Of a DNA stretch of 64,000 nt, positions 1-64,000 are shown piece after piece. The notes under the pieces are model-generated. The model did not search any database and was not told the origin of the DNA. It saw only the letters and a list, made by a program, of their open reading frames with translations. The position numbers and the translations under genes are program-made. The DNA is from Asparagopsis taxiformis (Eukaryota > Rhodophyta > Florideophyceae > Bonnemaisoniales > Bonnemaisoniaceae), in assembly GCA_030407315.1 (NCBI GenBank), contig JALQPE010000012.1, positions 248,001-312,000 on the forward strand, read 5' to 3'. The stretch's first letter is position 1. The number at the start of each line of letters is the position of its first letter.

Positions 1-1017
1 GTGCTCGACTTTATGCACGAGCAAGTCGACAATCCCTCCCTATCAGACCTTTGCGTGCGAGCCGCCGATAAATCCTTCCAATGTCATCGCGCAGTTCTCG
101 CCGCTTCCTCCCCGGTGTTCGCCGCAATGTTCACCGCTCACATGCGCGAAAAGGAGAGCGGCCTGCTCATTCTCGACGACGTTTCGCCACACGTGTTTGC
201 AGCAGTCCGAGATTACATGTACGGAAAGCCTCTCGTCGTCCATGACGACCACGCCATCGCTCTCTCCGCCTTTGTCCGACAGTACGACATTGGCGGTGCA
301 GAGTTGTCCGACTTTCTAGACTCGCTTCTCACCTCAGCCTTGACATTGGACAATGTGCTCAACATTCGTGCCCATGCCGATGCTCACTCTGCCCATAGAT
401 TACTCCGAAGCTGCGATCGATATTTAACCACGCGTATGAACGTCCTCCCGCAAACCGCCGCCTTCCTCTCGTCGACACCCACCCTCGCTGTTGTGGCCCT
501 CCAAGCGCCCATGCATCTGTCTAGCGATTCGATTTCGCGCAAGTGTTCCCAGTTTGTATTCGTGGCCGCCTTGGCTTGGCTCGCACACGATTTGGACGAA
601 AGACGCCAGTATTTGGACCTGCTACTCGACACTGTCGATGTCAATGCCTTGTCATTACCGGCGTTGGTGCGTGCGAGTCGCGAGCCCATAGCGATGCAGT
701 CCAAACGCTTCGAGTCGCGCTTATTGCGCGCCTTTGTTAACAGGGCTGAACGCGGTTTAAATTTTGGTCCCACCGCCCGCAGATTCGGTGGTGCTTCTTC
801 GTCGTTGTCGCGAACAACCGGATTTGCGATTGTTGACGACTCGCACATCATGGCTCGCACAACCTCAACAGAAGGCTTGGATATTTTCTCAAACGCACGT
901 GCTAGTATGCCCTTGTATCATATCAGGAGGAGGTCGTCGCTGGGCGAACCATGGCGGATATACTCGAGGTTTCCGAGACGGACCTCATCACAAAATCCTC
1001 AACCGGAAAATCAGTAG
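1..1017 (+). CDS. BTB/POZ domain protein, possibly 5' partial
   Basis: The reading frame is open from the first base; the first ATG is at position 13, so the true start may lie upstream of the window. The N-terminal 110 residues look like a BTB/POZ fold: the run DLCVRAADKSFQCHRAVLAA followed by SPVFAAMF is the typical BTB core (substrate-type 'F.CHRAVLAA.S.VF..MF'). A BACK-like helical segment follows (about residues 115-150). BTB proteins dimerise and often act as Cullin-3 ubiquitin ligase adaptors. No Kelch, MATH or ankyrin repeats are visible in the remaining 190 residues, which are basic and serine-rich at the C-terminus. The adaptor role is inferred from the family; substrate unknown. 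The stop at 1015-1017 is followed by about 135 bp of spacer before the convergent next gene. Confidence 0.8.
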   Translation: MLDFMHEQVDNPSLSDLCVRAADKSFQCHRAVLAASSPVFAAMFTAHMREKESGLLILDDVSPHVFAAVRDYMYGKPLVVHDDHAIALSAFVRQYDIGGAELSDFLDSLLTSALTLDNVLNIRAHADAHSAHRLLRSCDRYLTTRMNVLPQTAAFLSSTPTLAVVALQAPMHLSSDSISRKCSQFVFVAALAWLAHDLDERRQYLDLLLDTVDVNALSLPALVRASREPIAMQSKRFESRLLRAFVNRAERGLNFGPTARRFGGASSSLSRTTGFAIVDDSHIMARTTSTEGLDIFSNARASMPLYHIRRRSSLGEPWRIYSRFPRRTSSQNPQPENQ

Positions 1018-1152
1018 TCGTGCATTGCGCGTGCTGACGTACCATGTTTTACTTGTTGTGCTAATTCGAGCGCCAACAAAATCTACCTCTACACAGAAAA
1101 TTGTTTGTAAGCGCAAGTAATACCTTTAATGTACATGAGAAATGAGTAAGAG

Positions 1153-3252
1153 CTACGAAATTGTAGCTTTGCTTCGTGCTCTCCGCGACCTGGCCGAACC
1201 TAGGAGTTCTATTCCTGGATTTTGTCCTTCTGTGCGGTATCTATCTCGAACAGCCATATTTGCGGGCGGTGTAAACAGCGTAGCACAAATTGTCTTGTGC
1301 GTGAGCGCTAGAGCAGAATCAACCCTGCCACTTACTCGACCAACAGATGGGATGTAAGATGCATCGTAGAATCGCTCCGTAGCTGCCTCCCAGGATAACC
1401 TGAACGCGTCATCTTCTGATAAAGGCTTCGGCTCATTAGCCAATGCAAACTTGATCAGTGCGGAAAATTGTTCCGGCGTTTCGTAGATTAGACAGTTATC
1501 GAATGTAGCGAAGAATTCATTGCTTGGATGTTTGAGACAAACCACAAATTTGCCCATGGCGAGCGCTTCCGCTGTTGCCGTACATACCACATCACTTTTT
1601 GACGGATTCACATACACCTTGTACCGTTGCAAGTATTCCGATGCGTGATCGACAACAAGACCATGTAAGTCAACAAGGCTGAGACTGTAGCTACTTTTGA
1701 CACGACGCCTGAGCTCCTCAAGATCTGGACCAGCTCCGAAAAAGTCAACTGGAAGACGCTCATCAGTGCGTTCGTAATGTTCGTCCATTAAACCTACAAG
1801 TTCGCGGTAGCCTTTCGCCCAAAGGACCTTTCCAAGAAAGTATGCACCTTTCTGAAATGGTTGGCCATTACGTTTGCGCCCAATATCAATAAACTTATCC
1901 CGGACGCCATGTACGTTACATGTGACCGAATGCGGCAGCGTTTGTACAGCATCGGACAATTTGATGACACGGTGACAGTAACTTCTACAAACCCATTTGT
2001 TCAGAAAGTTGACAAAGAGTGCTCGCTGCGGACCAAATACGCCATGCTTTGCATACTCAATATAATTGGTGTGAACCACACCGACACAGAAATTGAACAA
2101 ACTCGTCCAACGGGCTCCCGTATGATGCCATGTAAGATGTTCCGGCTCTTCCAGCACGCAAACATCTCTGACCTCGTCATTTGCAAACATGGAAGTTATG
2201 TCACCAAGGGGGAGAATTGAACCATACTCCTTATAGTAAATGGCCTCGTAAAATCGAATGTTAATGGAACTATTCTCAACCTGATCGTTTGCCCACTGCA
2301 TGATAATTCCTGCCTGCTCCTGCTTGGTCTTGAAAGAAACACCCTTGGGATATACTTTCTTCTGGTCCTCTGGACTTTCCAACCAAGGAACGACAAGTGA
2401 AACGGTATGGCCAGCCTTTGCGAGATAGACTGCCCTCAAGAGTGGGTTCACAGCTGTACCGGTCATCCACGGTAATGCAGCCGTTGTAACAATGATGATA
2501 TTGCGACGGGTCGAGCGCATGTCTGACACCTTTGAGTACTCACGTGTATCAGCAGCAACAAGGTCATCATCATCATCAACAATGATTGTACCATCCCCAG
2601 CACCAGCATTAAGTTCTGCTCTATGTGAGGCCTTTGGGGAGCGAGTTAGCAGAAAAAGGGTTACACCGATGGTTACGGCTATGAGTGGGCGCACATCGTA
2701 TTTTTCGACGGAAAGCGAATCGTCTGAATCGGAATCAGAATACGAATCGTCTGTTGTTATTGTCGCGCGCAAACCGTGAAGGGCAGCCGAAAGTACTTCC
2801 ATAGCATCCTTTGGAGGGGAATCTTTGGTTGGGGTTGAGCCCGGAGAAGAAGAATTTGACCTCCCGAGACCTCCCAGCACGGCAGCGGTTGCAGTCCAAA
2901 TGGAGGAGTCGTCTGGAGGATTGGTCCAATCCCAGTCTGCGAACGGGACAACGGAACGAGCATTTGCATTTTGGAGTGATTGGGTTTCAGAAGAGCTTGA
3001 ATACACGTCCAGTTGTTGGTCTGTGTCAGTGTCCACGTCCACATCTGCATCTGTGACCATCGCTTGATGGTGTGCGTCAGAGTCTGCATAAGTGTTGTGA
3101 AGCATTTGTTGATGCATTTGGTCAAGAGTGGTATCTTGTAGATCATCAAGTTGTTCATCCAAGTCATTGGTGGCTGATGGGGGTGCTCCGCCGCCGCGTT
3201 TACCGCCAGCAAGAAGCAGGACGGCAGCGGCGGCAGAGACCAACGGCCTCAT
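1153..3252 (-). CDS. Digalactosyldiacylglycerol synthase (DGD1/DGD2-type galactosyltransferase)
   Basis: A 699-residue protein that should transfer galactose from UDP-galactose to monogalactosyldiacylglycerol, making DGDG for plastid membranes. The catalytic part starts near residue 249 with TTAALPWMTGTAVNPLLRA and keeps DGD signatures: VLEEPEHLTWHHTGARWT, VVHTNYIEYAK, CNVHGVRDKFIDIG, KGAYFLGKVLWAKGYRELV, and the GT4 nucleotide-sugar site VVCTATAEALAMGKFVVC. The first 250 residues are unlike plant DGD1. They have a short hydrophobic leader, a long acidic Ser/Asp-rich stretch, and a hydrophobic segment near residues 188-203 that could be a membrane anchor. The start at 3252 is the first ATG of the frame. 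Single exon. The gene is the best evidence that the organism is photosynthetic. It is convergent with the BTB gene. Confidence 0.9.
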   Translation of the reverse strand: MRPLVSAAAAVLLLAGGKRGGGAPPSATNDLDEQLDDLQDTTLDQMHQQMLHNTYADSDAHHQAMVTDADVDVDTDTDQQLDVYSSSSETQSLQNANARSVVPFADWDWTNPPDDSSIWTATAAVLGGLGRSNSSSPGSTPTKDSPPKDAMEVLSAALHGLRATITTDDSYSDSDSDDSLSVEKYDVRPLIAVTIGVTLFLLTRSPKASHRAELNAGAGDGTIIVDDDDDLVAADTREYSKVSDMRSTRRNIIIVTTAALPWMTGTAVNPLLRAVYLAKAGHTVSLVVPWLESPEDQKKVYPKGVSFKTKQEQAGIIMQWANDQVENSSINIRFYEAIYYKEYGSILPLGDITSMFANDEVRDVCVLEEPEHLTWHHTGARWTSLFNFCVGVVHTNYIEYAKHGVFGPQRALFVNFLNKWVCRSYCHRVIKLSDAVQTLPHSVTCNVHGVRDKFIDIGRKRNGQPFQKGAYFLGKVLWAKGYRELVGLMDEHYERTDERLPVDFFGAGPDLEELRRRVKSSYSLSLVDLHGLVVDHASEYLQRYKVYVNPSKSDVVCTATAEALAMGKFVVCLKHPSNEFFATFDNCLIYETPEQFSALIKFALANEPKPLSEDDAFRLSWEAATERFYDASYIPSVGRVSGRVDSALALTHKTICATLFTPPANMAVRDRYRTEGQNPGIELLGSARSRRARSKATIS

Positions 3253-3564
3253 TGCTGCAAGAATTTTGAGAGATAGAACCGGCGAAGATGCCGGGCGTTG
3301 GACAAAGGGAATGGATTGTGAGGCACGTACGCACGGCGGAGGGTGGTGGCGGAGGTGAGCGCGAGAACATAAATTAAATTAGCAACATGGTAGTGAAGAG
3401 ATTCCACGCTCGAAGCAGATGATCTCCATCCATTTCAACCAACTGAGCGCCGTTTCACCAAATGACCAACCGTCGGGTGCAACCGTTGGCGATCGTTGAT
3501 TGTTCAATTGCATCCATTGAATGGATGGCAGCGGGCCACTTGGCAGAAATATATACAATTTACT
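3253..3564. promoter_or_regulatory. Upstream region of the DGDG synthase gene
   Basis: 312 bp between the DGDG synthase start and the stop of the next minus-strand gene. It must hold the DGDG synthase promoter and the 3' end of the thioredoxin-like gene. An AT-rich stretch AAATATATACAATTTA lies near 3547-3562, probably too far from the start to be its TATA box. No other feature seen. Confidence 0.3.
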
Positions 3565-4455
3565 TCAATGCTGCTCGTCCTTCCTTCGCTGGCCACACAC
3601 CTTTGCCACCTGAATCAACGTCCACACCGCAATGCCCACACTCACTATGTTGGCGCCCAGTAAAGGCCAATCGATAGCGGGCTCCACTTGAGTGCCCGAT
3701 ACGTCAAACCGCTCAAGCGATCGCTCGTTGACTCCAAATCTTTCCACGTCCTCCTGCAGCGATGTGATTCCAGTCACAGGCGCGATTCCCGTGATGCGCA
3801 CAATCCATTGCACTAATGCAGCGCCAGTTCGATTACCACGAAACGTCTCCGACGCCATTTCAGACCGGATGCGCATCACTGTCGGAAATCCAAACACCAT
3901 CAGATTGTTGTTCAACATTGGGTCGTTGGCTCCATTAATCGCGACCAAACATAATCCATCGAATTGCCTCGTCGCCTCAACCCACGCCTTCCAAATCGTC
4001 CTACTCCATTCGCAGTGCTGACCGCCGTGGAACAGCACAATGGTATTTTCCTTGCCGCCCAAAATCGGTTCTGCAGCTCTGTCAAAAATAGTTGACAGTT
4101 GCGCAGAGGACACATGTCTGACCACTGCGCCGTCTGGCTGCCCAGAAATGGCGCTCAATTTCACAAAGGCGCCATGCGCGTCGGAATCGGCACAGCTGTA
4201 GTCGCGCAGTGTGTAGAACGGCGACTGAAATGAGAGCGTATGCGCGGCAGGCCGTCTGTTGTAAACTGTAGATGCATGTGGTGCGCGCATGTGACTAGTT
4301 ACATCTTTGCGCTGCGCGTACATGTAGTGCAGATAGTCACTACCAACTGGAGCTATAGTCTGGCCGCTGCGGTCGAAATGGCGTGATAGAGCACTGCGCG
4401 AGCCGGAAAGGCTCAGCAATAGGCAGAGGAACAACAAAAGCAACCTCTGTATCAT
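3565..4455 (-). CDS. Membrane-anchored thioredoxin-fold protein with CxxS site
   Basis: A 296-residue protein. Residues 1-22 are a strong signal peptide (RLLLLFLCLLLSLSGSRSA), so it enters the secretory pathway. Residues about 100-225 fit a thioredoxin fold: the strand IVLFHGG, the active-site segment HCEWSRTIW, then LCLVAINGAN and the cis-proline strand FGFPTVMRI. The active site reads Cys148-Glu-Trp-Ser151, a monothiol CxxS in place of CxxC. This resembles plant APR-like (APRL) and some PDI-like proteins, which cannot do classical dithiol reduction. A hydrophobic segment near residues 268-285 (NIVSVGIAVWTLIQVAKV) followed by basic residues suggests one C-terminal membrane span. Likely an ER oxidoreductase, isomerase or chaperone; the exact role is inferred. 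It is divergent from the large CPSF-A-like gene. Confidence 0.7.
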   Translation of the reverse strand: MIQRLLLLFLCLLLSLSGSRSALSRHFDRSGQTIAPVGSDYLHYMYAQRKDVTSHMRAPHASTVYNRRPAAHTLSFQSPFYTLRDYSCADSDAHGAFVKLSAISGQPDGAVVRHVSSAQLSTIFDRAAEPILGGKENTIVLFHGGQHCEWSRTIWKAWVEATRQFDGLCLVAINGANDPMLNNNLMVFGFPTVMRIRSEMASETFRGNRTGAALVQWIVRITGIAPVTGITSLQEDVERFGVNERSLERFDVSGTQVEPAIDWPLLGANIVSVGIAVWTLIQVAKVCGQRRKDEQH

Positions 4456-4894
4456 CTTTGAACGAGATGACGACCACTGCTACCAACATTAGCAAGTTTG
4501 TCGATCGTGTTGAAGTACATTTTTAGCTTTAAGCTGTGACAGGCTGTCTCTTCCACGAATACTGTAATTATTCAAGCGAAGTTTAGCTAGTCTGGATTTC
4601 CACATGTGCCCGACTCTGAAAGACGCCGTTTGGTAGTATCTTGCGGTCGCTCGCGAGCAGAAAGAAGCGAATTGGTGGCGACATGCGACGCCATCGAGTT
4701 CTATGCATCTTTGAATAGGCCTTCGGTGCCGACAATCAGCGCGTTACGAGTGGAATTGGCTCCAGACACAAATTTGGTATCAATTTTTTTCCTACTCTTT
4801 GCAACGCCTAGACAAAGTCACATCGCCTTATCTCGCTTATCAACTTGTAGGTAGCCAAACACCCGTCTCTTGACAACTATTCCTCACTGTTAAA
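4456..4894. promoter_or_regulatory. Bidirectional promoter region
   Basis: 439 bp between two divergent starts (4455 on minus, 4895 on plus). It should carry both promoters. A short ORF at 4606-4854 has no recognisable domain and ends before the large gene, so I treat it as non-coding. Pyrimidine-rich tracts occur just before the plus-strand start, for example around 4786-4802. Confidence 0.4.
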
Positions 4895-7800
4895 ATGGCC
4901 ATCCTCAATGCGGAAGATGAGGCTCACAGCAGCTCTCCTACTGCCCGCCGCTGTCCTCATCGCTCCGGCCTGTTTGTTCGCACTCTTGTTCCGAAAGGCG
5001 CTGTCTCTCGCAGTATATCATGTTCTATGGTCCCTCCCCATGCTATGACCAGAAGGACGCGCGGCTCTCCCGCTTCTTTGCGCTCCTGCAGACAAGTAGT
5101 CATTTCCAGGGATACCTCCATACAGGTATTGGCAGTTGATGATGAAACCCTGTCCTTGCGCCCTCTCGTTGATCTCATGCTTTTTACACGAATATACGAC
5201 ATTGCCGCTATAAGCAGTCCCGTTCCTGGTCGAGACGTTCTAGTGGTACTCAACGAATCTTCCAAGGTGAGCTTTATGCAATTTGACGATCATACCAGTC
5301 GTTTGCGTTGTTCTGGCGAAGTCAATCTCTCGTCCGTGACTTGCACACATCTCGATAACCCACTTCGAAGTCAAGCTAGACTCCTCGCCACCCATCCAAC
5401 CAAACGAATGGTCGCTGTCGCTGGGTTGCAATCATTCATATCTGTTTTCCCAGTCCTATTTCTGCCCAAACAAGTCAACGCTGGTAAGATAGCTACTGTC
5501 GCAGTCAATGGAGTTATCTTGTCCCTTGACTTTCTTGAAGATGAAGAGGGTGTACCTGGTGATGCAATTCTCTTAGCACTTCTACAGCGAGGCAAGGAAC
5601 AGGTAATTGATTTGTACACTGTTGGTGTTCCACCTGATTCTGGCGGTGGCCTTTCAGTTACTTTTGTTGGTTCGATGATTACCTGCGCCTCGCACCCAGA
5701 CGATGTCGCTGTTGCGCGAGCAACTTACAAATTGACCGGTGAAACAGTCCGTCCAACTCCTCCAGCTGTTGCTGTAACACGCCTTGCTGGTTGCCCTTAC
5801 TTGTTTGCTGTTTTTGTGAATGGAAAGGTCATTGCGGGTGACGCTCGAAGTGTAATTGTCAACGCCCATTGTGGTGGCAGTTTACCCATGAGTGTTCGTA
5901 TTGAGGATAACATTGTAATTCCCAATCATGCATCGAATCAAAGGGATCATGCTGCAATAAACCAGCGTCATTCTACCAATGCAAGTGCTGTTTCCAATGA
6001 TGGCAGAGGTTTATTTGTTGATCGAATTGCTCAAGGGCAAGATGTTCCTCATCAGCAGGACGATCATGGCCAAATATCTGGACTACCACTTGCTGCAGCC
6101 TCTACTGCAAACAGAGAAGGCATCATGAGACTTCAAGAACTTCGTGAATACGAAGTGCATTCTTCATTGGATTCTGCGGAACAAGGGAATGAAGAGCAGG
6201 ACAATGAACAAATGCAAAATGTAAGTGACAATTCCGCTACGGGTCTGTACAGGTTTCCGGGAGTACGGGCGTTGAGGTCTGGTGAAGAAGACGCCCGTTC
6301 TCCTCAGTTGGCAAGTTCTCGAAGTGGAACTATCTTAAAGACTCCTTTCAAGATGAGGCCAGGTAGTCGAAATATGGGCGAAGACTACCTGTCCTACTTA
6401 TTTATTCCGGCTTATATAACTTTAGATGTAGGAGATTCAAATGGCGTGGCAACTGCATGGGTCGACGCCAAAGACCATTTTCGAGATGAGGCTGGTGATG
6501 GTAGCGGTTTGTACTTCGTGATGGAAAGTGGGGCAATGTTTGCATTGAAGTGGAGCGACCAGGCTCAAAAGGGTTCCATCAGGATCCCTGGGGGCGAACG
6601 TACTCGAACGGCACCAAAGCGTAACTTCAGTGTAGTGTTCATTGGAGATGTTGGTCCTGCTGTTTCTATTGCGTCCTTGGATCGCCAGCTGCTTTACATT
6701 GCAAACGATGGTGCGGATGGATCTCTTAGACGATTGCATACGCCATCTTCCAACCATGCGATATCCGAAATACCCCATGCTTCTCGCCAAGGTTTCAAGC
6801 AAACAAGTAACGTAGACATTCGACGCTACGGGCTGGAAGTGCGACAAGAATTTCCAAACCTTTCTCCAATCTCTGACCTTGCCGTCATACCACCCTCTGG
6901 ACGACCAAATCGGCAAAGGGGAGAAAATTCACAAGTCTTGCTTTCTTTACAAGGGGAGGAGATTGAAGATAAACCTTCTCAATCGACTTCAGTCCATAAG
7001 CGAAGTACATCCCGTACTCTTCCTTTTTGTAGTGAACAATTGCACTTAACATCAGTGGCTGGAGACCACTTGTTGGTTGATGGTATAACGCAGGAGCGTA
7101 CTCCACGAAAGAATAAGCTCCCTAGTAAGATTCCGACTACAGCCTGGGAGGAGCAATCTGCATTCGAACATGTAATGTTTGGCGGAAATATGGAAGCTGA
7201 GCTCGTAGTTTGCTCTGGTATAGGAAGGCACGGCAGCATACGACTTATCCGACCTGGTTCCCCAGTGAGTTTATTTGCATCAAGCGCAAGCGTATTCACC
7301 GCTTGCAATAATATCTGGCCGTCTCGATTTACAAGAGACTCTCAGCATGATGCAGGGCTTATACTTACCTTTGCAGAGTCAACTGGGGTTCTTTATACAA
7401 TGCCTATTGATGATGCGGAGCAATACCGACGCAAGCGAATGTCTCCTATGATTGCAAGATTGGTCGATGGTACGAAATCACTAGGATTCCATTCAATCTG
7501 CAGAACAATTGCATGCGGTTTGATAGCAGATGGTGTCTTGATTCAAGTTCATGAGAAAGGCATCCGTGGTGTCGTTTTGAAGAAAGCAGGGGACGTGAGC
7601 GTCAATATCGGTCCAAATGATCAATCTGTGACCGAATCTGTGTTTGAGAACCAATTCGATTGGATTCCACCGGAAGGCGGGTTTATTTCTGTGGGAGCTG
7701 TAGGGGCTGGGTTTGTTGTGGTATGCAGTGTTCGGAGGGGACCGAAACAACCCGTGCTTTATCTATTGAGCATGCATCCGTCCGATCCCAATCTTGGCTT

Positions 7801-10387
7801 ATTCATTGTCTCTTCAGTTGAACTCGATCAAGAGTTGAGCTGTATTTCTATACCTGAATGGACATTAGCAGAAGCAGAGCTTGATTTGATGAGTCGTTTT
7901 CCCCCCATTGTTGTGCTTGGAACTTACGCGCCCTCTATAGAAGTGCGTATTTTGGGCCCAGCTCTGGAGCTTATTGATGTGCAACGAGTTACCCCATGGA
8001 CCTTAGCACGCACAGGAAGGTCTATAAACGAAGCTTCTGTTACCACTCCCGGTTTATCAGACGGGAATCCAGAGATTGAAAGCTCGCCCTTGGGAAAGCG
8101 AGTCCCTAAATCACAAAGACGGGATACATGTGAAATGGCCGCTGTTCCAGAGAGTATTTGTGGCCTAGAAATGGATGGTCGGCGTTTAGTGTTTGCAGGT
8201 TTGAGGGATGGCTCTGTTCTGGGGTTTTCTTTCAGTGAGATGGGCGGGCCAGGCCAACATGACGCGCGGTCTCCTTGCTCAACAGGCCATCTTCGCCTTG
8301 ATTTCCATCGAAAGCTTGGCTATATCCCGGTTATGCTTGAGAGTGCTACAGTTGCACTTGGCAAGGTTGTCATAGGACAAGCAGAACGCCCATGGATGTG
8401 TGTAGGTATTGGTGGTGGCAAAATGAAATGGACGCCTTTAGCATTCACAGAAACGAGGGCTTTATGTCCGATATCGGTTCTCGGAGCTGAGCGCTGTTTA
8501 GCAATTGTGGCTGTCGATGATGCTCTTCACATCTGTGGTATTCGACAGCAATACGAGACGTCTGTACGTTCCATTCACGTAGGCGTTACTCCTCGCCGTG
8601 TATTGGTTGTTGATTCTCCGAAAGATTCAATTGTTGTTGCAACATGTCGAGAACCTGGTTTCATGGAAAGAACACCGTCAAGAAACCGTCGTACTTCAAA
8701 AGCACAAACAATTGATGATACAACTGCAGCCAAAGTGCATTCAGAGCTTCGCGTTTACGATAGGAAGTCTAGATCGATGTCCGGGCATACCTCACTCCAT
8801 CCTGGGGAGTTGGTGCATATTTTGTTGAATTGGCTCAGTTTCATAGTTGTTGGGACTTCATGTGACATTCGAGACTGTAATGATTCCATGTCGCACAACC
8901 CTTGTAAGAGGGGAAGATTATTGCTATATTCTTTGTGTTCACATGGAGGTTCAAAACCAAGCTCTTCACAAGAATCTCGCAGAAAGTTTGCCCTCTGCAG
9001 CGAAGTTGTGTTTCCGGGAGCTGTGTTAGCAGGGGCTGTGCATCCTGAAGCAGAAATCTTAGTCGTGTCATGCAACGAGGAGGTATTGGTATTTGGCGTT
9101 TCAAAGTCTCATTCTGTGTTGATGGAAATTGCACGAACTTCTGCAAGAGCTGTGGTGGTGAGTATTTCAATCCATCAGGACATCATATGTGTAGTGGACA
9201 GAAAAGACTCTGTAGGTTTCTTCCAACTGCAGTCAAATCCAGTGGAGCTCATTCGTGACCGAGGTGATCATCGAAGGAGAATAGTATCGGAAGCGGCAAT
9301 GTTAAACAGGACTGTTGCCATGGCTGTTGATCGATTTGGATGTATTTTCTCTGTCGGATATGAAGAGGGTGACGCGCCAGCCTATGCGAACATTACCTTA
9401 CGAGGAGGGTCGCTTACGTCAAGTTTTCTTCGTAGTAATAACTCCAGCGTCCAGCATCTTGGATTGACTGCAGAAGTTGAGACAGGTGAAGTATCAACTG
9501 CTGTTGGACTAGGAGAAGAATTTGACGTCATGCTTCAAGAAAGTGGATCTGAACATACTAACGGAAGTAATGATCAGATTCTAGATGACTCGGGAGAATC
9601 ATCGATAGTGGAAGCTGTTGATGAAGTTGCCGATTCAGACCAAGGAGCTGATGCAGAAGGTGGCGATGGCGAAGGCGCAGGAGAGCACGCAAACAGTGCT
9701 TCGGCAGAGAGCGAAACTGTACAAGGTGATGCAAATGATGTAGGCACTGATGTGGCGGATGGCACATTGACAACTGAGGAAGTGATAATGACGGATGGAC
9801 ACGAAGCTGGTACCATAGAAGGTACAGACAATGCAGGTCTGAATACGGGCTCAGCTCAAGTAGGAAATCGGGTCTTACGTGTGGACCATGATTCTGTGCC
9901 TCGTAACTTAGCTTGCCATCACAGTTTCAACATGGATGATACTTCTCTTTGTGTTCGAGTTGGACATTTTGGTCACAGCGAAAACTTGGAGGGCAGTGAG
10001 TGTAATGATCTGCTGAACATCATTGAGAAAAGTAGTGATAAACGCGACGGGAACAGTCCAGTTGTGTTTTGCGGGACATTGGGAGGAGCAATTATTACTG
10101 CAGTGACTGTACCGCCTCAAGTGTTCTCAATATTGAGTGAGGTGGAAGGATACGTAAGCCAACATTGTGATATAGCTGGGCCTGCACTGGGGCACAGTCA
10201 CAAGCGATTCCGTGCTGCATATGGTTTTGAAGCTGTTGGAACGGTAGATGGCGATCTCCTGAGTCAATTTAGTTACCTCGACTATGGCTCAAAGTTATCC
10301 ATAGCAGGTCAAGCAGGTTGCGCAGGGGAGGAAGGGGTACTCCACATCGAAGGATTGATTGCGACTGTTTTCGACAGAGTGTCATGA
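4895..10387 (+). CDS. Very large CPSF-A/DDB1/SF3B3-superfamily protein
   Basis: 1,830 residues in one exon. The N-terminal third looks like the MMS1_N beta-propeller (LRPLVDLMLFTRIYDIAAIS followed by GRDVLVVLNESSKVSFMQFD). A middle signature near residues 755-790 (AELVVCSGIGRHGSIRLIRP) matches the 'ELVVCSG.G..GSLR..R' segment of DDB1/SF3B3/CPSF160. The CPSF-A domain begins near residue 1283 (ELRVYDRKS, FIVVGTS, RGRLLLYSL). It closes with VVFCGTLGGAIITAVTV and FEAVGTVDGDLLSQF, the usual end of the fold. Family members are scaffolds for Cullin-4 ligases, U2 snRNP or mRNA 3'-end processing. Usual lengths are about 1,100-1,450, so this one is much longer. Extra material includes a polar insert around residues 350-490 and an acidic run at about 1529-1650. 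Which of the three roles applies cannot be told from sequence alone. Confidence 0.75.
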   Translation: MAILNAEDEAHSSSPTARRCPHRSGLFVRTLVPKGAVSRSISCSMVPPHAMTRRTRGSPASLRSCRQVVISRDTSIQVLAVDDETLSLRPLVDLMLFTRIYDIAAISSPVPGRDVLVVLNESSKVSFMQFDDHTSRLRCSGEVNLSSVTCTHLDNPLRSQARLLATHPTKRMVAVAGLQSFISVFPVLFLPKQVNAGKIATVAVNGVILSLDFLEDEEGVPGDAILLALLQRGKEQVIDLYTVGVPPDSGGGLSVTFVGSMITCASHPDDVAVARATYKLTGETVRPTPPAVAVTRLAGCPYLFAVFVNGKVIAGDARSVIVNAHCGGSLPMSVRIEDNIVIPNHASNQRDHAAINQRHSTNASAVSNDGRGLFVDRIAQGQDVPHQQDDHGQISGLPLAAASTANREGIMRLQELREYEVHSSLDSAEQGNEEQDNEQMQNVSDNSATGLYRFPGVRALRSGEEDARSPQLASSRSGTILKTPFKMRPGSRNMGEDYLSYLFIPAYITLDVGDSNGVATAWVDAKDHFRDEAGDGSGLYFVMESGAMFALKWSDQAQKGSIRIPGGERTRTAPKRNFSVVFIGDVGPAVSIASLDRQLLYIANDGADGSLRRLHTPSSNHAISEIPHASRQGFKQTSNVDIRRYGLEVRQEFPNLSPISDLAVIPPSGRPNRQRGENSQVLLSLQGEEIEDKPSQSTSVHKRSTSRTLPFCSEQLHLTSVAGDHLLVDGITQERTPRKNKLPSKIPTTAWEEQSAFEHVMFGGNMEAELVVCSGIGRHGSIRLIRPGSPVSLFASSASVFTACNNIWPSRFTRDSQHDAGLILTFAESTGVLYTMPIDDAEQYRRKRMSPMIARLVDGTKSLGFHSICRTIACGLIADGVLIQVHEKGIRGVVLKKAGDVSVNIGPNDQSVTESVFENQFDWIPPEGGFISVGAVGAGFVVVCSVRRGPKQPVLYLLSMHPSDPNLGLFIVSSVELDQELSCISIPEWTLAEAELDLMSRFPPIVVLGTYAPSIEVRILGPALELIDVQRVTPWTLARTGRSINEASVTTPGLSDGNPEIESSPLGKRVPKSQRRDTCEMAAVPESICGLEMDGRRLVFAGLRDGSVLGFSFSEMGGPGQHDARSPCSTGHLRLDFHRKLGYIPVMLESATVALGKVVIGQAERPWMCVGIGGGKMKWTPLAFTETRALCPISVLGAERCLAIVAVDDALHICGIRQQYETSVRSIHVGVTPRRVLVVDSPKDSIVVATCREPGFMERTPSRNRRTSKAQTIDDTTAAKVHSELRVYDRKSRSMSGHTSLHPGELVHILLNWLSFIVVGTSCDIRDCNDSMSHNPCKRGRLLLYSLCSHGGSKPSSSQESRRKFALCSEVVFPGAVLAGAVHPEAEILVVSCNEEVLVFGVSKSHSVLMEIARTSARAVVVSISIHQDIICVVDRKDSVGFFQLQSNPVELIRDRGDHRRRIVSEAAMLNRTVAMAVDRFGCIFSVGYEEGDAPAYANITLRGGSLTSSFLRSNNSSVQHLGLTAEVETGEVSTAVGLGEEFDVMLQESGSEHTNGSNDQILDDSGESSIVEAVDEVADSDQGADAEGGDGEGAGEHANSASAESETVQGDANDVGTDVADGTLTTEEVIMTDGHEAGTIEGTDNAGLNTGSAQVGNRVLRVDHDSVPRNLACHHSFNMDDTSLCVRVGHFGHSENLEGSECNDLLNIIEKSSDKRDGNSPVVFCGTLGGAIITAVTVPPQVFSILSEVEGYVSQHCDIAGPALGHSHKRFRAAYGFEAVGTVDGDLLSQFSYLDYGSKLSIAGQAGCAGEEGVLHIEGLIATVFDRVS

Positions 10388-10677
10388 TAGAACCTGACAA
10401 AAGAGCTTGTTGCGAGGGAATTTTTACTAAACATATGGCCAATGGTGTCACTGTATTGTAGACTTCATATAGGGCATGAAAGAAGTGAGGCATGCTTGTA
10501 TCTTCATGACGCAAGTGATCTAAAGAGAACAAATGTAGCATGAGTTTTTGGAAGGGACAATGTTTGCTGAACGTCAAGCCGACAACCTACAGCAGGTGTG
10601 CTGATGCATATACACCGACGCTCATTGCCCATGGCGTACGTTCGTGCCTCGTTTCATTGCTGTGATTGCGAGACGAA
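10388..10677. other. Convergent 3' spacer
   Basis: 290 bp between the stop of the CPSF-A-like gene and the stop of SUMO on the other strand. It must hold both 3' UTRs. No ORF or repeat of note. Confidence 0.5.
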
Positions 10678-11076
10678 TCATTTGTGTGCAGCGCCTCCAA
10701 GCTGAGAAACCATGGCATCAACACAGTCCAGCTCCTGCATGTCGAGTGATTCGGGAGTGTCGTCAGCATTAATTCGGTGGCCATCGAAAAGGAAACGATA
10801 AGCACCAGACTGTGTTCCCATACGCGTGCAGTACGCATCCATTAACTTCTTCAGCTGTGTAGTCTTCTTGATTTTGAACTGTACTTCATTTCCCTCAGCA
10901 TCGCGGACCTATGAGAAGACGGAAAGATAGGCGAATAGGTGGTTAGAAGGCGTAAAAGATAAGGGATTGCTCCAGTTGAGATGTATTATCGAACCTACTT
11001 TGATGTTGATTTGTTCACCAGGATCCGGCTTGGCGTCCACTTGGGGCTTTGTATCCTCTGAAGCTTTGTCCGTCAT
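10678..11076 (-). CDS. SUMO (small ubiquitin-like modifier), two exons
   Basis: Exon 1 is 11076-10999 (26 codons), exon 2 is 10908-10678 (76 codons plus stop), giving 102 residues. The intron (10998-10909, 90 bp) begins GTAGGT and ends CATAG. The split falls inside the SUMO signature INIK|VRDAEGNEVQFKIKKTT. It continues with QLKKLMDAYCTRMG, YRFLFDGHRI and TPESLDMQELDCVDAM. The C-terminus is QLGGAAHK: the diglycine used for conjugation to lysines is followed by AAHK, which a SUMO protease must remove. The N-terminal 20 residues are the usual flexible tail. The single intron was missed by simple ORF reading because exon 1 runs on into it. It is a housekeeping nuclear gene and gives a reference for splice sites in this genome. 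Confidence 0.96.
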
Positions 11077-13890
11077 GGCGCTGACAAATGGTCTCACACA
11101 ATAGTTGTGGGCTCGCTCGCTGGTCTCGAGGTAAAGGCAGGACAGTCGCAGCCGCCGGACTGAACGTTGCTACTGGTACGAGTCGTCTGGGCTTTCAAGC
11201 TTCTAGAACATAGTCCACTGTTGGATCACATCACTCAACGCCTGTTTTGGCGCCAAAGAAAGCGCCATACCCGTGCCGTACAGCTCCACAGCCAACGAAT
11301 GAATTTCAAAAGCTTACTCTCGCACCCAATTACGATGGCTTCTCAATCGAAAGGGAGAGGACCGATAGGACCAAATTCAATCCCAGAAAATATTTCAGTT
11401 CCCAAAAGGTCCTTTTGGTCCAGTACATGATAAATTTTCTGGCCATCACAGGTCCATTTCATTTTTCGAAACTTCAAAACGCCACCACATTCAGCTGAGT
11501 AACACGTGGAATCGTTTGTTGGATGATCTAATTTTATCGAATTATTGAAGGCAAACCTAGCTAGTCTAAATCTGGAACTGATTCAAGAGCACTTCTGGTC
11601 CATCAGATATGTTGATGTGAACCTTTTCGAAGTACTGTTCATCTTTAATATTCTTGCTGTCAATGATTTATGCTGGCGCAGTCTGAGGCTCAGGTAGGGT
11701 GAGCAGAGCTCGCTACGGAAGTTGAGAAAAGGACAGGGTAGAAATAGTTCACTTCGAACAGTAAACTATTTGAAAATGGTCGTCAGATGGGGATACTGTA
11801 ACGTCCAATTTAGGCGATCCGCGTAGGTCCAGGCTACTGAAGTACCTAATGATAGATTGTACTCCACATTATAACTCATTACATTGAATAGGCTCCATAA
11901 TAGCAGCATTAAACTAGATACAGTATAGTAATCTCTACTATAAGGTGCAAAGAGAAGCTAGTATCACACCTTACGCTGAACATCGGTGCATTTGCTATCG
12001 CTAGGCAATTGTAGTGATTTCATTTGTCAACAAGCTAATCTAAAATTCTACGAAGGAGATGCCAGAATGACAGCATGGCGAGTTCCTAGCTTGATCATAT
12101 AACCCAGTAACTAGCAATCCCAAGTTGAGCCGAAATGAGTTCCAGTTAGTGACCCTCGAAAGTTTATTCAAAATTAAGTAAAGTTTTAGCCAATGAAATC
12201 AAAAGAAAGTAAATGAATCGCCCAATCTGCGATCTTTCCAAAACTCCATTCAATTACATTTACAGTGTGAAATTAAAGTCCAACACAGCTGCCGAGAGAA
12301 TAACGTTTTAATTAAAAATTTAGGGCTCTCGTTGTCAACTTTCGTCGAATGTTTTGCGAGAAAGCTACGCTGATGCAGTTTCTACTCCAAAAACCATTCT
12401 GTTATACTACCATCAACTTCTTCAAAGCTACAGGATGAAGTATGGGAGACGTTTAGAGGCCCTCAGGGCGTGAAAGGCTAGAATAGAACGCGTACAAATT
12501 TATTTTTTTCGGGAGAGCACGGAGTATCCTTGGGAGTACGCAGGTGATTTAGTTCTGATATAAATTTTTATTTGTACTATAAATAATCAAAATAATTGAA
12601 CGGTCAGTACTACCAATTTTGCCCATTATTTTATGCCATATGAATAAAAGGAAATCGGTAGCACTGTACTGTCAAGTTGATTAATCCTCACTGACTCGAA
12701 CGGTAAGACCAGAACATGGGGCTTGTGTTGATTGGGAGTTAGAGTATAGGATTAGAGGGAGACAATAAATTGGTCTGTAATCTAATCTTACTTGTGGACT
12801 ACTACAAGTTGCAAGTCTTCCGCGTGGGCAGTTAAATCTGTACTGGAGGTTGCTTGTAGCATAATGAGAGAATGATTGAGATGCCAGTCACGTCAGTGCG
12901 CAGAATCAATTTCAGGAATGCAGTAAAGCAGGGATCCATTGGTCGTTCTTCAACACGAGCTTAGTTCAATTTATGTTTTCTAATCCTTGATGCCCTCGCG
13001 GATAACTGAGATACCTAAACTCAGTAATCTGCATGAAAATATCGGATACTACAGCTCTTTAACTTTATCAAGAAATGTGAAACGTAGTAAAACACTGTTA
13101 GAGTAGGTTTGTGGATACGAAAACTCCCATTCTACTAAGGTTACCATCCATTACCTGGAACTCGCACCGAGACAAAATTAAGTGAAGTTAGTATAGCTGT
13201 CACTCAGTCGCGGAGGGTGTATTTTGGACGGTGCGAACACCCACCGCTGCAGCGTGACAGTAGACTTCTCGCACCCGCCGCCGGCGAGCCGACAGCAATG
13301 CTTTAAAATAGATTTTTCGTGGAAAATTGAAGAAAAATGGAACTTTAGATAGGATTGAACCGTTGCTTCGCTTCAGCGAATATGCACGGCAGCAATAATT
13401 TAATTTAGTTTAGTTCAATTTCTTCGCCTCGTATAAAATTGTAATTGCGATCAATCCGAATATGATAACTTAAGGTAGGTAAAAGAATGTGTTCTAGTAG
13501 GGCCAAAAATACAGCAATGAAATAAATTAGTCTGGGACAATTGGGGACACTAGCACGTAATTTAGGGTTATTCAAAAACTGGGTGGCAATTGGCCAACGT
13601 ATGATGACTTCGAGTAAGCAATAAATGGACGCCACACGCAAGCACATTGGGGGGGGATACTGTGGGGCTGTTACTGCTTGCAAACTTGTCTAAGTGCAGC
13701 ACAGTGTTTATTGGAGAGCTAAACAAGCTGCACTGTATATCACGCAACAGTAAATTTTCTCTGATAGCACCATCTATCATAGTAGGCCATATTGTACCCG
13801 AAATGCATACAAATACTAAGTTGTAGCACCAGTTTTTTTATCGACCCTCTTGAGAGCACTATGAAAGCGGGTTCTATTTCTCCATCTTCT
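11077..13890. other. AT-rich gene-poor stretch
   Basis: About 2.8 kb without a supported gene. Base composition is clearly more AT-rich than the flanking genes and the chromoviruses. A frame at 11247-11498 starts with a non-ATG codon and has no recognisable domain. A short GC-rich island occurs near 13205-13300. I see no tRNA, LTR or tandem array. The stretch may be decayed transposon DNA continuous with the recombinase remnant to its right. Confidence 0.5.
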
Positions 13891-14682
13891 CTGAGAAAAA
13901 TGCAAAAGAGGAAATGGAGTCCATCACCACATCTAAATCTGCAACTAATACCGTAAGGAAGGCTACTGTAGGGATACCCTAAAATATAAATAATAGTTTG
14001 TCGCAGCTAATGATGGCTGAGGAAAAGGGGGTGGGAATATGGGCTCTGCAACGTTACCACCTCAAATTATTCAAAATATTAGAGTAAGAGGGTGCGACAA
14101 AGGGATCGAAAAATGGTATAATATTAGTAGGGTCATTATCCAGTCATTTCGCACCATCAAACCGAACGACTATACATTCGTCCAAGCATGCAAAAAATAA
14201 TGAAATGGTAGAACTGACCTACTGAGTACGATACAATGTGAAATTTCTAGAACGTTGAATGTGAGTCTGTCAGTTGCTGTGAACTATCCGAAATTTCTTT
14301 GTATACCATGGATCAGTAAAAACTAGCAATGGGGAAAAATATACCTTCTAGCACTCTTGGTTTGGTTTGAGTTCATTTTAGTATGGATTTGTCTAAATCT
14401 ATGAATGGATGAAAGAGTCTGAGAAAAAAGGGGTACTGGAGTAGAGTTAAAGAGGGATCTTTTCTCAGAAATTTGTTCACAACCCGAGCATTTGGCTCAA
14501 TCAGGAATATCACTACTAATAAAAATTTGAATGTGGGTTCAACTCTCTTCTTTATTGCAATGGAATATATGAATAGAACAGGGAGGGGAAATGCATCTGC
14601 CAGTAACATATTTCAAGAAGGTTCAGCTATTAATTTTCTACTGGAAACGGCCCTCATCGGAATTGCGTCATCGAAGTCCTCT
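13890..14682 (+). pseudogene. Left part of a decayed tyrosine-recombinase transposon gene
   Basis: The frame is open from 14413 to 14682 and ends exactly at the 5' LTR of element A. Reading resumes in the same frame at 39742, after the 3' LTR and the CCTCT duplication, into recognisable recombinase sequence. Further left, from about 13890, one reading frame stays largely free of stops for some 330 bp (only TAA at about 13980 and 14075 and a TGA near 14220). This suggests more decayed coding sequence, but I cannot assign a domain to that part. Codons are AT-rich compared with the chromovirus. The assignment to the recombinase gene rests on the joined frame; the extension left of 14413 is inference. 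Confidence 0.6.
14678..14682. repeat. Target-site duplication of element A, left copy (CCTCT)
   Basis: CCTCT directly precedes the TGTAG start of the 5' LTR. The same five bases directly follow the 3' LTR at 39737-39741. A 5-bp duplication is normal for Ty3/gypsy integrases. Confidence 0.95.
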
Positions 14683-15340
14683 TGTAGTATACGTGGCAAT
14701 TCCGAAATTGCAAATATTTACGTTTTCCGCGGAATTCGAATTTCGGCGGACACGACCGGCTACAGCAATGCACGAACATTGCTGGCGCATGCGCGCGCGC
14801 AACCGGCACACGTGTGCAACGAACGTACTGGCAACGGCCAACGGACCAACGGGTCCCTACGTGTGACCCACAAGGTCCTTTCCCATTCGGGGACGTTACG
14901 AGTAGTGTTTACACTGTAAAGCGATGCCATCGTGGCTATATAGGTATTGGCATCGTGCCGGGAGGGAAAGGGGAGAAGACATCGAACGAGCAACGGCTCT
15001 AGTCTACGACTGACTTCTACGTTTACGTTTTGCCTAACGAGGCTTTGTCTCCGTCGAGCTGCGTACTCCCTACCCATCGCCGCACGTAAGGCTGATTGCG
15101 TGTAGTGCCTCCAGGCTTGGTTGAGAGCGCCTCCGGTGACGTACCACCTCGTTTATTGAACGTAATCCTCGCGTGGATTGTTGCGTCGTGACGCTCGTGT
15201 CTACTCGCTAACCACTCTACCTTCTACCGTTCTAACAATACAGTCAAACACCAGCGGGTGGACTGCTCGTTTCGTTTCGTAAGGACAGCGTGTCCACTAG
15301 CTCGTACCAGCTACTACTTGCAGCGAACTATCGTTCCACA
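14683..15340 (+). repeat. 5' LTR of element A (658 bp)
   Basis: Starts TGTAGTATACG and ends TTCCACA; pairs with 39080-39736. A TATATA box at 14937-14942 (context GGCTATATAGG) marks the probable end of U3 and the promoter of the element. A primer-binding-site candidate TGGTCTCTCGACC begins at 15342, one base after the LTR; it would pair with the 3' end of a tRNA that I did not identify. Confidence 0.95.
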
Positions 15341-15439
15341 CTGGTCTCTCGACCTAGAAGTTGCTACGAGCATAACGACAACCAACGAGGTTGAGCTCTT
15401 TTACGTTAAACGAAAGCTACGTGCTACAGACGACGGTCT

Positions 15440-16413
15440 ATGAATTACGCTGTGTCGAATTCCAGCGCGTCGCCCAGGCAACCGTTGCCAACGTCAGCGG
15501 ACGCCGAAGCCGACGTGGCCTTGTCAGCAGAAGCGATCTTCGCGACTGATCGATCTATCCCGCCGGATATCGAGGCGATCGGCCAGCTACCACGTACGGT
15601 AAGCCCGTTTGAGTCCGTGAGTATGGACCCCGCAACGCGCGGTCAGCTCAACGAAGGGAACGTGACTCCCACGGCACTACGCGTAGTGTACGAAGACCTT
15701 CGAGGTCACATCGAAAGGGCGAGCGACGCGGCCGTCGACGAAGCCGTAAGGCAGAGACTCGGAGTCTCGGAGCGCGAAGCTCGTGCGTTACGTGAACGCT
15801 CAGCGACCCTCGAAGGGGAAAACGAAGATTTACGAAACCGCCTCTCCGCCGTGGAGGGAAGACTCGACTCGTTTGTCGTAGTATTCAACGAAATCGTCGC
15901 CGGACGTTCCGCTCCGCCGAGCGGAAGCGATCCGAATTACGAAGAAGGCTCGCGCGCCTATAACTCGCAATCCTCCCCGGCCGTCCCGGGAGGATACCCA
16001 CCAACACCCGGTCCGACGACCCCGACAACGTACGGAAGGGGGGCGACGGTGCAACGAGCCATCGCCAACCCCAACGAGACGCCACGAAGGCAATTACGTT
16101 TTAACGACACGCCAGACCACGCGCGGTCGGCGGACGCAGCACGAGCTGCACAATTCGATACGAGAGCTCCCCCGCCATGTGATACGTACATTCCGTGGCT
16201 GGGTACGTTCGGCACGACGGACACGCGAGTCCATGAAAACGAACGTGCCGACGCGGTACGCTTACCAGGGAACGCCCTCGGACCCGTTTGCCACGCGTTG
16301 GCGGAGCACACGACAATGCTCGACGCATTTGCGAACGTGGTGTCGTACCGCATGTACCGACTTAACGATGTACGTGAACATCTCTACGTGAACGAGAGTC
16401 AAAGCGTACATAA
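15440..16413 (+). CDS. Gag of element A, N-terminal part, split by T1
   Basis: Begins at ATG 15440 about 100 bp after the 5' LTR. The first 150 residues include a long charged helix (EREARALRERSATLEGENED, then LRNRLSAVEGRLDSFV), a likely coiled coil for particle assembly. A Pro/Gly/Thr-rich stretch follows. The frame was cut after the codon for His at 16409-16411 by transposon T1. Dropping T1 and one AA duplication joins this frame to 27486 without a shift. The apparent ORF that continues to 16489 reads into the T1 end and is not native. Gag would form the virus-like particle. Confidence 0.85.
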
Positions 16414-16447
16414 CGTCTGTGTTTTCGGAAGTGGACGCGGACGTCCA
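16414..16447 (+). repeat. Left terminal inverted repeat of T1
   Basis: Reads CGTCTGTGTTTTCGGAAGTG then GACGCGGACGTCCA. It matches the reverse complement of 27450-27483 with few mismatches and the left end of T2 at 54749 exactly. Confidence 0.9.
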
Positions 16448-16545
16448 GTCTCTCTAGTACGGGTCCTAGTCGGCCCCGAGATTTACTAGAACAAATGAAC
16501 GTCCGCGTCCAAAAAAAAATAAAAATTTTTTGGATGCGGACGTCC

Positions 16546-16890
16546 ACTTTCTCTAGTACATATGGCGGAATACTAGGGCCCGACATCCACTTTCTCTAGT
16601 ACATATGGCGGAATACTAGGGCCCGACATCCACTTTCTCTAGTACATATGGCGGAATACTAGGACCCGACATCCACTTTCTCTAGTACATATGGCGGAAT
16701 ACTAGGGCCCGACATCCACTTTCTCTAGTACATATGGCGGAATACTAGGACCCGACATCCACTTTCTCTAGTACATATGGCGGAATACTAGGACCCGACA
16801 TCCACTTTCTCTAGTACGTTTGGCGGAATACTAGGACCCGACATCCACTTTCTCTAGTACATATGGCGCAATACTAGGGCCCGACATCCA
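16546..16890. repeat. Subterminal array, eight 43-bp units
   Basis: Eight head-to-tail units of CTTTCTCTAGTACATATGGC followed by GGAATACTAGGRCCCGACAT and CCA. T2 has only three. The units carry CTAGTA and a degenerate GGACGTCC-like edge that also appear in the terminal repeats and near the right end (27280-27450), so they are likely transposase binding sites. Unit sequence and count are seen; the binding role is inferred. Confidence 0.9.
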
Positions 16891-17014
16891 GTATACAATA
16901 TATCAGCGAAAACCGGGAGGGAAGAAATTACAGCAGATGGTAAATTCAGGGCCCATATCGGACCGTATTTTATTCTCTCATTTAGGAAACTGCTCGTATA
17001 CAATACGTCTCTCT

Positions 17015-17205
17015 AGAATAGGGAATACATATCTGGTCAGAATAGGAAATAAATACCCGGTTAGAATAGGAAATACGTATCCAGCCAGAATACGGAATAT
17101 GTATCCTGCCAGAATACGAAATACGTATCCAGCCAGAATACGGAATATGTATCCAGCCAAAATACGAAATACGTATCCAGCCAGAATACAAAATACCTGT
17201 CAGCA
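17015..17205. repeat. 24-bp tandem array in T1
   Basis: About eight units of GAATACGGAATATGTATCCA plus GCCA with small changes. Because 24 is a multiple of 3, it gives false repeat ORFs in several frames. The same array is in T2 at about 55130-55315. Confidence 0.85.
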
Positions 17206-17359
17206 TACCGTCGATCACCCATCTCCCTCACTATCGCGTTCTCCCTACCATCCGAACGCCATGCACCACCATCCGCACATACTTCAAGAACCCTCACGAC
17301 CTAGATTACAAAAAATCTGCTCCTTCCAAATACCATCCCCGCTTTCCTCGACACCACCC

Positions 17360-19113
17360 CAGCCCATTAAATCATCAAGACATCAAACACGAACATGGTC
17401 AGCAAAATCTTACACCACTTGAAACCCACTCTCACTTCTATCGTATGCCCGAAAATATACACATACCAGAAACACCTCACAGCTTCATTCCCCATCTTCC
17501 TAGATCCCTTCTTCACTCTCCTTCAGTCCTGCCGTTCCTGCTTCACCACTCCTGCATCACATACACAACATCAACCCCAACAGTCAGATTCAAAAGCAAC
17601 GCTTACCACGACAGATATCTTAGAAAATCCCTTACTTACCTCTCATCCATCCTACACACAATACAAACCATGATCCAAAAACCTTGCAATGAATAATCAA
17701 AGTCAGCAGTCCATATCTTCGCAAAACAAGTCTTGGCGCTCAATGAAACTTACCTTCTGTCATCACCATTCCAGCATCACCTGCATAAAATCGAAATCAA
17801 CAACAACAGTCGGACTCAAAACCCACATGTCCCTCTCAGCATACTCTCAAAACTTCCGCACTTTCCTTCGCTCGACACAATACGCACCATGACTGGATAA
17901 GCTTCCAATGAATAAATATCGCATTAACTGCAATAGTCAGATTCGAAACAAACACTTCTCTCGATGCATACCCTCAGAACTCACTTACTCTCGTTTCATT
18001 CTACACACAATACAGACCAAAAGTCGAAAATCTCACAACCAACAAATGAAGTCAACATTCCGCATCTTCGCACCACCGGACTGCGCGCTAAATGCAACTT
18101 ACCTTCCGTCATCACCATTCCTGCATCACCTACAAAAAATCGAAATCAACAACAACAGTCGGACTGAAAACCCATGCTTCCCTCGCTGCATACCCTCAGA
18201 ACTCACTTACCCTCGTTGTATCCTGCACACAATAGAAACCATAAGTCAAAAATTGTACAAAAAATGTAGTCAGCATTCCATATCTTCGCGCAACTTAACT
18301 AGGCGCTCAATGTAACTTACCTTCCGTCATCACCATTCCAGAATCACCTACACAAAATCAACATCAACCACAGCAGTCAGACTCAAAACCCACATTCCAC
18401 TCACTGCACCCCTCAAATGCTCGCCTACCTCCCTTCCACCCTTCAGCAAATATGCACCATGACTCACTAAGCTCCCAATAAATAAATATTGCATAAAAGA
18501 CGACAGTCAAATTTAAAACAAACACTTCCTTCGCTTCATACCCTCAGGACGCACTTAACCTCTTCATCTCGTTGCATCATACAAACAATACAACCAATAA
18601 TTCACAAATCGTGCAACGAAAAAATGTAGTCAGCATTCCATTTCATCGCGAAACCCGTCTTTCAGCTCAATGAAACTTACCTTACTTCATCACTATTCCT
18701 GCACCACCTATACAACATCAAAATGAACCAGAACAGTCAGACTAAAAACCCATGCATCCCTTATTGCACACCCGCGAGACTCACTTACTTACCTGCCTCC
18801 CATGGTTCACAACATGCAAACCATGACTCACGAAGCTTCTAATGAATCAATATCGCATCAACGACAACAGTACGACTCAAAACACACGCTTCCCTCGCTG
18901 CATACTCTCCAAACTGGCATACTCACCGTCGTTCTATCCTCTACACCAAACAAAGGAAACACGACCAAAGAACCTCAGCCAGTGACGGCGGAGAAGTGGA
19001 ATTCCACAGGTTAACCTGCGGCGTCGACTGGACAGCTTTCAACGTCAGCTTAAGTCCTGCTGTGCATACTCCATATCATCGCCGGTATTGAGATTAATAA
19101 TGGCCCAAGCCAT
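17360..19113 (-). other. Candidate microexon gene of T1 (broken copy)
   Basis: On the minus strand, four 27-nt segments (18707-18681, 18347-18321, 18129-18103, 17780-17754) alternate with four 12-nt segments (18440-18429, 18222-18211, 18000-17989, 17651-17640). Each is preceded by AG (mostly TAG or CAG) and followed by GT, usually GTAAGT. Gaps are mostly 81 or about 100 nt. Joined in phase they read a 13-residue repeat, G-D-A-G-M-V-M-T-E-G-W-M-R. Copies at 18681 and 17989 carry stops in that frame, and the terminal exon has an early TGA, so this copy looks dead. A TATA-like ATATATAT at 19171-19178 lies about 58 nt upstream of a minus-strand ATG at 19113. The 5' exon structure is unresolved. 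Splicing is inferred only. Confidence 0.4.
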
Positions 19114-19488
19114 GGTCTCTGAACTCCCGAATGATGAGATCCGGATCGAGAACATCGGAATGGTATAATCATATATATCACAATCCATTTGCTTCCCTTA
19201 AATGATCCCTGTAATATCCACTGTAAAGCACAAACTTATTCCATGAAGTTCGCAATTAATATAATTTTATTATTTCAAATGAATTAATTGAAAATCCATC
19301 TCCCACGGCGGTCATTCGTCCTTCCAAGCGCACGTTGCCAGCAAAATGTGTGACCTAGCGGTGATGATTGATCGCTCAGGCACATTCCACCATTGGGCTG
19401 CCAGAAGTGAGCACAAAACTGATACCCACAAAACCACGAGAACATTACAAACGAGGTCTCGAACGCACATTTGGAATACAATATAAAT

Positions 19489-20750
19489 ACTATACAACAA
19501 ACTCTACTCGCTATCTCAGACGACGCGGCTCACAAGTGGCGTAGTCCCAATTTCCGTAACGCCTTTCCTGATGCTTAAAAGTAAAAAACACGTCAAAACG
19601 TATATCAGAAATGAGTGCGAGAGTTTTCTGCACAGGAGATGCTGAGCCACCAAATTGATTTTTCGGAAATTTTAGAATTTCTGGGCTGGCCAGCAATGCA
19701 ATCGAGCTGGACATCCACCGGACGTCCATTTCAGGTTGGTCGTGTGCTGCCCACATCCATGCATTGCAGCAACTAAGCAGGCGGGCTCACTACTCATACA
19801 AAGTGCACGGAATATGAGTAACGTGATGTGTGAGTGTTGTTTGTCGTGAGGATGTAAGGTGGGACCATGATGAAACAGTGAAAAAAATGTCTCCCTAGCA
19901 TAACTTGGGCTTGAAGCCTGGAATCGACCCTTCGTAAGACGCGATTTCGGCTTACAGTTAGTGCTTACCGAAGCCAGTGATGACCCCGGTCGGGGCGGCA
20001 GCCGGTTCCTGGGGCCGTTGTGGCCAAATTAGACACCTTGATTTGAATTGAAATTTGGGCTATTCTCAAAAACATGCACATGTGAACATGTTTTTGAGAT
20101 GGGGGTCTGCCGTACGGCACAATCGACCCGCCCAAATCGATGATTTTTCACAATTTTTTTCTGCCCGAAATTTTAGAATTTCTGGGCTCGCCAGCAATGC
20201 AATTGAGCCGGACATCCACCAGACGTCCATTCTGGGTTGTTCGTATGCTGCTCACATCTACGCATTACAGCAACCACGCAGGCGGGCCCACTGCTCATAC
20301 GAAGTGCACGTAGCATGTGCAGCATGATGGATGAGCAGTGTTTGTCGTGAGAAAGTGGAGTGGGAGCATGTCGAAACAAGGACCAAAACTTCGCCCTGGC
20401 GTATTGAGCCTGAGCCTGGAATCGATCCTTCGTGAGATGTGGCTTTGCTTACAGTTGGTGCTTACAGAAGCCAGCGATGGCCCCGCTCGGGGCGTCGGAT
20501 GGCTTCTTCTGGGGCCGTTGTGGCCAGATTAGACACCTTGATTTGAATTGAATTTTGAGCCATTCTCAAAAACATGCACATGTGAACATGTTTTTGAGAT
20601 GGGGGTGTGCCGTACGGCACTTTCGACCGCCCAAATCGATGTATTTTTGCATTTTTTTTCTGACTGAAATTTTAGAATTTCTGGCTCGCCAGCAATGCAA
20701 TTGCGCTGGTCATTCACCGGACGTCTATATGCGCTCAAGCGATTGCTGTC
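19489..20750 (+). repeat. Left arm of foldback inside T1
   Basis: Inverted copy of 24410-26046, starting ACTATACAACAAAC. Long stretches are identical; for example the 273-bp frame at 20055-20327 recurs exactly on the minus strand at 24815-25087. The arm contains repeated units of the twin-palindrome family (hairpins at 20065-20098 and 20565-20598). Confidence 0.85.
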
Positions 20751-20957
20751 TGCTTCAAATACCTGATACATTATTGCCCCACACGACATAAAGTCCCCCA
20801 ACATGCGACGCCCATCAAACATAAACATTTTCATGCTCTTACTACATTCTAGTCGCACACATACATCCATCTTCAAACAAAAAATGTCATTTAAACACCA
20901 CCAGTCCCGCTTCATCGTACGCCAATACCGCCCAGTCGCCCAGCAGACAAGGTAGCC

Positions 20958-21311
20958 GTGCAGAAAATAAGCACTGCCATCTACGACGGAAACGACTGGA
21001 TCTCATCATCGCTCTCAGCATTTCCAACAAGCCCAACATGTTTCCCCTACGTCACCCTGCAAAACGATACCATTGTATACTTCTGCATTCTCCGTCAATT
21101 GCATTCATTCAATCTGCGCAATGAATTCTTCAATCTCGAAGCCGGCCGGGTTTTCTGCCCATCCTGCAATAAGGGCATTGGAGAAAGTTCTCTAGCAATG
21201 GCCACTAAAGCCTTGATGCAACTACACGGTGCTGATTGCTTCTATCGCTTCCTTAAATCTGTCGACATTTACAACATACCATCCATCCGACACATTTCCA
21301 AACTAAACTAG
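20958..21311 (+). CDS. Small hypothetical ORF in foldback interior
   Basis: 117 codons starting at an ATG. Contains one CxxC pair (FCPSCNKG) and an aromatic-rich middle. No family recognised and no conserved copy in T2. It may be a fragment of an older gene captured between the inverted arms, or chance. Confidence 0.2.
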   Translation: MQKISTAIYDGNDWISSSLSAFPTSPTCFPYVTLQNDTIVYFCILRQLHSFNLRNEFFNLEAGRVFCPSCNKGIGESSLAMATKALMQLHGADCFYRFLKSVDIYNIPSIRHISKLN

Positions 21312-24004
21312 ACTGTTCATTGACAAACTCGTGTGTAGCCCCATTTAGACCACTCACCACTGGTATCTGCTGAGTCACCGCGCACGGCCCTGGTGCTCCC
21401 TCCTGAATTCGCTTGGGCCGTCTCAATACATTCCGTACTATGCCTATGAAGCAGTCCCGTTATGGATCAGCGTTCTGCGTGTTCAGCACATCATCCCCAC
21501 GTTACCAGAGCTGCAATTTCTCAGCGGTACGGGTATCATCAATCCTTAGCACAGATGTGATACAGCAGCCGATGCAGGTCAATTTCTAGACTCGTAATTT
21601 TGCACTCAAGAAGGGAGATCGGTATGGAAATTGTCCAGGCATAACAAACCGCCTGTCCTGCTCTCCTGCAGAGCAAGCTTCATCGATCCAGTCGATCAGG
21701 AACCTGACGACATGTAGTCGGCGTTCGTTCCGGACGCGGAAAGGGCAAATTTTTGTGTGGCGTTTGCAGATTCAGTCGCAACGGGAAGCGATGAAACTTT
21801 CCGCATGGCGTTTGACTGCGGTTTATCTGAGACAGACATCGAGCGATCGGTGTTTCTGTCCAGATGAAGCTGGAGATCAATGCCGTATTTGAGCTGATAA
21901 TTGGAGCAAAGATTTGAAACAAATTTTCTGTGCAAATTTACGACGCGACACGGCGGAGGGTGGATAACTCAACGTTAGATGTTATTGGTTGAGCCAACAT
22001 TACAAGACCGTACCGACGACACGCGCAATCATTGATTTTTCGCTCATTGCTTAGAGAGCAAAACTGTCCAATGGTCGTATCAAGTTAGACCAGCACATAT
22101 TTCCGCAACATCTTGGTGGAACGAAGTCGGTGCTCACGAAAGCCTGAGAGCTGCCTTGAGTCGAGGATTTTGTACGCCGCCTTATCTGTGGTAGTTTCAT
22201 ACTGCGTTGTTTCACCGTTGGACTTGTGCCACGCACACTTGGATCTCTCTCCATACGTACGTGTAGATAAGATGTGAATTGAGCTACAATAGCATACCAA
22301 ACTGGAAACCAGTATCTACATGCTTTGTGAGAATATAATGCCTCTTCCTCGAGAAAAGGCCTCCTTCGGAATACTAGATTTCATTCAACCATATCCATCC
22401 ATCTCCCATCGCTTCAGCATGAAATCATCACCATTCCATCCATCGCAACGTTCGTCTCTATCCAAAAACTACTCTCCACACATCTCCCCGATCTTTCAGT
22501 CCGACCGTACCCGGCGGCGGCCGAGAGAAACGTACTGGCCATTGTTAAAAGTATCTACGACGGCAATGAGCGCATATATTAAATCATTCTCTATGTGAAC
22601 ACAGACCCTAATTGCCTCTCGTTTGTGGCAGAAATGAAACAAACACAAAGACTGCAACTCGTCCATGCGAGAAGCAAAAGCTACAGATTTTTAGCAAGTA
22701 TCGATAGCTACAAAGAACCACTGCAACGTTTATTCTAGACTTGTATACATTTTCATTAGCACTTACATTACCATACACGAATAGTATTGCATTAAAGATT
22801 TTTATGAGAATGACAGGGGTCAGCGGCCGGGTTCCCTCCAGCTCAGCTTGGCTCAGCTCCGGATGCAGATGTGGTGAAGGGAAGAGAGAAAAGTCAGATA
22901 TTCTACCATGATCTGATTTGATTTGCAATCCGAGAACTTCTTGACTCCCAAAAGGTGTAAACAGTATCCCTGCATATTGGCATCGACCAAAAGAACTGCA
23001 GCACTAACTCAATTTTCATTGCAGAGATCAGCACAACGTATTCGTCTTGAGTGTCACAAGTTGCAATTAGATGGCGCTGACTCGAAGCTAGGAGAGTTGG
23101 TAGTTGTGCCGAGTCGGCGTCTTCGGTTTGATCGCTCGTCTAAATATCCAAGCAAAATGGCAGGCAAGGAGATACAAAGCCACGCAACAATCAAGCTTAC
23201 CACATTCCCCAGCCAGAATCACCATAGAAATCCTTGCCGTCTGCATCACACAGATCATCTTACGCAGTGCGTGCTGCCCAGGTCGTTATTCGGCCCTATC
23301 CAGAAACACTTTCAGGCCTAGTGCAACCAGTAGATCTGAAATGGAAATGGACGTCCGGTGAATGACCAGCGCAATTGCATTGCTGGCGAGCCCAGAAATT
23401 CTAAAATTTCAGTCAGAAAAAAAATGCAAAAATACATCGATTTGGGCGGTCGAAAGTGCCGTACGGCACACCCCCATCTCAAAAACATGTTCACATGTGC
23501 ATGTTTTTGAGAATAGCCCAAAAAATAAAGCAATTCAGGACGTCCGCCGGACATAGGCTTGATTCTAATTTGGCCACAACGGCCCCAGAAGCTACCAAGC
23601 GCCCCGAGCGGCCCCTCCCCGCTCACTTACCCACTCACGCCCATCTTGCAGAAACGTTCCTGCTGGCCTCATCCATGCCTTCACATCCACATCATAATCC
23701 TCTGCTGAGCTGTTCACCTTGGACGCTCACTGGAAGTACTCGTCTTCGACGTCCGCCAATGCAGGACAACACCATGAATACTAAACCCACCGTGGATCTC
23801 AGTCATCAACGGTGGGCGTCCTATAAATGACTGCTATAGAACCATTGCCCCAAGCCCTCCAGTTTGGACGCTCAGCCAACAGCGATTGCTGCTCTACCTC
23901 CTTGGTCGTTCTCCGATGCATGTAAATGCGCCAAAGTACGACCGATGGGGCAGTCCAAACTTTTTGTACCAGTGCACGCCTAGGGATACCACAAGGTTCG
24001 TCAT

Positions 24005-24058
24005 ACACACACAAAGACACAAACACACAAAGACACAAAGACACAAACACACAAACAA
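24005..24058. repeat. CA-rich microsatellite
   Basis: Irregular run of ACACAAAGACACAAACACAC units. It produces low-complexity frames on both strands that are not genes. Confidence 0.85.
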
Positions 24059-24409
24059 CCACGCACTGCAGCACCCAACTTTCGCATGCGTCAGTGATGT
24101 GCTGCTGCAGTGTATATGCGCTGTGCGGTAGCAAGATTTCCATGCTTGCAGCCATTCACATCCAGACATCCAGCCGCCGACCAGGGAAGCCGTTTGCAGC
24201 CGATTCCCCCTTGTCTGCATGGCATCTCGGTGCTGTCAACACTTGCTTAGTTGCTGCGATGCGAGCAAATGTGCAGCACTAGCCTAACTTGAAATGGACG
24301 TCGAGTGGAAGTCCGGCTCGGTTACATTGCTGGTCAGCCCTGAAATTCTAAAATGTTGGGCTGAGAAATAGCTGCAAAACTGTATCCATGTGCAATACTC
24401 GACCAACCT

Positions 24410-26046
24410 GAAATGGACGTCCGGTGAATGTCCAGCTCAATTGCATTGCTGGCGAGCCCAGAAATTCTAAAATTTCAGTCAGAAAAAAAATGCAAAAATA
24501 CATCGATTTGGGCGGTCGAAAGTGCCGTACGGCACACCCCCATCTCAAAAACATGTTCACATGTGCATGTTTTTGAGAATGGCTCAAAATTCAATTCAAA
24601 TCAAGGTGTCTAATCTGGCCACAACGGCCCCAGAAGAAGCCATCCGACGCCCCGAGCGGGGCCATCGCTGGCTTCTGTAAGCACCAACTGTAAGCAAAGC
24701 CACATCTCACGAAGGATCGATTCCAGGCTCAGGCTCAATACGCCAGGGCGAAGTTTTGGTCCTTGTTTCGACATGCTCCCACTCCACTTTCTCACGACAA
24801 ACACTGCTCATCCATCATGCTGCACATGCTACGTGCACTTCGTATGAGCAGTGGGCCCGCCTGCGTGGTTGCTGTAATGCGTAGATGTGAGCAGCATACG
24901 AACAACCCAGAATGGACGTCTGGTGGATGTCCGGCTCAATTGCATTGCTGGCGAGCCCAGAAATTCTAAAATTTCGGGCAGAAAAAAATTGTGAAAAATC
25001 ATCGATTTGGGCGGGTCGATTGTGCCGTACGGCAGACCCCCATCTCAAAAACATGTTCACATGTGCATGTTTTTGAGAATAGCCCAAATTTCAATTCAAA
25101 TCAAGGTGTCTAATTTGGCCACAACGGCCCCAGGAACCGGCTGCCGCCCCGACCGGGGTCATCACTGGCTTCGGTAAGCACTAACTGTAAGCCGAAATCG
25201 CGTCTTACGAAGGGTCGATTCCAGGCTTCAAGCCCAAGTTATGCTAGGGAGACATCTTTTTCACTGTTTCATCATGGTCCCACCTTACATCCTCACGACA
25301 AACAACACTCACACATCACGTTACTCATATTCCGTGCACTTTGTATGAGTAGTGAGCCCGCCTGCTTAGTTGCTGCAATGCATGGATGTGGGCAGCACAC
25401 GACCAACCTGAAATGGACGTCCGGTGGATGTCCAGCTCGATTGCACTGCTGGCCAGCCCAAAAATTCTAAAATTTCGGGCAGAAAAAAATTGTGAAAAAT
25501 CATCGATTTGGGCGGGTCGATTGTGCCGTACGGCAGACCCCCATCTCAAAAACATGTTCACATGTGCATGTTTTTGAGAATAGCCCAAATTTCAATTCAA
25601 ATCAAGGTGTCTAATTTGGCCACAACGGCCCCAGGAACCGGCTGCCGCCCCGACCGGGGTCATCACTGGCTTCTGTAAGCACCAACTGTAAGCCAAAATC
25701 GCGTCTTACGAAGGGTCGATTTCAGGCTCAACACGTCAGGGACAGGTCTTGGTCCTTGTTTCATCATGGTCCCGCCCTACTCTCTCACGATCAACCTGAA
25801 ATGGACGTCCGGTGGATGTCCAGCTCGATTGCATTGCTGGCCAGCCCAGAAATTCTAAAATTTCCGAAAAATCAATTTTGTGGCCCAGCATCTCCTGTGC
25901 CGAAAATTCCCGCGCTCACTTGTGATATACGTCTAGACGTGTTTCGCACTTGTACGCATCAGGGAAGGCGTCACGGAAGGTTGAGACTACGCTACTTGTG
26001 TACCGCGTCGTCTGAAATAGCGAGTAGTGTTTGTTGTATAGTTGTG
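24410..26046 (-). repeat. Right arm of foldback inside T1
   Basis: Inverted relative to 19489-20750 with one extra unit (around 25385-25790). Hairpins at 24544-24577, 25044-25077 and 25545-25578. Each unit also has an A-box-like and a B-box-like motif (for example 25116-25127 and 25212-25222). Confidence 0.85.
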
Positions 26047-26172
26047 GAGTATGCGTCTGGTGGTTTGTAAAGCTTGCAGAACGGGATAGGGATGTGGGTG
26101 GCTCCATTTTATGAATACATGAATACAAATATTCAGGGTTGACAAAGCGGAAAGGCATAGGCTCATACATGT

Positions 26173-26514
26173 TTGAGATTGCATAGTGGAGAAAATATTT
26201 ACATCGAAATTTACATGGAAGAGATGGAGGTTTTAAGGATGAGGTATGAGAGGAAGAAAATTCTTCTGTGGTATGAGGATGTGTTCTGTGGGGGTGGATG
26301 GAATCTTGGGATGGGATGGTACAGGGGGAAGTGGAAATGTACGGAGTGCGGGTTTAGATTGGAGTGTGATTCGGAGAGGAGTGCCGACAAGCATATTATG
26401 GGGATTGGGGAGACGCTGCGGGGTGTTGGGGTAGTGAGGGCGGAGGAGGTGTTTAGGTGGGACCGTAGGAGGGTGCGGTTGAAGGCCCGGGAGGAGGGGG
26501 TTTTAGGAAAGTGA
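26173..26514 (+). CDS. Hypothetical ORF with zinc-finger-like CxxC, T1 right part
   Basis: 113 codons; an inner ATG at 26217 is a plausible start. A segment WKCTECGFRLECDSERSADK followed by H resembles a partial C2H2 finger. It opens a strongly G-rich stretch (26230-26900) with no further clear coding. It may be a remnant of a transposon gene. The proline-rich minus-strand frames here mirror the base skew and are not genes. Confidence 0.25.
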   Translation: MRLHSGENIYIEIYMEEMEVLRMRYERKKILLWYEDVFCGGGWNLGMGWYRGKWKCTECGFRLECDSERSADKHIMGIGETLRGVGVVRAEEVFRWDRRRVRLKAREEGVLGK

Positions 26515-27449
26515 GGAGAAAGAGGTGGGAAGGGGGGTGGCGTCTGTTCTGGCTGTGGTGAGTGGGGATGTGATGGGGAAGAAGAGGGTTATTGTATTTG
26601 GGGAGGGAGGAGAGTGGGAGGATGGGTGCGAAGTGGGGGGTTGATATGTGGTTCAGAGCGGGGAGGTTTCTGGGGAGACGGCGGGGGAGCGGGAGCGTGG
26701 GCCGGTGGTGGTGGTGGTGGTGTATACGGTATCGAAGATGCGGATGGCGTGGGGGCATGTAGCAGGTGAGGGAGGGAGGGGTGGAGCAGGTCGAAGAGTA
26801 AGCTGCAGGGGAAGTTTGTGGAGAGGGCGAAGGAGAGGGGTTGAAGGTAGAGGAGAGAGGGTATTGAAGAACAATACGTTGCAAAGGTGATGGGGGAGAG
26901 CATGGTCGAGGGGATAGGGGATGTTTTCCCTATTCTGAGGTAGTATGAGGACTGGTTATAAGAAATCTGTACGGTAGAGCAGAAAAGTAGGTATGGAATG
27001 GAGGTGTGCACCGTGGAAGCGGGGATAGGTAGCTGAAAATGCGTTCTAGAGTGGTATTGGGGGTGTTTGAGGTACAGTACGGGGGAGGTGAGCACCAAAT
27101 GGAAGGGGGTGTGAGCGAGAGGATGAAAAAATTAAAGACAAAATTGGAGTCGACCGACAAGGAAAAATAGAGTGGTCGCCGTGATGGATGCGGACATCCA
27201 TGTCGAGCAAGGCGGCAGAAATTTCTGGGGTCGAAATTTTTGAATTTCTGAACCGGCGCCCGTCCTAGGTTGACATAGACATGGCGGAAGTCCATCCCGA
27301 GGGGGACATCCGTGGTACTAGAAACAATGAATGTCGCCCTAGTAATACTAGACGTACTAGACCGCATGGACGTCCGGTTCTAGGCGGACATCCAAAAATA
27401 CTGGAGAACATGGACGTCCGCCTAGTAATACTAGGTGTACTAGAGGTTG

Positions 27450-27483
27450 TGGACGTCCGCGTCCATTTCCGAGAACACAGACG
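27450..27483 (-). repeat. Right terminal inverted repeat of T1
   Basis: Reverse complement reads CGTCTGTGTTCTCGGAAATG then GACGCGGACGTCCA, pairing with the left end. It is preceded by several GGACGTCC and CTAGTA motifs (27290-27440). Confidence 0.9.
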
Positions 27484-27485
27484 AA

Positions 27486-28917
27486 GCTCAAACGTGAGCT
27501 GGAGGGACTTTTCCCTACGTTAAAGCCGTTCTCCGGCCGGAATCCGATTACGTTGCTCGGATTCCTCGCCCAAATACGTGATGGGTTCAGCACACTCGGA
27601 GTGTGCGAGGGAGTGGCAGTACGTGCGCTGCACTTCTTCCTCGAAGGGGACGCCCGACGGTTCTACGATTCCCAGTGTACGACTGGTGTGATCACGACTG
27701 ATCCGACGAAGAGGTTCTCGTGGCCTCACGTAATCAACGCGTTGATTAAACGTTACCTGCAAGACGACGTGCTGCAGGAGGCCTACGAAAAGGTCACGAT
27801 GATCACGCAGAGTCCTAACGAGGACGAGAATCAGTACGCTGATAGACTCGACACCGCCACGCGGGCGTGCAACTACGTGTTTACGGACCGACTCCTCGTC
27901 CACCACTACGTGCGTGGTTTGCTGCCCTCGACGCGGGCAGCCGTGACGGAACGACTCCGGTCACTCCCCGAACGAGAGAGGAACGACCTCACCGTTGTGA
28001 GACGATTGGCGACGGCCGAAGGAACGACCTTCCGTGCACGTACGGCAGCTGTCGCGTCAGCCGCGAAACCGAAAGTGCGGTTTCCGGTGAAGCCTACGTT
28101 GGCTATTTCCGACCACGAGTCGAGGAAGTTCGCGGACTACGATGAGTCCGCGTACTTACGTAATGAACGGGCTAGCGAGCCCAGTTACCACGATGGTAAC
28201 CCGAACATCCCCGCTAGGGATGATGACGACGTGTCGCTCGCTGCGGCTCACGTTGCCGAGAATTTGGAGGCAATCCTCTTCACGAACGGGCCGCCGCCCA
28301 ACGATACGAAAACGGCAAACGAAAAGCTGGACGAGCTCGAAGCTCGATTGAACCGTCCATGCGAGGACGTGCCGAAGCTCACGAGCGAGCAGACGCAATT
28401 GGCGCACTCCGTAATCCCGAATGATTACTGGACGCTGTCGTGTTGGTCATGCCGCGAAGATGGCCACTCGACGTTTACGTGTCCGCGTCTGACGCCAGAT
28501 CAACGGATCTTTTTCGCGTACAAGTACTACCTCTTCCACGTGAAGAGAAACCCACGTCAGGCTGAGTACTTCCGCCAACGAATGGCAAAACGTAACCAGG
28601 AACGACCTGGTGAGCGAGGGAACGTGACCCCGCGGAGGTACGGCACGCCGCCTACGATACTCCGAAACCCCAATCGTGACGGGGGAAGGCCCTTCGACAG
28701 GCGCCGCGGCGATTTTCGTAATGACCGACGTGACCCCCGCCCGTGGGCGAACGAACGAAATGGCCAGCGTAATGGCCGCAGCGGAGTCTACGTGACGACT
28801 TCCGCTGACGAAACACTACTCGAGGTGGAAACGAGTCACGATGACGAGCGAGCTTCGTGGGCTCACGACGACGACGTGTCGAACGGCCTCGCGCCGGAAA
28901 ACGACCAGGCGATGTAG
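27486..28917 (+). CDS. Gag of element A, C-terminal part with CCHC zinc knuckle
   Basis: Continues the frame of 15440-16413 directly after T1 and its AA duplication, beginning with the codon completed to AAG. The first 120 residues are a retrotransposon gag capsid segment (ITLLGFLAQIRDGFSTLGV, VAVRALHFFLEGDARRFYDS, and ENQYADRLDTATRACNYVF). Near nt 28440-28481 is a CX2CX4HX4C knuckle (CWSCREDGHSTFTC) that binds RNA. The tail is Arg/Asn-rich. Stop TAG at 28915-28917. The protease frame overlaps this end in the -1 frame, so a -1 frameshift is likely used. Confidence 0.9.
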
Positions 28918-30095
28918 GTCACGAGCCACCCACATCGCCTGAACCCTTACGTGAAAGGGGGACGACCGACGTCGATGATTGGTCCTCCGCAGGCTCACTG
29001 ATGAACGAGAGTTACGAAAAGCTCACGGCCGCGAAGGCCAACTCGAGTCACACGACACCCGACGTGGGGGAAGAAACGAAGTCCGACGGGACAACCGAAC
29101 CTCACACGAAGAGGAAGCCTCGCAGACGAGCGAGACGCGCTACCCGGAAGCACGACGCTTCCGAGCGCGAGAAAGCCAAGCACGCGGCTCATACGAAGCG
29201 TGTCGACGCGAAAGAAGCCATACGGGCTCATGCGGTGAAGCGACGAATCGCTAGCGAAGACGTAGACCGCGCGCCGGTCAGGACCGAACCGTTGGTCCTC
29301 GACGGGCATACGTGCCTACTTGCGTCAAAGCACTATATCGTGTCCGGAACGATAGGACTAGACCTCAACGTGATGAGGGCGATTACCATCGCGATGGATA
29401 CGTGCAGCGGCTACAACTTGATACGAACAAGTTTACTACCCTACGACTGGGTCGACCGCTGTCTACGTGACGAAGAGCTACCGAAGCTCGGAGACGCCAA
29501 CGGGCGACGTTTGCCTATCGAAGGCGCCATCCTGCTTCGTGTCAGGCTGGGGAACTCGCTGTTCCGCGTCAAATTCTTCGTAGCCAACACGCTGGCTGTT
29601 CCCGTTATAATGGGTACGTCGTTCATGTCGAAGCATGTCGATGCTATACGCTGTCGAGCGCAGACAATCGAACTCCATCGGGGAGATACGATACCCATTA
29701 TCGCGGAAGGCGATACGACGACTCCGTACGAGGAGGGGGAAGAGACGAATCCAAACGTGGAACACCCGAAGCGCCGCGAGCGTAACGCGGCCTCGAATAG
29801 GCCGAGCCGAACGTTCTCGGTTCGCCTGACGAAGTACACGCGTGTACCGGCGATGTCGCAACGGACCGTCAACGTGACGACGGACGCGACCGGACTCGTG
29901 TTCCTCGAACCGAAAGCGTCCGGTGCAGTTCCGGCATGGGCTGCGCATAGCCAACGGAGTGGTCGACGTAGGACCGAGAGAGACGTTCTCTATTATCGTG
30001 TCGAACTTCACGAAGAAGGACCGCGAATTGCCGAAAGGCACGACGATTGCGTACGCGGTACGCTCCCCGTTGGGAATCGTTCCACTCAAGCGTGA
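28857..30095 (+). CDS. Aspartic protease of element A, variant active site
   Basis: Open in the -1 frame relative to gag, overlapping it by about 60 nt, and overlapping the pol frame by about 170 nt. The retropepsin core is near residues 150-290: IAMDTCSGYNLIRTSLL, then a flap region, and VPVIMGTSFMSKHVDAI. The catalytic triad normally reads D-T/S-G; here it reads Asp-Thr-Cys-Ser-Gly (Asp codon at 29397). Element B has a normal DTGAG. The first 140 residues are Lys/Arg/Glu-rich. It should cut Gag-Pol. The Cys could be a real family variant or an inactivating change. Confidence 0.75.
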   Translation: MGSRRRRVERPRAGKRPGDVGHEPPTSPEPLRERGTTDVDDWSSAGSLMNESYEKLTAAKANSSHTTPDVGEETKSDGTTEPHTKRKPRRRARRATRKHDASEREKAKHAAHTKRVDAKEAIRAHAVKRRIASEDVDRAPVRTEPLVLDGHTCLLASKHYIVSGTIGLDLNVMRAITIAMDTCSGYNLIRTSLLPYDWVDRCLRDEELPKLGDANGRRLPIEGAILLRVRLGNSLFRVKFFVANTLAVPVIMGTSFMSKHVDAIRCRAQTIELHRGDTIPIIAEGDTTTPYEEGEETNPNVEHPKRRERNAASNRPSRTFSVRLTKYTRVPAMSQRTVNVTTDATGLVFLEPKASGAVPAWAAHSQRSGRRRTERDVLYYRVELHEEGPRIAERHDDCVRGTLPVGNRSTQA

Positions 30096-33000
30096 GGGCG
30101 GCGAAGCCCTCGCGAAGGTTTTGAACCTACCGCTAGTCGACGCGACGACGCGGACAACTACGAACGGGTTGGGCGACGAAACGCCAGACCCATTGGTCAA
30201 CGAAAAGGGGAACGACCCCGCCACGAATTGGCAGTCGACAATCGATTTGTCGCACCTCGACGACGAGGATTTGCGAAAGCGCATCAACGAGATGCTAGCC
30301 ACACATTCGTCAATGTGGACGAGCGGACGCCTCGGCGAAATCAATGCTACGGAGCATCGAATCGAACTCGAACCGGGCACGCGGCCCATACGTTCAATGC
30401 CCTATCGTCAGGGTCCGGCTCTACGTACGATAGCCGAGGAGCAGATCACGAAGATGCTCAACGAAGGGGTTATCGAACCCGCGTCCAGCGAATGGGCGTC
30501 ACCAATCGTGTTGGTGCCGAAGAAGGACGGATCCTTACGTTTCTGTGTCGACTACAGGCGTTTGAACGCGAAAACGATCGCTGATTCGTACCCGCTTCCT
30601 CGTATGGAAGACTGCCTTGATTCGTTGGGCGACGCCGCCATCTTCACGACACTCGACTGTAACGCCGGTTACTGGCAAGTGCCCGTCTCCGCCGAGGACC
30701 GTGATAAGACAACGTTTACGTCTTTCATGGGAACGTATCGCTACGTGCGAATGCCATTCGGGCTACGAAATGCCCCCGCTACGTTTCAGCGGACGTTGGA
30801 CATAATCCTCTCCGGAGTACGTTGGCAATCGTGCCTTGTTTACTTAGACGACGTAATCGTCTTTTCGAAAGACCTCGAGTCTCACCTGGGTCACGTTGAC
30901 CAGGTGCTTTCCCTGCTACGCGCAGCGGGAGTAACGTTAAAGCTCACGAAGTGCTCGTTCTTTCAACCACGAGTTGACTACCTGGGGCACGTGATTACCC
31001 CAGGGAAGCTGCACGTCGCAGCACGGAACAAGGAAGCCTTTCGTACGGCTACGTTCCCGCGAGACAAGACGCAATGTCGATCGTTTTTGGGAGCGGCCAA
31101 TGTTTACCGCCGTTTCGTAAAGGCGTATGCCGAGATCGCTCGGCCACTCAACACGATGTTGAAGAAGAACGCTTCCCCCGATTGGATGAACCCAACTGAC
31201 GCGCAAACGAACACGTTCGAAACGTTAAAGACAATACTGGTGTCGCCACCAGTACTGCACCTTCCGAAGGCGGGACGTCCGTTCATGATCGATACCGACG
31301 CGTCGGCGTATCAGCTGGGAGCTACGTTGCTCCAGCAGCAAAACGAAGATAAGCCCAACGAATGGGTGCCGATTGGGTACTGGTCGAAGACCCTTAACGA
31401 AACCGAACGCGGTTACTCGGCGACCGAGCGCGAGTGCTACTCCGTCGTTTGGGCGATAACGTCGCTCCGACCCTACGTAGAGGGTCAGCGGTTCACCGTA
31501 CGTACGGACCATGAAGCCTTACGTTGGCTGATGACGTTGACGGACGCGTCCGGACGACTACTACGATGGAGGCTACGCGTTGCCGAATTCGATTTCCAAG
31601 TTACGTACAGGCCTGGGCGCGTGCACCAGGTACCTGACGCTTTATCACGTGTGATATCTACGTATGACGACGGTCGACCCGTCGACGATGACGTACCATC
31701 GTACGGGGACGCGGTCCTCGTGACGGCTCGCAGTCGGCGACAACCCACACGAAATGGGCAAGGACGATCGACGTCCGCACGTAAAAAGGCAACGAATGCC
31801 AGGGGTCACGAGGACCCGTCGAACGAGACTCGTGATGAACGAACATCAGCCACGACGGCTGGCCACGATGGCCTCGAGTTCAACCGCGACGCGTCGCTCG
31901 ATGACGTTCTTGACGAGGAACCGGATTTCCTCGACGAACAGCGCGCTGCCGAAGACGATTCGGCACGCGTGCCACCAGCTGACGTTCAGCTTCCCATTAA
32001 GAGGGACGAGCTTATCGAAGCTCAACGCGAGGACGGGTTCTGTCAAACGATACTGACACGACAGTCCGACACGCTGGACGCTGCATTCTTCGAAGGCCAC
32101 GATGGCCTACTCCGACGCCGGAACCCTCACGATGAGGAACGTACACAAATCGTTGTGCCGGCTTCGTTACGGCCGCGGCTGCTGGAGTTAACGCACCACC
32201 ACGTCCTCGCTGGACATCCCGGACAAACTCGTATGTACTATACCCTACGGAGGACGTACTACTGGCCCGCGATGGCGGCCGACATCCACGCAACGGTACG
32301 AAACTGCGTTGGATGTGCGAAGAACCGTGTGAAGCTTCGCAAACGGACGAACCCGCTACGTTTATTTCCGGCTACGGAGCCGTTGCGAGACCTATGTATC
32401 GACATACTAGGTCCGCTTACGAAGACCACGCGTGGTAACCGATTTATTCTTGTGATAACGGACCGCTTCACGAAGCTGACTAGAGTCGTACCTCTACGAA
32501 ATATCGATTCCGCCAACGTGGCGAGCGCGTTCGTCAACGCGTGGGTCTTCTCGTATGGACCCCCACGGACGCTCATAAGCGATAACGGAAAGCAGTTCGC
32601 TGCTAAGTTTTTCCAGCGCGTCTGCAACGAAATCGGCGTGACGAACGTCTTCACGTCGACGTACCACCCCCAAACGAACGGGCAGGTGGAGCGCTACAAC
32701 AGGACGATCCTGGCGATGCTGCGCAATTACGTGAACGAAAACCAGAACGACTGGGACCGATACGCATCGGCGTTAACGTTTGCGTACAACACGCATGTGC
32801 ATTCGAGCACGGGCACGACGCCCTTCGATTTGATTCTCACGAATCCACCGCCACCGTTGGCGCTACACACGTCGGTAACGAACCGCGAACTGCCCGACGG
32901 GGGAGGGCGAGCCACTTACGTTCGTGAGCTCGCCACAACGATGGACAACGCGTATCGAACGCTGAAGGCCGCGCAGGCACGTTATAAACGTAACTTCGAC

Positions 33001-33447
33001 AAACGAGTCCGTGTCTCGAATCGAAACATCCGCGCGGGAGAATACGTATTCATCGACCCGACGGACGGGACCACGAAGGGCACGAAGCTCGGAAACCACG
33101 CGTTGGGACCGTTCCGCGTACTACGTAACGACGTACGAACGTTCGTCATCCAACGAGGAGACGTAGTTGAACGTGTCAACTCGGACCGCGTTGCGTACGC
33201 GCCAACGCCGGCGAACGCGCCCCCGCCGGAGCCATACGATGCCACCGAGGCAGACCTCGACAAGAACCGCGACGGTCCGGCGTATGTAGTAGACGACCTA
33301 CTAAACCATCGCGTGAACGATGACGGCACCCTAGACTTCCTTGTGAAGTGGGTCGGGTACCGTAACCCTACGTGGGAGCCCCGCCGGAACGTATCTGAAG
33401 AGAGCGTCTCTCGATACTTCGCACGCGTGCGACGAGCAACAACGTGA
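29923..33447 (+). CDS. Pol of element A: RT, RNase H, integrase, chromodomain
   Basis: 1,174 open codons, entered by frameshift from the protease frame. RT: SSEWASPIVLVPKKDGSLRF at about residue 188 and the catalytic YLDD at 307-310. RNase H follows (PFMIDTDASAYQLGATLLQQ; TERECYSVVWAI). Integrase: HHCC finger (HHHVLAGHPGQ ... CVGCAKN), then the catalytic core with the Asp in CIDILGPL, the Asp in SDNGKQF and the Glu in NGQVERYNR. The C-terminal 50 residues are a chromodomain (DFLVKWVGYRNPTWEPRRNV), which can direct insertion to marked chromatin and places the element among chromoviruses. No frameshift or stop is seen, so the enzyme set may be active. Stop TGA at 33445-33447. Confidence 0.95.
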   Translation: MQFRHGLRIANGVVDVGPRETFSIIVSNFTKKDRELPKGTTIAYAVRSPLGIVPLKREGGEALAKVLNLPLVDATTRTTTNGLGDETPDPLVNEKGNDPATNWQSTIDLSHLDDEDLRKRINEMLATHSSMWTSGRLGEINATEHRIELEPGTRPIRSMPYRQGPALRTIAEEQITKMLNEGVIEPASSEWASPIVLVPKKDGSLRFCVDYRRLNAKTIADSYPLPRMEDCLDSLGDAAIFTTLDCNAGYWQVPVSAEDRDKTTFTSFMGTYRYVRMPFGLRNAPATFQRTLDIILSGVRWQSCLVYLDDVIVFSKDLESHLGHVDQVLSLLRAAGVTLKLTKCSFFQPRVDYLGHVITPGKLHVAARNKEAFRTATFPRDKTQCRSFLGAANVYRRFVKAYAEIARPLNTMLKKNASPDWMNPTDAQTNTFETLKTILVSPPVLHLPKAGRPFMIDTDASAYQLGATLLQQQNEDKPNEWVPIGYWSKTLNETERGYSATERECYSVVWAITSLRPYVEGQRFTVRTDHEALRWLMTLTDASGRLLRWRLRVAEFDFQVTYRPGRVHQVPDALSRVISTYDDGRPVDDDVPSYGDAVLVTARSRRQPTRNGQGRSTSARKKATNARGHEDPSNETRDERTSATTAGHDGLEFNRDASLDDVLDEEPDFLDEQRAAEDDSARVPPADVQLPIKRDELIEAQREDGFCQTILTRQSDTLDAAFFEGHDGLLRRRNPHDEERTQIVVPASLRPRLLELTHHHVLAGHPGQTRMYYTLRRTYYWPAMAADIHATVRNCVGCAKNRVKLRKRTNPLRLFPATEPLRDLCIDILGPLTKTTRGNRFILVITDRFTKLTRVVPLRNIDSANVASAFVNAWVFSYGPPRTLISDNGKQFAAKFFQRVCNEIGVTNVFTSTYHPQTNGQVERYNRTILAMLRNYVNENQNDWDRYASALTFAYNTHVHSSTGTTPFDLILTNPPPPLALHTSVTNRELPDGGGRATYVRELATTMDNAYRTLKAAQARYKRNFDKRVRVSNRNIRAGEYVFIDPTDGTTKGTKLGNHALGPFRVLRNDVRTFVIQRGDVVERVNSDRVAYAPTPANAPPPEPYDATEADLDKNRDGPAYVVDDLLNHRVNDDGTLDFLVKWVGYRNPTWEPRRNVSEESVSRYFARVRRATT

Positions 33448-36295
33448 AAGGCCACGACGGCCCCCGAAAACGCACACGAGCGTCGGGTTAAGCGCACGCG
33501 TGCGTGACGTTGCACGATGCAACAAACGAAGGCGACGAGCCGCACGAACGAGAAGCGAAGGCACAACGAGTGGCCGGGACGTCCACCCTTGCGTTGGGGG
33601 GGCGCGATGCGTGCTAGAGCCGTCGCTCTTTTCGTTTTCGACACCATACGTTGGTGGAGGCACGAGCGCCAACGAAAGATTGGACGACGAGTCCACGCGC
33701 GGACGATTCACACGATGTGAAGAGCCACGACTGGCTCGACAGTGTTGACCGTCCCACGGGCAAAGGTGACGACACCACGGGCCACGGACGGACAACACGT
33801 CAGATTTTTCGCGCGAAAAATTATACTTGGGCCAGCGGGCCATGGACGCTCGGTACGAAAAATCGGGCCGATTACAGTGCGCTAATCCGGCCAAATCTCG
33901 GGACACGCGTGCCCCGAAAATTTCGTAATTTTGGCATGTCACGTGAGCCATCGTACGTCCCCGTGGACAGCCGCTGACAACGAGTCGCATCGACCAACGA
34001 GGTCAACGCCAACAGCTCGCGAGCTAACGGCAACGTGACGCCGGAAGGCGGAGAAACGACGTAGGACGGACGCGTCCCCAACGAAGATGGCAACGGCCTC
34101 ATTACGAAACTTCCCGCACGAAGCGGAACGCAGGTACACGCTAGCCGACGAACAAGACCAACGGGTCTCAGCGCACGAAGCGCGCGAGTAAAGCGTGCGA
34201 ACGACGAGCCAACGAGGCCGCGACGACGGACGGCGAACCGAATCGCCATCGTAAGGCACGACGCCGAACACGGTAGCCACGTACGGCAACCACGGAACGA
34301 CACAACGGTGTCCTGCCACGCGGACATAACGAATGACGCGCGAAAGCGAAAAGCCCGCCGGCTAGTCGAAACGCACGAGCAAACCCGAAAGGGGTTGACC
34401 ACGTACGGTCACGAAGACTAAGACGCGCACGTCCGCGTCGCAACCGTAAAAGCTAACGAAGCTTCAACCTCGTACGCATTCGAAGGCGCACGCGCCACCG
34501 GCCACGTCGGCCAGGAGACGAGCGAGGTACGCGGACGTCGCTAACGATAACGACGTACACTACGGGTCGAACGCACGAAACGAATACGAATACGCGACGG
34601 CGTACAACCTGGTAGCCAACGTAAACGGCACAGCTGAAGGCAACGAGCCGACGAAAAACTGGCTCACGTAACAGCCTCAAACGCCCGCGGGCGTGCGAAA
34701 CGACTTCGTCAATCGCGTCCCCGTCGGGTTCGCAAGTCGAATAAACGAAACTACGCAACAGCGTAGAGGGCGAGCATTACGTATGCCCAGGTGCACGTCG
34801 CACCACATAACGGATGAGCTAACGAAACGCTCCTCGGACGCCGCGGCGAACGACGCCACCACGCGAAGCGGACTAGCGCAACGATTGCGCCACCGGCTAA
34901 CGTGAAGCCGCGGGAACGTGAAGCGCGACGGCGCTAACGGTGCTAACGGCTACACGAAAAGCCAAGCCCGCCGGCAAAGACGTTGCCAACGGAACCGCGA
35001 CGCACCACGACGCACCGCCGCGTACACGCAACGGCGTGAAAAGTCAAGCCAACTCACGCGCGAGTCGGCCCGACGTTTGGCGAATCTTCCGTCCAGCTCA
35101 TCGGAGCAAATTAAAATTGGCACCGACGTGCTACGTGCCAAAGAGCTCGAATGCTCAACGGAATTCGACACCCGACGGGGTTATCCGCACGAGAAACGAC
35201 GGCGGAAACGAATTCCGAGATAGTTACAAAATGATTCGCCACCGGCTAACGTGAAGCCGCGGGAACGTGAAGCGCGACGGCGCTAACGGTGCTAACGGCT
35301 ATACGAAAAGCCAAGCCCGCCGGCAAAGACGTTGCCAACGGAACCGCGACGCACTACGACGCACTGCCGCGTACACGCAACGGCGTGAAACGTCAAGCCA
35401 ACTCACGCGCGAGTCGGCCTGACGTTTAGCGAATTGTCCGTCCAGCTCATCGGAGCAAAATTAAAATTAGCACCGACGTGCTACGTGCCAAAGAGCTCGA
35501 ATGCTCAACGGAATTCGACACCCGACGGGGTTATCTGCACGAGAAACGACGGCGGAAACGAATTCCGAGGTAGTTACAAAATGATATCGCCACTGGCCAA
35601 CGTGAAGCCGCGGGAACGTGAAGCGCGACGGCGCTAATTACGTCAACGGCTATACGAAATGCCAAGCCCGCCGGCAACCACGTCGTCAACGGAACCGCAA
35701 CGTACTGCGACGAATTGATGCGTACACACCACGGCGTAGAACGTCAAACCGACTCACGCGCGAGTCGGTCTGACGTTCGACGAATTTTTCGCCCAGCTCA
35801 TCGGAGCAAATTAAAATTAGCACCGACGTGCTACGCGCTAAAGAGCTCGAACGCTCAACGGAAATAGACACCCGACGGGGTTATCCGAACGAGAAACGAC
35901 GGCGGAAACGATTTTCGAGTTAGTTACTAAATGATACGCACGCCAACGGGCTCTACGATCGAGGTTAACGTACCACTCGCAGTGAAAAGCCGCCGCTACG
36001 CGCCGCCGCTTTGCCGAATAGTTGCGTGTGTTACGAACCTGCCAACGGGCACGCGCCGCCGCGAACTCGAAGCACGGGCTACGTAAGCCATACGACACCC
36101 GACGGGGTAGACGCCACAACAAAAAAAATTGTGGGGAGGGGCTTAACGCTAACCCCTCCCCCGCTGCAGACGACCTGCCAAACGCGAATTACGAAGCTCA
36201 ACGGAGCCATGCGATTATGCAAAGAAACAAAACGAAGTTTACGAAGTAACACGATGCTAGAGCCGACGTGGCCTACGAACTAACCTAGGAACGAC
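33448..36295. other. Spacer between pol and antisense ORF of element A
   Basis: About 2.85 kb, GC-rich, with no convincing gene on either strand; the many frames reflect base composition. It contains the 350-bp tandem array described separately. A further CACCCGACGGGGT motif from the array recurs near 36096. Confidence 0.6.
34891..35935. repeat. Three tandem copies of a 350-bp repeat
   Basis: Units start at 34891, 35240 and 35591 (periods 349 and 351). The first two are nearly identical, the third is more diverged. Each begins CACYGGCYAACGTGAAGCCG and contains GACACCCGACGGGGTTATC. Element B has a different array in the equivalent place. Confidence 0.9.
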
Positions 36296-38480
36296 CTAGT
36301 AGCGACGAGAACGCTTGCCCGCAGGGTCATACGGACCAGGGCCTTCGCCGCGGCTATCGTGGCTGCGGCTGCGACTGGGCTGAACGAAGCCCGGCGCGTA
36401 CGGATCGACGGTCTGCGTGACCACGGGGGCTCGCTCGCGACGCGACGCGGGATCCCTAGCGTAAGGATCCGCAGTCCCGTGACTGCGCGTATCCGAAGGG
36501 TGCGCCGCCGCGTGGCCATACCCAACGGGGTTTCCGTAGCCGCCGCCACTTGCGTATCCATAGGGATCGTTACGACCACCAACGGCTGGTGCGTAACCAC
36601 GAGTCGCCGCGGCGAGACGTTCCGAAATCGCGCGCTCCGTTGCCAAGCGGGCAGTCAGGTCCAACGTCTGGGCCCTGAACTCTTCGGCTGCGCGAGCCAC
36701 GGACGTGATGAGGGAACGAATAACCCAGCCGTCCACACGAGGCGGGGCGGCCATCGACGTACCGAGAAGCCGACGGGCATCCTCATCGGAGACGCGGTCG
36801 TCCAGGCTAACGAAGCGTGGCGCGCGCTCGGCCGGCGTGGCCACATCCGAGCGACCGACACGGGCAACGTCGCCCCCTTCCGTGGCCTCGCGAGGCACAA
36901 TCTCACGAGGATCCGGCGCACGCGGCGCTTCATCCTGCTGGCCACGACGGCCAGAACGTGACCCGCGAGGTCGATTACTGCCACCGAGGCCGCTGAAGTA
37001 GCCAGAACGATTGCCACGAAGGCGTTCGGCTCGGGGAGCGTCCCGCGGTACGTACGCGCCGTCGATGCGTACCTGGACGAACTCTTGGTTGTCCCCGGTC
37101 GCGTAATCCGGGCGCACAACGCGATACTCCGGCCCCAACGCGAGGGCGCCGCGAGTCTCCGCCACCACGCCGGTGACGGAAACGAACATGTCGGAGCCTT
37201 CGACCGGCATTGCACGAAGCAATTCGTAATCTGCCAGGTAGTCCAGCGTGGACTCCGGCAGTAGGCACGCGCGCCCAAACACACGCCGCTCCACGTAAAG
37301 CGAGCAAGCGAACATCGCTGCGTGCTCAACGTCCACCGCCGTGAGGAAACGTTCCTTCACCTCCGCAGGCGCGTCCTGCATCGTTCCGGTGAAGTAATGT
37401 ACCACGCGAGGTAAGGTAATAACGTAGATGACCCGCGGGATACGGATACGCGCCTACCACGTCTGGCAGCGTCGGGAAATAATCCCTACCCGGAACACCT
37501 AGCGAGGTGGACGCGTGCGACACACGAAAGTCGTCCGCGTCGGTGTAACGGAGCGCGAAGTAGTCGTCGTACGATATGACGCGGTTGCCCATAACGCTCA
37601 ACGAGAGCGCGGTTTTCCACTCGGCACGCTGCCGCTCCGTCAATGTCCGCGGACACACGTACACGGACGCCAACGCAGTGAACGGCGGTTCCTCGGGCGT
37701 CCCCTTCCATAAGTATGCGTCCATGATGTCTACGTAGACCGCATCGTCAGCGTCGCGCAACCACGAACGGTCGCAACGAATCGACGCCGGGATCTGGTAA
37801 CGAACCGATCCCGCGGGCCCGTGGGCGAAACGACGCCCGGCACGACGCCCCCACGAATCTTCGGCTATGCGCATGTACTCGAGTACTGCGCGTGCGTCCA
37901 AGCGATCCTTGGCCAGCGTGGCCACGTCCTCGTCCGACACAGCCACCCGAGGCAGCACCGCCCACGCATGGGATAGGGAACTCGCGTCGAGTGCGACTCC
38001 GTTGCGGTCGGAGGTTCCGACGGTTCCCGCGGGGACGTCCAACCCCGACGAGTCCCGACGGGGAGACTGGGGTGAACCCTCGCGACGAGGTTCGCCAGCG
38101 CGCGACGCTGCCTCGGCACGACGTAAACGTGCGGCCGCGGCCATCGCAGCCACTCCACGACCAGAGGGCACGACCTCCGGCACTATCGGTGACTCCGGAC
38201 TCGAGACAGACGCCGCAGCGTCGCCATCAGCAGGGGCAGCGGCCCCTACAGCCTCGACAGGCGGAACGGGAGCCGTCGGGCGTGACGATGAGGCAACGGC
38301 CTGCGGAGCAACGGCTTGAACCGCCCCAACGGACGGGGCGGGCGCGACGGACGCTTCCGTCGCTGGCGGCACACCGACCCTGGCGAGGGAGGGGGCGCCC
38401 TGCGAAGGGTTCCTCGCTCCACCTCCAGCAGAGCCGGCGGGCCGCGGAGTGTTAGCATCGGTGCTACGGGTCGTAACCAT
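36296..38480 (-). pseudogene. Antisense ORF of element A (aORF), one frameshift
   Basis: Lies between integrase and 3' LTR on the strand opposite to gag-pol. I choose the ATG at 38480 because what precedes it is a pyrimidine-rich leader like those before the related ORFs of B and C. The N-terminal 200 residues are Ala/Pro/Ser-rich and probably disordered. The conserved part contains IPASIRCDRSWLRDADDAVY, matching VPANLPCDAYFLEDEAD of B/C, and after a frameshift (about 37410-37440) LPRVVHYF and MFACSLYVERRV, matching LPCVFHYA and MVACAWLHIAYVERRI. The C-terminus is Gly/Arg/Tyr-rich with RGG-like motifs. No named domain recognised. The ORF is broken here by the frame change; whether that is real or a recoding site is unknown. 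Confidence 0.65.
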
Positions 38481-38700
38481 CGTGGTTACGCTGTACGCAA
38501 TATTCACGACGAGTGCAACGAGCACAAGGACGAGAGCCACGCGGGCGAGACGAAACGAGAGAACGAGGAGAACGGAAGCAGCCAGGAGTACCCAGCGGGG
38601 GAAAAGGGAGTGCGGAAAGGAAAGGCAACGGCCTGGATGTCGATGGTGAGAGGAAGGGTGAGCGACGATCGCTAACACGTTAAGCCGCGGCTTAAATAAC
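38481..38700 (-). promoter_or_regulatory. Pyrimidine-rich leader of the element A antisense ORF
   Basis: On the minus strand this reads as C/T-rich tracts ahead of the ATG at 38480 (for example CTTTCCTTTCCGCACTCCC). The leaders of the B and C antisense ORFs have the same character, suggesting a shared promoter or 5' UTR style. Confidence 0.35.
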
Positions 38701-39064
38701 CTTCCGACGACCGTTGTCGTAATGCCCGTTGGCAGATTCACGAAATGGCCGCGGCCTGCGTGCGTATCACGCTGAATCGAAGCACACCCGCGTGGTGGAA
38801 CTGGACACTGCATTCGACTGCAGGAAACGCCTACGCGGGGCATTGACGGACGATGCCAACGGGCGGGCCTCGATGATTACGAAAGAGCCGGAGCGCACGC
38901 GCGCGCTCCGGCGCCGTGGCGATTCGATCAGCCAACCGGGCCGCGTACGTTTAAACGAGATTTTTCGGGACAACTGCCACGTCCGCAGTTGTACCCGAAG
39001 AGGCGCCACGGCCCCGTGTCTCAGGCGCGTCCTGACGGGCCTCGCGTGGCCGGGACGTCCACGT

Positions 39065-39079
39065 GTGGGGGTGGGGCTG
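39065..39079 (+). other. Polypurine-like tract of element A
   Basis: TGTGGGGGTGGGGC directly precedes the 3' LTR; it is the likely primer for plus-strand DNA synthesis. Confidence 0.6.
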
Positions 39080-39736
39080 TGTAGTATACGTGGCAATTCC
39101 GAAATTGCAAATATTTACGTTTTCCGCGGAATTCGAATTTCGGCGGACACGACCGGCTACAGCAATGCACGAACATTGCTGGCGCATGCGCGCGCGCAAC
39201 CGGCACACGTGTGCAACGAACGTACTGGCAACGGCCAACGGACCAACGGGTCCCTACGTGTGACCCACAAGGTCCTTTCCCATTCGGGGACGTTACGAGT
39301 AGTGTTTACACTGTAAAGCGATGCCATCGTGGCTATATAGGTATTGGCATCGTGCCGGGAGGGAAAGGGGAGAAGACATCGAACGAGCAACGGCTCTAGT
39401 CTACGACTGACTTCTACGTTTACGTTTTGCCTAACGAGGCTTTGTCTCCGTCGAGCTGCGTACTCCCTACCCATCGCCGCACGTAAGGCTGATTGCGTGT
39501 AGTGCCTCCAGGCTTGGTTGAGAGCGCCTCCGGTGACGTACCACCTCGTTTATTGAACGTAATCCTCGCGTGGATTGTTGCGTCGTGACGCTCGTGTCTA
39601 CTCGCTAACATATCTCTACCTTTCTACCTACCAATACAGTCAAACACCAGCGGGTGGACTGTTCGTTTCGTTTCGTAAGGACAGCGTGTCCACTAGCTCG
39701 TACCAGCTACTACTTGCAGCGAACTATCGTTCCACA
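39080..39736 (+). repeat. 3' LTR of element A (657 bp)
   Basis: Pairs with 14683-15340. TATATA box at 39334-39339. The two LTRs differ mainly in one patch near 39607-39640 (15191-15240 in the other copy) and one C/T difference soon after. Confidence 0.95.
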
Positions 39737-39741
39737 CCTCT
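39737..39741. repeat. Target-site duplication of element A, right copy (CCTCT)
   Basis: Same five bases as 14678-14682. Confidence 0.95.
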
Positions 39742-40635
39742 ATCAGGAACAAAAACCGTGCTGCAAAGATACCAAAGGAGTTTACCGAGAAAATTGGATC
39801 AGAAGACCCAGGGAGAGTGACAATTGATTCATCCAATATAGTTCTAAATTTAATATATACGTATTGCAGGATAGGGAAGCCTGAAGCTATGACGGATGAA
39901 TCAGTAGGGGCTCTCGTGAAAGGATTACGAGTCTTATGCGAAGAACGAGGTCACCGTGGGCCATGGAGTATGAATATGAGTGAAGGTTCAGCACGTGGGA
40001 ACCCTCTGATCGGAAATGAGGATATCAAGAAGCTACGAGCATCGCATAGAGTACACTTTTCGCAATCTGATAGAGCTAAGGTAAGGGCCAAGCCTCATAC
40101 AATGGGTCTAGTGTGCGCACACGCGTCCTGATTCTAGTTGGGGTGTGGATCAGAGATAGATATGCGAGATATACTGCTACACGCAATCATGATTGTAGGA
40201 ATGAATCTGGGCCTCAGCTATGATGAGGTTCGAAAGTTCACAGTATCGCATGTAACTATAGATCCGGGCCATACAGGTACAGGGAGTGTGCTACTTACAA
40301 TTACAGAGTTAATTAAAAACTCTATGAACCCCTGAGAGTATAGGCTGGAGGAGTGGCCCGGAAACTCAGGAATGCGAAGCGCTGTCGTCGCTGATCCATT
40401 AGTGGCCCCTGTATCTTGGCTGGGTATACGTGGAAATAGGCCCGGGTACTTGTTCTATACAGTAGACAAAAAGCATATGATAAGGCCGGAAGAAGCATAC
40501 CTCGTGAAGAGGTTCACAGAATTCATGCAAGAGCGTCTACGCATGTGAGGAGTCGGCCTGGGAGATCTGACTAAGTACGCGGGCCACTCATTCAAACGGG
40601 GAGCGGTTCAGTTGTACAGATCTGTAGGACCTTAA
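39742..40635 (+). pseudogene. Right part of the decayed tyrosine-recombinase gene
   Basis: One frame runs through to a TAA near 40633 with stops only at about 40129 (TGA), 40135 (TAG), 40333 (TGA) and 40546 (TGA). The N-terminal half resembles the SAM-like domain of tyrosine recombinases (VSHVTID region preceded by GMNLGLSYDEVRKFT). The C-terminal end has the hallmark H-x-x-R box, AGHSFKRGAVQLYRS. The position where the first catalytic Arg is expected (GLSYDEV) reads Ser. The terminal Tyr segment is missing. Such genes belong to DIRS/Ngaro or Crypton-type elements; I cannot tell which. It is the host locus that element A split. Confidence 0.75.
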
Positions 40636-40843
40636 CCCTGTAAGATTGATTGTACCTCCAAGGAGGATGAGTAGATAGGGATAAGGATTCGAACTCACGA
40701 GTGAGAGCGCCGATTCCACGAGGCGGAGGTCTCGTGCGATTCTGGTAGCCCGAGGGCAGTGTCGGATGGAACGATCCCTCGGAGTCCGGAAACCTGTCTC
40801 CCAACCCGGTAGCGGGTGGTAGAGCGGGGTCCAGGACGGCTGG
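40636..40843. other. Unassigned spacer
   Basis: 208 bp. A GGATTCGAACTC string near 40685 recalls a tRNA T-loop on the minus strand, but the flanking stem does not pair. Contains a GGTAGCGGGTGGTAGAGCGG stretch. Nothing else seen. Confidence 0.4.
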
Positions 40844-41011
40844 TGTAGTATACGTGGCCAATTCGAAATGGCAAATATTTACGATTTCCGCGGAATTCAA
40901 ATTTCGGCGGACCCGAGCGATAACAGCAATGCACGAACATTGCTGGCGCGTGCGCGCGCGCAACCGGCACACGTGTGCAACGAACGTACTGGCAACGGCC
41001 AACGGACCAAC
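40844..41011 (+). repeat. Truncated LTR of the element A family
   Basis: Starts TGTAGTATACGTGGCCAATT and follows the first 168 bp of the element A LTR with several substitutions. It is cut off at GGACCAAC by the start of element B. The rest of this LTR should lie beyond element B, outside the window. Confidence 0.85.
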
Positions 41012-41820
41012 TGTAGGACCAGCCGGGATGGCGGTCACTAAGAGAGTTCTAGAATCGCTTGCCTTGTCAGGGCGTGTTGAACCGTAACGCGCTCGTGAAC
41101 TTGCGTTTCGCACGTCGCTCGGTCGCGGTGGCGATCGGGTGGTACAACGGCGGAACGCGCAGGGTCGATCGCAACACGGGATTCGCGGGCCGGCGCAAGC
41201 CGTGATCTCAGGGTGAGATCACCGAGTAAACTCGAGCTCAACACGATCCACGCAGGGGTCGTAAATCCCTGGCCTAGCGGTAGGCGACGCAACGCGCGGT
41301 CTCGCGGTGCGACGCAATTCGACGGTCGGTAAACGCGGCGCGCGCGCACGTATGTCGGCGATCGTGAGCAATCCGCACGCAACGTCGTAACGCAATCGGT
41401 CCTCGCGACGCGCTCAACGCTTAACTCGTAGCTGCGAAAGTGCTGACTGTTTATTGGTAGGGTGCGAAGCCATGCGACCACTAATAGCTAACTTACTTGG
41501 GACAGGCTGTCCTTGTGTGGCCGGCCGGCGGCGGCCGCACGCTCGCACGCAAAAAGGGAAATATTTTGGGAAAAAGACTTTCGTCATAAAAAACCCAAAA
41601 AGGGAAAATAAAGGGAAATTCGCGGAAATCGCTACACGTGGCGCGGCTCGCGGTTTCGTGGCAACGTACGCGCGCACGCGCTCGCATTGACACTCCGTGA
41701 CACGTAATCAAGGCGCCACGCGTACGCTCGCTTACTAAACTAACTCAAACGGATGCTTGCGGACTAACGTAAACGCGCGCGCTCGCATCCGTTCCATCGA
41801 CCAACTTAAATTGCACCACA
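41012..41820 (-). repeat. 3' LTR of element B (809 bp)
   Basis: Begins TGTAGGACCAGCC and ends TTGCACCACA on the plus strand. The next bases CTCCCCCCGAC are the reverse complement of a polypurine tract (GTCGGGGGGAG), which fixes the LTR end and the minus orientation. It is similar throughout to 51244-52043. Confidence 0.9.
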
Positions 41821-41831
41821 CTCCCCCCGAC
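41821..41831 (-). other. Polypurine tract of element B
   Basis: GTCGGGGGGAG on the minus strand, abutting the 3' LTR. The same sequence abuts the LTR of element C at 52044. Confidence 0.85.
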
Positions 41832-41869
41832 TAACTTCACAGCGCGTCCTCGCGCGTAACGTTCTTGTG

Positions 41870-42054
41870 CACACCTTCAGCTTTCTTCTGTCTTGTTCTC
41901 CTCTTCCAATCTTCTTCTTCTCTTCCATCCTTCTACTTCTCTTCCATCTTTCTGTCTCTCTTCCATCCTTCTTCTTCATCCCGCGCACGTTCGCTCCATT
42001 ATCGCCGCACGCGCTCGCGCTTCGTGATGTCGCGCGATGATAACGCTCTGCCGG
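41870..42054 (+). promoter_or_regulatory. Pyrimidine-rich leader of the element B antisense ORF, with 28-bp duplication
   Basis: A 110-bp run of C/T tracts (TTCTTCTTCTCTTCCATCC-like) precedes the ATG. A 28-bp segment starting ATGTCGCGCGATGATAACGC is repeated at 42027 and 42055. The first ATG leads quickly to TGA; the second (42055) opens the long ORF, so I take it as the start. Confidence 0.6.
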
Positions 42055-45012
42055 ATGTCGCGCGATGATAACGCTCTGCCGAGTTGGCTTCGCGCCGGCG
42101 CTGCGCCTCGCGACGAACCGTCGACGCCCACTAACGCGTCTCCTCGCACTGCGCGCATCGCGTTCCCTTCTCTTTCAAGCCCGGAGAGTCCCTATTACAC
42201 GTCCATGGCGCAAGCATCCTCCTCAACCGTACCCGTAACCGCGAGCGGCCGTGGCGGCCGTGGCGTCGTCGCGTCGTCTGACGTTGTCGCTACGGTGGAT
42301 GCGACCGCGACTCCAACTTCTGCGTCCGCTGCGCGCTCTGGGAGCGGCGTCCCACTTCGTTCGGTTCCTGCGCCTGCGTCCGTTTCGCTTCCGTCGGCCG
42401 CGCAAGACGCTCCCGAGTCGGTTCCGCGCGCGCGCTACGACGACCCGATCGCGTTCCGATTCATGCCACGCCCAATGCCGACGTGGGCGGAATTGGGCCG
42501 TCGCTACTTCTACCCGCAGCGCTTTCAGTGGACGCGCATCGCTGATGTGACACGCTACGCCGTGTTACCCGGCCACAAGGATGCGCAAGCGGTGTGGGAC
42601 GCGCGGCGCGAATCGGCGTTGTGCGATTTGGCGGTTCCCGCGAACTTACCGTGCGACGCGTACTTTCTCGAAGACGAAGCCGACGAACGACTCGTACGCC
42701 ACTTGGCCCGGTTGCGCGTGATGCGTCGCGACGAATTTGCGCGAGTCGACCCATGGGCCGCGGCGCCCAGTGCGGGCTTCTTACTTGACGGCGGCGTTCC
42801 GTGGAACGACGTCGAGCACGAAGGGGAGGCGAGCGTGCCATGGTTCCTGAACGCGGATATGCGCCCGGAAGCGCGGCGCGAGTTGCGTTTGCGGCGTACG
42901 TCGGGTTACTTCGTTACGTATCGCGATATCGAGTTTCGCGAGTTTCCTGATGACCGCGTCGCCGCTTTCTTCCCGCGTTACGATGCGCGCGATTGGCTGG
43001 AAGCGCCCGACTCGCTGTCGGTGCCGCTTCCCTGCGTGTTCCATTACGCGCCATCGGTACTGCTCGGGCGCGACGTTCCGGTCGAGGCTCGTTCGTATTT
43101 CTAGGCTATCGCTCTAAGCGAGTGGGTGGTGATGGTTGCCGCCGCGTGGCTTCACGTCGCTTACGTCGAGCACCGCTTCTTGCGCTTAAGCGAAAAACTG
43201 ATCGCGGGAATCGAGCGCGTCGGCGTTTCGGCGATCGTGCGGGGCGGAACGTACACGGCGGCGCATCTCGAAAGTCTCCTGACGGAGCATCGCGCGTGCG
43301 CGTGGGACGAAACTCCGGTTTTTGATCTCGCGCCTGGCATGGACTTCAAGGAGGGCGGGCAGTGGTTGCCCTGGAGCGCGGAGCGCGGCGTCGTCGACTG
43401 GGCGCATGGTTCGCTTGGCGTTCACCGGCATACTGAAATTCCACATCTCCTTCTCAAGTCGCCGCGCAATCCGTCGCGCGACGCGTTTGCGAATTTAGAA
43501 GCGCGCGATGTCGTTACCGTTGATGCAGTGTTATCAGCGCTATCAACTAACGAACTGCATGTTATGCGCGCGACTGATTCGCGCGAGTACGCGCAGTATC
43601 TTGGCATGGCGGCGCTGTTGGCGATCGAGCGTCGGCGCTTCCGAGACGGCCGGTATTCTCTCTTCTCCGAGCCGCCGCGCGCTCCTATCGACGTCGAGCG
43701 ACTCGACGCGGCGCTGCGCGCGGAGTACGTGAAGGTTTACAACGAGTTGCAGGCCTTGAAAGCAGCGTCTTCCGGCCACGGCGGGGCTGCAGCGTCCAGC
43801 AGTGCGGGCGACGGCGGGGCGGCGGTCAGCAGCGCGGCGAAGAGCGGCGCGGGTGACGGTGCTGTTGCGGGCAGCCGCACGGGCGCAGGCGATACAACGG
43901 TTGATAACGTGGCGGCAAGTGACGCGGCGACCATTGCCAACGAGGCGGGTACTGTTTTGGCCGAATTAGACGCGAACGTGTTGCGGGGCCAGCTTGCCGC
44001 CGCCGAAAAGGGGCGGGAGGAGGCGTTGGCGCGCGTGTCGTTGCTCGAAGGAGCTCGCGACGACGCTTTGGCGCAAATGGCCTCCGCCGTGGAGGGCTGC
44101 AGCGAAGCGCTGGCGCGTCTGGCGTCGGTCGAGCAGAGCCGTGACGAGGGGGTGGCGCGGGTGACGACGATTGGGCAAGCGCGCGACGACGCTGCGGCGC
44201 GCCTTAGCAAAGCGAATGCAACGCGCAATGAAGCGGTGAGTCTCGTGCACGAGGCTGAAAAGACACTTAAGGACGCGGCTGGACGCGAGGCGACGTTAGA
44301 GCGCAAGGCCGGGGAAGATGCGACGCGGATCGAGCGGATGCACAAGGACATCGGCGACTTGCAAGAACGCGTGGCGAATTACGAACGGGCCGCCAGCGGC
44401 AATCGTGCGATGATCACGACCCTCCAAGAACGTTGCGAGGCTGCTACTTCGGCGCAGGAACGGGCGGAACGCGCGCTTAGCGATGTCGAAGCGAATCTCG
44501 CGGGCGAACGTCAACGGGGCGCGGAGCGTGTTGCTGCGGTGCGTCGGGTGTATACTGCGCGTGAACGGGAGACCGTTCGTAGGATCCAGGATACGATCGA
44601 ACGCACGCATCGCCTCGGCACGACGCTGAATGATATCGTTGGCTCAGTGCAGCGGTCGCCCGAAACGTCCGCGGCGGGGGTGGTGTCTAACAGCGAGACG
44701 CAGTCGGTCAGCGGTCTTAACGAGGGTGCGGAACGGGAAGGTGATACGTCGGTCGCGGTGGGAAGCGACGGGGCTGGTCGCGGTGGCGCGCGTCCCACGA
44801 CTCGCTCTCGCGCGGCGGCCGCAGCGGCTACACGTCCCGGCGTTCCTCCTTTGCGTCTCGGCGTGCAAGACGGGCGCGTCGTCCGCGTGCTGAATTCCGA
44901 GCGACGACGCAATCACCAAGCAGACACGGCTTCAAGTCGTGCTCGCGCGCGCGGCGCAACGGGCAGTTCTTCGAGCCGACGCACGCGCCGCGAGGATAAT
45001 GCACGTGAGTGA
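42055..45012 (+). pseudogene. Antisense ORF of element B (aORF), one amber stop
   Basis: 985 codons with a single TAG at 43102-43104; element C has TGG at that place. The N-terminus starts MSRDDNALPSWLRAG, then about 110 disordered Ala/Ser/Pro residues. The conserved globular part (about 120-560) has VPANLPCDAYFLEDEADERL, PSAGFLLDGGVPWNDVEHEG, LPCVFHYAPSVLLG, and a hydrophobic helix EWVVMVAAAWLHVAYVE. The C-terminal 300 residues are heptad-rich (nt 43940-44650) and form a probable long coiled coil. The end is basic. No named domain recognised. It runs opposite to the pol genes of its element. It is about 80% identical in the conserved part to the ORF of C, with many silent changes, so it was long under protein-level selection. 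Confidence 0.75.
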
Positions 45013-46662
45013 GCTTCTTCGTCCACATCCGAGTTAGCCGGTGACCCATTCTACTCCCTTCATTAAACCTCTTATGTTTTGTTAACTTTGCCTTGGCCAT
45101 TCTTCCTTTCGTCCGCGCGGCGCGGGTTGCGTTTGCGGCTCATGCGTAGGCTCGACGGCGTATCGCGCACGACTGCGGCGGCGTCCAGCAGCTTCTCGGA
45201 ATGTCGTGCGGACGTCCGGGCGGAGAGTTATTAGCCACGGTTCGGTGCGAATTTCGTCGCGCGAGTCGCCGCTTGAAGCGGTGATTGCCCAGTGACCGCG
45301 TCGACGCTCGGAATTCGCGAGCGACGCGGTTGGGGGCGCGTGGGGCGAGGCGGGAGAGAGGGGGATAGAGCTGTTGGCCGGTAGGCATCCAGAACGGGCG
45401 CGTTCTCGTCGCGCTTATCGTAGCGCGTTCGTCGCGTTTCGTTCGCGTTTCGTCCGCGTTTCGTCGCGCTTCGTTCGCGTTTCGCTCGCGTTTCGTGGAC
45501 TGGGTTTCTAATGCTCTGGTTTTTAGCGAGCGTCTAGGTGGGGGTCCCGGCCCCGGGGGTTTGGGGTTCGCCATGGCCTTCCAGGACGAGGAGGAGGGGC
45601 GTGTGGGTGGCATCCCTCTTTCCAGCGGAGGCTTTCGTTTGCTGGTATTCTGCGTCGTTCCCAGCCACCCGTGTGGTTCGTCGCGTACGCGCGTATGTGA
45701 ACAGCCAATCCGGGGATGCCACCAGGAAGCATCTCGCCACGGCGTCGGGGCAGATCGGCGCCGCCCATTTTTGGCCTGCCCCGGCCTCGGCTCGTTTTTC
45801 GGCCTATAATCTTCCAGCACCGTAAATGGCCATGCTGTATGGGACAATCCCTCCTCCGCAACGACCAATCCGGTGTGCGCGCTTCCCTTTTTTCGCGCGT
45901 AATTGCGCTGTCGGGCGTGCCCACCCCTGGGGATTCTGGCGTTGTCAGCATGGGGGATGGGAGGCGAACGGCACCTGGACTCCCGGCTACGGTTGCCGTT
46001 TGGGTTCGTGCGGGAGCGGAAGGCGGACGGTGGAATGCGACGGTTGCGCGGTGAGAACGGCTACGCGAAAAGCGGCGATGCGGCTGCGCGGCGAAGGGTG
46101 AACGCGATTGCGTGGCGTCGGTCAAGCGTGGTCGCGTTGCGTCAAACGGTTGCGCGGCAAGCGGTGGCGCGGTTGCGTGGCGAACGGTGGCGCAGTTGCG
46201 TTGCGTCAAACGGTTGCGCGGCAAGCGGTGGCGCGGTTGCGTGGCGAACGGTGGCGCAGTTGCGTTGCGTCAAACGGTTGCGCGGCAAGCGGTGGCGCGG
46301 TTGCGCGGCGAGAGCGACATGCGGCGAGGGCGTACAACAACGGCGGTGTAGTAGCGATGGCGCGGTTGCGCGGCATGCAACGACAGGCGACGGTTGCGCG
46401 ACGACAACGATTGCGTGGTAGCGCGGCGATGTGACGCTTGGCGATTGCGCGGCGAAAGATGAACGCGATTGCGTGGCGTCGGTCAGGCGCGGTCGCGTTG
46501 CGTCAAACGGTTGCGCGGCATGCGATGGAAGCGATTGCGTGGCAAACGGTGGCGCAGTCGCGCGGCGAAAACGACAAGCGGCGATGGAAGGCTTGGCCCG
46601 CGTGTTTATCTACGCGTCGGTTCCGCTGGGCGTAACTGGCGTGTTCAGCCCCGTTCCGCGCG
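45013..46662. other. Spacer between aORF and pol of element B
   Basis: About 1.65 kb, extremely GC-rich, no supported gene. Short CGCGTTTCGT-type repeats at 45415-45500 and the 64-bp array below produce false repetitive frames on both strands. Confidence 0.6.
46140..46600. repeat. 64-bp tandem repeats and diverged units in element B
   Basis: Two exact 64-bp units (46140-46203, 46204-46267) starting CGTCAAACGGTTGCGCGGCA, then a partial third, then diverged pieces to about 46600. Equivalent in place to the 350-bp array of element A. Confidence 0.85.
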
Positions 46663-49600
46663 TCAGTTGCGCGGTGCGTGCGAAGGCGTTCGTCGACTCG
46701 CGATGCGCGCGCTCGCGCGGCTGGGCAGCGTTATGCGTGGGGCGTCGCCGCGTGCCGGTCGCTTTCTACGATTGCGCGGTGACGTGGCGTCAACCTCGGT
46801 GTTGCGCGCAGTGTTTTCAGAGGCGGAGCGTCCGCGGTCGCGGCGGAAGCGGGCAACGATGGGCGCGGGTAACGAGCTTTCGGGTTCCCAAGTGTCGTCG
46901 CGCGGAGAGAAGCCCTTCCAGCGTACACGGAATACGGGCGCACCGGTGTCGTCGACACCTTCAGCCGTCAATATGTCAATCATGAACTCCCGCGTCCCAT
47001 ATCCTGCTTCAGGGTTGACCTTGCGTGCGTCCTCGAGTACGCGTTCGTCACGTCGCGCTGCGTCGCTTGTGTCCTCCGCGTCGGTCCCCCCTTCTTCGCC
47101 GCTTGGCGTAACCGGCGCGCGCGTCGCGTTGCGCGGTGCTAGGCGAATACGGTCGGAGCTGACGAGTTCGGGCACGCCGTCGATTATGATTTCGTAAGTG
47201 TGCCCGCGGCAGCTTGTGACCGGGAAGGGTCCCGACACGGGATAGTCCAACTTCGAAGGGCGCGTTCTGTCGTCGCGCTGCGTTCGTGTCGTCGCTCCCG
47301 CGCGAGTGTCCAGATATACTTGGTCGCCAACCTTGATGCTCTTGTTCACCGTACGTGCGCCGCGGTCGAAGTCGCGTTTTTATCTCGCCTGCGCTTTCTT
47401 CAGCGCGTTCGCGGCGCGCGCGTACGCGTCGGATAGCTTCGCGAGAAACTCCATGCGGAGGAACGGCGTGCTGCGAATCGTGTCGACCTGCTCCGTCCCC
47501 AGCGATACGGGGTAGCGCGTGAGCGTGAGTTCGAACGGCGACGTATTCGTCGAGCGGTGTATCGCGCGGTTGTATGCGTACGCCAGCGCGTATAGGTGCT
47601 CGTCCCAATTCTTTCGCTCTTCGTCGACATAGTGGCGCAGCGTCGCGACGATGGTGCGGTTCATGCGCTCGACCTGCCCGTTCGATTGCGGGTGATAGGT
47701 AGTCGTGAAGATGTTACGCGTTCCCATTAGCGCGCACGTTTCCTGAAACAGCTTCGAGCGGAACTGCGGTCCGTTATCCGAAAGTAGCGTGCGCGGCGGT
47801 CCGTAAACGAAGACCCAATCTCGGCAAAACGCTTTTGCGACGGCGAGCGCAGATACGCGTCCGAGCGCGATGAGTCGACAGAGCTTGCTGTAGCGATCGG
47901 CGATTACGAGTACGAAGCGGCGTTGGCGCGGGGTCTCGGGCAGCGGTCCCAGAATATCGATAGCGACGTCTTCGAGCGGGCGCGTAGCGGGGAATAGCTT
48001 CAGGGCGTTCGTATGGCGATATTGCGTAACGCGGTTGCGCGCGCACGCATCGCACTGTCTCACCGTGGTGTAGACGTCTACGCTCATCATCGGCCAGTAA
48101 TACGCGCGTCGAATTGCGTCGTACATGCGTCGCGCGCCCCGGGTGTCCTGCAGTTACCGCGTAATGGTTCGCTCGCAGAATACGTCCTTTTATCGCATCG
48201 GGCACAACTATCTGCGTCGCGTTGTCGAGCGGCGCGGTCCTCATTAGTATCCCGTCGGGGGACAGATGGAAGCGCGAGCGCGGCGCGGTTCCGACGTCGC
48301 GTCTCGCGTTCTGGCAGAATTCGTCCGTCGCCTGTTCGCGAATCCACTCGTCAGTGGATACGGGCGGCTCGATACACGACTGAGTTGCCAGTAGGCAGGC
48401 CAAGCTCGGTTAGTATTCTGCGTAGTCGCATAATAGCGCAGCGTCGGTTCGGTCGCATGCGTTCGCGTGCGGTTCGACGATGTTCGCGGCGCCGAAGCAG
48501 GGTATCTCGTCCGGTATTTCCGCCTCGTCGCAGCTTCGCGTGGCCATTCGCGAGAGCGCGTCGGCGATAACGTGGCGTTTTCCCTTCTTGTATTCGACGT
48601 CGAATTCGAACTCGGCGAGTCGCAGTCGCCAGCGCGCGAGTCGTCCTTCCGCGGACGTCATGTTCAGGATCCAACGCAACGAATTATGGTCGGTGCGAAC
48701 CGTGAACTTTCGTCCTTCCAATTATGCGCGTAATAGCAAGACTGCCCATACGACTGCGAGGCATTCGCGTTCCGTCGTCGAATAGTTGCGCTCCGCGTCG
48801 TTAAGCGTGCGCGACCAGTATCCGACTGGATGTAGTACGTCGTCGTCCGCGTCTAGCTGAAGTAGCGCGCATCCGACTTGCCCTTGCGACGCGTCTGTAT
48901 CGAGCACATACGGGTGTCCTTCGCGCGGTAGACGGAGGATTGGCGGAGACAACATCGCTTGTCGCAATGATTCGAACGCGCGCGTTTGCTCCGGCGTCGG
49001 CGCGTGTAAGCTGTCTCCTTGGTCCTTCTTTAGCAACTGCGTAAGTGGCGCCGCGACGAACGCGAATTTTTCGACGAATCGGCGGTACACGTTGCAAGTT
49101 CCTAGGAAACTTCGCAGCTGCGTCTTCGTCGTCGGGTACGTCGCATCGCGCAGTCGTCGGGTACGTCGCATCGCGCAGCGCGTCGCACTTCGTCGTCGGT
49201 ACGGAGAGCTTCCCAGGCGAAATAGTATGTCCCAGGTAGTCCACCGAGCGCTTGAAGAACTCGGTCTTCGCGAATTTCAGCGAAACGCCTGCGCGTCCGA
49301 GGATTCCCAGTATCTCGTCGACGTGGTGCACCTGCGCGTTTACGTCGGCGGAGAAGATGATTACGTCATCCAGGTAGACAAGGCAATGTTGCCACTTCAC
49401 GTTCGCGAGCAAAATGTCGAGCGCGCGCTGAAACGTCGCGGGCGCGTTCGAAAGTCCGAAAGGCATGCGGCGAAAGCGGTACGTACCGACGTGCGACGTA
49501 AACGTAGTCTTATCGCGGTCGGCGTGCGCTACTGGGATTTGCCAGTATCCCGAGTTGCAGTCCAGCGTCGTGAAAACTGTCGTGTTACCGAGCGAATCGA

Positions 49601-50126
49601 CGCAATCGTCCATGCGCGGAATCGGGTACGCGTCCTTCACGGTAGCGGCGTTCAAGCGGCGGTAGTCGATGCAGAAGCAGGAGATCCCGTCCTTCTTAGG
49701 CACGACCACGACCGGGCTCGCCCATTCCGACGTAGCGGGTTCGATTACTCCAGCGCGGAGCATCTTCTCCACTTGCGTACGGATAATTTCGCGCGACGCG
49801 TGTCCGGCGCGATACGGCGGTTGGTTCACGGGGGTCGCCCCCGGAACCAGCTCGATGCGGTGCTCCGTCGCGTGAATGGCTCCCAGTGTGCCGCTCCACA
49901 TGCGCTCATGCTTTCGTAGCATCTCGATAATTTCCGCGTGCAGGTCGTCGTCTACTCGCTCGTCGCATAGCGTCGCGCGTAAGAGTTCTTCCCAAGGCGG
50001 CGTCGCGCTCGCAATTTCGTCGGTTTCGCGCGGGTCCGGCGGTATCGTAACGTTGCGTTGCGTCGCGTCGCGTCGTCGGGCGGTCGGTCTTGCGGGTCCG
50101 GCGCTTCCTGAGCGACTTGTAGACAC
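46663..50126 (-). pseudogene. Broken pol of element B: RT, RNase H, integrase, chromodomain
   Basis: RT is intact near 50126-49180 (SEWASPVVVVPKKDGISCFC; YLDDVIIFS). A 25-bp tandem duplication at 49128-49177 shifts the frame just after RT. RNase H (VLDTDASQGQVGCALLQLD) is cut by a TAA at 48722, then TVRTDHNSLRWIL continues in frame. The integrase finger (HYAVTAGHPG) loses frame near 48150. The core reads AIDILGPL, LSDNGPQF and NGQVERMNR, with a TAA at 47380. The chromodomain (VFRVRWKGFSPRDDTWEPES) ends at about 46780. Several independent lesions show the element is old and dead. Distinct from element A (different LTR, protease site and array). Confidence 0.9.
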
Positions 50127-50899
50127 CCCACGGGGTTGGGCACGGCGGTGCCCACCTTCATGCCTTTGGGCAATACTTGTAGACGAGTGCCAGCGTTGTG
50201 TACCTGCACTCGGAAGGGTACATTCCTTCGAACCAGCGTCTCCCCGTTGGTTAAACGGAGTAGTTTCTGCGCGTAGAGGTTAGTCGCGGGAAATACGATG
50301 CAGCGCCCTTCAGCGCTCGTGGAAACGTCGATCGCTCGCGTCGCGTTCGGCGGAATCGATGTGCGGCGCGCAGCGCGAATAGGCGCGAAGCTTGTGGGTC
50401 GGGTCGTCTTCGCGGTCGGCGCGCGGCGCGGTTTCGTCGGCGTACGCGGAAGCATCGGGACGTGGTCGCCATAGCGGGTTCGCAACGCGCGCTGCGGTCC
50501 AGTGTAGATAATTTCGACTACGCGGTCGATGAAGTCCGCTCCCAAGATACATGGGACGGATAAACGTGGCATCACCAAAAAGGTTTGGAGATGCGATCGG
50601 GCACCTAGAAAAACGCTAAGTCGCAGCGACGCGTTTGGCGCGAGACGGCGTCCGTTCGCGTCGATAATCGCGCAGCGCAGCGTCGGTGGCGTAGCGTGGT
50701 GCTTCCAGTCGGCGCCTAGTACGTTTTCGCGAATGAGGCTCGGGCCTGCGCCAGTATCAAGCACGGCAGTCACCGCGGTGGCCGTGCGTTGATTATACCC
50801 GACGCGGGTCTCGAGTTTGTAGTTCGCGGTAGGGGTCTGAAACAGGATCACTGTTTCGGGTGGTAACGGAGGCGGTTTTTCGCGCGGTGGTTGCGTCAT
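49952..50899 (-). CDS. Aspartic protease frame of element B
   Basis: 315 codons. The catalytic motif is canonical: TAVLDTGAGPSLIRENV, followed by LSVPCILGADFIDRVVEII, the normal second half of a retropepsin. It overlaps the RT frame by about 175 nt, so pol was probably entered by a frameshift. Upstream it abuts the end of gag. It appears open, but the element around it is dead. Confidence 0.8.
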   Translation of the reverse strand: MTQPPREKPPPLPPETVILFQTPTANYKLETRVGYNQRTATAVTAVLDTGAGPSLIRENVLGADWKHHATPPTLRCAIIDANGRRLAPNASLRLSVFLGARSHLQTFLVMPRLSVPCILGADFIDRVVEIIYTGPQRALRTRYGDHVPMLPRTPTKPRRAPTAKTTRPTSFAPIRAARRTSIPPNATRAIDVSTSAEGRCIVFPATNLYAQKLLRLTNGETLVRRNVPFRVQVHNAGTRLQVLPKGMKVGTAVPNPVGCLQVAQEAPDPQDRPPDDATRRNATLRYRRTRAKPTKLRARRRLGKNSYARRYATSE

Positions 50900-51243
50900 C
50901 GCGCGTCGCGTATCCGTTGAGTGTGGAAGAGCCGGCCCACCCGCTACGGCTCCTCGTAGGCGTTTCCCGGGTCTTCTGCAAAACGAACCGAGTGGGGCGT
51001 CAGCTGCTCGCTGTCATGCGCGTCGTATTCGCGCGTCCGATCGTTGTCGCGCTCGCGCTCGCGCGCGCCCTCGTTTTCGCGCGTTCGCTCGTTGCCGTCG
51101 ACGCGCTGTCGCTCGCTCTCGTTCGCGTCGGCGTGCGCGGAGACTTCGAAGACCTGAACGTTGCGCTGCAGGTTCAGTTCTTCGGGCGTTAGGCGCGCGT
51201 GGCTATGCATTTCGCGAATCGCGGCCTGCTGCTCGGACGAGAG
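50900..51243 (-). pseudogene. C-terminal gag remnant of element B
   Basis: A charged frame (NESERQRVDGNERTRENEGA) ending about 50944. It is truncated at 51243 by the LTR of element C. No zinc knuckle visible in what is left. Confidence 0.4.
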
Positions 51244-52043
51244 TGTAGGACCAGCCGGGGTGGCGATCGCTAAGGGAGTTCTAGAATTGCAGCCGTGTCA
51301 GGGCGAGGTGAACCGTAACGCGCTGGTTGAACTTGCGTTCGCGCGTCGCTCGATCGCGCTGGCGAACGGGTGGTACAACGGCGGAACGCGTAGGGAACGA
51401 TCGCAACACGGGATTCGCGGGCCGGCGCAAGCCGTGATCTCAGGGTGAGATCACCGAGTAAACTCGAGCACAACGCGATCCACACAGGGGTCGTAAATCC
51501 CTGGCCTAGTGGCGTGCGACGCAACGCGCGCTATCGCGGTGCGACGCGGTTCGACGATCGGTTTATGCACAGCGCGCACGCGAACGTCGGCGATCGTGAG
51601 CAACCCGCACGCAACGTTTCAACGCAATCGGTCCTCGCGATTCGCTAAACGCTTAACTCGTAGCTGCGAAGATGCTGGCTGTTTATTGGTAAGGTGCGAA
51701 GCAGAACAACCATTAGTAGCTAACTACCTAGGACAGGTTGTCCTTGCGCGGCCGGCCGGCGGCCGCTCGCTCGCACGCAAAAAGGGAAATATTTGGGAAA
51801 AAGACTTTCGTCATAAAAAACCCAAAAAGGGGAAATAAAGGGAAATTCGCAAAAGGCGCTACACGTGGCGCCAAGCTCGCAGGTTCGTTCGCGCGCACGC
51901 GCTCGCTCAGGCGCGCCGTGACACGTAACCGGATCGCTACGCGTACGCTCGCTTACTAACTAACTAATTCGCGGATGCATGCCGACTCAGCCAGACGCAG
52001 TCGTTACGAGCGCGCGCGCGTCGACCGAATAAATTGTACCACA
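51244..52043 (-). repeat. 3' LTR of element C (800 bp)
   Basis: Starts TGTAGGACCAGCCGGGG and ends GTACCACA, then CTCCCCCCGAC. Similar along its whole length to 41012-41820, with many substitutions and small gaps. Confidence 0.9.
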
Positions 52044-52232
52044 CTCCCCCCGACTAACTCCACAGCGCGTCCTCGCGCGTCATCTTCTCACGCATACCTT
52101 CCGCTGCTTCTTCTCGCGTCTGCTTTTCTCTTTCCTCGTTCTTCTCCTTCGCTGTCACTTTCCTTCCTCTTTCGTTCTCTCTCCTCTACTCACGTTCTCC
52201 GTTTCGCCATCGTCGCCCGCTCCTTCGTCGCG

Positions 52233-54748
52233 ATGGCGCACGACGACGAATCTCTTCCTGGCTGGCTCCGTGCCGGCGTCGCTCCCGGCGACGAAATGAC
52301 GACGCCTACACACACGCCGACTGCCGCTCCGCGCTTCGCAACTCCTTTGCCGGCAAGTCCTGAGAGCCCGTTCTACCTTCCCTTAGCCCAGGCATCGTCC
52401 ATCAATGCGCCTGTTCCGGCGGTCGCGAGCGGTTCCGATGCGAACAGCGTCGATGCGACACCAAACGTCGTCGAGACCGTGGACGTCACGGGTACGCCGG
52501 CGTCCGTGACTGGCGGTCATTCTTCTATCGGCGTTCCTCTCCGCTCCATACCCGCTCCTTCCTCCGTATCCCTTCCGTCGGCCGCGCAAAACGCTCCCAT
52601 CATGGGATGATCCCGACGCCGCGCGCTCGTTATGAAGATCCGTCCGCGTTTCGCTTTCTGCCGCGTACGCTACCAACGTGGTCGGAGCTAAGTCGGCTAC
52701 AGTATTATCCGCGCCGCTTTCAATGGGACCGCATCGCCGACGTTAATCGCTACGCCGTCCTGCCCGGTCATCGCAACGCGCAAACGGTATGGGACGCGCG
52801 ACGTGAATCGGCGTTGTGCGATTTGGCCGTACCCGCGAACTTGCCATGCGACGCCTATTTCCTCGAAGACGCTGCTGACGAACGGCTCGTACGCCACTTG
52901 GCGAGGCTCCGTACAATGCGTCGCGACGAATTCGCGCATCTCGATCCGTGGGCGGCAGCGCCAAGCGCTGGCTTCTTATTAGACGGTGGCGTTCCGTGGA
53001 ACGACGTGGAACACGAGGGGGCAACGAGCGAACCTTGGTTTCTCGACGCGAGTATGCGCCCCGAGGCGCGCCGCGAATTACGCTTGCGTCGCACGTCCGG
53101 ATACTTCGTCACGCACCGCGACGTCGAGTTCCGTGAATTCCCCGAAGATCGTATCGGCGCTTTCTTCCCTCGTTACGACGCGCGCGACTGGCCTGAAGCG
53201 CCCGAATCCTTGTCGGTTCCTTTGCCTTGCGTCTTCCATTACGCGCCGTCTGTCCTCCTTGGTCTTAATGTCCCCGTCGAAACGCGCTCGTACTTCTGGG
53301 CCGTTGCTTTAAGCGAATGGGTCGTGATGGTAGCCTGTGCGTGGCTCCATATCGCTTACGTCGAGCGTCGCATAGTGCGTTTAAGCGATAAACTTATCGC
53401 TGGGATCGAGCGCGTCGGCGCGTCGGCGGTTGTGCGCGGCGGTTCGTATTCTACGGCACACTTGGAAAGTCTTCTATTGGAACATCGCGCTTGCGCATGG
53501 GACGAAACGCCCGTCTTCGACGTCGCGCCGGGTATCGATTTCAACGAAGGCGGCCAATGGTTGCCGTGGAACGCGGAACGCGGCAGTGTGGACTGGGCGC
53601 ACGGTTCGCTCGGTGTCCATCGTCACACAGAGATTCCGCATCTTCTGTTAAAATCGCCGCGAAACCCGTCGCGCAGCGCGTTCGCGCATCTGGAAGCCCA
53701 TGACGTCGTGACCGTGGATGCCGTATTGTCCGCGTTATCAACCAACGAGCTACACGTGATGCGTGCGACCAACTCGCGAGAGTACGCGCAATACCTCGGC
53801 ATGGCGGCGTTGCTTGCCGTAGAGCGTCGTCGCTTTCGGGACGGTCGGTATTCGCTATTTTCGGAGGCACCTCGAGCTCCGATCAACGTTACTCAGCTTG
53901 ACGCAGCGCTGCGGGCGGAGTACGTCAAGATATACAACGAACTGCAGGAACTGAAGAAGGCCACTCAGGGTCAAAGTACTGCGGCGGCGTCGGGCGAAGC
54001 GAGCGCTAGTGGGGCCGCGGCGGGTGCTGCAGCCAACGTAGTTTCGGCCGTGGATGACGACGCGATAGCAAGTGCGGCCGCGGTCGCTGAAGGCGTGGCA
54101 TCAATTGCACCGGATACGGCTGAACTGCGAACTCGACTGGCTGAGGCCGAACGAGCCGGCGAAGAAGCGTTGTCGCGCGTGACGTCCATTGCGCAAGCTC
54201 GCGACGACGCCTTAGTCCGCCTCGACGAAGCGAATCGGGCGCGCGACGCCGCGCACAAGACGCGAGACGAGGCTCTGTCGCTCTTGCAAGGGGCGAGGGA
54301 GGCGCTTACAAAGACCGAGGTCCGCGAGGTGGCGTTAAAACGCAAAGTCGACGAAGATGCGGTGCGTATCGAACGCATGCAGACGGACATCAATACGATG
54401 ATGGGTCGGGCGGGCGCGCACAGGATAAGCGAAGAAGAACTTCGCGCTAAGGTGACGGAACTCCAAACTCGCTGCGACGCGGCTTCGGTGGCGCGCGAAA
54501 CGGCGGAACGGGCGCTTGTCGAAGTCGAAACTAACCTTGGGGCCGAAAGGGAGCGAGCGGCTAGTCGCCTTACCGCGGTGCGCGATGAATATCAAGCGCG
54601 CGAGCGGGAAACCGTACGACAAGTCCAAGATACTATCGAGCGCGCGCACCGTTTGGGTACGGCGTTGAATAACGTCGTGGGTTACCTGCAGCGGTCCCCC
54701 GCGGGGTCGGTTGACGAACAAGAATCGGCCGGTGAAACGCAGTCTGTG
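52233..54748 (+). pseudogene. Antisense ORF of element C (aORF), frameshifted and truncated
   Basis: Starts MAHDDESLPGWLRAGVAPGD after a C/T-rich leader (52080-52230). A small insertion near 52600 shifts the frame; the ORF then continues from about 52607 to T2. The conserved segments match those of B (VPANLPCDAYFLEDAADERL, LPCVFHYAPSVLLGLNVPVE, EWVVMVACAWLHIAYVERRI) and the C-terminal coiled coil (about 54100-54680) is present. At the amber site of B this copy has TGG. The ORF is cut after GETQSV by the left end of T2. Confidence 0.75.
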
Positions 54749-54782
54749 CGTCTGTGTTTTCGGAAGTGGACGCGGACGTCCA
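54749..54782 (+). repeat. Left terminal inverted repeat of T2
   Basis: Identical to 16414-16447. Flank is GTCTGTG, so with a 2-bp rule the duplicated bases would be TG. Confidence 0.9.
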
Positions 54783-54879
54783 GTCTCTCTAGTACGGGTC
54801 CTAGTCGGCCCCGAGATTTACTAGAACAAATGAACGTCCGCGTCCAAAAAAAATAAAAAATTTTTGGATGCGGACGTCC

Positions 54880-55010
54880 ACTTTCTCTAGTACATATGGC
54901 GGAATACTAGGGCCCGACATCCACTTTCTCTAGTACATATGGCGGAATACTAGGACCCGACATCCACTTTCTCTAGTACATATGGCGGAATACTAGGACC
55001 CGACATCCAG
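54880..55010. repeat. Three 43-bp subterminal units of T2
   Basis: Same unit as the eight-copy array of T1 at 16546-16890. Confidence 0.9.
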
Positions 55011-55129
55011 TATACAATATATCAGCGAAAACCGGGAGGGAAGAAATTACAGCGGATGGTAAATTCAGGGCCCATATCGGACCGTATTTTATTCTCTCAT
55101 TTACGAAACTGCTGGTATACAATACGTCT

Positions 55130-55315
55130 CTCTAGAATAGGAAATACATATCTGGTCAGAATAGGAAATAAATACCCGGTTAGAATAGGAAATACGTATC
55201 CAGCCAGAATACGGAATATATATCCTGCCAGAATAGGAAATACGTATCCAGTCAGAATACGGAATATGTATCAAGCCAGAATATGAAATACGTATCCAGC
55301 CGGAATACAAAATAC
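55130..55315. repeat. 24-bp tandem array in T2
   Basis: GAATACGGAATATATATCC-type units, as in T1. Confidence 0.85.
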
Positions 55316-55484
55316 CTGTCAGCATATCGTCGATCACCCATCTCCCTCACTATCGCGTTCTCCCTACCATCCGAACGCCATGCACCACCATCCGCACATA
55401 CTTCAAGAACCCTCACGACCTTGATTACAAAAAATCCGCTCCTTCCTAATTCCATCCCGCTTTCCTCGACACCACCCCAGCCCA

Positions 55485-56918
55485 TTAAATCATCAAGACA
55501 TCAAACACGAACATGGTCAGCAAAATCTTACACCACTTGAAACCCACTCTCACTTCTATCGTATGCCCCAAAATATACACATACCAGAAACACCTCACAG
55601 CTTCATTCCCCATCTTCCTACATCCCTTCTTCACTCTCCTTGAGTCCTGCCGTTCCTGCTTCACCACTCCTGCATCACATACACAACATCAACCCCAACA
55701 GTCAGATTCAAAACCAACGCTTACCACGACCGATATCCTAGGAAACTCCCTTACTTACCTCTCATCCATCCTACACACAATACAAACCATGATCCAAAAA
55801 CCTTGCAATGAATAATCAAAGTCAGCATTCCATATCTTCGCAAAACACATCCTGGCGCTCAATGAAACTTACCTTCCGTCATCACCATTCCTGCATCACC
55901 TACACAATATCGGAATCAACCACAACAGTCAGACTCAAAACCAACCTTCCCTCGCTGCTTACTTTCAAAACTCGCACACTCACCTTCGCTCCACACAATA
56001 CACACCATGACTCAATAGGATTCTAATGAATGAATATTGGATCAACAGCAACAGTCAGACTCAAAACCAACATTCCCTCGCTGCTTACTTTCAAAACTCG
56101 CACACTCACCTTACCCGTTCCATCCTGCACACAATACAAACCATAAGTCATGTAATCGTGTAGCCAATAAAATTAGTCAGCATTCCGCATCTTCGCACAA
56201 CCGGACTGGGCGCCCAGTGTGACTTACCTTCTGTCATCACTATTCCTCCATCACCTACGCAACATCGGAATCAATCGCAACAGTCAGATTCAAAAGCAAC
56301 GTTTCCCTTGCTACATACCCTGAGAACTCGCGAATGTACCTCTCATCCATCCTACACACAATACAAACCATGATCCAAAAACCTTTCAATGAATAATCAA
56401 AGTCAGCAGTCCATATCTTCGCAAAACAAGTCTTGGTGCTCAGTGAAACTTACCTTCCGTCATCAACATTCCTGCATCATCTACAAAACATCGGAATCAA
56501 CCACAACAGTCAGACTCTAAACCAACCTTCCCTCGCAGCATACTTTCATAACTTCACGTACCTCTCTTCCATCCTCCGCTCAATACACACCATGAGTCAA
56601 CATGCTTCCAAGGAAAAATATCGCATAAACGGAAATAGTCAGACTCAAACTCCACGCTTCCCTTTGACCGCCTTTGCTTTGTTTAGTGTAGAGGATGGAA
56701 TGAAGTTACGTGCGCGAATCTTGATCAAGATTCGCGCACGTAACTTCATTCCATCCTCTACACTAAACAAAGCAAAGGCGGTCAAAGAATCTCAGTCGGT
56801 GATGAGGGCGGAGTGGAGCCTGCGGCGTCGACCGGACAGCTTTCAGCGTCCGCTTAAGTCTTGCTGTGCATACTCGAAATCATCGCCGGCAGTGAGATTT
56901 GAGTATGGCCCAAGCCAT
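55485..56918 (-). other. Candidate microexon gene of T2
   Basis: On the minus strand: 12-nt segment 56573-56562, 27-nt 56480-56454, 12-nt 56351-56340, 27-nt 56254-56228, a damaged short one near 56124-56110, 27-nt 55899-55873, 12-nt 55770-55759, then a terminal exon 55669-55485. Acceptors read GTAG, GGAG or GCAG; donors read GTAAGT or GTAC. Gaps are 81, 102, 85, 103, 210 and 102 nt. All segments keep phase 1, giving D-A-G-M-V-M-T-E and W-M-R blocks with conservative changes (Leu, Ile, Gly, Lys). The terminal exon reads 60 further residues ending in a hydrophobic tail (KILLTMFVFDVLMI). A TATA-like TATATATGA (minus strand, 56988-56980) and an ATG at 56918 could mark the 5' end. The ATG frame meets a stop, so the first exons are unresolved. 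Confidence 0.45.
56662..56787. repeat. Perfect 126-bp palindrome
   Basis: Two 63-bp arms without spacer, centred between 56724 and 56725 on TGATCA. The right arm matches T1 (18930-18965, diverged); the left arm is absent from T1, so it arose by inverted duplication in T2. Confidence 0.95.
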
Positions 56919-57366
56919 GGTCTCTGATTCCCTGAACAATGAGATCCGGATCGAGAACAACGAATATAAACATATAATCATATATATGAGAATCTATTTG
57001 CTTTCCTTACATGATCCGTGGCATATCCGCTGTAAAGCACATTCAGATTCCACGAAGTTCGGAAATAAAAAAGTTTATTATTACAAATGAATTAATTGAA
57101 AATTCATCTCCCAGGGCAGTCGTTCGTCCTTCCATGCACACCTTGCCAGCACGCAATGTGATGTAACAGTTGGAAATGATTGAACTCTCGGTTAAATTCC
57201 ACCGTCGGGATGTCAGCTGGAGTGAGCACAAAACTACTACCCACAAAACTACGAACACGTTACATTCCAAGTCTCGAAAGCACCACAAAAATAAAATTGG
57301 TCGCATCTGGACGGCACAGTCTCCCCTGTTCAGCTCGCAATCCTCCCTTTTGCGTCAAAACTCGAC

Positions 57367-60300
57367 ATGGAATGCAAGTATGAAGGGTGCTACTACTGCG
57401 TAGATGCTTATGCGCTCGCGCTGCATGAGCGAACGTGTCGCTACCGTTTCAACCCCTCTCCCCAACATTTCAACAACGCTCGTGTCCCTGCCGTCACCCA
57501 TGAGTCTGCTCGAAACGGCGACCATGATTCCCCGCAACCCAGCTCCCCAGACCCAGAATCTGGTCGTGCTTCCTCCAGCGACTCACCCTGTGACGCTCCA
57601 CTGCCGCCAACCTCAACCCCCTCCCGCGCAGACCTTCTCGTGCAATCCCTCGCCGCCAGTCTCACAACCCTCGAGTACAAGGCCGGCGCTGGCCGCGTGA
57701 GCGAAGTCATCACCATCCTACAAGACCCCGCATTCTCCCTAGAAAAGTTCAACAGCGCTGTTCGCACCGTAGAAGAATGTCGCCACGTTACCGCTTCCAT
57801 GGTCGAAACACATTTCCGCACCGAAGGTTACAAGAGCCAAATCATTCCAGACAAAACTGGTAAGTACTCGGCACAGCTGTACCTCCGCGACCCAGTCGAC
57901 ATGCTCCGCAGGCAGTTAGCACTGGCTAACGACCAAAATACTCTCTTCCACCCCTCCCCACAGACCGCCCCAGACGGCACCGCAATATTTTCTCATCCCC
58001 TACACACAGAATTCGCGAAAACGCTGCACCAGGTTACTAGACAGCGCGTGCAGCTCTCGGAAGATCCACAGGTCGTATGGGCAGCGGAAACTGATCCCAC
58101 ACCTTCCTCCTTTGCCGGCCTCCTCCAAGTGTACTCCAACAAGAGCAGCACAAGCCTCAAGAGCTCCGCAATCGTCGCATACCCCATACACGTCACACTG
58201 CTCAACTTCTCCGTCCCCCTCCGTCGCCACTGCATCCGTACCGGCCTCACCATCGTCGGGTATCTTCCGTACATTGTGAACCCTTCGTCCAACGCCTTGT
58301 TCGGTGATGAAATGCCGACAACCTCTAGTTCTGCTAGTCGCGCTCGCAAAATTGATATTCTTCATAAAGCACTCGAAAAAGTGTTTTCGTCCCTATCCAC
58401 CGCGTTCTCTTCCGGGTTCCCTTGCACAGACTCCACTGCAACTGCCCGCCAATGCTTTCCCATCCTAGCCAATTATTGCTGCGACTTTCCAGAAGCCGAA
58501 GAGCTGTCATGCACTCGCAAAAGCACTACCACCACACATCCCTGCCACCGCTGCTACATCCCCGCCACTCAACTTGAATCCACCGCGTCACACCAGCCCC
58601 GCTCCCTCGATGATACACGCTCTGCACGCCAAGAGAGCGCTCAGGAGCATAAAACTGCTCCGCTCGAAGCTCCCTCCCTCCTCGAACAACACTCTGTCCT
58701 CGAATCGACCGCTCTTTTACCCACCAACAGTCCCCTAGACCCCTACAACATTTTCTCCTTCGAGCCTCTGCACAATCTCCACCTCGGCATCTCAAAGCTC
58801 ATCAAACAGTGCATTGTCAACCGCCTCAGCTCCCCAGACCTCACCACCACCACTGCCTCCCATTCCGGGACACCTCGCACCTTCAAGAAGGTGAAAAAAT
58901 CCATCCTCGCCGGCTCAAACAGCATTCTGTCCGCTATCGAACGCGACTACTACATCACCGGTCTTCATGTCGACTTCTCCAAGGGTGAGAAGGGCACCAA
59001 TTTGAACGGCCACTTCACGGAGGACGGCATACGCGGCATGCTCGCAGCCAAAGACTATCACCATGTCGACATGGTGTTCCCTTTCATCGCAGCATTCATT
59101 GACACATGCTGTGACGAAGTAGAGACAGCCCCTCTCACTTCCATCTGCACGCAATACTCTGACCTCGTCGCATGGGTCATGAAACGCGGTCGCATTAAGC
59201 ACTGGACTGCCGCCGAACTCGAAAGCCTCCAGAACTCCATTTCCTATTTCAAACAATCAATGCTCTCCACCCTCGGCCCATTCCACACCACAGGTCTCAA
59301 AACTTTCAAGTTCTATCTTCTTGACCATCTTCCCGGTGACTTGCAGAGATATGGCGCCCTGGAACACATCGATGCAGGCCCCTACGAACACTCGCATCTT
59401 CTGTTCAAACAGAGTTATAGGAAAACCTCTCGAAGGCGCTCCACAGCCATGGAAGAGACTATTCGCCACATGGAATTCTCCTTGGCCACTCCAACTGGTC
59501 ATACCCCATCGAACACATTGGGAAACGCACGCATGATATCGCCCACAGACGGTGCAGTACTCGTTCGCGACGGATTCACCGTTGCACTGCACGACTTTGC
59601 CTCCCTGCTGCCCGATGCAACCCTCCTCGTTGCAGATATCGACGGACAGCCCGATCCTGCCACTCTTTTGCCTCTGCACAACTCCTCGTTCCCGTCTGGC
59701 ACCATAACGCTATTCCAGCAACTCGGTGACACAGCTGCACAAGCGTTCCTCACCCTCGCTAGACTGCGCGCCACAGCAGAAGGCCCTCCAATACATGACA
59801 TGGACATTTCCGTCACCGTGGTAAAGTCCGCCTACGTCATGGGAGGGTACGTCCCAGATGCCGACGACTTTGACCCGCACAGTGGCATGCTTCGCCCCAC
59901 AAACGTGTCGAGGCACAAGCAGCAGCGCGTCTTTGCAACTTCATCATTCGGCCCCGCAAAGAGATCGCAGTACTCCTTTGTCGTCATCTCCGGAACTGCC
60001 GATGACTACAGAACCATATGGGTAGGGCGCGTCCTGGCACTGGTACGCCTGCAGTCTCCAAACCTGTTTCAACCTGTAGAACTCGCTTTCGTTCAGTATA
60101 TGACCTGCTTTGCCCCAAAAACCGCTGTGGAAAAATCACTTGGGTGCATTTGTTTAAAGTGGTCCACATGGGACCCGGACAACGGATCCGTTGACAGCAA
60201 TGACACTGCATCCCACAGTACAGGTGGTCCTTGGTTTGACCTCATTCCTGCATCTACTATATCTGGCACCGTGCACATCGTACGAAGTAACTTTCCAGTC

Positions 60301-60405
60301 AAGCCATTTACGAAACAAATGCACTGGTCGGACCACCGTTTCTATCTCAACCGCTTCTACACCAACACTGATTACCAGTTCACAGATGATAATGAAGAAG
60401 AATAA
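57367..60405 (+). CDS. Plavaka-like transposase of T2
   Basis: 1,012 codons from ATG 57367. Residues 1-25 form a C2H2-like finger (MECKYEGCYYCVDAYALALH), as in Plavaka transposases. The core keeps family marks: AYPIHVTLLNFSVPLRRHCI followed by VGYLPY; RQCFPILANYCCDFPEAEEL (about 361-380); HPCHRCYIP (about 391); and FEPLHNLHLGISK (about 466). In the family the segment before AYPIHV carries the first catalytic Asp (Y-x-D-x-T-like); here it reads Y-S-N-K with Asn258. That could mean an inactive enzyme, or my alignment is off. It should cut and paste T elements via the shared terminal repeats. No stop or frameshift. Upstream 57043-57306 is conserved with T1. It is convergent with the second ORF. 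Confidence 0.75.
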   Translation: MECKYEGCYYCVDAYALALHERTCRYRFNPSPQHFNNARVPAVTHESARNGDHDSPQPSSPDPESGRASSSDSPCDAPLPPTSTPSRADLLVQSLAASLTTLEYKAGAGRVSEVITILQDPAFSLEKFNSAVRTVEECRHVTASMVETHFRTEGYKSQIIPDKTGKYSAQLYLRDPVDMLRRQLALANDQNTLFHPSPQTAPDGTAIFSHPLHTEFAKTLHQVTRQRVQLSEDPQVVWAAETDPTPSSFAGLLQVYSNKSSTSLKSSAIVAYPIHVTLLNFSVPLRRHCIRTGLTIVGYLPYIVNPSSNALFGDEMPTTSSSASRARKIDILHKALEKVFSSLSTAFSSGFPCTDSTATARQCFPILANYCCDFPEAEELSCTRKSTTTTHPCHRCYIPATQLESTASHQPRSLDDTRSARQESAQEHKTAPLEAPSLLEQHSVLESTALLPTNSPLDPYNIFSFEPLHNLHLGISKLIKQCIVNRLSSPDLTTTTASHSGTPRTFKKVKKSILAGSNSILSAIERDYYITGLHVDFSKGEKGTNLNGHFTEDGIRGMLAAKDYHHVDMVFPFIAAFIDTCCDEVETAPLTSICTQYSDLVAWVMKRGRIKHWTAAELESLQNSISYFKQSMLSTLGPFHTTGLKTFKFYLLDHLPGDLQRYGALEHIDAGPYEHSHLLFKQSYRKTSRRRSTAMEETIRHMEFSLATPTGHTPSNTLGNARMISPTDGAVLVRDGFTVALHDFASLLPDATLLVADIDGQPDPATLLPLHNSSFPSGTITLFQQLGDTAAQAFLTLARLRATAEGPPIHDMDISVTVVKSAYVMGGYVPDADDFDPHSGMLRPTNVSRHKQQRVFATSSFGPAKRSQYSFVVISGTADDYRTIWVGRVLALVRLQSPNLFQPVELAFVQYMTCFAPKTAVEKSLGCICLKWSTWDPDNGSVDSNDTASHSTGGPWFDLIPASTISGTVHIVRSNFPVKPFTKQMHWSDHRFYLNRFYTNTDYQFTDDNEEE

Positions 60406-60482
60406 ATCTAAATAGCAGCACTCTATTGATAATGTACTACATGATAAGCCTTCTAGCCAACGTCACATTTACTGCACTAATT

Positions 60483-62846
60483 TCAACCATCCTCCATTAC
60501 GCCAAAACTGTTATCCGCAATTGCTGCATGGCTCCGCTCCATGCCCCCATACTGTGGGGCATTGATTTCGACATTCAGGTTTGCACTCAGGTGTCCAGCA
60601 TATGGGTCAACGACGAAAAGTTCTGCGCCAATTAGTCCTTGCGCAATCACACAATCCATTACAGCACCGAGGTTTGACGTAATATGCGATTGAATCCAAT
60701 CCTCGGACACTAGAACAAGTGATGAGCAGCGGTTTACATCATCAACGACATGAACAATTCCAGACCCCTCTCCGCTTTGCCACACTTCAACAGCCTCTCT
60801 CGTCACAGTACGGCTTGCAAACACATGCCGTGACCGTGCACTAGTCCGCTGTTCGCTCTCGACAACGTCCGTTTCTTCCCTTGCTTGCGAGCCTTGGAGA
60901 CAAGACATGCAGTACACCACCATACCAACTAATTGCTGAAAAGCTACCCCCACATATTGACTGTACCGCCTTGTAAACTCCTTCTGCCGTGCACCTCCTT
61001 TCCCCTTCGGTTCATCCAAACACTCCACAGTAGTCACTAGCCAAGCATCCAGGCGCGCCAGCGTTAGTATGCTCGTCTCTATGTCCATTACTTGTTCTGG
61101 TCGTATCGAATAACCCCTGAAGATGTCCAGCACATTCACAGCTACTCGGTTGTTAAACAATGCATCACCATTCACTTCCATTTCGAAGCTGTCAGGAACC
61201 ATGCCTTTGCTGTATCGCAGCTCTGAGAACGGTGCCGTTTGCCACCTCCCCATATCCAAATCACCGTTGCTTTCCCATTTCAAAAGCTTCTTAGACGCTT
61301 CGCGCTTTTGATCCTCTCGCTCGTCCATCTCAGCTCGCGTCGTCAGCATCGTGCATCTAGACATTAATTTCGTGTACCCCAGCGAACCGAACAATCTGTC
61401 CCTCGCATTACGCTTCCGTGCACTCATCACGTCGGACAGTTTCTGCGTCACCTTCACTTTCAATTCCTTGCTCCCTGCCACAGCCTCTTGACAGCACACA
61501 CGCTGCTCCTCATCGGAAAACACATCACACCACGGACTTTGACGCAGTACGTGTCGCACCAAGTCATTCAGCAGATCACTCTCGTCTCTGTACGAAGGTG
61601 TATACCACTGCAGATTCTTGATGATATAGCCCGGAGGGGTAGCAATATATCCTACACCGTTTTCGCTCCAAAGTGTCCCTTCTACCGGCTCTACCTCGAT
61701 GGTACGTCCAGTCCAACGTCTCCGCGTTTGTTCCGCTATAGGGTCCAGCTCCATAGTCTCGTTCTTGCACCACTTTGTCAGGTTTTCCTCAACCGCCCTA
61801 AGAACTCCAAGGTATTTCACAGGAATGGCTTTCTGTATTTTCGACTTACCGCCACCGTGATCACTGATTCTACCTGTTCTCGCAATTGCAGTAAGGCTGG
61901 CATTTTCCGCCTACAGAGTCTTCACCTTAGCCTCTAACGCAACTATCTCCGTGGTGAGCGCCTTGTTTGCTATGTCCTGGCTAAACACTTTTTTCTCCAG
62001 CTCCACGATCTTCTTCTGCGCATTGATGCGACTCGCCATTAAATCGATGGATTCCGGCGGATGCAACCTCTCTGCCCTCACCGTCCCCCCATCTCCCACG
62101 CTATCGGGATTATGATGTCCTCCATCGGCAAATGCCTGACGTCGCGGGGGCGTTACGCGCATATTTGGCACCAATGACAGTCTGTTGTGACGAGGCCCGC
62201 ACTCCGGCTGCTCTCTCCCTTCAGTACAGCCTGACCGCCGATGATAGTTGGCATCCTGTGAACGTTGCTCAGAAACAACATCCCTTGCCGCTATCCTCGG
62301 GTCCCTGACTGCATTACCTGCTGGGGCTGATGTACTCGTCATAGTTGGCGCAGTGGGGGTCACAGCCTGCAGTGTCTCGCGAACCCCCGGCTGGGACTCC
62401 GTCTGCAGCACCTCCGCATCTGCCAACCCGGGAGGAAGTACCTTTGCCATAGCACTCTGCCGCAATTCCAACATGTTTTGAGCCACTATCATGTCATCAT
62501 CATGATGTTCACTGTCCCTGCGAGCACGCTTGCCTCGGTCAAGCCCCATCTCTCTCCGCGCCGTTCCTCCTTCCTCACTTTCTCGCTGCGGATCCCCAGT
62601 TCTGCGCCGGTCCGTCTTGCGACTACCGGACCGCGGTTCAATGCTGCCGATAGACCCAGACCGCTTCTCCGCACGAGATTGTCGGGCACTCGATACAGCA
62701 GCTGCTGACCGGGGTTTTCTGGAGGCCCGGAGGCTTTGGAGCTTTCTTCGCAATACGCGGCGGCATAATGAAGCTTTCCCGGAAGCGATGGAACGATTGA
62801 GTTGCACGAGATACAAAAAAGATTGCTGTATAGTGTCGGTAACCAC
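60483..62846 (-). pseudogene. Second long ORF of T2 (unknown protein), one amber stop
   Basis: Two frames, 62846-61911 and 61820-60483, are the same frame divided only by a TAG at 61913-61911; together about 787 codons. The N-terminal half is Arg/Ser/Glu-rich and disordered with a basic patch (KRSGSIGSIEPRSGSRKTDR). A coiled coil (KKIVELEKKVFSQDIANKAL) runs into the amber codon and continues beyond (AENASLTAIA). The C-terminal 440 residues look globular (GYIATPPGYIIKNLQWYTP; LARLDAWLVTTVECLDEP). I recognise no family. The position convergent with the transposase suggests an accessory transposition protein. The amber may be a Gln codon mutated (CAG to TAG). Confidence 0.6.
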
Positions 62847-62984
62847 AACGGTCTGCGATGAACGTTCAGGTCAGGTCAAGTACCGGAGAATACGCCAACA
62901 GTCCAGATTGTATACGGTAGGCAGTCATCAACAGTATTTAATGAGGTACAATTACAGCTGTCGAGCTAGGCCGCGAGCACCCCT

Positions 62985-63205
62985 ATGTCCGGAAGACGTC
63001 CTGATTTGAATTAAAATTTGGGCTATTCTCAAAAACATGCACATGTGAACATGTTTTTGAGATGGGGGTGTGCCGTACGGCACAATCGACCTGCTGAAAT
63101 CGATGTTTTTTGCAATATTTTTTTCTGCCCTAAATTGTAGAATTTCTGGGCTGGACAGCAATGCAACTGAGCTGGACATCCACCGGGCGTCCATTTCAAC
63201 TTGGT
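62985..63205 (+). repeat. Solo copy of the twin-palindrome repeat (about 220 bp)
   Basis: Starts near CCTATGTCCGGAAGACGTCC and ends near GGACATCCACCGGGCGTCCA. Contains hairpin CTCAAAAACATG/CATGTTTTTGAG at 63028-63061 and palindrome GTGCCGTACGGCAC at 63070-63083. It matches the units of the T1 foldback and the 23340-23560 copy. Confidence 0.8.
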
Positions 63206-63426
63206 CTTGTATTTTGCATCTGCACGCATAACAGCAACAAAGCCGTCAGGTTCACTGCTCGGACGAAGTGCACCTGGAGTGTGAACGATTGGTTTTTGAC
63301 AGGCGAGTACTGCTGAATAGGTTTCACCCTGGACTAATGGTGGCTGGACATGCTGCATTATATGATATAATTCAACTCTGGAACGTAGCTTTATTTGTAG
63401 TCGAAATGAAAACATCTTTCGTGACC
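63206..63426. other. Spacer between repeat and SET gene
   Basis: 221 bp without a recognised element. It should hold the 3' UTR of the SET-domain gene. Confidence 0.4.
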
Positions 63427-64000
63427 CTAATTCCATTCTCTAAACGCTGTCCCATAATGAACGTAGAGCTCCTGCCCTGGACAGATATCGCGGATTGCAC
63501 GTACTACGATGATCTTCGGATTTTCTAGGTCCTTCGCCTTGAGCTTCTTCCCCGTCGAACCGCTGCTGTAGTTCTCGACAAACTCGACGTTGGCCATCCG
63601 CCTGGTGTCTTCCGCCGGAGTGTCCTCACCTCGCAAATACCGCGGGTCGTTGATGAACTGCGCCGAACAGAACGGAGCCGGAACAATCCAAATTGGATGC
63701 TCGATGTTTTCGTCGTCCTCCGCTGTTGCATACAGCTTGATGGCATACATCAAGAATGTTTCCTTCGTTATCGCCATGTGACCCTCTCCGTACGCGAACC
63801 GCATCGACTCCTTGCTCATATCAGAGTACACAACAGTTCCGTAGTATGCACATACTTCGTCGCCAACATTAAAGGTCTGTTCAGCGAAGAGCCCTCTTCC
63901 TGCATTTGGATGCTTAATCAGCGATGGTCGAACGCTCAATTTTTTCGCAACACAATCGTGTGCCCGCATCACGCGAGGGTTTTCAGTTTGCAACCAGCGG
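63427..64000 (-). CDS. SET-domain protein, 5' partial
   Basis: The frame is open to the window edge; an inner ATG lies at 63969. SET marks in order: GRGLFAEQTFNVGDEVCAYYG (N-terminal SET strand), FINDPRYL (the N-x-x-R region), VEFVENYSSG, then the post-NH core IIVVRAIRDICPGQELYVHYG, where the Tyr near the end is catalytic. The canonical N-H-S pair is replaced by N-D-P, so methyltransferase activity is uncertain. SET proteins use S-adenosylmethionine to methylate lysines on histones or other proteins. Its place next to T2 leaves open whether it is a host gene or transposon cargo. Confidence 0.75.
   Translation of the reverse strand, partial: RWLQTENPRVMRAHDCVAKKLSVRPSLIKHPNAGRGLFAEQTFNVGDEVCAYYGTVVYSDMSKESMRFAYGEGHMAITKETFLMYAIKLYATAEDDENIEHPIWIVPAPFCSAQFINDPRYLRGEDTPAEDTRRMANVEFVENYSSGSTGKKLKAKDLENPKIIVVRAIRDICPGQELYVHYGTAFREWN

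Follow-up and report, generated by a model that had tools for sequence, protein, structure and literature searches.

A tandem array of alternating 27- and 12-nt exon-like segments on the minus strand of Plavaka-type transposons in Asparagopsis taxiformis

Results and discussion

The array of very short exon-like segments on the minus strand of transposon T1, within the 64,000-nt stretch of the Asparagopsis taxiformis genome analysed here (the window), is real and unusual, and it probably represents an accessory unit with introns, carried by a CACTA-related transposon. We consider it best explained, with a probability of about 0.6, as a tandemly duplicated, spliced minus-strand accessory transcript of a Plavaka-type transposon that would be selected for splicing over peptide, a reading drawn from the DNA sequence. 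The first-pass annotation had proposed a transposon gene made from a duplicated two-microexon unit. Its transposon location, minus strand, host-type signals and duplication (seen also in the related element T2 and 29 other loci) were borne out, but its coding gene was not.

Elements carrying the array

T1 occupies 16414–27483, limits that we set from its inverted termini and from AA as a possible target duplication. The terminal inverted repeats (CGTCTGTGTTTTCGG and CCGAGAACACAGACG) span 47 bp with 87% identity, and the possible 2-bp duplication was found at T1 only. Subterminal tandem repeats detected in T1 have periods of 43 bp (16539–16890) and 24 bp (17015–17196). No transposase was found in T1, and 19401–27483 holds no ATG-initiated ORF of at least 150 aa. 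The second element, T2 (54749–64000), agrees with T1 in its left end and in the array; its right end was not found in the window or in the next 5.4 kb. T2 encodes a 1012-aa transposase on the plus strand (57367–60405) with the Plavaka domain PF18759 (profile match 1.1e-22). This domain was shown for T2 only, and T1 is assigned to the Plavaka group because it shares terminus and array with T2; T1 would be a transposase-less derivative that inherited the array unit. Since the T2 transposase lies on the plus strand, divergent from the minus-strand array, the array runs away from the transposase and toward the subterminal repeats.

The genome searched was the 141-Mb assembly of 3,156 contigs, and searches for element copies scored the most similar copies only. 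The assembly has 13 matches to the phycobilisome linker domain, so that the host is probably an alga with phycobilisomes. The 45 best-scored of 2540 candidate transposase copies were 98–100% identical to that of T2, which hints at a recent burst as judged from these closest copies. Four other transposase relatives among the matches listed were 30–33% identical, all of them proteins without genomic context.

The array itself is abundant. A strict pattern of the 27-nt segment plus splice sites matched 3,208 genome sites (1680 + 1528), and the exact string TAG-GATGGATGAGAG-GTA matched 1,588; the reversed control gave 0 in both cases. At least one 27-mer occurred in 11 of the 12 stretches taken beside transposase matches. 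From the 3,208 sites we estimate roughly 1,000 arrays in the genome.

Geometry of the segment array

Read along the minus strand of T1, the array opens with the 27-nt segment 27a (18681–18707), which has an in-frame TAA, and a 240-nt gap (18441–18680) that contains two branch-like motifs and may hide a decayed exon. The 12-nt segment 12b (18429–18440), with a weak acceptor (AAG) and a weak donor (GTAGGC), is followed by an intron-like gap of 81 nt (18348–18428, CTGAC at 18380), segment 27b (18321–18347), a 98-nt gap (18223–18320, CTGAC at 18273), segment 12c (18211–18222) and another 81-nt gap (18130–18210) with the variant branch motif TCCGAC. Then come 27c (18103–18129), a 102-nt gap (18001–18102) with the variant GTTGAC, 12d (17989–18000), which contains an in-frame TGA, and the second long gap of 208 nt (17781–17988), holding two branch-like motifs and what is left of another exon (CGAAG followed by GAAAGT). 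The last stretch consists of 27d (17754–17780), a 102-nt gap (17652–17753, CTGAC at 17706), 12e (17640–17651, GATGGATGAGAG), a final gap of 88 nt (17552–17639, CTGAC at 17587) and the start of the last exon (17400–17551), whose frame ends after nine residues in T1 (TGA) and is open in T2 (TCA).

All eight T1 segments thus have the lengths and places first described, in strict 27/12 alternation with AG before and GT after, and the gaps of about 81 and 100 nt with two longer ones were likewise confirmed (81–102 nt, and 240 and 208 nt). The splice-type edges reported earlier hold for most of the array: GTAAGT follows seven of eight segments and YAG precedes seven of eight, 12b being the exception both times. 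They are less secure at 12b and beside the two long gaps, where a second branch-like motif, other AGs and a CTGAC lying 189 and 156 nt from the assigned acceptor make the 12-nt boundaries doubtful. In the last gap the homologous TAG is TAT in T1, and the acceptor before 17551 is shifted; a GCAG 9 nt further on would act in its place.

In T2, alignment placed the corresponding minus-strand segments at 56454–56480 (27-nt #1), 56340–56351 (12-nt #1), 56228–56254 (27-nt #2), 55873–55899 (27-nt #3) and 55759–55770 (12-nt #3). The second short segment of T2 (56115–56124, GATGGAACGG) is followed by two candidate donors, GTAAGG and GTGAGT, and breaks the frame with either. The cassette that repeats in tandem is about 220 bp long and combines short exon-like segments with intron-like gaps, two of each. 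Having arisen by tandem duplication, the units do not count as independent. The array recurs, with varying unit number, in T2 and in 29 further loci that were aligned. Two copies (L037 and L041) hold one 27-mer plus the last exon, one (L034) holds a single 27-mer and one (L044) none; the array is therefore not indispensable for every copy.

Splice signals compared with host introns

As a reference, eight host introns were delimited by eye in five proteasome genes and a SUMO-like gene. The latter lies in the window (10678–11169, minus strand, identified by eye from its translation) and contains a 90-nt GTAGGT...CTAAC...ATAG intron, read by eye, in agreement with the 90-bp GT-AG intron noted there before. 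Six proteasome stretches had been taken. One of these (L047), which resembles a proteasome gene but has broken frames and looks foreign or pseudogenic, was set aside, and introns recognised by their acceptor only in two others (L045 and L046) were left uncounted. All eight host introns have a GT donor (GTAAGT in three), CTAAC or CTGAC 15–42 nt before the end, and YAG. A host gene can also be long and intronless, as seen from an uninterrupted 1830-aa ORF of CPSF1/DDB1/RSE1 type at 4895–10387.

A CTGAC-like motif occurs in all eight T1 gaps, strictly as CTGAC in six and as TCCGAC or GTTGAC in two. This motif fits the wider branch consensus WCTRAYN and the ACTAACC of Cyanidioschyzon, as given in PMC2483917. 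When donor, CTRAC at 15–60 nt and YAG were all demanded, four of eight T1 gaps and four of five tested T2 gaps passed. The T1 failures were the two long gaps, taken with their boundaries as first described, and the two with variant branch motifs, and the fifth T2 gap failed solely on its GTACAT donor. In the introns leading from a 27-mer to a 12-mer the branch motif lies 47–52 nt from the acceptor, compared with 15–42 nt in the eight host introns. The T/G-rich tail of the array introns was also seen, by eye, in one proteasome intron (L046).

A host-like intron model found four non-overlapping introns in T1 and six in T2 on the minus strand and none on the plus strands, while 200 dinucleotide shuffles gave at most two. 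With tighter donors, three (T1) and six (T2) were found on the minus strand and none on the plus strands, against at most one in 500 shuffles. Such scans often pair the described acceptor with a different donor: two of three tighter-donor matches in T1 and three of six in T2 agree with the described gaps at both ends, and the rest share an acceptor or are new candidates. Given the host-type signals, the minus-strand excess and the low signal variation described below, we favour the interpretation that the gaps of the array are genuine spliceosomal introns, and splicing of an array transcript appears probable on these sequence features.

Products other than a spliced transcript were weighed against the same signals. 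Were the product a small RNA, either structured or a guide (intron-borne snoRNAs are an example), the short exons would be by-products. The words TGATGA and CTGA, as in C/D-box RNAs, do recur in the array, but they sit in the 27-mer and in the branch site, and an Rfam scan of the whole window at gathering scores returned nothing, so that we regard this reading as very improbable. A snoRNA array was dropped on these grounds, and group II introns were dropped on the scan of the window only.

Variation between units and between copies

Mean pairwise mismatch among seven units within T1 and T2 was 0.127 for the 27-mers, 0.000 for the GTAAGT that follows them, 0.256 and 0.267 for the two intron bodies and 0.448 for the 12-mers; the last value is inflated because misaligned and decayed copies are included. 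For comparison between copies, 31 loci were tried and 30 arrays were aligned (T2 plus 29 loci). L037 and L041, with fewer than three 27-mers, were dropped, and L034 (one 27-mer), L044 (none) and L010 (the same place as L011) were left out. Splice-motif positions were defined as donor, branch and YAG; T2 was dropped from the counts and identical rows were collapsed, leaving 29 distinct rows.

Variants shared by at least two copies fell on 2 of 122 splice-motif positions versus 63 of 580 intron-body positions (Fisher one-sided p = 0.00027), and counting all variants gave 13/122 versus 136/580 (p = 0.0007); these p-values ignore the kinship of the copies, which were selected by their resemblance to T2 or to the Pfam model. 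In the nine branch motifs taken by themselves a single shared variant was seen, where random blocks averaged 6.7 (19 of 2000 had as few). Neither donors (p = 0.06) nor YAG (p = 0.13) reached significance on their own, so that significance attaches to the branch motifs and the pool only. A narrower count, which omitted one branch motif (T2 index 658) and the ambiguous 12#2 donor, gave 0/104 versus 41/393; the fuller count is the figure used. Shared variants in the short exons amounted to 1 of 34 (p = 0.11). Those in the 27-mers (8 of 81) did not differ from those in the intron bodies. The comparison of divergence in segments and gaps suggested in the first-pass annotation was thus split: between units the 27-mers are half as divergent as the introns, whereas between copies the two are similarly variable (8/81 versus 63/580), and the splice motifs are conserved.

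These counts also bear on the idea of a non-transcribed tandem repeat, consisting either of binding sites for a transposon protein or of the duplicated relic of a captured intron-bearing host gene fragment, with no present splicing. Uptake of a host gene fragment by a transposon is known as Pack-type capture; for a host source gene, DNA searches were run and the best 40 candidates of each were scored. The array adjoins the subterminal repeats, its unit number varies down to none, and the strict branch motif is lost in two T1 gaps, all of which would suit such a repeat. The positions conserved are nevertheless donor and branch motifs, and on one strand only, and we hold a non-transcribed repeat to be rather unlikely. 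A pure subterminal repeat was dropped as a reading of the array.

Coding capacity of the array

Mostly short symmetric exons, a hallmark of micro-exon genes, are present here as the 27- and 12-nt segments. An open frame across the exons, the other hallmark, was not found. The single continuous frame claimed for T1 is interrupted in two of its eight segments: in the phase originally assigned, 18707–18681 reads GGAGIVMK-stop (the TAA of 27a) and 18000–17989 reads E-stop-NE (the TGA of 12d). The second short segment, GATGGAAC(G/A)GGTAA(G/A)GT, breaks the frame in all 30 arrays holding it, as either donor yields a frame-shifting 10-nt exon or a TAA-containing 15-nt exon. This check covered 32 arrays (T2, L011–L030, L032, L033 and L035–L043), of which 28 have GGTAAGG, two (L038 and L043) have GGTAAAG, also with TAA, and two (L037 and L041) gave no match. 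No in-frame second 12-mer was found genome-wide with the one pattern tried. In T2 the frame could be restored by pairing the 10-nt exon with a 5-nt exon (CGAAG), which sits behind a poor acceptor.

At equivalent places in the array, the 12-mers are translated as YNE in T1 and as WMR in T2. In 10 of the 12 rows compared, a stop closes the last exon after nine residues, with TCA at this place in T2 and L011; the open-frame C of T2 is also present in L036, L037, L041 and L042. Conceptual peptides spanning the junctions, built from a few assumed exon joinings and including two T2-type peptides with the 10-nt plus 5-nt reading, were compared with the protein collection, and none of the 238 candidates reached E ≤ 10. 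Likewise, no processed genomic copy of either spliced junction pattern was found at up to two mismatches. Both lineages could encode, as read by eye, a peptide of some 20 residues that begins within a 27-mer, which we regard as chance.

A protein-coding microexon gene would specify a tandem GDAGMVMTE-GWMR peptide, with the T1- and T2-type copies decayed, the exons misread or the stops skipped. Consistent with this, phase 1 alone is open in the 27-mers and is stop-free in 23 of 24 distinct forms (27-mers with up to six substitutions and GTAAGT next, from the fetched loci). The phase-1 pN/pS is 0.65, or 0.44 without 27a, versus more than 2 in the other phases, a ratio that derives from a handful of changes. 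The slower divergence of the 27-mers between units and the little variation of exons 12#1 and 12#3 between copies point the same way. Against it stand the stops in 27a and 12d, the frame-breaking second exon and the search for an in-frame pattern, the YNE/WMR difference, the 27-mers being as variable as introns between copies, and the peptide search without a match. We consider a coding gene unlikely; coding with an open 13-residue repeat, as first described, is not supported, given the T1 stops, the frame-breaking segment (30/30) and the joined peptide without a match.

Proposed mechanism and relation to known systems

Under the favoured interpretation of a spliced accessory transcript, the array would form the body of a minus-strand accessory unit, bordered on one side by the left subterminal repeats and on the other, in a full copy like T2, by the transposase gene. 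Transcription would start between the array and the transposase start, and the host spliceosome would remove the introns and join the 27- and 12-nt exons. The cassette may have been multiplied by unequal exchange and gene conversion, a multiplication tolerated because the exons are symmetric. Selection would hold splicing above any particular peptide. Because the signals are constrained and the exon content has no clear constraint, we suppose a spliced accessory or leader-like RNA; the product would be an RNA that undergoes the processing and export usual for gene products, or it would regulate transposition. A more specific version, to which we give little weight, is that the intron cassette serves splicing itself, the microexons being mere spacers, and that the transcript passes as a normal gene product (spliceosome-licensed, exported and spared RNA silencing) or that splicing controls transposition. 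If this version were true, the cassette would be kept in an estimated 1,000 or so arrays of a very abundant element.

The likeness to Plavaka elements lies in the PF18759 match of the T2 transposase, the terminal inverted repeats and the possible 2-bp target duplication at T1. For Plavaka a 2-bp target duplication is reported, and for its fungal members the termini TGT..ACA or CATCA..TGATG with 2–3 bp duplications (PMC12730594). The termini here, CGTCTG..CAGACG, differ from these published ones, which are fungal, and the passages considered mention no microexon array (PMC12730594).

The best precedent in the superfamily for a many-exon second unit is the tnpA-like genes of CACTA elements (PMC2613891). 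In these related transposons (En/Spm, Tam1, Tgmt*) such a unit also lies beside subterminal repeats, tnpA having 11 exons and Gene-1 of soybean Tgmt* 24 (PMC2613891). In contrast to these genes, the unit described here consists of tandemly arrayed 27- and 12-nt exons and lies on the other strand from the transposase. A tnpA-type accessory gene encodes a protein binding the subterminal repeats, whereas the copies that we examined specify no open protein, and no intact one was recognised.

Schistosome micro-exon genes (MEGs) likewise contain successive exons that are very short and symmetric and whose skipping leaves the frame unchanged (PMC8293314). MEGs, however, are coding genes of worms, whereas the present array belongs to an algal transposon known from sequence alone and has two alternating exon sizes derived from one duplicated cassette and no intact long frame. 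The parallel with the microexon genes of flatworms remains an analogy. Among the non-subscription papers listed, no account of an array of this kind was found.

If spliced, the arrays would supply more than 3,000 near-identical 27-nt microexons and many 12-nt ones in one genome. They would then offer a natural system for studying how the spliceosome copes with exons of this size, and whether introns serve transposons to evade or exploit host RNA surveillance. They also warn that good splice signals in a repeat are no guarantee of a protein product.

Further features of the elements

A short minus-strand ORF (MAWAILNLTAGDDFEYAQQDLSGR..., by eye) lies upstream of the array in T2, from 56918 downwards, and recurs in T2-type copies; it has a one-base shift in T2 itself and a stop in T1 (region near 19113). 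The last exon contains a 42-codon ORF beginning with ATGGGGAATGAAGCT (55485–55613 of the window, minus strand, by eye), which is nearly unchanged between T1 and T2, as is much of the sequence toward the element end. Just upstream of the first 27-mer of T2 is an inverted duplication (56662–56787), 126 bp of which match their own reverse complement; part of it is common to many scored copies, and in others, L021 among them, the form is plainer.

One locus (L014, 1–4400) combines a T2-like array with a right part that is T1-like (99.7% identity to 25251–27487 of the window), and the elements therefore recombine. The interior of T1 contains an inverted repeat pair of 1.06 kb (19666–20728 and 24413–25476, 99.3% identity), with relatives nearby and at 63002–63273. 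About 70 bases past the right end of T1 begins a retrotransposon (27553–33447) with gag, RT, RNase H, integrase and chromodomain matches, which we take to be of Gypsy type.
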